A stretch of 64,000 bases of DNA from Branchiostoma lanceolatum. Its lineage: Eukaryota > Chordata > Leptocardii > Amphioxiformes > Branchiostomatidae. How positions within the stretch are numbered: position 1 is the first letter of the stretch; every line of letters starts with the position of its first letter. The notes under the pieces were generated by a model. The model was not told where the DNA came from and searched no databases. It saw only the letters and a list, made by a program, of their open reading frames with translations. Made by a program: the position numbers and the translations under genes. The DNA is taken from positions 21,356,474 through 21,420,473 of the forward strand of contig NC_089724.1 of NCBI RefSeq assembly GCF_035083965.1, given 5' to 3'. This document shows, one piece after another, positions 1 through 64,000 of this stretch.

Positions 1-1075
1 CATGATGGTGGCACTGTCAATTACAATCACTGTCAGCCAGCCTATTAGTAAGGCTTCCACTTTCACTATCTACTTTAAAATCTGGGACAGTGCTTTTTCA
101 TATTAACACTTGCAAGGACCAAAAATCACACACTGGCAAAAAACTGAGCTAGAAATATGACACGACCTAACATTTGGGATGGTGAAAATCAGATGCTATG
201 ACTGAGTATGAAGAAAAAAGACAATGGTGACTAGAGCTACATCACATGATACAGGGGCAAACTTCCTGTAGCTTTCCTGACTTTTGTATTTCAACAATTC
301 GCTAAGATTATAGCAGAATCTGATGCAGAAACGCAGCATATTTTTCTTTACATGAAGATGATCATGTACATCATGGACTATTTTCTTGCCCAACTTTAGA
401 CATACACTGATAGATTCTTACAAGTGAAATAGATAATTTTGTCCTTTGGAAATTTGAGGAACATTTGATTCATGTAGATTATAGTTGTCTTGGCAAGTAA
501 CATGGTACAGTGGTAAACCCTCAGGCATACTAGTATTAGACTACAGTGCTTCAAAATTATGTGTGATAACCGCAGGGGTAATTACCTTGTGAGATTGTCT
601 GCACTGATGGGCCATCCATGCTGAAGAACTGAGAATTGTGCTACTAAGCTACGTCCTACCCAGCAATACCGGAGAAATGTTGCTCGGATATACTGTGACT
701 TGCCCTGGCTTCTCAAGACAAGGGGCTTCTGAAAACGGAGAACAATAAATGTCGTCATGGAGCTGCTCATCATCTATAAACAACGTTTTGGAGGCATGTT
801 TGTACCGGCTTCGCTGTTAGCATAACAATCGGACGAGATTAAAGACAAACATGGTAAATAAAGGATTGAGACGGTATGCATGGTTTCTCACACGATTCTG
901 TTCTGTTGGTAACGCAACGTTAGGCTAGTTAGCTTTCTCAAGTTTCTGTTGACATTTTTCAACCTTTTCTACAACAATCAAGCAACAATGGCCACTGACT
1001 AAGGAAGCATTTCACTGAAAATATTAGTTAACTTTTTATCCTGATAATAAACATTCATCAGTCGGTATTAGTTAC
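1..1075. other. Left flank, no confident gene
   Basis: No recognised protein is encoded here. The only coding-like signals are the two weak minus-strand exon candidates described separately. The rest is AT-rich sequence without an obvious repeat family. The short open frames have no recognisable motif, and none has both an acceptor and a donor that fit a known family. Confidence 0.5.
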
Positions 1076-1140
1076 CTTAGTTTGTTCCAGATTGTAAGTT
1101 TTTCCTGTTCTGCTCGAGCAGCTTTACCTCTCAATCTCAT
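586..1140 (-). CDS. Candidate first exons of an unrecognised divergent gene
   Basis: A possible first exon runs from an ATG at 1140 down to 1076. It encodes 21 residues rich in Arg, Lys, Glu and Gln (start MRLRGKAARAEQEK) and ends at a consensus GTAACT donor, phase 2. A second open block of 126 nt at 711-586 sits between a weak CTTGAG acceptor and a GTAATT donor and continues in the same frame. I do not recognise the product. The stronger acceptor 14 nt upstream of the second block (TTTTCAG, pairing at 726/725) would give a stop in this frame, which weakens the model. The position, head-to-head with ANAPC4 across the CRE/NF-Y region, fits a bidirectional promoter. It could equally be a non-coding transcript or chance. 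Confidence 0.22.
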
Positions 1141-1355
1141 CCGCCCTCCCCCAGCCTTTTCACCAGACGTCAGCGCTATAACTGATAATCTTTCAGTGGC
1201 CACGATCGTTACAAACGCATGAGACCAACGGAACATCCCTCTTACCTTTGTTTTGCAGCTTGTGTCCTGTAGATACTCGAAACTTTAACGGCGTTCATCT
1301 GTTTGCTAAGCTATTCGTGTCAAGTCTCAACTTTCACCAACAGTACTTACTTTTC

Positions 1356-1678
1356 AAAATGGCGGCACCGTTTAGGTCATTAGTAAACTCTGCTGTGATT
1401 GGTTACGACTTTGAAAATATCATGTTTGATTGGCTACTCTTTCCTGACGTCACTAGAGCTTATAGACTGGTGCACTTTTTCGTAGGTGTGTTCATTTTTC
1501 AATTGTAAAATGTATATAGCATCATTCTTTTATATAATCTACAATTCTACGAACAAAAATTTATACATAATGAAAATATTATATTAGAGACTACATAACA
1601 ATGCTCATGACCATTCTATGCTGTTTTTTTAAAATCTATGTGTGCAAGATGGTAATGGTCCATTCCAAATATGGCGGC
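1356..1678 (+). promoter_or_regulatory. ANAPC4 proximal promoter (NF-Y, CRE, YY1-like sites)
   Basis: Two ATTGG boxes (inverted CCAAT; about 1398-1402 and 1428-1432) lie 30 bp apart and are followed by a perfect CRE, TGACGTCA, at 1445-1452. YY1-type ATGGCGGC motifs sit at 1356-1366 and 1668-1678, the second about 70 bp before the chosen start codon. There is no TATA box. This combination is typical of TATA-less housekeeping promoters in animals, and a YY1 site near the transcription start is common in them. The sites are seen directly; their use is inferred. Confidence 0.55.
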
Positions 1679-1749
1679 TTTCTTCAAAATCTAGGAACGC
1701 GAAATCGGAAGTTTCTTGACAATCTTCAATATTTGTCGGGGGATCAAAG

Positions 1750-4700
1750 ATGCAGTGCTCATTCCGACAGCTCAAGGAAAAGTCTCTCTCTACGGAGGTG
1801 ACACAGATGCAATGGAATCCAAAGATGGACCTGCTTGCTCTTGCAAACACTCAAGGAGAGGTTGGTGTCTAAAGCAAAGCGCGAAAATCTGTAAAATCTG
1901 TACATGTTCATGTTCATGTCTGAGTCTCCACTGTTTTCATCAACAACCGAGCGATTTTGTCATAAGATTTAAACGTGACAAAAAGTTGCAAGGTTGCTGT
2001 GTCACATCCAGTTGCTTGAGTAACTATTTTGGGCGTCTGTGTCACATTGTTTATGAAAATTATGAATGACCCTTAAATTTATATTTTTGTACATTTTGCC
2101 CCTTTGGGACTAAGGACATGTTTACAACCATACACGTATGGTTACGAGTATCTTGATACAACATATAAATTTTGTGCTAAGTTTTATACTTCTAAGTTCT
2201 GTCATCATCTAAAGATAAGCAATGTTTGCACTCTCATTGCCTGGGCCAAAAGGCCATATGTAGTTCCCTTCTTGCCCTTTATAGCTGTGTGTTTGAACTT
2301 TCTTTTCTTTTCCAAGAGGTACAGGACCACAGACAGATCTACATGTGATAGGTACATTGAACACTTGACACATCTAAAGAACTTTGCTGTGCCCTTTCTT
2401 CTGTAGGTGTGGCTCCACCGTCTGAACTGGCAGCGGGTTTGGACCCTGTCACCTCCCACTGGAGCCACAGAAGGCCAGGGTGTCACTGGTCTAGCCTGGA
2501 GACCTGATGGACAAGGTACTGCCAAGATTGATGTTACTGTATTTCCCCAGGAAATCCTTATAGGGAGGGGTGCAACTTAGTCATACTGTAAACAAATCAT
2601 AAAATGAACTCAGGAGACCAGCTATACATGTATTACCCTGTAGTTCTATTACAGTAAACAGTAGTATACAGTAAAATGATGATTTCTTCTGTCTTTTACA
2701 GGTTTAAATCTTATCTAATGCTTTTTGGTTACTTTAAATAATGTTAACTTACAATTTCTGTTTCAGTGCTGGGTGTTGGGTACCAGAGTGGACAGGTGGT
2801 CCTGTGTGATGTAGAGAAGGCCGAGGTTCTACACACGTCTACCCTGTCACACCCAGTGTCCTGTATGACATGGCAAGAGGCAGAGGAAAAACATAGGTCA
2901 GAAACATCATGTAGCTCTCAAGAAACTATCACTACTGCACTGTTTCTGATGGACATCTTTTCTTTCACAAGCCTTTTTATGCGTCTTATGGTTTGTTCAA
3001 AAGAATGACTGCAACAATAGATGATAGTATCACATTTTAAGATGAAGTGACACAAAAGTGCAGCTAGTGTTAATGACATCTAGATCTGCTGTCTCCTTCA
3101 TTATTTGTAAGCATTTGGAACCGGCCATGTCAGTAGTCTGTCATAGTTTGAGTTATGGCTTTTACATCCTTGCTGCACCTATTTTTGTTTTAAGATTTAG
3201 CATTATTGACAAAATTCTGCTCCATCTAATTTTCTGTTTTCTATAGTGGAGTACCAGCCTCCCCAGCCCATGCGGACCAGTCATCATCCCCAGCCTCCAG
3301 TCCTACCGCATCTCAGGATACAGCAGCAGATTTTCTACCCAGGCTGACACCGCTTCCTAAAGGGTAATGGATAAAACATCTCTCAGTGTATCCATTGTAA
3401 CATAAATGGAGTGATAGCACACAAGTATTCTGGTTATCATGTTTTGAATCAAAGTCAAGTTCATTTGAATATTTGATGGTGACTAGAAGGTTATAGTTGA
3501 ACATGTTTGGGTAAATGTTTATGTAGTTCCTTCTATACTCATGCTGTGTTTCTCTTCTTTCTCTACAGGTACAGTGCCACAGACAAAGCTAACAGGTACA
3601 TGTGCCATCATCATTAGCATTCTTCATTCTTCGAATTGTTGATGAACAGCTTGTGTCTAAGATATCTTCACAGCAGTCATGATGATGTTGATTTTTGTTT
3701 GCACAGTGAGGAAGAGGTTGTGGAAGACAACAAGAGACTTAGCAGTCAGACCAGGTAAGTTCCCGGACATGATGCACAATTGTGGAATTGTGGTAGCAGA
3801 CATGTTTGCATATGGATTCATGTGGAGGTCATGTTTCTGTATAGTTTTCTGTATCATTTGGCCATAACTAACACAGTCACTGTGACTGTTATTCTTTTAC
3901 ATTGTTTTATCTTCCTGCAGGTTGAATATCCTGGTAGTTGGAGATGAGGTAGGCACTAATTCAGCACAACCTTTTGCATTTGACACATAGCAAGCTTTGA
4001 CTGATTCCCTTGGGTTCCATGGAAATTTAGTTGACATTTGTTATTTCTTACCCCGTAGGTTGGAAGTATTTATTTACTTGCATATGGACTATTTTCAATG
4101 GGACAACTTGCACCAGAGGAGCATCCTCAAGCCAAGGTTAGAAACAAGAGGCTGAAAATGTTGTCATTTTTCTACCATTCTCTTGACTAGTTAATTCATT
4201 GGTATTGTACTACAATTCATAGAACTCAGTTGTGACATATCTTTCACTGTTGTTTTGTTGTTGACCCACCAGGGAGGTCGACTGTTGAGTGTGACCTTGT
4301 CCAGTGATCTTCAGTGTCTGTCAGCGGTAGTACAGCACCAGGCATCAGCTGACACCTCACAGCCTGAACACACTGTCTGTCTAACCACCGTAAGTCTGAC
4401 AGGCTTCATGTAGTTAAAATTTATGCTAATTGCCACGCTCTTGGCATTGTGAGAGACAACAAAGACAACGTAGTAAACGCAAGCAGTGATTGTAGTGAAC
4501 ACAATATTTATATTTCAATGAAAGGCCATTGCATCAAACTTTTTGGAGAAAAGGTAAAAAACTAGATTGTACTGGATTAAGTTAGTTCTGTCTAAACGTG
4601 TTCTCTTAAATGTCGATGATACAAATATATTATTTGTGATTTGCATTCTCCCTCCCAGTACAACACCTCCCTGTTGGCCACACGAAGTCAGGAACTTGCT

Positions 4701-7700
4701 ACTCTGGGCATGAAGTATGGACAGATTGCAACAATTCTTGGAGTAAGCCACTTGTTTCCCTGTTCCTGATGTTTTTTTACACATACAGATACTAGTAAGA
4801 GAAAATTGATAAAAAGATTTATATTTTGCATGATGACTTTCTCTGACATGTAAGTTCTCTTGTACCAGATCTTTTTATCATACTAGTCATAGTCACATTA
4901 CATTGTTTACATACAGCTTAAGTTAAGAAAGTAGCTTTGTCTTCATTTTTAGCTGTATCTGAGCACCTGGTCTGAGCACATAGACAGGCACTTCAACCTA
5001 ATGACTGTTACAAATGGTAAAAGAAGATCCCTGTAGTCATGCCTGTATATATAATGTATTGGACCCATCTGGTTGGCCCTGTGTACAGTATATGGAGAAC
5101 ACACTTAGGTCCATGTCAGAGGCTTGGGAGGACATCCTACTGGAGATGGACAACAAACTGGCCAAGTTTGCAGAGGTAACTGTTTGTTACCGGTAGATTC
5201 ATTCCAGTGTGTTCTGTCTTATTGCATTGTAAGCTACAGAAGTTTACATGTTTACAAATACAGCTTGTTGTCACATCTTGTTTGTAAGGGTTTGAGTCAC
5301 CCCTTAGTGTATGACTGTTCATGCATGTTAAAAGGTTTATTGAATGTAATGAGAAAAAAATAAGGTTTGCATGATTTCAGATGTTGACAGATAATCAAAG
5401 ATGAAAGGAAAATGTCACTAAAACTTTTGAAGTATAGCTATATACTCTTAAACTAGTCTCCAAGTTTTGTGTGTGGTATATTGTGTATCTATTTCCCTTC
5501 AGACTATTGACAGTAAGGACCCTGACTGGCAAGTTAGCGATGAGTTCCTACAGTTGCTGATGTGGGGTAAAGCCAGGTGAGTATTCCCACATGGTGATAG
5601 GGGAGGAATAGAACAACTGTACGGTGAAGAAATGCCTCGAAGTATATAGTATGTGACTTTCATTTTTCCGAGATGTTCAAGCTGTACTATCTTTTTTCAA
5701 GCATAGAAACTGATTTTGTACCAGTACTTGTTCTGGAAGGATGCTTATTTTGTTTTGCAAAGACACTGTTTCTATGTTCTCTGTTGTTTTAAGTGCTTGA
5801 ACACTGGTACTTTGTAGATAACATTACTTGTTGTTTGCACTTGTAATTTCAAGTCTAGCACACTTCTTCACTTCTTTATAATAATTTACTTTATTTTATC
5901 TCAGTCCTGAGCTCCAGAGTTTTCTACTGAATACATTAACAGAGAAGGTTAGTGATACATGATATTTGTTATCATACTGTCATAGTTTTGTGCAACATGA
6001 TATTTATAAGTCAAACCTACACAAGTGATCACCTCTAAATATGGATCACCTGGCTATTTTTTGGTGGTCTCTTAGATGATTTTTTTTTCCATTGACACAA
6101 GCATTAAGAATCCTGTCTATAGTGACCACCTGTCCACATAGACCAGATTTTATCAGACCCCTGAGTGGTCTTCTGCAGGTACATGTATGAAGAAGTTGTG
6201 TTAGGGATGTTACATTTTGCAAGTTGTAAGATATTACAGCACATCTTGTCATGATCAGTAAAAGTGGTAACATGATACTAAAAGATTTTCGATGACTGGT
6301 GACAATTTAAAGAATGAAAACATTGGCGTCGATGGAAAATATGTAGAATAGATTATTTAGTCTTCTGCTAGGCTGACTTTGATGTAACGATGTAGTTTCT
6401 GTTTTCCCCAAAAGGGCCTGAAGAAACTTGGCTTGTCCATCGACAACTCCTACTCCAACATAGAGAAACTGGTGCTGAATCATCTACAGAGGTACATCTT
6501 TGAAATAAAAACTCCATTTTAGCTTAATGCCACTATAAAGTATGTAATATGACCGAGCTCTGATTCATAGAATTGATATTGGCATGCGTTTTGTGTTTTG
6601 AGGGTTAAAATACATGTATGAAATCGAAAGATAACAGTTACTGATGAACACTGCTGTATTCCTTTTCAGAGCCGGACAGGCTCTTTTGTTTCATCTGAGT
6701 GAACTGAAGGGACTCTCCCTGTGGTATGACAAGTATGGGATGTTGGGACTTAACACTCAAGCTGTACAGGGTATGTTTTGCACATTGTTACATTTAGGTT
6801 CTGTTTGGAGAAGTCCTACTGACTAAATTTCTAGGTCCATGGCTGACATTAAACTTTAAAGGCATAATTTCAAAACATCAGTTTTGTCATTTTGTTATGA
6901 TGTATACTGTTTTAAGGCCTTTTCATTCCTTGCAATATTTTAAGCAGGTTGATTCTCCTGTAAGGAGTGGACTTGGAAGACCTAAGGTAGAATTTTGTCA
7001 ACATGAAAGGAAATGCAAAGGATGATAATAAAATCTTTGCAAAACAGCAGACAGAAACAAAAGCAGCAAAGTGACAGAAGGGAAATTGCAAACAATACTA
7101 ATTAGACATAAAAAATGTGACTGATATTTTCGCACACATCCCATTATGACTCCTGATTCATCCTGAAAATTGTTTCCGGTGTGTTGTTAGAGGACTTTTT
7201 GACTTAATAGTCACGTTGTGTTGATTCATTTGACAACAATTTTCTTTCAATTTCTTCCCCCAACCCAACAGAGGCGTGGAGCTGTGCTGGGTCCTTCATG
7301 CTCAAGGCTAACGAGCTTCTCCAGTGAGTCATGTTACTTCACTTAACATAGCATGGAAAAGTCTTTTTTTCTCATCCAGACATTGTCATTTTGTTTTCCA
7401 GTTTAAGGAACTGTCTTTGTGAAAGATGATTCTTTGTGGTAGATAGAACCATTTTTTGCTGTAGGTAGAGAGTTTTTTGCTTAAACATTAACATTTAACA
7501 TTCCTCCACAGAGTGATTGATAACAGTATGAAGAATTTCAAGGCCTTTTTTCGCTGGGTCTATGCTGGTAAGCACATTACTTAATCAGTTTATACCACAT
7601 TGGAAGATACTATTATGTGAATATTTGTATGAAGATGACAACTTTAGCATTAGGAGGAATCCTAGAAAAACGTGCACCATTGCATGAGCTTGTACAGATG

Positions 7701-10700
7701 ATATTTACATGTGAGCAGCTGTTTTTTGTATTTCTTGTATTTGTGTTGAGTCTGATAAGTTTGTACTTTCTGCAGTGATGCTGAGACTTGCAGGGGAGCA
7801 GGTACCGTCTGAGGTCAGTAAGATGTCTCAGAAGGACCTGGCCTTCGTAGCAGAGTTCCTACAGGAGAACCTCACTCAGGTGAATCTTCACTTTGTCCTT
7901 CTCATTGACAATGTTTGCTTAATTTCTTTCAGCCATGTAGTAAATCAACACTCATTATATGAATATTTGATACAGTCATACATGAGTCTTATTCTGGTGA
8001 CATTATGATAAGTTCTTATCATCAATCAATCAATCAATCAATCAATCGATCAAGCAATTGATTTATAGGTTGCCTGCTGCTTATTACAAGTGTTCATATC
8101 TTGTAGGAAACACCATCTCCTGGAAGACCCAAGAGATTTAATCTTGAGAAAGTTGGTCAGTATCTCAACAAAAAGGACGAGGACCTTCCATTTCCACAGG
8201 TGAGAGGAAGGTATACTCATATATTACTTATCAAGAAGCAGATATGCTGCTTGTTTTTTTTCTAGCAACGTACATATACTTCTGTGGAGGTGTTGAATCT
8301 AACTTAGGGGCTTGTAATTCATATCTAGCCAATCAAACAGCACGTCTTCCACATTTTTCAGGACTTGTCTAAGATCCCTTGGGAGACCTTTATGCAGTCA
8401 AGTACGTACCTGAAAGGTAAGGCAGGACTGACTGAGCTTCATCCAATGAGACGTTCTGTCTAAATACTTCACCACTGTCCCATTGTATATCACTCAGTTT
8501 TGGTATCTCTGACTCATACAGTTGCCATTGAAGTAAAAATCTTTTAGATGTGCTATAGTGGTATCATGGAATTTAGATGGGCCACCTACATAAGATAGCT
8601 TGCAACACTAATGTTGCAACACATTATTTTGTATGTTTATTTTATCTCAGGAAGTGAGTTGCTCTTCCCACACCACCAGAAAAAGTCATTGTACCAAGTC
8701 TTCAACATAACCAAGACAGCTGTGGACAGTGCACTGGAAGGGCCTGCAGTGAGTACAGCATTTCTAAGGTTGACAGCGCGCCGTTCACAAGATCGAGTCG
8801 CTCATACAGCTTAGTTTTAACATTTGTTTTGTGACAATGCTTGTTCTATCTTGTATTACCCAAATAATGCTGACATTGTTGCTTCCTTGAAACATTTAGG
8901 TTGATAAAACTGGTACACAGTAAAATGCCTGTTCAGCTGGTTGAATTTATTGGGTCAGAGATTTGTTAAAGATGGCAACTCCATGGAAGGAATTTCTTGT
9001 TCTCATGTTGTTTTTTCAGGCAGTGATTGGAAAGTCCTTCAACTGCTTAGGAAGCCTCCCCCTGTATTCTATGGTTAAAAGGTAAGGTGTTAAGTTGACA
9101 AAGAAGGATAATACAAATGTAGGGTTGCTTGGAAAATTTAAGAAGCTTGATACATAAACTGTACTTTTGAGAATCATTACCCAATTAGATTTATCATATA
9201 AAGCTCCACTGACGATGTGCAGGATATGCTGATACTGATAATTTCTGGGTTTTGATTTCACAAAGATGTGTTAAATATTTTTCTTGCATTGACTAACCAG
9301 GGAAGACAGCCAGCACAAGAGGCTACCAGTCCTTCCAATGAGTCAGTAAGTACAATGATCATACAATGCTTGAAAACCTTTCAGATAAAATTGTCAGTAT
9401 AGATTGGGAATTCTTTGTAATCCCAACTTGTTTGATATCTTTCAGGTTATAATTACCTTTTATAACTATTTGTTTACTTTCTTGGTCAATTAAGACCTTG
9501 TATCTTTCGACTTTAGGGCTTATATTTGGTAAAGAAACATGTGCTTCTTGAAACACACCCTAACTGAATGGTTGAAAAGAGATGACTCTGTCGATATTTT
9601 TGTTCAGGTTCAGCGGTGGTGAACCTCGCCATGTTTTCACACTGGTCATTCCTGACCAGGACACTCGCAGCAGGATCCTGGTCATCAGGCACCCCACCCA
9701 GCTGCACAGGTGGGAACTGCAGGGGACTTATCTTTTAACAGCTGTAATATTTCTGATGACACGTATATTGCCTGGAGCCTCTCCTTATTTGAACGTTGCT
9801 GATTGTGTATTTTTGTATGAATGATTGTACTTTTATATCTTGTCCTGCTGTAATCTGACATGTTTTGTTTGTCATATGAAAGTGAACTTCTTGTGATGGA
9901 GGGGGCATGGCTAAAGGTCGGAGGTCAACTGGGAGAGCAAGAAACAAAAAGGTGCAGTTGATGTATACCGGTATTTCCATGCCACAGTATCACATCAGTT
10001 TGTCGTGAAGATACATTGCAATATGGAAAAAAAAATTCTCACTGTTGATTTAGGTTTTATGGTTTTTATGTACCGACTTGTACAGTAGAATGAAAATCAG
10101 CCTGTATGTTTTATCATTAGGACATTACTTAACACAAGGAATGATGTAACCACCAATTATCTCATTCCTGAGTTCCAATACCAACATGTTTCACTGTACA
10201 ATGCTAAACTTTCTTCCAACACTAAGGTATATACTCGGATCAAATTTTCAACGACCACTGTTGCCATCTTCAGGATCAAAAATGACCTAGCCTAGATGCC
10301 AGACCCCCAATCTCTAGAATATCTGTCATGTGGAATACAACAGATATTTTAGAGATTGGGGGTCTGCATCCAGGCTAATAACGACCAATCATATTTCATG
10401 TTTCATTATTTCCCTCATTCTGTCCACCTCAGATGCAGTTCCCATAAGATCCTGGATGTGTCGTACTACGACGAGGGGACGCTAGCGCTCCTGCTGCAGG
10501 AGGGGGAGGGGGAGTGCTGCCCTGTCCTGGCCCTCCTCCCCCTCATGGCTCTGGATGACTGTGGGTTTGCTGTGCTGGAAGTCCTGCAGACGTTCCCCCT
10601 AACTGCAACTGTTGCCTCCATCGGAGATAGAGTGTGAGTCCGTCTGATGACTTCATTCTTATCAAAGAACATAGAGAAAGACTAAGGTGAACCTGTCTGT

Positions 10701-13484
10701 AGCAGGTATTTATGCAGTTTTAGTGATCTTAACCCTTGTCCTGCGGACCGCCTATATATAGGCGCTACGCATAATGTGCGGGTCCTGCGGACCGCCTATA
10801 TATAGGCGCTGGGGGTATTTCCGGCACGAACGCGTCTCACTCCCGCGTAACCCCCGAAACCCGGAAGTAACATAGTGTTGCCACATCGTCGGGGTCAAGG
10901 GTCAAAATTATTGTTGCGCAATTCGTCCCAGGACGCATGCGTGATATGTTAATGAGGCCATATGTTAATGAGGCGGCCATGATGCCGTGTCGTCTGCTGG
11001 AATGTTTTCGGGGCGATATTTTCCGTATTTCTGGCGGCAATTTCGGTGTTCAAACGCCAAAATGGATCGGTACACGGCCGAAGACGTTCTAGAGGACATT
11101 TTCACGAACGATTCAGGGGTGGAATATCCTTTAACAAGTGAAAATTCCGCTGAAATCAGTGACAGTTCTGGCGAAGACGGGGAGTCACAACATCGGCCTC
11201 GAAGACATGTCGGGGCAAGCGGAGAGGGACCCTTACACGTTGCTGATGAACTTGAAAGCGGCGCTGACGCTACTTTTAGCCGTGGAAGAGCTCGGGGCAC
11301 TTACCGAGGACGGCGTGGACGTGCCCGAGGAGGTAGTGGATGTGGTCGCTGGCGGAGAAGTGGTGCATGATTTCAATTGTGGGGCTGACCAGTCTCAGAC
11401 TTTGATAGCCATATACTCACCTGTTATAATATCTGCCATTCGTATTTCTTTACATATAATACGATATATTATTCTGATGTTGTCAAAACTGGTCAGAAAC
11501 TTTGTAGTCTTCGTAGAAACCTGTGTGTTGATGCTATACAAAGGCATATGAAAGCATAGTGGAATAATGTACTTTTTATTGCTTTTTATGTCTTTATTAT
11601 AATATAGCCTTTAGTATAGATTGTAACAACTGTATGTTGATATGACAAGAAAGGTTAGACTATAATCTTTCCACTCATGTATAGAAAGCTAGAATGTCAA
11701 TTGTTCTATGGCTACAGCATGAAGTGTACTGTTCTGTATGAGAGTGTAGATTTTGCTCAAAAGTGAGTTCAGCACCAAGGGCAGTCTACAACCATATACA
11801 TGTACTCACCTGTTACAATACCTGTGTATTTTACTTCTTCACATGTATCATTCTGATGTTGCCAAGACTGGTCAGCAACATTGTAGTCTTGGTAGAGACC
11901 TCTGTGTTGGTGCTATGCAGCAGTATATGGAAACTTTGTGGAATAATGTACTTTTTATTGCCTTTTGTATCTTTATTACCTTTGTATTCAATGATATTAC
12001 TTTGTTTGGAATTCCAAAGATAATACCTGTTGTTAGCTTTCAGCTGATGTGTAGGAAAGTGATTGTAATAGAGGTAAAGAAAGAAGTATACTAATTCTGA
12101 ATGGCTCAGCTTTTCTACAGAAAAGCCAGTTCAGCACCGTGGACATTGTATGGTCATAAACCTACCTGCTGAGATACCTGGGTGAACTTCTTCATCATAG
12201 ATATAGCTCTGATGTTGTCAGGATGTGTCAGGAATGCTGCAGCTTTGATATTGGTACTTTTTATATGGTTCAGATACTTCAATACAAAAGATTTTTGAAA
12301 AAAGGGTTTTTTATTGATTTATTGCCATTATCAATCAATACAGGTAGGTGCAGGCAAAATTTGCAATATATTTCTGAAAAGTAGAGACTCTTAGCTTTGT
12401 ATTGATATATAACTTTATAGAGTTATTTGTGGGCAAAGTATAAAAAAAATAGCAAAGTTAAAGCAGTACCCCTCCTTTAAATAGGGTCAAAAAAGCCCAG
12501 CACAGGGACTACTATAGGGTAAAAAAAGTCCAGCAGGACAAGGGTTAAGAGTCGAAATTTTAAATCAATTTTATGATGTGTGACAGTGTGAAAGTGTTTG
12601 GGTAAACAGATTTTAAGGGTCAACAGTCTGGATCGCCCAATGACCTAAAACTTGTCCTGATCAAATCAGTAAGAAAATACTGTAATTCACTTTATCTTCA
12701 AAGTATCAAAATTTCATGGTGTAAGGGAAATAGACATTTTCACTGAACTTTAACTTCACTGTGGCGGCAAGTGATTTACAGAACGGATGTGCAAAGGAAT
12801 CATAAATAATGACAACAGTTTTTTTCATGTGATGATAAGTTCACAGTACAGAGGTGACCGTGAAAACAGTGAACATTAAAGTTACAGTGAAAGAAACAAG
12901 AATTACAGTATACTGAGACCCCTTCTTCCCCTTGTTGTGTACAGAGGGCTGTGCATGTATGATGTGGGGCACCAGATCACTCAGTACCGCTACCTGGAGA
13001 ACGCAGACCCCGGGGTCATGGCTGTGGGCGGAGAGAGGAAAGTGGGAGCTGTGGTAAGGACCACTTCTGTTCTGATGGGACTCCACTATCTACACTGTAC
13101 AGTACAACCAGCAGGGCATTGGCACCTCACAGCTTAGACCTTGGTTCCTCCCACAACATCGTGTTGTATTGGTCGGCATATGGTACTCCTCTAGTGATGC
13201 AAATGGTTCTGTGCCACTCGTTCCATTTCCTTCATTGTGTTCACCTCACTGCTTGTGGTCCCAAAATCAAATAATTTTTGAACACCGCATTTTTGTATGG
13301 GATAGGGATGGGAGTTAAATATTCTGCATTTTCTTAATGCGAATATTAATTTTCTCTTCTTGTTTCACAGCTCTATGGTCACCAGCGCCGACTGCGGCTC
13401 TTTGACATGAATGCAGAGGAAGAAGGGGACAGCGATGAAGATATCAGTGATAATGACATGCAGGATCTCAATGAGACAACATGA
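1750..13484 (+). CDS. ANAPC4: Anaphase-promoting complex subunit 4
   Basis: APC4 is a scaffold subunit of the APC/C, the E3 ubiquitin ligase that drives exit from mitosis; with APC1 and APC5 it forms the platform. I join 28 coding exons: 1750-1860, 2407-2515, 2767-2896, 3247-3363, 3569-3595, 3707-3754, 3921-3948, 4059-4136, 4273-4389, 4659-4742, 5089-5175, 5503-5576, 5905-5947, 6415-6491, 6670-6770, 7272-7323, 7512-7567, 7776-7879, 8107-8199, 8362-8416, 8651-8748, 9020-9081, 9301-9345, 9608-9709, 9883-9951, 10433-10633, 12945-13053, 13371-13484. All junctions keep frame and give 796 aa (human 808). The N-terminal WD40-like part has GLAWRPDGQ and VLCDVEKAE. The helical part has [21 protein letters not shown] and [14 protein letters not shown]. 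The tail is acidic. The start at 1750 matches the conserved block just after it. An AATAAA-like ATTAAA follows at 13561. Confidence 0.95.
8021..8048. repeat. (ATCA)n microsatellite
   Basis: A short run of about seven ATCA units in an ANAPC4 intron, just upstream of the exon beginning at 8107. The unit then degrades into ATCGATCAAGCA. Confidence 0.85.
10288..10377. repeat. Short hairpin element (MITE-like)
   Basis: Two nearly complementary arms, 10288-10326 and 10340-10377, flank a 13 nt loop. The arms carry the inverted block CCCCCAATCTCTA / TAGAGATTGGGGG. The hairpin lies in an ANAPC4 intron and ends 55 bp before the acceptor of the exon at 10433. It looks like a compact non-autonomous inverted-repeat element. 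No clear target duplication is visible. Confidence 0.6.
10733..12544 (+). mobile_element. piggyBac-type element, non-autonomous
   Basis: The element is bounded by TTAA on both sides (10729-10732 and 12545-12548) and has inverted ends CCCTTGTCCTGC / GCAGGACAAGGG, a classic piggyBac layout. A 29 bp subterminal motif containing the palindrome CGCCTATATATAGGCG is repeated exactly at 10738-10766 and 10782-10810. An open frame at 10987-11370 is described separately. The rest of the body contains three diverged copies of a roughly 370 bp unit, near 11409, 11793 and 12154, each with the block TTCTGATGTTG or a variant. No catalytic transposase core is visible, so it should depend on a source element. 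It sits in the ANAPC4 intron between exons ending 10633 and starting 12945, sense to the gene. Confidence 0.85.
10987..11370 (+). pseudogene. N-terminal remnant of a piggyBac transposase
   Basis: An open frame of 127 residues inside the TTAA-flanked element. The segment after an internal Met at 11062 reads [14 protein letters not shown], followed by a Ser/Asp/Glu-rich stretch ([10 protein letters not shown]) and an Arg/Gly-rich run. An acidic N-terminus ahead of the DDE core is usual in piggyBac-family proteins. The catalytic domain is absent: the frame ends at 11370 and repeats follow. It is most likely the retained 5' end of a deleted transposase gene. The family assignment rests mainly on the element ends rather than on this short protein. 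Confidence 0.5.
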
Positions 13485-14023
13485 ACTCAGAATGTTGACT
13501 GTAAAAGCGGCCTTTTTATTTGTGATATGTAAACTGTTACCTTTGGTATGTCTGTCATGCATTAAAAGTGTTGCATATTCTTGAAAGATGTCCCTGTATT
13601 GTTGTTGTTAATACTCATATATGCAGACAGTGTAGGAATGGTGCCTGAAACTGGACAGACGTTACACAAAATTCACCATCCATTTAGCACTTAGACAAGT
13701 ACAGACACAATGAATGATTTTGCCTGCACAGCTACAGAAAAATGCTGGGAACTGAAGAATAACACATTGGTGAGCAACACGCTCAATATGCCTATTTAAG
13801 GTATGTACACAGCAGGGTATGACTTAAGCAAGATGTGTTGTGCTTTACAGAAAATGTTTTTTACATGTTTGAATCACTTTTTTTTTCCTACTTCCCTGGA
13901 TGCCATGTTAGTTTACTGGGGCTCCCTCAGCTTGTTGTTGAGTAGGGAGTATGGGAGGCCCTGGTTAACTAACTAGGATGACACCCAGATTAGCAGATTC
14001 CCTCCCTACTGGAAGTAGCAACA
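13485..14023. other. Convergent 3' region between ANAPC4 and CATSPER4
   Basis: The two genes meet tail to tail with about 540 bp between stop codons. An ATTAAA signal for ANAPC4 lies at 13561-13566. I see no clear AATAAA on the minus strand for CATSPER4 and no further gene. Confidence 0.6.
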
Positions 14024-17000
14024 CTAGGAAGATATGGACAAATTCCTGCGTGCAATCTGCATGGCAGCCTCGGTAATGTAGTCTTTGTACTCGCCAGATT
14101 CGATGACAGTGGAGCGTCTGCGTGACCTGCCGATGGGCCGATGGGCTTCCGCAGAAGACGCCTCTTGTCCTGTCACCTTCATGGTCATCAGGTTTGACAG
14201 GATGTCTCCTTTGGTCTGGAAAAAAAATACCACTCTTTGCTTATGAACCCCACCTCTGGTAGAGCCAAGAGGGCTGTCCTGACAAGATAAAGAAGTGTGG
14301 AAATGGGCAATGTCAGCATTGCAAAATTATGAAAGTTTTCTTAATCTTAGAAATTGCCTTCTTACACCCTCTGTATGTTTAACAGCCCCTGTCATAAAAG
14401 AAGAAGAATTGAATACAGATGCATGCATAAGAATAGCAGAAGGCACATTACCCCCAGGCTTGGGTCGACTGTATCCTCTGCTATGAGCCTGAGCTTGGCC
14501 AGCATGCGGGAAGAAGAAGAGGACTGCTCCGCCACTGTTCTCTTCTGGTTCAGGTCATGAACCGTAGTGAAGATCTGTAACCAACATGCCAGGCCCGATT
14601 GTGGCAGATAGGAATGATAGTACCAGAGGTTGTGAAAGACATGTGCATGAAAGCAGACAGGAGAAAAAGTCAATTTCGAATATCATCATGATACGAGGAA
14701 ATAGGTCACAAAATACTGAGATGTTTAAAAGTAGATAGTAATGTTCATATTGAAGTAGAAGATGGCCTTATATTCGTTTTTGAGTACCACCTGGCAGGTC
14801 TGACTAGTACTGCACCTACAGGACTGACCTGTTGCAGCTGCTGACGTAGTTCCTTGTATTCGGCCAGGTTCTTCTCCATGGTGGCCAGAATCAGTAGGAA
14901 GTTCTCCAGTCTGTCCAGCGATAGCTTCCGCAGGTCCTGCAGATTGGAACATTTCATTTCGATTGTACCCCCATTCACTTTTCATTTGATGACAATAAAT
15001 GCTACGCGATGACGTACAAGTATACCAAATATTAGTAGATCTTTTCATCAGTAAGTAACACGTGTTTCCAGATAAGAAGAGAAGGTTTGGGCCTTACCAC
15101 ATGCTGAAGAGGCACTTGGTTCCCGACGTGCGCGTGTTTTAACAAGTCCGCCATGTAGAACAGCGGGACCTTGTCGGTTCCACCGTGTCTGTGCGTAGAC
15201 TCGTCTGGTGGACACAAATGGCTCTTATTACTCCCTACTACTATTTACCTGCAACTCAGTCGTGTAAAACCAAGACGCGCTAGGTTCTTGAATTTTATTC
15301 AAAGTGGAACCTTGGTTTACTTACGGCGCGGTTCGTCGTACGATTTTGCAGGTTGTGTGGCAGAGCCAACCGGTAACAATGATCTAAGGCAGCCTTTTAC
15401 GTAACAAGACAACTGGCAGGGAACATGCACGACTATCCCAGGAATTCTGTCATTTTGCGATCGTACGGCGATCGCACGACTGATGTGACTGGGCCCTTAC
15501 CTGAATCTCCAAGGTGATCTTTTGGCTTGGTCGACAAAGTATCTTCCAGCTTTTTCTGCTCCTCATGCACCTCTTTCATCGCTTTGTCCTACGTCATGGA
15601 GATAAATTTACATGTTAAATGATCATTGTTGGTGTGCGAAACAATTTTGTTGCGTCAACCTGTAACGGTTATATCTGTAATACCCCGAGTGGCTTGCTGC
15701 TAATGTTTACCTCCGGAGTTATTGTCGCCTGTTTGTGTTTGTGTGTGTCCGCAGTTGGCCCGGGTCCGTATTTGTTCCACAGGTATACAGGAGTCGATTT
15801 CGTCAACAGCAATATTCACAGACAGTCCAGGACTGTCTGTGAATGTTGCTGTTGACGAAATCAGGAACCCGCAGTAGCAGGTGAGAGTGTGTCATGTGTG
15901 AAACGGACGTAAAACTGTTAAGTTTTGTCTAGGAATTTGTAATAACAAAAACTGTTTTCACGGAGGCATGAGATCTTCGATTTTTCGCCGTTTTTATGAC
16001 GTGTGTGTGGTGACGTGCGTGCTGACGAGAGGAGCTTACTCACGAGAGTAGTGTTTTGTTTATTGTTTGTTTGTTTATTTATTTATCCAGGAATACAGTA
16101 TCGCCTGGCGGCGTTTTTCAACGAGTCCTGGGAGGTTCAACCCCTTACATAATAGTACATAGCAACAATAAAAGTTCAAATCATAACAAATAATACAGGA
16201 ATTAACTTAAAAATATAACTAATTCAACAAGCAGAAATCCTGAGTTAGATAATAAATGAAATAACGATAACGTAATAGGCTAGAAATATTTAGCCAAAAC
16301 ATAATGATGAAGAATCAAAACAATGACCCAAACTCAAATATAAATAAACAAGAAGTGAATTTGCATATCAATGTTAAATCATAAGAAAACTCATGTCAAA
16401 AATTATGGGTCACTACAAACGTCAAACATAACATAGAGAAAAGAAAAGTCGAATAGAAAGGAGTTTGTATACATATGTCAATGTTTAGCCGGGAGGCAGT
16501 GGACATCATATAGCTGTTTGAAAAGTGGAAGTGATCTGGCTGATTTAAGATGTTGTGGTAGTGTGTTCCAAAGTGCAGCCCCCGAGGACGAGAAGGCTCG
16601 TCTTCTGTATTCCAAATGTGTCATTGGCAACTGAAGGCCGCCTTGTGCCCTTAGGCGGGTGTTATGGGTGTGTACATGGGATAATTGGGTGAACATTGCA
16701 GTGATGTAGGGAGGAGTCAGACCGTTAAGGGCCTTGTAGACAAGTGTAGCTTTACTCTTCTTGTGAATTTCAGCTACTGGGAGCCATCCTAGTGTGTTGA
16801 GAAGGGTTGATGTGGGAGTGTACCGGGCACAGCCAAGAATTACACGACCTGCTCTTTTCTGCAGCTTTTCAAGCTTATCAAGGTATCCCTTCCCTCCCTG
16901 GTCCCAAACCGTGCTACAATAGTTTATGTGGGGTATGAATAACGTTGTATACATTAACCGAAGAGCCTGACTGCTGACATATGGCTTAACGTACTTGATG

Positions 17001-20000
17001 ATGCCAATTACCTGAGCGAGTTTCTTGAAAATGTGTTCGAAGTGATAGCTCCACTTAAGTACGTTGTCAATGGTAACCCCCAGGTATTTGAAAGCATTTA
17101 CTTGTTCCAGTCTGGCCCCGTCTAGTGTAATATTAAGCTTTATATTGGCCACATTCATTCCATGTGTACCTATGAGCATTGTTTTGCACTTTGTAGGGTT
17201 CAAAGAAAGTTTGTTAGCAGCAAACCAATGAGAAAGCCGGATTGAATCACTTTGGAGTGTTTTCTCCAGTGTGTGAAAGCTTCGCGCCGCAAAATATAAA
17301 ATAGTATCATCGGCGTACATGGAAACTTTGCACGACTGGATGCAATTTGGTAGATCGTTTATATAAACAATAAACAGTAGTGGACCCAAAATGGATCCCT
17401 GCGGTACACCACAGGTGACACAAGTTGAGGAGGATAAAGCTGAGCTTACACCCGTGCATTGCTGCCTACCAGTCAATTAAGTAAGACTTAAACCAGCCAC
17501 AAGATGAGTCGTCCAAGCCATAGCATTTCAGTTTTAGCAGTAGTATGTCGTGATCAGTGTGCACACTATATGGTAATCGGCAAGTGACCCATGCATACTT
17601 TAAGAAAGCCATGTTCTGATTTGATCGACACCTACCAGGTTGGTGACCACCACGGCGACCACCAGGTTGGCGAACACGAACGCGCCGATTGTGATGGAGA
17701 TCATGAAGTAGATAGCACCGCCCATGACGTAGTTCCCGCCAAGGGCCTACAGGAAAAATAATACCTTCTGCATTTCAGAGAGTAATGCTTAATTCTGTAC
17801 TCAACAGCTTTAGCTTAAGGAACGTAACTACACTGTGCTAGTGTAAAAGTTTGATAAGCATAAACTCTCAAAATATCGCAATGTGCTGCCGAGAAAAATT
17901 GTTTGCCAAGTGATGGTCATTCAGCACCACGGATCACATCCGGGTTCTCAATAGTGCAGGCTGGGTAATCTTGCGTTGGGAACAACAGACAGCAGTTTCA
18001 TGAGGACGGTGTGATATTGATATAACGTTAGTTAACAATTGCTCAATTTATCTGAATGGAAATCTACTGCTATAAATATTTTGTAGTAGACATTCTCCGC
18101 ACTTACCCGAAAGTTGGTGAAAATCTTCATCCATCCGTCCTGAGTCACACAGATGAACAAGGAGAACATGGCTGGTAAAAACGTGGGATGACAACAAAAC
18201 AGCGTGAGGAACGTTAGTATGTACCAATCTGAATATGGTCTATGAAAATATGAAGTGGTGAGAGGTGCCCATGACACCTTTCCTAAGATTAGATTTATGG
18301 AATCGTCGTGGTTGCGATTGTCGTTATTACGTGAAGACTTGCAGAATCCTTACGATGTATGATACTACTGAGTGATGTAGATAGCTAGAGTCAGTCCACA
18401 TGGCTGTTTATTCTAAGCGACAGTGGTAGAACCTAGAGCTGGTTAACTGCTTTAACACTACTTCCAGCACCCTTGGTTTCTCCGTTCAGACCCTTGTAGT
18501 GCCTCGTGGTACATAGGGCAGCAGGTTTCCTTGCTGTTTTAGTGACAGGGTATATTCTTACAGGGAGGGGTACTAGCCCTTCCCCTTTAAGGTGGCAGAA
18601 CACAGTATTTCGCCTATGGGGATTTCTATAGTTAAGGACCACAAACTGACTGAGGTCGACGCCGAAAAAAATATAGTACGGTGCATTTCTGAAGCACGAC
18701 AAACGGATATGTTTAAATTGAGGGTACATTCTACAATATAACTGAAAACAAAAAAAAGTTGTGGTTTTTTTACGTTCTGGCGCCCTCTTTGGAATGGGGT
18801 CATGCGAGGTCATACGAACTGCAGCCGACTCACCCAGGCTGGCTGCTGCAAAGGTCACGCGCATGTATACACCGAATCGGCAAGCTTCACAATCTTACTC
18901 ATACGATCGAAATGCCGACTTATTATGCTATCATTCAGTAAAGTTCATGCCTCGCTGGCTTTCACGTTCAAGTGTATACATGCGGTCCACGATTTAGTGC
19001 GCACTATTTTCTTACCCCGCGTCATAGACCCCCGGGGGTCGCGGACAAATACTGTGTACTGCCACCTTAACGTGCTCGTGGCACCTCCTCAAACACGGAA
19101 CCCCCATTTTGCGTCCCTTACTAAAGACGGGTGCAGCACCAAACTGACCCAGGATTGAGCCGGGAACTCCTAGTTAGCAAATACAGTACTTGGGACCAGG
19201 AGCTCCATTGTCAGGCTGGTACCAGAGTGAGCTATATATAAAGGCAGCACCATTAAAGTGCTGCAGGGATATCCCTTTCCATATCCATTTTCCAATTTAC
19301 TTTTCTCCTGGCGGGGTCATGTAGGGGTATACCGAAGTTGAAGAGTGTCTGTACGACGTGTTGTACCTGTGGGCAGGTCGCTGAACTGCTCCACCTGTTT
19401 ACCGAAGAGCGTGACCCCGGACACCCCGAGCACGGTCAGCAGGATCATCAGCAGCAGCACGATGTTTGCCATGTCTGGTGGTTAAACAGACAATATTGTC
19501 ACCCATTGAACAACAAAAAACAGTACCTACGTAACGTATCGCTTTTATAGGAAACCATTCGATCAACGAATAAAAGCAACAAAGAAACCCGCATAGATCA
19601 ACTAACCAAATCCGACGATTGATCCAATAACTAATAGTCGTTACATAATTCCCCCAGGTCACATAACGGGGGCCGCCCGAACCTCGCACGCGCCCGAACA
19701 TCGCACGGATTTTTTACTGATCTTACTTTGCATAAGTACGCCGTGTTTGTGTCCAATGACTATGCTGATAAGGAAGGTAAATAACCCAAGTTCATGCACA
19801 TAATTGTCATTTACATTCAAAACATATGTGTACATATTCATTTCTTGTTTTGTCGAAAAGTAGTATTTTGACAATAATGATGGCAACGCTGAGTAGAGGG
19901 TCACTGCGTAGCTAGACGGCCCGGCACCTAAATATACGACCTGTGCCAAGCAGATACATAAGTCACACAGCTATCATACACATAAGAAAAATAATTTCAT

Positions 20001-23000
20001 AAAACACTAAAAATTTGGGTCTTTAAGTGTTTGTTGAGAAGAAAACCGACCAAAGAAAACAACGTAAACATTGCTGTTGTCTGACGACGTTGTTTTCCCG
20101 CCATTTTTTTGGACCGCGATGGTGGCGGGACGATTCAACGCACAGCTTTGTTACGCTCTAACATGTGATTGGTACCGTCTATGAAAAGGAAACTGAATAC
20201 AGAGATGGCGAAGATGTTTCCCAATAAGTAGACGGAGTATTGTTGATGTAAGCGGTGTCGTTTTTTCGTAATGATTTCGTAAGTCGGGCCGCATTCAATA
20301 CGTACGTCGGGCCGCGTAGTAGCCTATTTCCCGTGGGAACATGAGCTGGGATGCGCTAGATATAGCCCTTCTCACATGACGTTAGAAGTGCACACAGTCA
20401 AAATTTTCCGGTCAAAAGAAAGCTAGAATATAGCAGACTTCAACCTTATTTACATTTCCCTAACTTCATCACCAACTTCCGAAGAGAGCAAAATTACCAA
20501 AGCGTACTAAGTTAGGCACACTATCTGGCGTAGCACTAAATCAGAAGGTACATTCGTGAAAATGTCTCACAGCGTCTTCCGCATGTAACGCGGAGCATGA
20601 AGGGCCCATGAACAGTATGAATACATTTCTTGTCCAAGTATGGTCTTTAGATGAATGTGTTCAAAATTCATTCATTAAAACCTGACCACTCTCTGGCAAC
20701 CAGCAATGGAGCGCCGTGAGTTCCAGCGCGTAAAAAAACGTCCGATGGTTGGGCACCCCCCGTTATATCCGCCACCCTGAAAAATGTGTTTTAAGCCCCT
20801 GTCACACTTGTGCGTATTTACAAGCCCGCATGGGTTGCGTATATCAGGGGTAGATTCTTTAAAAGGAAAAAGGAATATAGAAAACTCATAAAAAAGAAGA
20901 AAAGGGATTTTCATAATTACATAATGACACAATTGTCCTGTCTAAAAGACAAAAATCCCAGTGCCTTTTGGAATCTAGTAAACAAATTAAAACCAGCAAA
21001 AGCGCAAGAGAACAATATATCAGATGAAGAGTGGCTTAATCACTTCAGCAGTGTAGACAAACTCTTTAACAATACAAAGGACTGTCCTGACCCAGAAAAT
21101 GATCCACAAATTTCAAATAACGATTCACTAAATTCATCCCCGCCCCCTGTAAACCCCTCTGTCCTTGATTCCCCAATAACCATTGGGGAACTAACCACTG
21201 CCATTTCTAATCTTAAGAATAATAAATCTAGTGGAAATGACATGATTCTAAACGAAATGTTGAAATCTGGTAAAATGATATTGAAAAAGCCACTCCTCCA
21301 GGTATTTAATATGTGTTTACAAAATGAATATTTTCCTGAGGAATGGTCTCTCAGCCATATCGTGCCAATAGACCTCTTTCCAGTTACGGCGGCCATTTTG
21401 AATTCCCTGGGGTCAGCTGGGGGTCATGCACCAAAGTGAGGCTTAGGTTGGGAAACACCGGCCAGGATGGGAAACACCAGTATGATATAGCATAGGTATT
21501 CCATCCTGGGCGGTACATTTTGCGCCTCTAATGTGAAATGCTGTGGTACATGCACCTGGCATGTGTAGAAAATATTGTTGTGGACATTTGGACTTGATTT
21601 TAGCTAAATTCTAATTTATTTTTTCATACTTTTTGACAAGTGAGTTCAGAACATTTAGTGTCAGTGCTTATACCCCCCATTTGTACTTTGCATAGCTTGT
21701 GAAATCGCACAAAACATGCACCGAAATCAGGTTGTTTTCCTTTTGAATTGGGAAGAAATCAAAGTTTGTTGGCTGTTCTAACTGTTCAGTGTCAGCAATC
21801 ACCAATAATAACAATGACCAGCATATGCATGCTAATTGTTAGGCATAAACACCTGGTGTGTGGGTCGATCGAGCTTGCACGTACACCAGGCCTTCATACA
21901 GTGGTAGAATTAAGATTTTCGCCATGCCAATCTCAGAAATGCAGAAATTGTCAATTTAGCAGGAAAAATAATCTGCTAAATTTCAGCCAACAATAATCTG
22001 GACTCAACTTTTTGTGTACTTTTATGTCACTATAACTAAATATCATCGGGGCAAACTGACATACTGGTAAGCAAGGGGCGCACCCAGTACGGATACGTAC
22101 CTTGCCTTCCCCACTGAGTTCTTAGTTTGCAGAATGGATCTTGGCATCCAGACATTGTCCGAAAATGTATTTCTACAAATATCATCATCATCATCGGTCG
22201 ACCCCCGGGGGGGACGGGGCAAGTTCATGCACAACTTCCGACCACACCAGTCTATCTGCCATGGCCGCACTAAGGTCTTCCATGTAAATTGAGGTGTCTC
22301 TAGATAGAGCTCCCGGGAAAGTCAGCAAATAACTTACTACCCGCAAGGATGCCAGCTGGGTATTTTCATGTTTTCTAGGGTCTAATCCTACTAGTGATCA
22401 GCTATTACAGCATACCGTCACCTATGCAAAGTAAAAATGGATATACAATATCAATGCAAACACTGATATGCATTTCTGAGATTGGCATGGCAAAAATCTT
22501 AATTCTATATGTATACCACTGTATGAAGGCCTGGTGCACTTGCAAGCTGGATCGACCCACACACCAGGTGTTTATGCCTCACAATAACATGCATATGCTG
22601 GTTTGAGATTAAAATATATTTTCACTTAAACCTTGCTTAAAGCAAATTATGGTTTAAGATCTTTGTCTACTAGATAGAAATTTAACAGTATGTAACGGTT
22701 ATGGGGGCAAAGTGTTATAAACAAAGAACGGGCTAGAGTGAAAAATATTATAGAAACCACTACTACACTGCCGCCCCAACAGGCAAAAATGATAAAATTT
22801 CGAAGACACTGAACGTTTAGAACAGCCAACAAACTTTGATTTCTTCCCAATTCAAAAGGAAATCAATTTTTGTGGGATTTCACGCGGTCCAATCTATGCA
22901 AAGTACAAATAGGGGATATAAGCACTGACACTAAATGTTCTGAACTCACTCATCAAAAAGTATGAAAAATGAATTGGAATTTAGCTAAAATCAAGTCCAA

Positions 23001-26000
23001 ATATCCACAACAATATTTTCTACACATGCCAGGTGCATGTACCACAGCATTTCACATTAGAGGCGCAAAATGTACCGCCCAGGATGGAATACCTATGCTA
23101 TATCATACTGGTGTTTCCCATCCTGGCCGGTGTTTCCCAACCTAAGCCTCACTTTGGTGCATGACCCCCAGCTGACCCCAGGGAATTCAAAATGGCCGCC
23201 GTAACTGGAAAGAGGTCTATTCACAAGTCAGGGGACCCGTCCATCCCAGACAACTATCGAGGAATCTCTATTATGAGCTGTCTAGGTAAATTATTTTCTT
23301 CCATATTGAATACTCGTTTAGTAAATTATGCAGAAAACAATACATTATTCAAACCCCATCAGGCAGGCTTTAGAAAAAACTTTAGAACAACAGATAATCT
23401 TTTCGTAGTTAGCACCCTAGTTAGGAAATACATTAGTCAGAACTCTCGCCTCTTTGCATGTTTTGTAGATTTTAGTAAGGCCTTTGATTCAGTTTGGAGA
23501 AATGGCCTCATATTTAAACTGAACAAGCTTGGTATAGGTGGTAAGTTTCTTCAAACTATCAAAGACATGTACTCTAAAACTACAAATTGTGTCAAACATA
23601 GTCATGGTCTCACTGAATCATATGTTACGCATAGCGGTGTCAAACAAGGTTGTAATTTAAGCCCAACGTTATTCAACTTATTTATTAGTGATATTACAAC
23701 CATCTTTGACAATGAATGTGAACCACCAATTATGCATAATAAGTACATTCCCTGTTTATTATACGCAGATGACTTAGTTATTTTTTCCGAGTCTAAGATA
23801 GGGTTACAAACTTCTTTGAATAAGCTAGACAACTATTGTAATACATGGAGACTGAATGTAAACCTTAGGAAAACAAAAGTTGTTGTTTTCTCTAAAGGTG
23901 GTCGTCTTCCAAAAGACTGTTTGTTTACATACCAGAAAAACCCTGTAGAATTAGTTACATCCTATTGTTACTTAGGTATCATTGTCAACTCTGCTGGCAC
24001 ATTCAAGGCGAATCACAAACACCTCTACCGGAAAGGTCTAAAAGCTTTGTTCGGCATCAACCAATCTCTAGACAATGCCGACGCCCCAATTTCTGTGAGA
24101 AACAAACTTTTTGATGCGTGCGTTAAACCCGTTATTCTCTACGGCTCTGAAATATGGGGTTCATTCAAAAGTTCAAATTCCTGTCCAATTGAATCAGTTC
24201 ATTTAAAATTCTGCAAACAATCATTACGTGTACCTAGGTCTGCTTGCAACCTAGCTGCAAGGGCGGAATTAGGAAGATACCCAATACAAGTGGATGCTTC
24301 GCTAAATGCCGTCAAATATTTCCTTAGACTTCGCCAGAATGTGTCAGCCGACAGTTTTCAAGCAGATGCTTTCTGCTGTCAGTTAGATCTAGACAAATCT
24401 GGTGTGAAATGTTGGGCGACAGGAATACGTAAGTCTTTAGAGGAGAGCGGGTTTGCTTTCTTATGGCACCTACCAATTTCATATAATTCAAATACGTTAC
24501 AAATTGTTAGTTCCATTGGCCAGCGGATAAAAGACATTTACTTCCAAACGTTTCTGAAAGAAATACATAACGACAACAAAGGTGGGGCTTCCAAAAATAA
24601 GTTAAGATCATATAGATTATTCAAAACTACTTATAATGAAGAAAAATATCTAAGTAATTCAAATATGAGGGTCAGGAATGCAGTCACAAGACTAAGAATC
24701 AGCTGCCACAAACTACATATTGAAACGGGAAGACATACCCGCACTCCTCTAGAACAACGATTATGTAAACATTGTACTTTGAATAGAGTAGAAGACGAAT
24801 GTCATTTTGTGGTAGAATGTGTATTATATACCAAAGAAAGAAATGAACTGTATAAACTTGTAGAAAACCTATTTCCCTACTTCACACATTTAAGTACTGT
24901 ACAAAAATTCATATTTCTAATGCGACTAGACAAACCTCCCATTGAAAAACACGTCTGTTCTTTTATATCTACTATAACTGAAAAGCGAGGAGAAGTAGAA
25001 TTTATTTAATGATAGTCATATTCTTTTGTATCCGCTAATTGTAATTGTATTATCTTTTGTTGTGACCTGTACTTAGCCAAGTGTGGCAGAAATGTGCAAT
25101 AAAGGTCTTCATTCATTCATTAACATGTTTTTGGTTTAGGTTAAGTTTCCAGGCGAAGAAGTAATTTCTTTGGTTTGATAACCAGACTGCACAACGATGG
25201 GTCAAGGTAGAAAACAACTTCCTACCCGCAAAATTTACTTCAGCCAAAAAAATGTTACCGCGGAACTCATGCGTACTTGAATATACGCACAAGTGTGACA
25301 GGGCCCTAAAGAGATCTCCAATGCAACGTTCCCCCGTATAATGCACTCCTGTATGTCTGAACTGTGCATACTTAGCTGGGGGTACAGCACTAGAGACTCT
25401 CTCGAACACACTGTTTTCCCAGTGATGGATATATGACATTACCCGGCGAATGAATGCTAATGTAGGTGCTCGAACCTGGTATGGACTGCATGACAGTCTG
25501 CACGATCATGGACAGTCCAGCCAGGGCGCTGACGCTGCAAGGACAATGAAAGCAAGAACAGAAGAGACTCGTTAGAGGATTATAAATGTTAGACATTTGT
25601 CAGGTTATACTCCTCTCAGTCGGTCTTCAATGTCATTGCCATACGAGGATTTTTAAGTCACTTTGTTACGTTTTACGAATTAATCATTCTTTTGCTTGAT
25701 TTTTCTCCCAAACGCCTGGCAAACAATGAACATCACTCATTACAAAATTGTTGCACTGTCTTTCACTCATCTCACTCTACCTGCGCAGACTCCGGAACGC
25801 TCGGAGGACTCGAAGGATTCTCAGAATCCTGCTGCTGCCAAGGAACGTCAGAGCTGGTGAAATAAGAAAGTAAAGCAAAGGACAAATTATATATGTATGC
25901 TTTCATGCTGACTGAAAGAGGACGTTCACATGTGCGATATGTTTTTTCGTGTGTTTTTGTAAAGCCGACATTTGCGTCGTAAAACAAGCAAATGGTCAAA

Positions 26001-27700
26001 AAAGGTAAAAAAGACCAAGGCTTACTTGGCCCTAGCAGGAGGGCAAGAATAATGACAAAGTCCAAGATGTTCCAGCTCTCCTTCCAGAAGACGACAAACC
26101 CGTAGTACCACTTCAGGAAGATCTCCCACATGAAGATCGTCAGCACGAACTGGTCAAAGATGGAGAACAGCGCCGCGTAGTCGATGGACTGCGGGGACAT
26201 CGAAATGCATTTAAATACGTGAGTTTACGAGTGAAGAAATAGCTAAACATTAGGTGTTTTAATCACAACACGGTAGTACAAACGAAAAAAAGGTACATGG
26301 ATTCAGAATAACGTTACTTTTGTAGTGTTGCTTGGCTCTCAGCTGTCTATTCTTGTAAGGCAAAGATGACATGTTGAAAATACATACGTGAAAGATAAGA
26401 AAGGGCTAAAACTTGGCCATATTTTGCCATACCTGCACTAAAAGAAGACAGACCTAGTGAAAACAAATAGGCAGTTTAAAAATGTCTACGCCATCAACAT
26501 TAAATACTCTTCTTACAAACGTTGGTCTGCATGCGTCCGTCGATATGAGTACAAAATGAAGACTGTATGGTTTCGGCTGTGTGGTGATAACCCACATCTT
26601 AAATTTATAGCCACGGACGAGTTCCTAAGAACAAATCTTCAATGACACGAGTAGCTCACCAGCTGTTCGTCTGTTTGCATTGCGATGAGGACCGAGTTGA
26701 CGATGATCAGACCAAAGACGATGAGGCGGAAGATCATGGAGTCCAACATGTCGCCCACGCGCCGCGCCACGAAGTCTTCTATCCCCTCGTCATCAACGTC
26801 AATGACGTCATGGATGTTCACCAGTTCTTCTTGGTCGGCAAGGGCGTGGATCAGTTTGGAACCGATCACAGTTAGCTTTATGTGAAAAAGAATCAATATG
26901 TATCCAGTGATACCGTCAACACGCATTGCTGATGGTCGCTGCCAGAAAATAAACAATTGATATTGTCACTAAAATTGTTAGAACAAATTACCCTTTTGCT
27001 TAATTCATTTAGGAAATGAAACACCACATGATGACGAAGTTTGACTTTACCTTGGTGTCGAAGAGGAATTTTCTCTGAACGGTGTCAACCCTGAAAGGGA
27101 AAGAAAGTACGATTCGTTACTTGATAGTGTTTTAGGGGAACTGGCAACGAGACCTGAGATGGGCACATGTTTTCCACGAAATCACATGTTCGGTCAGAGC
27201 TGATTTGTTACGATACATGGGCTAGAAATACACAATGTATATGCAGTAGACAATCTTTCAGCTAATCTCTCCGCAAATGGACAGAAAGCACATCTGAGCC
27301 ATGTAATAGAGGGGGGGGGGGAGGTAGATGCCACAACTCACTGATCTTCTGGTCCAATCTCCTTCGGTTTCTTCTGCATAAACCTCGTTGCAAAGGCAAT
27401 CTTCCTGCCATACTGGAAAATGCAGAAGATTTCGTGAAAAAGATACCACATAGCTCAATGGAAAATGTTTCACCATGCTTCCTAATCCTTTAAAAATACA
27501 TCTTTTTTCGTCAACATCATTCGACGTCTATCGCGCACCTTAGCAAAGAGTCCTCCTTTCTTGTTATCGTCTTCCTCGTCTGCTTTTTCCTCGGGGGCAT
27601 CTTTTTTCAGCAACAGGGAGGACCTTTGGTCACGTGACAGTCGGTCCTGCCCTGTCTTGTCCTCTGGCATCGGTAGAGAGGGCAACCGATCACGTGACAT
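14024..27700 (-). CDS. CATSPER4: CatSper channel alpha subunit 4
   Basis: One of the four pore-forming subunits of CatSper, the voltage- and pH-gated Ca2+ channel of the sperm flagellum. Fifteen exons: 27700-27539, 27412-27342, 27090-27051, 26875-26660, 26188-26026, 25853-25781, 25534-25476, 19474-19367, 18171-18107, 17746-17636, 15588-15501, 15204-15098, 14936-14829, 14574-14452, 14215-14024. All phases agree, giving 561 aa. S1 lies at the end of exon 4. S2-S3 lie in exon 5 (WKESWNILDFVIIL). S4 has six Arg at every third position. S5 contains GVTLFGK. The selectivity filter is TQDGW, the CatSper T-x-D-x-W motif, in ICVTQDGWM. S6 is in exon 10 (GAIYFMISITIGAF). The C-terminal block ENFLLILATMEKNLAEYKEL matches the CATSPER4-specific tail, which separates it from CATSPER1-3. 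The exact end of exon 1 (GTGCGC donor) is the least certain join. Confidence 0.93.
15328..15496. repeat. Possible short inverted-repeat element beside a splice donor
   Basis: A segment ending in GTGACTGGGCCC at 15485-15496 contains CGATCGTACGGCGATCGCACGA. A partly complementary TCGTCGTACGATTTTGC lies near 15331. The right end begins only four bases into the CATSPER4 intron after exon 15588-15501. It resembles a degenerate MITE, but the left end is poorly defined. Confidence 0.3.
15796..15862. repeat. 67 bp near-perfect palindrome
   Basis: Arms of 32-33 bp (15796-15827 and about 15830-15862) are complementary apart from about one mismatch and are separated by a few bases. The centre reads GACAGTCCAGGACTGTC. 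It lies in a CATSPER4 intron. It could form a long hairpin in RNA or a cruciform in DNA. There is no flanking element that I can name. Confidence 0.85.
16054..17575 (-). mobile_element. 5'-truncated CR1/Jockey-like LINE
   Basis: A minus-strand reverse transcriptase fragment. The main open frame is 17476-16478, 332 aa, with RT motifs GVPQGSILGPLLF and YADD (17317-17306) and the C-terminal region common in CR1/Jockey-group elements (RVILGCARYTP, ALWNTLPQHLK). The upstream part of the RT (KCYGLDDSSCGWFKSYL) is still readable to about 17575 but in another frame, so a frameshift at about 17477 breaks it. Endonuclease and ORF1 are missing. The 3' end is an imperfect ATAAACA-type tail at 16086-16054. 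The insertion is in a CATSPER4 intron, in the same orientation as the gene. Confidence 0.88.
18591..19066. mobile_element. TTAA-flanked terminal-inverted-repeat element
   Basis: A 476 bp element with 20 bp inverted ends, GGTGGCAGAACACAGTATTT on the left and its complement with one mismatch on the right (19047-19066). It is bounded by TTAA at 18587-18590 and 19067-19070. TTAA duplications point to piggyBac-type mobilisation, but the ends differ from those of the element at 10733-12544, so it is a different family. No coding capacity is evident. It lies in the CATSPER4 intron between exons 19474-19367 and 18171-18107. Confidence 0.65.
20843..25119 (+). mobile_element. LINE interrupted by a fold-back element
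   Basis: A non-LTR retrotransposon, antisense to CATSPER4. The left part (open from 20810 to about 21369) holds the segment before the RT and its first blocks. The right part is open for about 600 residues to 25009, with RT motifs FVDFSKAFDSVW, GVKQGCNLSPTLFNLF and YADD (23762-23773), and a C-terminal zinc-knuckle-like C-x2-C...H-x4-C (CKHC, then CHFVVEC). A 3' UTR with AATAAA at 25098 ends in an (ATTC)n tail at about 25106-25122, a tail type seen in CR1/L2-like elements. The 5' part, with any endonuclease, is missing. Apart from the internal insertion there are no stops, so it looks fairly young. The clade is not resolved: Jockey-superfamily (CR1/L2) is my first guess. Confidence 0.85.
21370..23218. 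mobile_element. Fold-back element inside the LINE reverse transcriptase
   Basis: Ends AGACCTCTTTCC and GGAAAGAGGTCT are the outer edges of two arms of about 430 bp (21370 to about 21800 and about 22790 to 23218) that are close to perfect inverted copies. They include GTGAGGCTTAGGTTGGGAAA and its complement. The loop of about 1 kb has weaker internal inverted homology (for example TGTATGAAGGCCTGG against CCAGGCCTTCATACA). An AT dinucleotide appears on both sides of the element, and the LINE frame is the same on both sides, so the insertion came after the LINE. No transposase is visible. Confidence 0.82.
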
Positions 27701-28903
27701 TGCTCTCCTCTTTGTGGAAATGACTGTAAATCATGAATAAATGCAAATTACAAAAACAAGGTTTGTGATTAATGTTTTTTCAGTGTTCTATAGATATCTT
27801 CTAGGGTTGATTTAGTAGTGCATCACTACTTGCTGCAGAAGGCCGTAGAGCGCACTACAACTTAGAGACACGTAAGAATTTGGAAGAGTGTTGTAAAACG
27901 TCGAATGATGCTTCATTGAAATAAATACCGGTCTAGATTGATGTACATGGGGACACATGGCCTCCCATAAATGTATCCAGGACATATCATACATTTCACA
28001 TTATCATTGATAGTAATGGCAAAAATGATGCATGCCGTCAATTAAAGAACAGAAAAAAAGTGGCGAAGTAAGGGCCAAGGATGGGTATTTTTTTACTAGT
28101 AAGTAGACGCCGCTCCGTCACTGGCGAGGAGCCACCAGTATCAACTACAGTACTAGTGCATTAACTGTTACTGTCCTTGGTGCTGAACTCTATTTACATG
28201 CCGTCGCGACCGTACTAGTAGGTTGTTCTTAAAACAGGTGTTTCTAAGGTATCCTTGGGGGGAAACATTATATATGCATCAAGCAACGTCACAGAGCTTT
28301 TATACATGCCGCCAAGATTGGAATCGGGATATCAGACTTACCCTAGGGTGTAAAGTAACTCAGCACCATTGACTTCCCGACGGAAAACCAAACGGATTTG
28401 TCACACAAAAACACCCATTGTTCATGAAGTACGGCACAGGAGACCGTTCCAGAATAGTGTTCTATAGCGTCAGATGGAACAAATCATGTCAAAACAAAAC
28501 AAAAGGTCACCAAGAACAAGACGGAACACATCACACGGTGAGAGCGGCTGGGGACATTTGTGCTTCTTTACCCAAGATACTAATATAACGTCCGATTTTA
28601 CCTATGGGATGAGAGATCATATAGACCTTTACCGTATAATGACTGACTTTGTGCGTTTGTGGCGTCATTTCAAACCCACGGACAAAGGTTACCGGGCGGT
28701 GTTTTATGACGTTTGCATTGGTGGTTTTGTCGTCACTTATATTGAGCCATTGCAGGCTGCCAATGTTGCGCAGTGGCTGTCAATTTCAGTGAGCCACTGC
28801 TACAGATAGCACACTCACGCATCTCTCTCTCTCTCTCGCGACAATAATCGGGAATTGTCCATACCTTTTGTAGCAGCAAACTTGTTCCTTTGTCTCGGAC
28901 AAG
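27701..28903. promoter_or_regulatory. Divergent intergenic region CATSPER4 / CFAP97D
   Basis: The 1.2 kb between the start codons of the two head-to-head genes contains no other coding frame that I can support. A (CT)n run lies at 28824-28838, about 65 bp before the CFAP97D start, and ATTGG, an inverted CCAAT box, is at about 28719-28723. I see no TATA box close to either start. The GTTACC at 28689 is at most a half X-box, so RFX control cannot be claimed from sequence alone. Shared regulation is an inference from the arrangement. Confidence 0.5.
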
Positions 28904-30523
28904 ATGCAGTCCTCTTACCGCTCGTACCAACCCATCACGCCGGCAAACAACAAACTGCTGAAGAAGCGGTGGGACCAGAAGCGCTACTACACACATAGGA
29001 TGAACGTGCAAAATGGCAAGGATTTTCTTCTGACATTTGCAACTTCCAGAATATATATACTTTGTGTGTTGTCTAGGCTCTCTTTTAGAAAATACAACGG
29101 GAGTTATCGTTATTGTTTTGTTATCATCGCGCTTTCTTGCAAATCATTTTGCTAAATATCAGCGAATGGTTGTTAGATAATGCTGAAAATGTATCGTTTA
29201 TGAATTTTAAAAAATACGATTTCTGCCGTTCAGAATGATACGTTGTCAACTAATCTACACCACTATATGATCCCCACAGCCAGTCCCGTGATAGACAACA
29301 ACCCCCCGCGGACATACATGCACCTCCATCTCAAGCTGAAGAAACTTCAGGTAGACACAGACCGCTGAAAAATCACCTTAGCAAACTCTATTTATGTAAG
29401 CGTGAGTGACGCAGTTCATAAAGACGTAACTTCGACGTTAATGCACAATCTTTCATCTGATGATGTTACACACAACGAATATCACCATGTACAACTCCAA
29501 AGTTTCCAACTTGAGCTACGCTTTTTATAATGGCTGCGATGATTATAAGTGCAGTAAGGATGATATGCATGATCTGGGTAGATATATACTTACATGTGTG
29601 AAATGTTGATAAGTGCATAACGTCCAGCTGACTCGTTCCCAGGTTGAGGAGGAACGCCTGGCCACGGTAGAGCGGGATAACCGGATCCTGCTGGAGAAGA
29701 TCGGTTACATCATGCGGACGGGCGGGAGGGTGGACAACCTCAACCGGGACTACACACAGAAAAGGTCAGGTCAGCAGGCCTGGTCATACCGTCCTGCTAT
29801 GGTCACAGGAAACACAGGCACATCGCGTGTCTAAAGTCTAGCAATGCCATCACGCATTGCAGATTTTTTGATACATGTGTGTAACGTAAAGGTTTCAATG
29901 ATGTGAAGCGTATTTCAGAGAGAGGACTGAAGAAAGTACCGTGTGCAGCAAGAAAATGAAATAATTTGAAATCGAGCAACAGAAAAAAGAAATATTTCCT
30001 TATCCATTCGGATCTCATGATATATATATCGACCTTGTTGAAAAGCGGACATGTGGGCCGAAGAAGCGTTTCGAAGGAAATAAAGGCCTTGACGATCTAT
30101 AAGTATTATCATTTGATGGTTGCCACGAGACACAGCCAGTAGTTGATAAAGTTGCGTTTCGTCCCTCAGCCTTAACAAGACCAAACGTCAGCGGGAGATC
30201 CTGCGCATCACGCACGAGAACCACGCCATTCTCAAGCGCATCTCCTCCAAGGAGCCGACCTACAACCACCTGCAGTGGGAGGAGGAGTGGAAGGTATCAA
30301 TGCGCGCTTTTATCATTTTTTCCCCATTTTTTCTTGGATGCCCATATGATTGTTGCCATGATTGTATTCTATCACATTATTGAGTTAGCTCTCAGAATCT
30401 AACGCCAAGTACCCCCCCCCCTTTTAGCTCAACCAAATATACAAGGACAACATCTCCAAGTACAACGGACCTCCTAGAGACGCCAAGCAGTGGAAACCTC
30501 CAGCTAACAAGAACAACGTTTAA
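28904..30523 (+). CDS. CFAP97D1: CFAP97 domain-containing protein (CFAP97D1/D2-like)
   Basis: Five exons: 28904-29015, 29280-29350, 29643-29764, 30170-30293, 30428-30523; 174 aa. The KIAA1430/CFAP97 (Hemingway) domain covers most of the protein. The first part has TPANNKLLKKRWD, then VIDNNPPRTYMHLHLKLKKL, the coiled-coil-like VEEERLATVERDNRILLEKI, and SLNKTKRQREILRITHENHA. In vertebrates the CFAP97D proteins are small axonemal factors, and CFAP97D1 is needed to keep the sperm flagellar axoneme intact. There is no signal peptide or membrane segment, as expected. Intron 1 must use a GC donor (AATG|GCAAGG) to keep the conserved reading. AATAAA is at 30545. Whether it is the D1 or D2 orthologue, or pre-duplication, is not resolved; the symbol is provisional. 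Confidence 0.88.
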
Positions 30524-30550
30524 ACTGTCCACGGCCACGCCCGCAATAAA

Positions 30551-32536
30551 GTTTGGCGGAGTTCAGTCCTAAATAGTGTACAAACATCAGTTGTGGTGAG
30601 TGGGATATTGAAAGTCTACCTACTTAACCTTTAGTTTAATTTGACTCATTGTATAGGTTTTCCTAACAACACACATCGGTAAAATTCTGTTTGGCCTAAC
30701 GAAGTCCTTGTCTTCAAAATTTTGCATAGAGACAAAAATCAACGCCTTCCTAGCCGTACTATGTTTTAACAGGGCATTGGACTACTTAAAATTCCCACAG
30801 AAGTAAAGAGAGGGTAATGTGACTGCAATATCATATCATATAGGCAACGATTGCGTTGGAGCTTCATATATCATGTAGAAATTGAAAGAAAAACGTAGAC
30901 TTTTAGAAGATATCTTGTGTGTGTTTGCCTTTTTTGTCTGTACGGTATGTATTTGAACACATTGTTTGGTTCGCTCCTTCTCTGTTGTGTCTTGGAGTGA
31001 CCCCTTCGGACCCAAACATTCCTCTCTTTCCTAACTAATTTGAAGCCATACTTTTTTGGCCAGTATCCAACATGTGGTACTTGTACATTGTCCTATTCCA
31101 CATGTCGAAGTCGAACTTCCTGCTATTTCATTGGCGCCGACTTCTAAAGTTCCGTCAACGACGGCGTCTCTTCGTTTCCTCCACGTTACTTTCACTGTTC
31201 CCTTTGGCCACTATCTTCTGATTCACTGAAAAAATAAAGCGGCACGGCTTCCTCAAAATCTTGAGAAAAGTAAGCCTTAGTGTCAAACCAGATGGCAACA
31301 CTCAAGACGACGCCGGGAGGAATTACAATATGACTTTCTGCTGATATGAATGTGCACTACACTTTGCGGGGAGATCGCGGGAGGGCAGGCCACCTAATCT
31401 AGAGAAGCTTAGATTCAGCTGCAAGGTAATGCCTCTGATAAACCCAATAGACTTATTCCTGCCAAAAATGATGTAAAAGTCAGAATATACATATTCGTAC
31501 GGTGCACCTCTGAACATACTGTCTTGTACAGGTACACATCTTTTGAAAAAAAACACACGAAAAAAACAACAACAAAAAGCATGCCAACATGCTTTTCCGA
31601 TCGCCTTTTAAATATAGTAGCTGACAAAAAAAGTTCATGACCGTTCGCCTCCTTCAGAATTTCCCGCCCTTCTGTAATCTGGAGCGGACGATAAAGTCAC
31701 TTCCCGGATGTACCAGGAGCCGTGCTGTCTTGGAAGGCGTGAGGAAGCCTTATTTGGTGCGACCGATTTGCAAATTCATTTCGTGACCCAGCGAAATGTT
31801 CGGATCTTAAAATTTTCGCACAATCACTCCTTTTGGTCTTAAAGAATACAGAACTTCTTTGTATAAGTTCTTCTGGTTATGTTTGCGTATGAAGATCATT
31901 GGTTAATATCTACTGAATTAAGACAAGAACTACGTAGTGTGGGGTGACTGTTCTTCCAAACATCTGCATTAAATTTAGTGAGGACAAAACGAAGTTGACA
32001 AGAGTCGAACACAGCGGTCAAAAGTTGAGACCAGGTATCACCATGAACTGAAACAATGAAAAGACACGAGGTAGATTATAGTTAGCCTGAATTCAATCAA
32101 GCCTCCTGTGACCGCTCGCCGCCCTGTAACCGCCTCGCAACCGCGGGGAGGGGAGAGAAACCCCCGGACAGCTGGAGCTTGCGTTAAACAGACTAGATTC
32201 TAGTTAGTTTAGAAGCTATACTACATTTTCCATAAATGAAGTCCATCTTTTCCTGTGGTCTGAAGTAAGACATGATAGTGTTTGTCACGTGATGATGTGA
32301 TGTGATTTATCATCGTCCTTTGCATCTATCATCTATTAATAGTTCCCTCGCTCGTCATACACTTTGAAAAAGCTGCGATAATCTGATATACTCGTATTGT
32401 TGGTAAGCACAGGATGAGAATGCGTCATTCTTAGGGATCATCCACGTAATATCAGAGGAGAGGGTACAGAAGGAAGAAAGCTAGTATTGTTTCATTGCCG
32501 AAAATAGTAGATCTTTTATAACAAAGGCATCAGCTA
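30551..32536. other. Intergenic, CFAP97D to carboxypeptidase
   Basis: About 2 kb without a supported gene. Short open frames on both strands lack motifs. Homopolymer and A-rich stretches near 31550-31640 are the only notable features. Confidence 0.5.
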
Positions 32537-32540
32537 TTGT

Positions 32541-32550
32541 TATATAAAGG
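32541..32550 (+). promoter_or_regulatory. TATA box of the carboxypeptidase gene
   Basis: TATATAAAGG, about 230 bp before the chosen start codon. Transcription would begin near 32570, so the open frame's earlier ATG at 32537 cannot be the start. This supports the ATG at 32777. Confidence 0.5.
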
Positions 32551-32776
32551 GAGACAAACTGTAACAAGTCGGGTTACCCTGACGGAAACCTACCCCCCAT
32601 CCCTGAGAGTCACCTTGACTCGTCCCCTCGTGTGCATATCCTTGTCGCGTCAGCAGGGGCAGAGCGGGTCACCGTTCCTTTCTTCCTGTTCCACTCCGCA
32701 CTCGGAGTTCGTGACATCTCTGATAAGCGACGGATTTCAATACTTTCCCAGCTGGACGGGGAAAGTTATTCAAACA

Positions 32777-37389
<4,613 letters not shown>

Positions 37390-37610
37390 AGAACTTGCTT
37401 TGAAAACCATTGTATACACGTTTATAGTCATTTGATTTAGTGAGATTTAATAAGAGGAGGTATGAAAGGTTTGGATTAGCGGCACCAGTCACGTGTACAG
37501 TGCGGCGTTGGTTGATCAGAAGCCCTTTGGTCTTGGGTTTACGATCAGAATATACATACCAACGTACGGTCTGGGTGTTTGTCTAATTAAACCGCCTTTA
37601 AAGCAATAAA

Positions 37611-38581
37611 ATACTTAACATCAAGCTGGTCACTGTTGTAATAGTCTTCTGTTAGATTAGTGATAGACTAGTGTTAGACTATGTTCCCTCGTTTGAGGCT
37701 GTCACTGAATACAGACATACATGCACCGAGAACGGACAATATGCGAAAAGGTGTGGGGTTTTATTGAACTAACTTGAAGTATTCTCTCTACAATTTCACT
37801 TCTTGATTTAAAATTCAAGTAGCAAATAACATATCATGACAACCTCACCAACTTCACAATGTTACAACGCGTGCAATATTCACCATACAAATGTGTTGAA
37901 TATATACATATATAGTACTCTTAGACTATCATTATCGATGCGTTAATGAAATGCAACACTTCCTACTGATAAAGCCTGGCTCTGAGTACATCTTCAGCCC
38001 ATATCACGACTGTCCACTTCAAAGGACTACTGTCTTACACATGTCACCTTCATGAAATGTGACGTCATGTCAGTCATCATGAATCATTTTGCTCAATCAT
38101 ATCTGAAATTGATTCAAACAGAACGTTAACTACAATATACACCATTAAAACTAGACTAGTAACAGTTGTTGCAGTTGTTTTTATACGACTGGTTCATTTT
38201 CACATTTCAGGTCAAATCCGGAACTTGTCATTATTTGTAATCTCGTCCAGTCTATCGCATATACACCGTATACGAGTCCATATACCCATAACAGATTGCG
38301 CAGTGACGTCACCGCATGCTGGATATCGCAGCTGTAGACAGGTGCTGCACACTTGACCCCAGGGAAATAGAAAATAGGTGATGAGGGTAATCTTTGAGGA
38401 ATCGTGGCCCATTCTACATGGCCTGAGAACAAACTTCACAGTATGTTACTACATACTAGTATGTACATGACCGTGCACGGTTGTTATAGCCTGGAGTCCA
38501 GCCTTATTGGCTTCAGTCCGCTACCAAAGCTCCGCTCCCCGCACTTGGCTACGGTTGTTACTTCTAACGACGTTTGCACCA
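37611..38581. other. Convergent 3' region, carboxypeptidase to LGI
   Basis: About 970 bp between the polyadenylation signal of the carboxypeptidase and the stop codon of the minus-strand LGI gene. It presumably contains both 3' untranslated regions. No other gene or repeat is recognised. Confidence 0.5.
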
Positions 38582-41500
38582 CTACTGGCTGAGGTCCACC
38601 AGATCGTGCCTGAAGATCTCCGTCTGCTCGGTGAAGCTGGCCACGAACAGGAAGCTGTCGTCCTTCTCCGGGGTCACGGTCACCACCTTGAAGTCTCGAG
38701 GGGTCTTCAGTTCAATGTCCTTGAGGTGAAATAAGTTTCGTTTCAAGGGTTTCGACGTTTACAGAATGGTATTCTTGCGATACAACTGCTTCTATACTGA
38801 GGCATAACGTTATTTGTTGCGCTATGATAATGTAATGTAATGTTTGGGAAATGTGAACATAAAAGCGATTTAATCTAAAAACAATGTTTGGCAAACTTGG
38901 ACGAGTGCCACCCCCCTCCCCACACTAGTTTGTGTGCGCTTCACGTTTGAAATGAACTGTGAAAATGCGCTTTACGTTTGAAATGAACTGAGAAAATGTG
39001 AACATAAGCGATTTAATCTAAAAACAATGTTTGGCAAACTTGGACGAGTGCCACCCCCCCTCCCCATACTAGTTTGTGTGCGCTTCACGTTTGAAATGAA
39101 TTATAGCGTGTAGGACTGATAAAATCAGGTGTGACCAATTCTTCACCTACCTGGCTTTTGATGAACTTCTTGTCTTGCGGGTTCCACCTGTAGACTTCGG
39201 TCAGGACGTAGTCGCTGCCCAGCACCAGGTAATACTCCTCCCGCACCTGTAGCGGCTGGAGCACCATGGCTCCCCGGGACTTGAACACCTGGTAGTCCTG
39301 GAACCCGGAGGTGGAGGCGTTCCAACGGAGTAACTATTCAAAGGAATTGGAGAATTTTACCTGTTGGATTCCAACGATACCATAAGCTGGCATTCGGACA
39401 AGAAGAACACATTTAGTATTCAGATATACACAGAAGTACCTTGGATTCTCCCAGGAATTGTGTAAGGCAGAGGTAGACGTCATCGTCAAGAACGAAGGTG
39501 TGCGCTGCCACCGGCTCCTCAAAGGGGATGTCTGTCTGTATGAAGTAAATGGAAATGTCACAAACAGGTTAAACAGTGAGGTGGAGAAGATTAACCGCTG
39601 ACATGAAAAAAAGACTTGGTCAGAATTGTCGATTTTGTTTTGTAGAATACGATGTTTACTTTCTAATGAAGGACATAGCTGGACCTGCATAAATTAGAAG
39701 CAATTAGAAACTTTGACTGACTTCCAAGGAACAAAATTTGACTGGAACGTTTTTGGCATTTCCTTTTGGTATGCGACTCTCGCGTCAGGATTCATGTAAC
39801 ACATATCATCAGAATTCACCGTCAATGCATGGAATTATAGATTCATGCAATCCTAGAACATCTCCGACAAAGAAAATCTTATCTATGTTAAGTTTTATTC
39901 TATACATCTGTTTTGTACTATGTTTGATAGTCGTTGTCATACATTGTACTTTGTACAATTGTCGTGCAATAAAGTTCTATTTATCCTAGTAGACGGTAAC
40001 TTCACAAGGTGTATTAGTACTAAATGCTATCTTTATCAATGTGCAATTGAAAAACAGCCTAGACGACCCTCTTTCTAGTATCAGGTTATCATATCACCTC
40101 ATGAATGAACTGCCTGTCCCCGCTGGACCACTTGTAGAGAGCGGGGTGCTGTCCGCTGCTGAGCATGATCAGGTACGGCTGGCTCCCGACTTGAAAGTAT
40201 TCAAAGTCAGCCTCGCGGTACAGGTTGGCAAGCTCCTACAGCAACAACAGAGACGGAGTATGTTATAGATTGTTTACATCCGTTAGGTCGCGGACTTAAT
40301 GAACTGCTTTCCACTCTATATCTTACACACAAAAAGGCATACTACTTCTATACATACTATCACTGTCACACTGTCACTACGTAGAAGTGTGTAAGTCCTC
40401 AATATAAACATGGGTTATCGTCTACATGGGTTATCGTCTACATGGGTTATCGTCTACACTGTTTCTGACCCTTCCCTCTTCCCTCATGACCTTAATGACA
40501 AGCGGCCTAACAAACAAAATGTAGTAATGTGAGGGTAAAGAAACCAATCATGAAACCATACAGATAATCTTACCTGCGCCAGAGTGAACTGGTTTCCGTT
40601 CCAGGAGTACACGGCGCTGGTTCCTCCCTTGGCGCCGTCCGCCACCGCCACGTAATACGTCCCGTCAATGCTGAACGTCTCCACGTCACTCGGCTTCACG
40701 GTATCGATGGTCTGGAACAGGACGAAGTTGTCCTTGGTGCTGAAGTGACAAACGGAACCTCTCAATGTCAACAACACAGCACAACAGCCAAGTAAATACT
40801 AGTAGGTTAAAGTTGTATCCGTACATTCTCTCCTGATACCACTATCAGTATCACTTATCGCTCACACGCCATAATCTGATGAGGGCGTCATCCCTCATGG
40901 CTCACAGGCATGCAGTTATATTGGTGACGTCATCATTTATTAGCCACAGGTCGGCGAATCGATTCTGATGCCCAGACGGTGGGTTTTGGGGATAGGCATA
41001 GAACCCCAGAGAGGTGAGTTTGCGTTAAATATTGTAAAATATAGTCAGGTATGCGGGCGCGAACATATCGTACTCAGTACTCGTGAATTGAGATGCGGTG
41101 TACCGTGATAGCAGAGTCCAGGAGAGGACAGTGGTTTACCTGTCGAACTGAAAGACCCTCGTCCCACCGTAAAGCTGTGCAGCCAGTATGAACAGGTCTG
41201 TCTGCATCTGCACGGGCGTACACGCCACCACCGAAGGGGCTGTGATGTTGTTGTACACCTGAAATGTTACGGGAAACATATGTTTAGTAGTAACGCCACT
41301 AGGGAAGAACGAAAAAGGTGTATAGAAAAGCACTCATAAGACTTAGCACTTGAAAGGAAGGTTCAACACATAGTAGCTACGCTGGTTGTGCGTGTATGGC
41401 TAGAGAGTATTATAAAATGAAACAGTAAAGAGTACTTTTGCCTACTTTAAAAGTGTTTTCCACGTGATCCCAGGTGAGGATGCTACAGACCCCAGCCTCT

Positions 41501-44500
41501 GGTTCGGCCACCACAATATTCAGCTCGTTTGTAGTCTTCTTGTTGTAGACATCAACCCGCATGGACACCGCGTTCATCGACTGGAAGGCGTGGAATTCTG
41601 CAGGGACATTCAAGGAGGAAGGAAGGATTGTTATGAGCACTTGATACCACAGAAAAGAGGTTATGAAGCAAGGAGTTGTTGGGCTAATGTTTGACAAAAC
41701 AAATGGCATTTTCGTCTCTTGTCCATCTGCAACCTTTTTTCTTTACTTCATTTCATCGCAAAATAAGGGTCATTGTGAGTGCTTTGGGTTACATTAAAAG
41801 GATTGCAATGTCAGATGTCATTTCAAATACTTGTTACCACATGTGATTTTGGACTAGGTTATTCTTTTCGTCGTCGTCAGTGAACATAGTAACTGATTCA
41901 CTTCTACTTGTGTTAAATGCATGCTAAAGTAACTTTCAAACGGTACCTGGTTTGATGCAGTCGAAGTCGTCTTGAGTGAGTTTGGAGGACAGTCTGTCTT
42001 GGAGCTCCGCCGGACCGGCACACTTGAACGGCGGGGAGAAGTACTCCTCTGACAGGAGCTTGTCTACCAGCCACTTCAGCCGGCAGTCGCACACTAGCGG
42101 GTTATGGGACACATCCCTGGGGCGGGAGAAAACGGTTCGTTATGGACATCCGCATTACAATAAAAAACGTGAGATACTGTTCACTGTAATACATGTCTAA
42201 ATGTGTGGAACTCTGGAAAACCTGTCAATTTCTAACGATTCTCCACATCCAACCATTGCAGACGCTATGTCTCGACCACTAGCAAATGATTGTTTTCATC
42301 TCAACTTTTGATTCTACATATTGGTGAAAACATTCGTGACTTACAGATAGATGAGTGAGCCGAGACCGTTCAGCAGACCGACAGGAAGCCTCGATAGGTC
42401 ATTGTACGCCAGCGACCTGCGGAGGGGAGGCCAAGCGTTCAGTCTAGATCAACATTTATTCATAACATAAAGCGACTTGTAGCTCGCACAAGATCTACGT
42501 ACACGGATTGTATAGCTTTCTATGTGAAGCTACGATGTACAGCGTTAATAGCTATGCCTATGATAGATTGCGTGCTATCAGACTTATTGTGCGATGTTGA
42601 CGTGTGGTATTTCTGGTGCGTTATCACATGTCAACAAGCGGTGCCTCGTGAACAGTGATGTCATGAGATCAAAGACGTCACAAATATCAGTATTTCTGCA
42701 AAGGTTACTCATAACAGTGCCGAATAAAGAATCCCTGCTTTATAGATCTAGATTTCATCATAGAAGCTCATGGCCAAAATAAGTGTGCTAGACGTGCTGC
42801 TTTTAGAAGCCTTTGTTGGTTGGACGACGATTTAATCATGTTTTGAAGGAGATAGCCCTTGCCAGCTGAGTGGATAAAGTGTACTTACAGGTACATTAGC
42901 GACGGCAAACCAGTGAAAGCCCTCTCTGACAGATACTTTATCTCGCTCAATTCGATAAACCTGCCGGATAACATACAGTCGTTACAACATCGACATGAAA
43001 TATCGTTGTCTGGCGTTAACTCATGTCTACAACTACACGGTAGCAAACACAATGAACATGGACAAGGTTTAAAGCCTCAAGTTTTTAGATTATATCATAA
43101 GAACTACTAGTACTTTAGCGACTTGCATATCCGACACTGGAATGCACAATTTACATGAAAAGGAGATGAAATTGAAGTATTAATACGCAAAGGCGTGACT
43201 TACAGGTATCGAAGACTCGTCATGCCGTCAAAAGCTCCATCTTCAATCCGATTAAACGTGCAGGACTTGAAGAAGCTGCGGAGCAACAAAAATCATACAT
43301 TGGAAGCTTATTCTTTTCTAGCGCAATTCCATTTCAATTTCGAATACGGTGAAGTTTTTTTATCGATTCTTTTTGGAGAAATATCATTCAGGCTTCTTTT
43401 CTTCAAAATGTTGTGCCGCACTTGTGCGATTTTCACGTTAAAAATCTGCACTCATTACTGACACAAATCCAGCCCTATATCTCCGTATAGTATCACATGA
43501 TAAGCCTCTACTGACATGAGGTGGTTACTTACAGTAGGTAGACAGTCCGGAGATGGGAGAAGGATCCTGTGCTGAGTTTGTGGAATCCTGCTTCAATAAA
43601 TGTTCTGCAAAAAACGGAAGGTTCCGCAAAGACAACTCTTCACTTTCACAAAATATCTAATATACTACATATTCCTGAAATACGTTCTTCCAGTGGCAAT
43701 GTTCTCAAGGAAAGTTTAGTTTGCATAACTTTCCTGTCTGATGTGATATGGAAAGTAATTTGTGTCTTGTGATGTGTTTTACTGTACGCCACACCCGTGA
43801 CACGGCTTTGTTCATCAGTCATTTGTTCTCACAGCGGTAGCCATTTCCAATATCTCGTTATCATCAGTTCTGCGTGTCGTCTGATAATGACGTCAGAACG
43901 AGAGGAAAGATTGCCACAGAGTTACACATCTGGACAGTATGTTACGCGTGATTCTAAAAAGCGCCGAACGTTGTGCATGATCGTGTTTATACGATAATCT
44001 CTCTATCTCTTTCTTTCTCTAGCTCTCTCTGTGTTATCTGTTGAATATATCAAGTTAACATTGGTAAACAACATGGAAATGAGACATGGAAAAAGTATCA
44101 GCCGACTGCCCCTCCTCTTCCCCTCCTGAAAAAATAAACACCAAACAAAATATTTTGGGGCGGATGTGTGTTTTGTCCAGCCCTAGTGTTCCGGAAGCTT
44201 TACCCTAGCTTGTTCCTGTTGGTTCAATAAAACGGTTAACACCTGGTCTTGAACAGACATGCGGGCATTGATTTTCATTCCCGCCAATTTTACCACCGTG
44301 CCTTAATGCTTATGAATTTTGTCTGATACCCTCGGGGGAACAGGGGTAACCATAGGTGACAAGGCAAACGGAGATCTGCCATGACTGTTTTTGCCCGGTC
44401 TGTACACAAACAAGTGACTTACTCGAAGTCTTCGCTTTGCAAGAAAAGGCAAAGAAGCTGTTGAGTACAACAAGTAATATATGCGATGTCTTAAGTACAA

Positions 44501-46160
44501 GCTAACACTAAGTAACAGAAATGATATGGGCACCCTTAATGGTTTTAAGTAGTCGTTTTGCAGGCAACGTTAAATAAATAATGTATGAGTATTCAGGAAA
44601 TGACTGTGGAAACGAGATAAGATACAAAACACTGATATCCAAATCAACAAGGGACGCTTTCGCCCGCGTTATATATAGATAGACATTTATATTGTCTACA
44701 AGTGCATTAAAGGAGCTGTGATGTGCGTACGGATTGGGGACGGAAGCAGTAGCAACACCAGTAGCTACGGTCGTTCTCATGACGAATTGGCGGGAAACCT
44801 GCAAGCGAAAGATAACGAGTCCCGCGGACAGAGTGCGAAGTCTGTAGAAACATTTGGCAGCGGACCATTTTAATGGCATGTTTTAATGTCTCCTTACGAC
44901 CGGCTGGACATGAAATTTTAATGAGCTTTTCCATCTGATGGCATCTGGACTATGCCGACCGTTGAGTAACGTTTGACCACAAGGGCATGGGTCTGTTGTT
45001 GGGATACTTTCCTTCTGTGAAAGGAGGACCTAAAAATGAACGTTATAATTTTTTCTAACATATCTTGCAAGTTGGAATTAAATTCAAGGGGTAATGAACA
45101 GTGCCATAAAACAGTTACTCAAGCAAGTGTTATCCAGGTACTTGAGTAACTAACTGTTTTGGCATATCTTTTTACCTGGCTGTCTAACCTTCATCAACGT
45201 AATGAACAATGCTCTGCATGACTTATTGATGACGAACATCCAACCAAACGTACTGAAGTGAGAAGTTGGAAAGGTAAGGTCACGTAACGGGGCGTGACGT
45301 TGACAGGTGAGAAACATTGTTCGTTCTGGCACGTGTCATGGTATTGTTGTGCACGCGATTTATCCACATCGGCGGACAGAAAGGATGGAGATCGATTCGA
45401 CGATTTGACCTTGTCTTTCTGTTGCAAGGTTTGGATTTGTCGCGGGTTCAACACTGGCCCCCAAAATGTTACGTATGTAGTCATACATAACATATTTCAA
45501 AGTTTACCACTTTTCTGGAGATAGGGTATTCCTGGCTTCAAAATGACCGAAAAACAAGAGGAACGAAAACCAGACAAATGTGCACGTTGTATATGTAAGA
45601 TCTATGTGTTTTCCTCTTTGGAATAGTCAACATACAAATGTATAAAAGCACCAAATTTAGACCGTTCTAACTTCTTACGTCTATCCTACATGGTGATACA
45701 CATCCTGTTGGAGTGAAGACATATTGTGTACTTTTGGGGATGTATAAAAGTAGCGTCTGCAGTAGATTTTATAGTTAACTGTTCATATCAAAGCTGTGAC
45801 ACAGGGTCAAAAGTACAGCTCAGCTGCCACGAAGAATGGCGGTCTTTTCTTATCAAATTTTTCGCTCCTGGGGTTGCCCTATACGTACAAAGACATGGAA
45901 TTGCACATTTTGTAGACAAAATTAAAATACAGAGGGGAAATCCAAGAACTCAAACCAAATACTCACAAAGACGTAACTTCTGCGGGGATTTTTCGCGGAA
46001 CAGTCAGCGTGTTCACGCAGAGAGCCTTGTCCACGGTACAGTTACAGGACACCGGGCAGTCCGGGTGGCTGGTAGGAACCGGAGTCCCGGCTACGAACAG
46101 GCAAGCTGCCACTAGAAGTGAGGCGGCCAGGCAGAGACGTGCTGTACTCCTGGTGTCCAT
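38582..46160 (-). CDS. LGI2: LGI family protein (leucine-rich glioma-inactivated)
   Basis: A secreted LRR plus EPTP/EAR beta-propeller protein; vertebrate LGIs bridge ADAM22/23 receptors at synapses and axons. Thirteen exons: 46160-45967, 43604-43533, 43275-43204, 42960-42889, 42416-42345, 42116-41947, 41597-41446, 41258-41140, 40739-40574, 40235-40098, 39535-39440, 39333-39151, 38719-38582; 547 aa (human LGI1 557). Signal peptide LAASLLVAACLFVAG. The N-terminal LRR cap is CPVSCNCTVDKALC. Four LRR exons of exactly 72 nt follow (SLAYNDLSRLPVGLLNGL), then the LRRCT cap (NPLVCDCRLKWLVDKLL). Seven EAR repeats include VVAEPEAGVCSILTWDHVE and YLVLGSDYVLTEVYRW. The end HDLVDLSQ matches the vertebrate VDLS end. 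It is probably the single pre-duplication homologue of LGI1-4; the LGI2 symbol reflects only shared synteny with ANAPC4. Confidence 0.93.
38850..39106. repeat. Tandem duplication, 145 bp period
   Basis: A segment beginning AATGTGAACATAA at 38850 recurs at 38995 with few changes, including AACAATGTTTGGCAAACTTG and a poly-C tract. A shorter internal echo (TTTACGTTTGAAATGAACTG) lies between. It is in the last LGI intron. Confidence 0.85.
40409..40456. repeat. Three perfect copies of a 16 bp unit
   Basis: CATGGGTTATCGTCTA is repeated three times without change in an LGI intron. Confidence 0.95.
45108..45160. repeat. Inverted repeat in LGI intron 1
   Basis: AAAACAGTTACTCAAG and CTTGAGTAACTAACTGTTTT form a stem with a small bulge around a 17 nt loop. 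No element boundaries are seen. Confidence 0.6.
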
Positions 46161-49100
46161 GGTCGAACTGACAAAAGTCTACAAACGAGGACAGCGGGTC
46201 CGCCGTGGAACTAGACAACAGGATGCTATAGCTGACGGAGATAACGCGCAGAGCCTCCTGAACGTTGTCACGCCACACACATGGATGGAACACGACTCTC
46301 CAGCGCCCTGCCGACTGCGTTAGAACATCAGTCAAACGCACGATGTCTCCACCAGCTAAGGTCGCAGCGTTCGGGTCGGGAAATTCAATTAAAGCCCTCG
46401 GAAAACAGCGGTAGGTTCCTGCGGGGCAGGAAGAGGCACGTTAACAGGCTGAGGTGTTCAATCGCTTTGCCCAGCCTGGTGTTGAGCCGACAGCCGGCAG
46501 CGATCGATGAGAGTTGATGCCAATTCCAGATATTGCCATTAGCGCGGCAAGTTTCCCTGCAATGATTTGATCTGAAGCTCTCAGATTGGTACATAATCTT
46601 CTGTTACAGTAACAACCTTCTGCCAGGCTATCAAAACTTCTTCTCTCCCCTGATGTTCGTAATTGTCACACACATTTATAAATTTATGCCTACCTACCTT
46701 GACCTCCAGGTTGTTGGGGAGGGGGGGGGGCAAGATAGTCATGCATGGAGATAGAGAGCTGTCTCCAGGCTCTTTCTGCAGTTAGCCTTTTGAGCAGGTA
46801 AATAGATTTGTAGATGTCTTTTGATTTAAAAATTCAAATAAACAAACCAATCAACCAACCAACAAAACAACAAACCAAATAAGGAATCAATGGGTCGATA
46901 GAAAACGGTAAAAAACGGTATAAAAACGTTTCTCTGTCGTCCAAGGTAAGGGTCTCATCAGTAGCCAAGTAGTGTTCCTATAAAAAGAATATTGTTCCGT
47001 TGTGTGTTAGTATTTTTACATAACTATACCCAGATAAACACGCCATAGCTCTGATGAGTAAGTGTTGCGTTAACCAAGTGAGGGTACTTCACTGGAAGGT
47101 AACAATGACATAACGTTAGATATCAATTTGTTGATACAGCTGCAGCTTCATTGTTCAAATGACAATATCAAATACCATAGTATTTCTCGCGAGCAAATGC
47201 CGGCTGTCACGTGGTATGGCGGTGTGTGAAAGAGTGCTGAAAGTCCCGTATAATACGGGACTTTCAGCACTCTTTCACTGTATATATACATTTTTAATGT
47301 GTGATAGCGTCTTTTACTTGTGGTGTAGACTTCATGAAACATTGACGGTAATTCTGTCTAAGTGTGTTGCGGATCTTCATCCATAGCTGTCTAATCTCTT
47401 TAGTCAGACGAGCGCTCGCCTTAACCCTGATCAGGAGTGATTTTCTCCGGGTGCGAGAGTCACAGAGTTGAAAGCAAATCTGGCTGAACTGTTTAACACC
47501 TGGTAAAGCTAGCGAGTCGGCACGGCCAAAAATATCACAAGGTGAAGATATGGGGTACACGTAACCCTTTCACCATTAGTACAGACCTAGCGACTATGAT
47601 GCTTACTTCCTTAATACCCCACGAATCGAAACAGCGTAAAAATAGATATAAACTTAAGAATAAGCTTATGGTAATTCGATAGCGCGGCATGGTGTCTGCA
47701 CACTGGCCTCCGGGGACTTCCTCTATTGATTTCATCTGCTGACATATTGCGTGGAAAATTAACGTCATTACGGAACTGCAGAACGCTCGTGGCAATTTGT
47801 TTCATTCGAAGTGCTTTTATGGTTATATAGAAGACACTGTTTAGTTGGGTTTACCTAGAACCAAGGCTTCTCTGAAGAAAATTAAGGTACGTTTATGATC
47901 AATCTTCGCGTGGCTGGCCAAGGTCAAGAAGTGGCATATAGCGCATGTAACCTTGAAAGTTTTAAAGTTGCCTGCACATGTTCCCTTTTCTAACTACATA
48001 TACCAGTGGTTCTTATCTATAAGAAAAATGTGCTGGGGTATAAGATCAACACTAACTATCTCACAAACTTGAATCACGTTTAAAATACAGGTGAGGGACT
48101 TTTCAAACACTTCCCTGCACAAAAACCTGAGGACTCATGCATCGATACATGGCGTTGTAAACGGCAGATGTTTAGGAGCAGCGTTGATATCGCTTTGCCG
48201 GTCTGTAGGGAGTAGAATGTAACGTCACACAATATAAGCTGTCAAAGACAATGACACAAAAACTTTGACAACTCGTTGTCTCTTGATTATTGGCCCAAAG
48301 TTGAAAAGGCCCGGCGTCTAGAGTTAGTAGAACATTTTCTTTACTTTAATGCCACACTACTGTGTGCATCGATATTATGAAAGATCTCAATGATGGAGCC
48401 TTTCAGATCATACCCTGCAGTGCCACCTCTAGCCGCCAGGAAACTAGCACTATCCTTCAAAACTGGCAAAATTGCCGTCTTCTGGGGAATGCGGGTATTA
48501 CAGGGAACCAAACACAACTACCTGTTGTTACATGTAGTATGAAGGATAGAAATCGTTGCTGTGTCAGAATATAAAACGTGTCATATTTGTCGTGATAATT
48601 CTGCCTAGTCATGATAGCTTCTCTCTTTCTCTCACTCCCTCTATCTGTGCGTGATGCGGGAACTAAAACTTTGAAAACGAAGTTTTTATAGGGAACTTGT
48701 AACGTCCGACAAAATCATGCCCCGCTCCGCTAGATTCGCCCGCTCCAATCGGCATGGATAATGGCTGGTTCCACAGAAGGCGGTTCTTTCAGAGTTCTAG
48801 AAAATTGTATGCAACTTCCCACACTTTTATTTCATGCCCTTTCATGTTGAATCTATTCAAATGATTTCTTCTGTTTGAGTATTTTCTGAGCTTGTGAGAT
48901 CTCAGCGCCTAATCTATACAACTCTCTTCCCTACATACACATCATTCTCGGTAAGCTTACAGTAGTTTGTTTGATCTCGCACTACTGATATCTAGCGATG
49001 AAAACGCAAACAGCACGAAAGCCTGGACTTTGGGTTCGCTAAAACGACGATCGAACCGGTTCCGGGAAAGGAAAGGAAACGTGGAAGCAGCATGCAGCAC

Positions 49101-51278
49101 CCCTTACCAACCTGCACCCCTCCCCATGCCACGCGCGCAGTAACACCAAGATATGCACGTTAGCACCTGAAGTAAACCAAGGTTTCCCTTTTCCGATTTT
49201 GGAAGGTCGTTGGTCTTAAAACAGCAGCAAAAGGCAGGCGACCACCAGCGGCGGTTTAACTCAAAGCTTCAAAATCGGATCAAGGTATGAAATATACAGA
49301 CTTTCGATAATTCCTCTTCTTGGAAGTACTTTTGGATTCACGCTCTCCTAGAAACCAGGGGTTTCTGGTAAGGCTTTGGGCATGGCAACAGTGAAAATGA
49401 TCTACATGTATATCCCTAGTTTACGTTGGAGTAAGATTCAGCCCTTCCCGGGCGCCACACAGCAAGATACGTTCTTCCGTCGTGTCGGGCAGTCTTAGTT
49501 CTAATCCGTATATAACTGCACAGATACAGGAAGAAACATGCACGGGGTTTCATTCCCATCCTGCATGGTTACGTCCCGAATACCTGCTAAACTTTTAATT
49601 CAAAACATTAATGTGTAAAACAAAACATTGAACAAACAATATTTTGTATTTGAAGGGGGAGAGAATTCGAAGACGATCCATCGAGCTCTGGCGGACATAG
49701 TTATATCTGGTAAGTTTTGGGTTAATGCTCCGTAAGACCAGTAAACTGTTGGCATCGGATGTCGTGAAAAGCGCAGTTATGCCGGATTAGGTTGAAGGGC
49801 GGTAGTCAACTAATAGGGCTCGAACGTCGGATCAAACAAGGAGATCATTTTATCGGAACTAACCTTTCTGCGAAAGGCCACTTTCTGGATTTATCCTCCG
49901 GTGCTGAGTATCAACGTCAAACCTTCAAGTGGAATCATTGAACTATTATTCATGGGTAACGTTATCACTTTCCAGGAAAATTCACTCTCTAGTTTTTAGT
50001 TGTTCGAAAAAAACAACAACACTGAAACGTGGCTGTGGTTATGTAAAGGACTGTCGTGTTACGTATACCTTACTTCAGCTGAGGGGAGAGAAGCTGATTT
50101 TCCCGTTTCAGGAACAGTTTGTTTGATAAGCTTTATAGTTGTAAGCTTGTGTGGGCGGAGCATCATCGCCTTACTTTCAGCAGTGACGTTAGCTTTAGCA
50201 TCGTTAAAGGCGAGGCTTTCACTTCTAATCCCGCCAAGAATAATAACAGCTGCGGCATTAGTTTGTGAATGGTAAGTGGTGTTCGATCAAATATCACACA
50301 TATATATGATGCAAATGCACGCACCTCAAGAGAGTGCCAGACTGGGGTTTGGCCGCCGTATTATGTCCCTGTGTAATTTGAGTTCATGAAGTGTTGAATA
50401 TTTCAGCGGTTACTGAGAAGAATCTAAACCACCACCACCGCGTCTCTTTTTGATAAATTGATATTGAACCAAGTTATAGATAAAAAAAGAACTTCGCCTA
50501 TGCACCCTCAGAACAGGCTTATTTGACATACACGTATTTGTGTCATTATTTTGTTGTCACACATTTTTGAGTCGATTTCGTACTATAACCCTCTTTGAAA
50601 GAACCATATGTCGTTTGATCAGCATCTAGAAATGACACCTTTGAATACGTGGACGAACTATGTAGATCCCTTACTTTATAGCAAAAGCAAAGGTCTAAAA
50701 CAAAACCAGTTACAGTGACAGAGTGCCACACGACTATTATCTATTTGACAGGTTACTTTTGACGTTTGCCCTGAAGTCTAACATCACTGACACAAAAAGA
50801 CTAAGGTTTTTACTGCACTGTACCAAAGGAAACGTATTGTGCTCGCAGGCCTAATCTTTCCGCGAATAGTCTTTGGCAAAAACTGCTGATTCTGTACTTA
50901 GCTCAAATATCCATTGAAGTCGATTTAAAAGAAGCATGGGCATCAGTTTCGGCGGCGGCCGTGTTAAAGCTGAACTCTGAACCATATTAGATGCGTTTTG
51001 AAAGCATTTTCAGTTTCCTTGGAACATTTCAATCCCCTTCATGGTCGTCCACTGCTACCCTTGATGATCTAGTTTGCAAGTATGCTTCTTCGATAATCCC
51101 TTTTCGAGGATGACTGATTTCTGTCTTTACTTCTACATCTCTCGCACTGAGTCCGCTTTACATGCCTTTTCTCTGCATTTCAATCAGACGAAGAAATGAC
51201 TTCAGCGTCACCAGTCATTGAATGTCACCGTGGGACTCTATCTTTAGACATATTATTGTTACTCAATGTGTACTCATG
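46161..51278. other. Gene-poor region upstream of LGI
   Basis: It contains the LGI 5' flank and about 5 kb of DNA in which I recognise no gene. One block at 50110-50270 lies between a TTTCAG acceptor and a GTAAGT donor and reads as a hydrophobic 53-residue segment. It has no partner exon or family, so it is not annotated as a gene. Confidence 0.5.
47227..47277. repeat. Perfect 51 bp palindrome
   Basis: Two 25 nt arms (47227-47251 and 47253-47277) are exactly complementary around one base. The left arm begins TGAAAGAGTGCTGAAAGTCC. It is not inside a larger element that I can see. Confidence 0.95.
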
Positions 51279-51545
51279 TGGGGTCGTGTGGCGCAACGGC
51301 AGAGCGTTCGACTCAGAACCAAGAGGTCCCGAGTTCGAATCCTGTCATGTCACCGATCTTGTGCCCTTGGGAAAGGCACTTTACACGACTTTCCTCACTC
51401 CACCCAGGTGTAAATGGGTACCTGACTTCGGTTGGGGAAAGTCGTATTGAGGTCACCTGGTGGCGCCGAATGGCAGCCGCCCAGACCCTTGCGACAGTTC
51501 CACAAAATGCAAGTGTGACTAAGATATTATATGTTGTGTATTGTG
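51279..51545 (+). mobile_element. tRNA-derived SINE
   Basis: The 5' part (51279-51352) has RNA polymerase III boxes: A-box-like GTGGCGCAACGGCAGAGC and B-box-like GAGTTCGAATCC, spaced as in a tRNA. A body follows with GGAAAGGCACTTTACACGAC and CACCCAGGTGTAAATGGGTA. It cannot fold into a full tRNA acceptor stem, so it is a SINE and not a tRNA gene. It shares its core with the copy at 53953. Confidence 0.75.
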
Positions 51546-51829
51546 TGAAACCTGTAGAACCCAGCATCAATTCAGCGCTAGAAAGGCTGCCATTGCTGGT
51601 AATTTCTGACCAATAAAAGCCATTATCAAAAGCTTCTTGAACTGAAAGTTAGCTACTAGCCGTGTTTGATTTTGTCACCAAGCTTTGGTTCGACCTAAAT
51701 GATATTGTGGCGGTTCACGACAAAACACGTTAACCCTTCACAGAGCACCGGGATCCTGTAAACCTAGTAAAGGTGGAACGAAATCGGTGAACGTGTTGGA
51801 GGGATTACATCAAATCCACAGCCTCCAAC

Positions 51830-52190
51830 GCACAGGCTGTGGCTGTAGCATTGCTCACGTAAACAAGAGTTCGTAGACCTCATATCTCCCTGAAATGTTT
51901 TGATTTTGCAGATGATTTAGACATATTCATTCCCTTTCAAAGTTTGAAACAAAATCGGCTCCTGCAGTTCCAAACCTACATAACATACTCTCCCTCCCAA
52001 GAGCTATCTACCACTCAATAATCATGTCCATAGCATGTTCAGAACACGAGATATCAAACCCAGAATTTCCACTGCAGTACCATAGCAAGTCACTAAGAGG
52101 CCCAAAATCTAATCCTTTCTAGGTCTCAAGAAGACCTACCCATATACCAAGTATGAAGACAATCCATTCAGGCATTCTCGAGTTATACTG

Positions 52191-52275
<85 letters not shown>
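51830..52275. mobile_element. Dispersed element ending in a (CA)n tail
   Basis: The 3' part contains CTGCAGTACCATAGCAAGTC and ACCCATATACCAAGTATGAA, then ATCCATTCAGGCATTCTCG, and runs into a pure CA tract at 52193-52273. The same blocks in the same order occur at about 52780-52980. It is therefore a repeated family of unknown class, perhaps a SINE with a microsatellite tail. The 5' end is uncertain. Confidence 0.5.
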
Positions 52276-52779
52276 ACGCTGTGCAAAACATAACCTTCTC
52301 GGCGAAGGTCATAAAAGTGGTCAGAGAGGCGCGAGGATGAACAAAACTTAACACACAGAGTATGGTATACTGAAATATAGATTGTTCAAGTTTGTTCTTT
52401 CAAAACTTCTTTGGCAAACAACATTGGTATGGGTTGGTATCCATTTTCTGAAATGTTTCTTGTATTTTGCAGCTGCTTTTATCGATTTACAGTATGGCCA
52501 AAAACATTTTTTTTTTTTTTGGAAACGAACGAAAATTGATGCGCGCGCGGTTGCCATCCATATAATCAAGTCACCATGGCCTAATCTATGCTTGCTCACG
52601 TACACCTTTAACTAACTTACACAGGTCACAACGTTGACAGTCCATTCATTTACTACTTGCTGCTGCAGAAGAATTATTGCACTTTTGCATAAATTATGCA
52701 AATTATGAATGAATTTGCATAATTGATATCTTATAATATTCCACCCGCCATAAACTACATATGTTACTTGTATTTGAGT

Positions 52780-52980
52780 TCTGCTGCAGTACCAAGGTCA
52801 CATACCAGGTAGCCCAAAATTGACCTTGACCTTCGTCTTACCAACATCTACCCACATACCAAATATCATCGTGGTCCATCCAGAGGTTCTTGGGTTAACG
52901 TTATGCTGACTACAAACGTCCGGAAACACAAACACACAGACACACAGACAGGCACACACATAGACACACAGACATGCCAA
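52780..52980. mobile_element. Second copy of the (CA)n-tailed element
   Basis: It shares CTGCAGTACCAAGGTCA, ACCCACATACCAAATATC and GTCCATCCAGAGGTTCT with the element ending at 52275, in the same order, and also ends in a CACACAGA-rich tail. The internal part differs by small changes and indels, so the two copies are not recent duplicates. Confidence 0.5.
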
Positions 52981-53952
52981 AAACTATATCTCCATTTTTC
53001 ATGGAGATAATCATGGAGATAAAAATGAACTTCAGGAAGATCATCATTTTGAAATATGCTCGTGTAAGACGAACTGTCGCACCCATTTGCAGGTATGCTG
53101 AAGTGAAACCACTTTTTTCGTGTGAAGTCTGTTGAAGTGGAACAATAAAATAACCAGCTATTAAATCAACCAAAGAATACAATAGCGGTGCGTCTGTGCA
53201 CGCGTAGAGCCATGAGTTGGCAAAATCTCATAACAGCCTACGGTTCTGACTATTAATACAGCTTGTTGAAAACGGAAAGGACCAGTTATCCTGAGTAAAA
53301 TGCCAGACACTAGGGGGAGACTTTGGCCTTCATCATCAACCCACTCGACTATGGGAAACCGGAAAACACTTTGTACGTTCTGGTAAAACAGTTGCCAATG
53401 AGCTGTACAAGATCAGGACGGTAATTAGAAAAATATTCCCTAACAGAGCCGACGAAATTTAGCTGCAGCGAATGTTACATGGTGTAAAATCAGAAAATAA
53501 CTTGGCAGATAGGTATAATTGATGTCCTAGTACTTGCTTTGAATGTTGATGTAAACCATTGAAATAAAAAAGAATCAATTTCAGCCATCTGTAACGTGTA
53601 AGCATAGCTGTACTGTCCCGCAGCTTGACCTCTGTTGCTAAAAAAAACAAATGTGTTATTCCGAGAAAATGCTGTTTTTTCTCCAAGAGAATCTTGTTTG
53701 TTCCGAGAAACGTAGTCTTTAATAGGCAACATCGGCGCCTAAACTATTAAGCTATTGGGTGTATCTTTACAAAGGTGACATGTTTTGTAATAGTTTCATA
53801 CCTAAGACATGTGGGGCCCGACGAATCGACCTGTCTCTTTAGACTTGGTCCTCGGGCTCAGTTGGGAATGCCCTTTTCCTGGCGGTCCTCTTTTGAAGAT
53901 TTTACGTTTTGACATTACTTACTCTGTGCAAGTAACGGCTCTGTGCAAGTAA

Positions 53953-54180
53953 TGGCGCGGTGGCCTTGTGGTTAAAGTTGTGAACTCGGAACCTGGAGGT
54001 ACTGAGTTTGAATCTCTGACAGGTCCCGATGTTGTGCCATAAGGAAAGGCACTTTACATCTATTAATATCATCTCACTCGACCCAGGTGTAAATGAATGC
54101 CTAGCTCCGGCCTCTTTTTCCAAACTGTGACAAAACGACGTTCACATAACTTTATATCATGTGGCTTCTGTAGAAAATAA
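53953..54180 (+). mobile_element. tRNA-derived SINE, second copy
   Basis: A-box-like TGGCCTTGTGGTTAAAG and B-box-like GAGTTTGAATC are followed by AAGGAAAGGCACTTTACATC and CGACCCAGGTGTAAATGAAT, matching the core of the SINE at 51279. The tRNA part is more diverged than the core, so the two may come from different subfamilies. Confidence 0.7.
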
Positions 54181-54625
54181 AATGGTCCGCTAAGTTTTCA
54201 TGATAGTAACGAGAAATCCTTTATTGGTAAAATATGTATTGTACAGATCCGTGAAATTGCGAAGTTATCACTCCATCACACATGCGAAACAACGGGCCGC
54301 ATTGATGCGTTGTTATCAGATCTTGTAAACATTATCCCGATGGTTTATCGATTTATAGGTAATGGACACTGGATCTAGATAACAAGTGTAACAGTTAAAT
54401 TGATTAGAGTGATACTTGGCGCCATATATGCTCCTTATAACCCGATTAACAGCAGATCACATTGTCAAGCGGACGAGGACAGCAACATTACAAGACGCAA
54501 GTCCCGTGGGACGGTCGGCCCTGAGGGACTTTGGCCTCAACTTAACTCTTTAGCGAAGATAAGCGGAAATCCATTACCAGTAATGGTCGGATAGGTGACT
54601 TGTGAAGCAATAAAACTCTGCGACT

Positions 54626-54744
54626 CACTCACTCACTCACTCACTCACTCACTCACTCACTCACTCACTCACTCACTCACTCACTCACTCACTCACTCAC
54701 CCACTCACTCACTCACTCACCCACCCACCCACCCCCCACCCACC
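54626..54744. repeat. (ACTC)n microsatellite
   Basis: About 23 ACTC units with CCAC variants at the right end. It directly follows CAATAAAACTCTGCG, which looks like the 3' end of a retroelement, and directly precedes the 18S-like fragment. Confidence 0.95.
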
Positions 54745-54766
54745 ATTCGCACCGACATTACAATGC

Positions 54767-54880
54767 CTCTGCCGTATCGACTTTCAATGGTAGGTTCTGT
54801 GCCTACCATGGTGGCAACGGGTGGCGGGGAATCAGGGTTCGATTCCGGAGAGGGAGCCTGAGAAACGGCTACCACACCCA
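54767..54880 (+). pseudogene. 18S rRNA-like fragment
   Basis: About 114 bp closely resemble the conserved 5' part of eukaryotic 18S rRNA. The blocks are CTTTCAATGGTAGG, GTGCCTACCATGGTGG, then GGGGAATCAGGGTTCGATTC and CGGAGAGGGAGCCTGAGAAA, followed by CGGCTACCACA. A number of substitutions (for example GGTGGCGGGG for GGTGACGGGG) and loss of similarity on both sides show that it is a fragment and not a functional gene. It may be part of a retroposed or chimeric repeat. Confidence 0.82.
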
Positions 54881-55804
54881 ACTAGAACAGAAATGATGGC
54901 GGTACTGGGTTGGGATACTGATCCGAAGTGTGCGGTCTGTGGGTGTTACAGTGTACGTTACACAACACAGGCGGGATAAGAACTTGGACTTCGTCTCTGT
55001 CCTTCGTAAAATCTTCCTCGTCCCCTCTAAGCCCACGATGCGTATGTAGGAATGTTCTGAGCAAGGACGATAAGTTAACTATCATAACACAGCTTTCTAA
55101 GAATATGCGGGAAAAAGCGAAGGACAGGCCCATGGGGTTGTTGTATTCTGCTTAGTTAGCACATTTGAATGGCACATGTCTGTCTAACACATCACTAAAC
55201 CACCTATTAAGACTGAATGGCCGAGTCTTTGTTAATGTTGTGTTTTTACCTAAATAGAATGTGTCGTTATTCTAGATTGTTTTGGACTTGATCTCTCCGG
55301 CGACAACCCCGTCGGAAATGTTCAAACTTGATCGGATATTCGTAACATTAACGTCGGACAATTCTGCCAACGATCAAAGCTGGCGCAAATGTTGACACCA
55401 ACGGTGTCACTGCAACACCAAACATTTAGTTATCGCTAGGTGCCCGTGAGCCGCATCGCCACCCTCCAACTCTTATGTGATTTCATTTTCGTGTTTATCG
55501 ATACGGGCATCTTTCGTAACTGACGTCGTCCTCCTATTGCTATGCCCGCGTCCATGTTTGGCTTTCCGTGAAACACCATATAACATCTGTACATATTCCC
55601 ACCGACGACATCCACCAATCGCAGTAACGCACTTTTCACTACTCCTCAAAGAGCAAAGTCGATCGCTTAAGCGTCGATTTTATTGCAAAGGGTAACCATA
55701 GCCTCCAGAACCTCACGACTACCTCAGGCCTTCTTGTGTGTATCAAAGAGGATTAAGATCTTCGCGTCTTATGTATTATGAATTCTTAGGGGCGGCCTCT
55801 GTGC
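54881..55804. other. Intergenic, upstream of the NG-peptide promoter
   Basis: No gene or repeat recognised. The short open frames lack motifs and splice context. Confidence 0.5.
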
Positions 55805-55846
55805 TGACGTCACGCGCCAAACGGGAGAGGAAAGTCAGGTATAAAA
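55805..55846 (+). promoter_or_regulatory. CRE + TATA promoter of the NG-peptide gene
   Basis: A perfect CRE, TGACGTCA (55805-55812), is followed 28 bp later by TATAAAA (55840-55846). Transcription would start near 55870-55875. A stretch without ATG then leads to a consensus donor (AAAAC|GTGAGT) after 55928. A polypyrimidine acceptor TTCTTCTGTTCACAG ends at 57219, 41 nt before the start codon. The likely reading is a non-coding exon 1 (about 55870-55928), a 1.3 kb intron, and exon 2 carrying the signal peptide. CRE plus TATA is common in neuropeptide promoters. The assignment to this gene is inferred from spacing and strand. Confidence 0.6.
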
Positions 55847-57260
55847 CGACCCGTCTAGCTCGCCGTTTGGCAGTACTACCCGGAGAGCTGTATCTGGTGA
55901 CCGTGATAATCATCTTGTCTACTAAAACGTGAGTAGAACTTGGTGTCTGTGGCTGTGTGAATCTGACATCTGTTGGTTTTTCTGCTTTTTCACTACCAAC
56001 AGTACTTAGTGTCGCAGGCTGGCGTTGATACCGGATGCTCGGTAGCGGTTAGTGTGAAACATATTTCAAAACATTTCCTTTCAAAATTACCGTAAAAATA
56101 TAATAATATATAGGTGTATCATAGATATTGTGACCATGCTCATCAACTTGGATGTTTGTGATTTTTGTTTATAGCGACTTTATTACATGGTCCGTGTGAA
56201 ATAACTGATTCCATTAAATTCCTGACATTGTCGGCTCTAAAAACTACTATCATTGGAATAACAAAGCAGACTTTTTAATCGTGAAATGAATCGTACACTC
56301 ACAGACGTTCGGAACAAAGGAGGAAAATGTTCCTTATCAGGCAGAGACGTTTCATTTGGTGGGTTATCTGTCATGTCAGCGGGAGGCTTTCTGTTTATCG
56401 ACTGACGCAAACGACCTAATGACTAGATTGCCATGGAAAGGGCAGGGGAAATAACAGATCAAGTCGGATATTCCCCTACACAATACTCGACAAAATACGC
56501 CTTTTGTATACCTTCTTCCTAACAAAACATCACTTTCATGACAGCATCTTCCATTCCACAGAATCGTCGACCTAGATTCTACAGATCTAGATTCATCGCG
56601 AAATCGCTTGTATGATATTAGATATTTGGCCCGGTCGTTAACACACATAAAGCAAAGCTGTGATAGAATATCCGCCATATAAGCTGTCCCTTAGCACTCT
56701 GATAGCCATCGTCATGTCGCTAGGAGCAACACGGTTGTTGCTGATGGGTTCTGGACTGCCCGGCCGGGAGAAAAATAACACATAGCATACAGATAGCGCC
56801 AAGTCGCCACCTCAAATTCTGACCCGCCCGGCGGAGCAAGGGAAGTACTGCGATGTACATACAAAAGTTTGTATCCTTCCGTGTGGCGGGGCAGGTTCCT
56901 TCGTGATAGCATCTGGATCTGTCGATATTAGCTAAAGGTGGGGGAATTGGTGTCATTAATATGTGCATATTGTGTACCTGGCGGCGTCTCTAAACATCCT
57001 GTTTCCCCATGAAGGATCACATCCACTGGTGCTTGTGATTCCAACTTGAAGCTATTTATGATAAGACGATAAGACAAACATATAGCATCTTACTATACTA
57101 CAGCGTTAACAGTAATAGCACGATGCATATGTAAACAATAAACGTCTTCAACTAAGATGCTTGGATAAACATAAATGAAAGACGGCAAAGAAATCACGGC
57201 AGTCTTCTTCTGTTCACAGCTAGCTGCTGGTGATCTTGCTGAGTCCGTCCTGAAGGCAAC

Positions 57261-60200
57261 ATGATGCAGACTCCTATCTTGCTGTGTTCCGTTATCCTCG
57301 TTGGAGCCGTTTGTGGGCAACAGTCGGAGACGAACAGCTTTCCACAAAACGGCAATGTAAGTGGTGTGTATGTGTGAAGCCTCAGTTGACCTGTTGGCTA
57401 ATGATACGTAATTTTATGGGAAATGGGCTTATGGTACCTTCTTCGGTTTGGGCAGGAGCGACTCAAATTTCCTACAAAACTGATCATGTCGCAACAAGTA
57501 GACTACTGACAGAGTGCCTACAACGCAACGGAGAGCCATACAGCGACAAACAGATCGCAGATAGCTAGCACACACGAAACAGAACGACGCTTGAAGTCAA
57601 ATGTGGAAAGGTTCAGGTGTGACAGGTCGTTCAGTGTAATATAACAAGCTGCTGCCGCGCCGCGTGACTTCGGAGCTGTCGTGTTACGACGAATGGTTGT
57701 TATACTGGCTATGTAGAGGCAGATGCAGGTACGAATAGACCATGTAGCTGTGAAAGGAAGCGACATCGCTAGTTGTGTGCTAAATCATTATTTTCTGGAT
57801 TTGTTTATTCCGTAGTACATGAATGGGTTTCCTTGCCATTCACAGTGTTATCATGAAACTCTATCTTTCTTGTTAAGTTCCCCCAAAGCCGTCCTTTTCA
57901 GCGACTTATCCGCCAAAATGCTTGACTGAAGGGTGATAAATGGGGCCCTGTAGTTTGGCGACGAATGCAGCTTTTAGTGCAAACTATTTTCCTGACCGGA
58001 ATTCCCTATCTTTGATTTATCTCATGAGATGTTATCCCTTCATGTAGACGTCGTAAATGTCCATCTCCAAGGGAGGCTTTCTTTTACCAGACGGCGGATG
58101 GTATCTTGTTTCTCTACATTCAAATCTGATGAACTGAAATCTTTTCAACCTGCTCTTGTGTACCATATCATATGAGACACTTTGATTGTTCACAGATTCA
58201 TTCTCGGCTCCTCCTTAAGAGTTACGTGATTTCTGCGTGCGTTTTCATCTTGTGCGACGTACATCCTTTCTTTCCTTCTTCTTCAGATATGGCTAAATAT
58301 AACCAGATAATCATGGACAACCTCGTGGTTAGTACTAGCTTACCCTGAGGATTCAGCACGTTCAAGTTCAGGGCATTGGGATATTTGATTGATGCAATAC
58401 ATCCATAACGCTTCTTTCTTAAAAGTTGGATGGAAGCCTTAAGATAAAAGAGAGACTTGAAGGGGTGCTTGAGGCCAATGTCGGAAGCATCATCCTAGCC
58501 GACGTTCTGCTAACTCAAAGTCTTCGCCATAACTGTTTTTCAAAAGGCCTGACTTTGATTCACAGCAGTTATGGAGAGAGTAAGTAGGCTTTCAGGGAAG
58601 CAGTATTGACGCAAAAGATTCCAGCTCGGTGAGAGACATTGGAGATACGATTGAAAAATACTCTTTTTTTCAACAACACAAGAGAAGTATTTTTCCTGGA
58701 TAAAGGCTAATGTATATACTTCTCAAAATAGGTCCAACTGCAATGTTTGTTTTTTTTTGCAGCAAAGATACCTCAATATGGAAAAATGATCAGATAATTT
58801 GCAATTAAGATTGAACGGAAGAAAATAACGTTATAATCGATAAGTATGAATGATCAGGAATGAATGAATGAATAACCTTTATAGAGTAATAAGTGAAGGG
58901 TATTATTGACAAGGTGACAGTGGTCGTCGCCTTGCTATTATAACGGCTTCTCAAATCAAAACGACCTGGTCTAGATATAGCTTGTTTTTCTAAATTATTT
59001 GCCCATAGCGTCACTTGTCTGTGGGACGAGGTCCATATCAATGTGCGCACGGATGTCAACCATGATAGTCAGTCAGTTGGTATGGTTTTAATGGAATGGC
59101 TGTTTTATGACTGAACGACTGCAATCGATAACTGTATCTTTCCCCCCACTTTAATCCAGATAAAGACCGTACGCGATGTATTTTGTTCGGCTTTCCTTAT
59201 GTAATGGGTCCTGATTACGGATGCCTTACAGGCATAGCTGTACTTTGGAACTGCGCTACTGATCAGCACAGGATACTGATCTTACGGATAAGCGTCATGT
59301 TTCAATCCGACAGTAGTACGCAGGACGTCATCATAAGTGAAAACATGCCGTAAAAACTAGTGCCTCCAGATACGCTTTTATATGTTACTCTGGCATGTTT
59401 GAACTTCCGTTGAAAGCTAAATGTTTGAATGTCATGTCCATTTTTATTTCATGGTTGATGATATCACCGCTATCTTGCGTATTACATACCCGTGGTTAGG
59501 GTTCTGTAGTTTTCGTTTGTGGACATACTCTCAGTACTTGTCATGTCTGGTGATTTGCATATGTTGAGTAGTGACGTAACTTGTCGGTGTTTTCTTTCAG
59601 CAGAGGAGGCTGTCTCCCGGCCACTCGGCGGCCGTGCTACGACAGTTCCTCCACCTGGAAGGGGCGGTCGGCTCACCAGTCTCTTCGTCCGACGGGCGGG
59701 CCCTGGAAACCGGAGACAAGAGAAGCTTCAGGAACGGTGTGGGGAAGAGGGACGGCGAGGAGGACGAGTCTTTTCCCCAGAACGTCGGAACAACCGAGTT
59801 GAAGGCCGAGGCCACCATTTTCTCGCGAAATGACGACCACCACGACGACGTCAAGGGAACGAAGGCAGCCTCAGACAAGCGGTCGTTCCGCAACGGAGTT
59901 GGAAAACGAACCCACTTCCGCATTGTCGCAGATGCGTCACTGGATGGACTGGAGGAACCGGAAGCACTTCGTCAAACTGGGAGTGACCTGAGTAGTCCGT
60001 CACGTGAACTTTGGGAGGAAGTTCAGGGAAAAGACGACGGACAGGTTTGTCTACTTATGATCATTTTCCGTCATCAAAACTGAGCAGAACAGCACTCATA
60101 CACTTCTGTTGACGCAACTAATTACATTACAAATTCTATCAGCCACCGTGTCCGGCCTAAATCTTATAATATTTTTAAGAATATCATATTCACAGCCTCA

Positions 60201-62083
60201 TTTAGAACCGTTCGATTGCCTAATATTCTTTGTTGACATCTTAGAAAGGCATCCATGGTCAGATACATGCAGCTAGTCTTTGGAAAACTCTATATCAAGT
60301 TACCAATACAATAGGTTTTTAGGATTCACAAAAACAGTATCTGAAGAAACAGAACACTTGCTTCAGGAGTTGAGTTCCCCTTTAATTTCCCTGAATGATT
60401 CGAAAATTCATCGATTTTGCCAACAAGATATGATATGATTTATTGACAGTAAAATCATGTAGTTCACTGAAACCCACGGGCCGGCTCTTATGGGTTCTTC
60501 CTTCGGACTCGATCTGACCTCATCGATCATACATGTGTCAATAACCTGTCATAAAAGTCGTCATCAACCGACATTCCCCGCGCAGGCACTGCCAGATAGG
60601 GGGCGTTTGCACGTGGCGGCCTCGCGTGACATGGTGCGGTATTATTGATTAACCTGACGCTGATAGGGCACTGTTTAGAGTCATAACTCAAGTCAACGCG
60701 TGACTATAGTAGCGACCTACGGACACGCCTTTGTGTCACGACATACGCGTGTGCACAGAGGCGAGTGTCAGCTCTCCGTGCAAGGGTTGAAGGGAGAGAT
60801 CTCGTCCAAGGTTTGGCCGGTGACAAAACTACGGCTGGAGATATTCATCGGGAGTAGGATCTGCTTTTAGTTTTTGAAAAAGAATTAAGATGAAGAAATT
60901 AAAAACGATGTCAAATTAAATGCACCTTTTTTGCAATGAACGCCTTATTTGTATACAGTATCTACAATTTAAACGTTTTTGGACATCCAATCCTTCCTTG
61001 CCGAAACGGCTACCAATCAGAAGAAGGTAACGGTCTCTCTCTCCAACCCTGCATGGAGAACAGACGCTCGCCTCTGTACACGCTTGTAGGTCGTGACACA
61101 AAGGCGTGTCCGTAGGTCGCTAACATAGCAAGTGTTGACTTGAGTTATGACTTTAAACTGTCCCCTATCAGCGTCAGGTTAATCAATAATACCGCACCAT
61201 GTCACGCGAGGCCGCCACGTGCAAACGCCCCTATCTGTCAGTGCCTGCGCGGGAAATGTCGGTTGATGACGACTTTTATGACAGGTTATTGACACATGTA
61301 TGATCGATGAGGTCAGACTGAGTCCGAAGGAAGAACTCATGAGAGCCAGCCCGTGGGTTTCAGTGAACTACATGATTTTACTGTCGATTAATCATATCAT
61401 ATCTTGTTGGCAAAAATCGATGAATACTGTAACACAGGTCTTTTGAAATTATTCAGGGAAATTAAAGGGGAAATCGATTCCAGAAGCAAGTGTTCTGTTT
61501 CTTCCATTTGTGATCCAATTTTTGTGAATCTCAACAACCTATTGCAACTTGACAAAGAGCTTTCCAAAGATCTGGCCAAGGACGTCTTTCCTGGGATGAC
61601 ATCTAGCGAGATGTTTTTAAAGGCCAGCTTGTGGTTGCCAGTGACAACATTTAGAAATAACATACTCCAGGCGACTGACTATCTGTTCCTTCTGGCGTAT
61701 TTTGTCGGAATTGCAACCTCCCAATCCGAAGCGTCCGTGCCATTGCGTTATTAAATACACAAGGTCGCATTGCTTATCTACTGGTGTCTAAGAGGCGTAT
61801 AGTGTATGGTTGGATTCTGTGCGTTAAGACCAGGCCGTTGTTTCTCCAGTGTTCCGCCTGTGGATCAGACGGCAGCGGCGTGTGCGTGCTGAGAGGTGTG
61901 TGCTGCCGCCCTGACTCCGGCTGTGTGCTGCGGAAGGACGTCTGCTCCAGTCTTCCCGACCACGCCCTCTGTACCAGCCGCCAGCACAGCGCCACCTGTC
62001 GGACTGACGGGAAGTGCGTCGCGCCGGGAGTGTGTTGCCGTGCCGCTGACCAGGCTTGCCTCCTGGATCCAGAGTGCGACTAG
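57261..62083 (+). CDS. NPS: NG-peptide (neuropeptide S-type)/neurophysin precursor
   Basis: A secreted neuropeptide precursor. Three coding exons, 57261-57356, 59601-60044 and 61850-62083, all phase 0, give 257 aa. Residues 1-19 are a signal peptide (ILLCSVILVGAVCG). Exon 2 carries two copies of KR-SFRNGV-GKR (peptides at residues 74-79 and 127-132; 59724-59741 and 59883-59900). Each is framed by dibasic sites with Gly as amide donor, so the product is SFRNGV-amide twice, with acidic spacers. Exon 3 (residues 181-257) is a neurophysin domain with 14 cysteines, including GVCCRPDSGC and GVCCRAADQAC. SFRNGV equals the N-terminus of vertebrate neuropeptide S, which lacks neurophysin. This fusion is known as the NG-peptide precursor of lancelets and other deuterostomes. 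It is not vasotocin, since no CYxxNCPxG is present. The exon 2 donor (GTTTGT) is weak. Confidence 0.93.
60230..61610. mobile_element. Giant inverted repeat in NG-peptide intron 2
   Basis: Two arms of at least 500 bp (about 60296-60800 and about 61032-61552, with weaker similarity out to 60230 and 61610) face each other around a loop of about 230 bp. Shared inverted blocks include CGACCTACGGACACGCCTTT / AAAGGCGTGTCCGTAGGTCG and GTCATCAACCGACATT / AATGTCGGTTGATGAC. The arms are close but not identical. This fits a fold-back transposon or an inverted duplication. The edges and any target duplication are not clear. A 116-residue open frame starting at 61404 runs through the right arm and has no recognised motif. 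Confidence 0.75.
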
Positions 62084-62850
62084 CGCGCTCCAATCCAGCG
62101 TCCAGCGGGATGCCATACTGTCAACACCGTTTGCCTACCATTAGAATTCAACTTCTATCTCGTATAATACACCACAGTCTACAGTAACCACTGATATTAT
62201 GTAGATGTTCATTATTTCCTCAGATACAATGATAACACAATAATCCATACAGGTCAGTTCTGCTTACACGCTTACGCAAAGCTCTTGCACATGACCACAA
62301 TACAATAGACTAGTCATTATTTATGTATTTCAAGTTTCTAGTATGTAACTGGAACTGGCATGGCACAAGACATGTTCAGAAAGATTCTCCCGACGGCCAT
62401 TTTCATCATGGTCTATTGTAAGCAACTCTATGATCCGCAGGCATATCTGTGAGAACAGTCATATGTCAGGTACACATTTGGAATTATCATTTCAGCGAAC
62501 TGTCTACTTTCGTTTGCTTACGATTCAGTTGTTATATCTTTCCTATCTAAAGTTGGCTATATTTGGATGTAATCATATGTATCGAAAGATGCTTAGAATT
62601 AAGAATGCACAAATTGAACATATTTCTTTAAAGAATATAGCGAATAGATCATTATCTTATTTAAGGTAGGGGCCGTGACAATATATACGCATGTTCAGTC
62701 AAAGGAGAGAGTTGCTTAACGAACAGTCTTCATGGCAGCTGGATTAACATGGCGAGAAGAGCGTGACAGTGAAACCGACATTCCATACGCATAAAATATA
62801 ATTTTTCCTGCTGTAGTGAATCGCATCGAGAGTTCTTTTCTTGTCACTCT

Positions 62851-62893
62851 CTAATATCCATACACTGACAACTTGTCAGTGTATGGATATTAG
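62851..62893. repeat. Perfect 43 bp palindrome
   Basis: Two 21 nt arms, exactly complementary, around a single base; the left arm begins CTAATATCCATACACTGACA. It has the same geometry (one-base centre) as the palindrome at 47227-47277 but an unrelated sequence. Confidence 0.95.
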
Positions 62894-63147
62894 AAAAAAA
62901 TTGATCGCAAATGAAAAGATCCCGGCATTAAGAGGTACTGAATAATCTTCACACTGTGATTGATCACTGCGCGTTTGAGTCAGAGAGGGGGGTGTATTCA
63001 GGAAAAGTAGCATTAGTTGATATCAAAGCTCAAATGTAATGAACGGATTTTTATCATTTTGCGGTTTAGTCTTGACTGAATTTTGGAAACACCCGGGTCC
63101 AACGTACGTATTCGCTTTCAACGTACTTCGTACTGTTGCGCTTGATC

Positions 63148-63423
63148 TTATATTATCTCGACTACTGTATTATCTGTAGCTAACATATCGTTTCCAATTA
63201 ACCATTTATGAAGACTGTATGCGATTCCGTTCTTCCCGGCCCTTCCATGACATTTTACTTCGTCCACGGGAGGACCGTGTCCATGGACGGTTGACATGAT
63301 GGAACCGACATCTTTACTTTCCCCTGTCTCTTTGCACATGTCCAGGAAGATGATGAACGAACGGATCAAGCCAGTCAGCAAAGTGGCCTGTTTTAAAAGA
63401 ATTCTAATGGAATCGTCCGTCAA
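63148..63423 (-). CDS. Unrecognised 91-residue open frame
   Basis: A minus-strand frame starting MTDDSIRILLKQATLL with protein-like composition, including SFIIFLDMCKETGESKDV and HGHGPPVDEV. I do not recognise a domain. It has no obvious promoter and no clear splice context; it could be an exon, a decayed retroelement or chance. Confidence 0.15.
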   Translation of the reverse strand: MTDDSIRILLKQATLLTGLIRSFIIFLDMCKETGESKDVGSIMSTVHGHGPPVDEVKCHGRAGKNGIAYSLHKWLIGNDMLATDNTVVEII

Positions 63424-64000
63424 CTGACGACCTAAGGTTCGACTTTTGTGTCCAAGGTCACCCTTTGTGTGCCGTCCAGCTCTTTCCTCCCTCCACCATT
63501 AGTCTGTGACGTCCATGGAAAGGAAGTTAAGTTTGCAAACTGACAGATCTGATAGGCTGGAGATGATTTCCACTCCAGTACAAATTGAGGCAATTTCAAG
63601 TTCTGCACGTATCATTCAACTCGTCTAAAGTAGCCATGGAATCAAAAGCTAGCGGTTTTTGGATGAGGTATGGCTCTATCCTTATCAGATGTGAGATACC
63701 GTCAAGACAATATTTCAACGCTTCATAGCTTGTCAAGCTTTTGACAAAGCATAGAAAAAGAAAAAATACACTCACCGAGACCGCCGAATATGAACAATCG
63801 TCTTCAACTAAACCTGTCTACATATGTTGAAACACGCACTTAGAAGTCCCATGCTCTGTCGCCGTGGCGGCGTTTGTAGACACACTTTTTCCTATTTTCT
63901 GTTTTATGAAATATGATCTGAGGAAACCAAGATATGGATGAATATACATATGGAAGTCTTAAAGTGATTTTCTGCAATTTTGAGTCTTTGAAACAAAGCA

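Follow-up and report, generated by a model that had tools for sequence, protein, structure and literature searches.

A predicted NG-peptide (neuropeptide S-type) precursor gene with a neurophysin exon in Branchiostoma lanceolatum

Results

Structure of the predicted precursor gene

The window, which is the whole stretch of 64,000 nucleotides of Branchiostoma lanceolatum DNA analysed here (64 kb, contig NC_089724.1), contains three phase-0 exons on the + strand that predict a precursor of 257 aa. It is composed of a signal peptide, two KR-SFRNGV-GKR cassettes and a 14-cysteine neurophysin at the C-terminus, and the locus is almost certainly the cephalochordate gene for the NG-peptide (neuropeptide S-type) precursor. 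The coding part of exon 1 (57261..57356) begins with the ATG at 57261, encodes the signal peptide in 32 codons and ends at the donor AAT/GTAAGT, where the slash marks the border. It is followed by intron 1 (57357..59600, phase 0, GT-AG) and by exon 2 (59601..60044; acceptor TTTCTTTCAG/CAG, donor CAG/GTTTGT), which carries a spacer and the two cassettes in 148 codons without a Met. Intron 2 (60045..61849, phase 0, 1,805 bp) is located directly 5' of the first neurophysin cysteine codon, and exon 3 (61850..62083; acceptor TTTCTCCAG/TGT) encodes the 14-cysteine neurophysin domain and closes with a TAG stop. The lengths of all three exons (3/3) are divisible by 3, and both coding introns are of the GT-AG type and in phase 0. 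Among the 16 Cys residues of the 257-aa product, 14 belong to the neurophysin part and 2 to the signal peptide. A second exon 2 acceptor was found 3 nt downstream at 59604 (CAGCAG), and its use would remove one Gln and yield 256 aa; the predicted splice joins are 57356-59601/59604 and 60044-61850. The first-pass annotation had described two KR-SFRNGV-GKR cassettes in one exon and a separate 14-cysteine neurophysin exon, all in phase 0, and this description was confirmed by the three-exon model and by Pfam.

The GC content at third codon positions was 0.59 in exon 1, 0.66 in exon 2 and 0.74 in exon 3, and intron 1, intron 2 and the 3' flank, counted at each third position, had a GC content of 0.39-0.45, below that of all three exons. 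The stop-to-stop open reading frame of exon 3 (61679-62083) contains zero Met, and the single Met in the stop-to-stop frame of exon 2 is located past the donor site; because neither has a usable ATG, exons 2 and 3 each require an upstream exon. Exon 1 is the sole signal-like ATG frame (at least 18 codons, with a hydropathy of at least 2.0 near the N-terminus) on the + strand between 55000 and 59600, and it has two in-frame ATGs and a strong phase-0 donor at 57357. The hydropathy peak of the whole protein lies in exon 1 (mean 2.9, residues 6-16), which indicates, by hydropathy only, the N-terminal signal peptide of an NG-peptide precursor. The case that exons 1-3 form one gene is strong but falls short of proof; the splicing of exon 3 to another exon is conceivable.

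Peptide cassettes

Cassette 1 (KRSFRNGVGKR, 59718..59750) and cassette 2 (KRSFRNGVGKR, 59877..59909), both on the + strand, place SFRNGV at residues 74-79 and 127-132 of the precursor. Searching all six frames of the window for SFRNG gave exactly two occurrences, at 59724 and 59883. Each cassette has the organization known from NG-peptide precursors, namely an Asn-Gly peptide flanked by dibasic sites and followed by an amidation Gly (KR-SFRNGV-G-KR). The two cassettes differ at 13/33 nt, and all 11 residues are identical. When 13 random substitutions were placed in cassette 1, the peptide was kept in 0/200,000 simulations, and when only the bases at the 13 observed positions were randomised, the chance of an unchanged peptide was 0.0014. 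The conservation of the cassettes exceeds chance.

The product also matched the Pfam family Neuropeptide_S (5.3e-07, 29.7 bits, cut-off 27), and it shares with tetrapod neuropeptide S (NPS) the SFRNGV at the N-terminus of the peptide. Human NPS (20 residues) gave no match in a search of the PDB.

Neurophysin domain

The Pfam family Hormone_5 matched the product as well (1.8e-07, 32.3 bits, cut-off 27.2). A phmmer search of the PDB with the neurophysin part (E up to 10) returned 8 distinct sequences, all of them neurophysins: three were neurophysin II (E 0.0013-0.0017), with bovine neurophysin II as the best match (E 0.0013), and five were weak matches to neurophysin I (E 0.078-0.14). The Hormone_5 match, the bovine neurophysin match and the 14 Cys together identify the C-terminal neurophysin domain that NG-peptide precursors have. 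We compared the inter-cysteine spacings of exon 3 with those of bovine neurophysin II and found that 9/13 are identical, the four differing ones being C34-C44, C44-C54, C54-C61 and C74-C79. The AlphaFold single-sequence model of the neurophysin exon alone was poor (mean pLDDT 56.1, pTM 0.30) and gives no structural support.

Glu47 of neurophysin clamps the amino end of the hormone. With the cysteines in register, the C44-C54 loop reads SSLPDHAL here and QEENYLPSP in bovine neurophysin II, and none of the nine single-gap placements (0/9) in this register puts an acidic residue opposite bovine Glu46 or Glu47. The phmmer alignment does set the Asp of the loop opposite Glu47, but this pairs C44 with Ser and C54 with Arg. 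The loops flanking the C44-C54 loop also differ in length, which makes the true structural match uncertain. Among the matches listed by a literature search on neurophysin, Glu47 and hormone binding, no paper combined neurophysin with Glu47.

Intron positions and phases

In vertebrate vasopressin/oxytocin (VP/OT) genes, the first intron lies between neurophysin residues 9 and 10, residue 10 being the first cysteine. In the NG gene, the codon of the first neurophysin cysteine directly follows a phase-0 intron, and the neurophysin itself is uninterrupted. For five named deuterostomes, B. floridae being one of them, VP/OT genes are described whose N-terminal part is interrupted by an intron in phase 0 and whose C-terminal part is interrupted by one in phase 1 (PMC10532012), and the introns of amphioxus vasotocin have been reported at the vertebrate positions and phases. 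Compared with this published description, the present gene lacks the C-terminal phase-1 intron and has an extra phase-0 intron after the signal-peptide exon, so that both of its introns are in phase 0 and the neurophysin is contained in one exon. Most simply, we infer that intron 2 is an ancestral intron common to this gene and the VP/OT genes.

Reading on from 60044 into intron 2 adds 12 residues before a stop, which makes a neurophysin-free product of 192 aa possible. A neurophysin-free precursor would therefore be one splicing failure, the retention of intron 2, away. It had been proposed that the phase-0 borders of the peptide exon ease the loss or swapping of exons. This proposal is loosely supported: it stands for the loss of the peptide exon and falls for the loss of the neurophysin, which needs no matching phase because no coding exon follows that of the neurophysin and the read-through stops after 12 residues.

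Intron 2 palindrome and genomic surroundings

Gapped self-alignment detected a large imperfect palindrome of 1.4 kb in intron 2 (60236..61614), with arms of about 690 nt each, that fills most of the intron. Its identity is 77.6% over 1,430 alignment columns, and the best blocks, of 188 and 103 nt, reach 95%. Folded as RNA, it gave -933 kcal/mol, whereas 8 mononucleotide shuffles averaged -381, and 516/583 pairs lie on the hairpin diagonal. A second copy was not found elsewhere in the 64-kb window, and inspection by eye revealed no clear target-site duplication at the palindrome. The palindrome may be an old fold-back element.

In B. floridae, the NG gene is reported to have a VP/OT gene as its tandem neighbour (PMC4422128), and according to another paper a single scaffold carries two 'VT' genes separated by 23 kb. 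One of these two 'VT' genes could be the NG gene described here, and in that case, we infer, the vasotocin gene would be expected past base 64000. No vasopressin/oxytocin nonapeptide motif turned up in any of the six frames of the window. RNR and ST8sia2 have been named as the genes flanking amphioxus vasotocin. We applied a Pfam scan to 30 of the 126 stop-to-stop ORFs of at least 85 aa in the window, and it revealed neither a sialyltransferase nor a ribonucleotide reductase; the 10 scanned ORFs between 43 and 63 kb gave no Pfam domains. At E 0.01, the window ORF at 10353-10634 had no PDB match, and ARAGORN found no tRNA.

Discussion

Relation to known precursors

As far as the published description goes, no difference was found between the precursor predicted here and the B. 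floridae precursor credited to Elphick 2010 (Gene 458:20), in which SFRNGVamide occurs twice and the neurophysin is C-terminal (PMC4422128, PMC5818035, PMC5860471, PMC3432112, PMC6156427). Echinoderm and hemichordate NG-peptide precursors are likewise described with NG peptides in several copies and a neurophysin at the C-terminus, and a signal peptide is reported for the sea urchin; the order of signal peptide, NG peptides and neurophysin in our model is the same as in the published precursor, whereas the peptide and its copy number differ, with two NGFFFamide in the sea urchin and five NGFWNamide plus one NGFYNamide in the acorn worm (PMC4422128). Like VP/OT-neurophysin precursors as reported, it has a 14-Cys neurophysin and a phase-0 intron before the neurophysin, but no cyclic nonapeptide follows directly after the signal peptide, and two internal peptide copies are present instead. 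Tetrapod NPS precursors share the peptide start SFRNGV; however, they are described as having a 20-residue, non-amidated peptide and no neurophysin, whereas here SFRNGV is followed by GKR in two hexapeptide cassettes of the amidation type and a neurophysin is present.

The history of this family has already been published. SFRNGVamide corresponds to the N-terminus of NPS, the NG/NPS/CCAP and vasopressin/oxytocin families are reported to have originated by duplication, and the neurophysin is reported to have disappeared from vertebrate NPS and, in separate losses, from sea cucumber and CCAP precursors (PMC4422128, PMC5818035, PMC3432112, PMC6156427). NG peptides, NPS and CCAP are treated as one family in the same papers and in PMC5860471. 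The first-pass view of an ancestral neurophysin that the lancelet kept and vertebrate NPS lost can be read in PMC4422128, PMC5818035, PMC3432112 and PMC6156427, and this is support from the literature, not proof from our analysis; the vertebrate loss and the B. floridae precursor appear in Semmens 2015 and later papers. The design with two peptides and a neurophysin, together with its NPS history, is already in print, and the main claim is without novelty; what is added here is the position of intron 2, the comparison of the Glu47 loop and the palindrome in intron 2.

Alternative readings of the locus

The stop 12 residues past 60044, which permits the 192-aa neurophysin-free product, would suit a reading in which the peptide exon ends by read-through into intron 2 and the neurophysin exon is part of another gene such as vasotocin, and the tandem of VP/OT and NG genes reported for B. 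floridae (PMC4422128) points the same way. This reading is nevertheless highly improbable: the nonapeptide motif is missing from all six frames of the 64 kb, exon 3, whose ORF is Met-free, depends on an exon upstream of it and has an acceptor that matches phase 0 of the exon 2 donor, and the succession of signal peptide, NG peptides and neurophysin agrees with the published precursor. Less probable still is a pseudogene, that is, a decayed copy of an NG-peptide gene. The gene is known here from sequence alone, which would leave room for such a copy, but its 257 codons are open, its intron borders are GT-AG, 14/14 neurophysin cysteines are retained, and the cassettes have diverged at 13/33 nt with their residues unchanged.

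It is also conceivable, though very unlikely, that the neurophysin was not co-inherited with the peptides and was added secondarily to an NPS-like peptide gene through a phase-0 intron. The phase-0 introns on both sides of the peptide exon are what such exon shuffling would use. However, both the phase of intron 2 and its place at the border of the first neurophysin cysteine are what common descent with the VP/OT genes predicts (the phases are those described in PMC10532012), and the neurophysin is also reported in echinoderm and hemichordate NG precursors, so that the event would have to be early (PMC4422128, PMC3432112).

Proposed processing and role of the neurophysin

The gene structure, the cleavage and amidation motifs and the identity of the domains are given at the level of the sequence, and splicing in vivo, processing, the sorting role and the receptor are proposed from the family. 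The signal peptide would bring the precursor into the secretory pathway, where prohormone convertases would cleave at the KR pairs and a carboxypeptidase would remove the basic residues. Amidation derived from the Gly would then yield two SFRNGV-amide peptides per precursor. The C-terminal disulfide-rich neurophysin would be co-packaged and would probably aid folding and sorting into regulated granules. SFRNGV-amide would act on a G-protein-coupled receptor of the NPS/CCAP type; activation of such receptors has been reported for sea urchin NGFFFamide (PMC4422128) and starfish NGFFYamide (PMC6156427).

In vasopressin/oxytocin precursors, to which the NG-peptide gene has been described as a sister, the neurophysin is reported to bind the hormone and to be required for targeting to the regulated pathway. 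The neurophysin described here might have kept the disulfide scaffold and lost the vasopressin/oxytocin peptide-binding clamp, as the shortened C34-C44 and C44-C54 loops and the lack of an acidic residue at Glu47 in the cysteine register would suggest, and it would then be a folding or sorting module and not a carrier of SFRNGV-amide. We regard this proposal as rather doubtful, and slightly more so than we did initially, because phmmer sets an Asp opposite Glu47; it is a lead and not a result.

Neuropeptide S, which acts in mammalian arousal and anxiety, is linked in the literature to the vasopressin/oxytocin genes through the NG-peptide gene (PMC4422128, PMC5818035). The same papers raise the questions of why NG-peptide precursors keep a neurophysin and whether it binds the peptide, the latter being called unclear in PMC4422128, and the changed C44-C54 loop together with the position of intron 2 makes them directly testable. 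The binding of SFRNGV-amide by the neurophysin described here is the point worth taking to the bench. If the loss of the clamp is true, it would explain why vertebrates could drop the neurophysin.

Surroundings of the NG-peptide precursor gene

Pieces of neighbouring genes were found across 2748-40798 of the window: an ANAPC4-type WD40 piece (2748-3005, + strand), a CatSper-like ion channel piece whose top PDB match is CatSper 4 (25775-26224, - strand), M14 carboxypeptidase pieces with carboxypeptidases D, N, and M as nearest PDB relatives (32522-36655, + strand), and an EPTP repeat with LGI1 as nearest relative (40487-40798, - strand).

We also found a 1.86 kb stretch (21367-23221) that seems to break a LINE; its long terminal inverted repeats comprise 257 nt (99%) and 80 nt (94%). 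On one side of this stretch, a reverse-transcriptase ORF resumes at 23165-25006 (Pfam RVT_1, 7.3e-37); for the ORF on the opposite side (20795-21436), the Pfam scan gave no match above the cut-off. A 75-nt fragment at 54773-54847 matched eukaryotic 18S rRNA (Rfam RF01960, 55.9 bits, model positions 311-385 of 1831), and an (ACTC)n array lies close to it at 54623-54732.

Intron 2 of the NG-peptide precursor gene

Most of intron 2, which separates the peptide exon from the neurophysin exon, is occupied by an imperfect palindrome of 1.38 kb (60236-61614), possibly a fold-back element. When it was folded as RNA, 516 of the 583 predicted pairs fell on the hairpin diagonal, suggesting that its transcript would make a very long hairpin. 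Reading past the exon 2 donor (60045-60083) adds 12 residues before a stop, so retention of intron 2 would give a 192-aa precursor without neurophysin.
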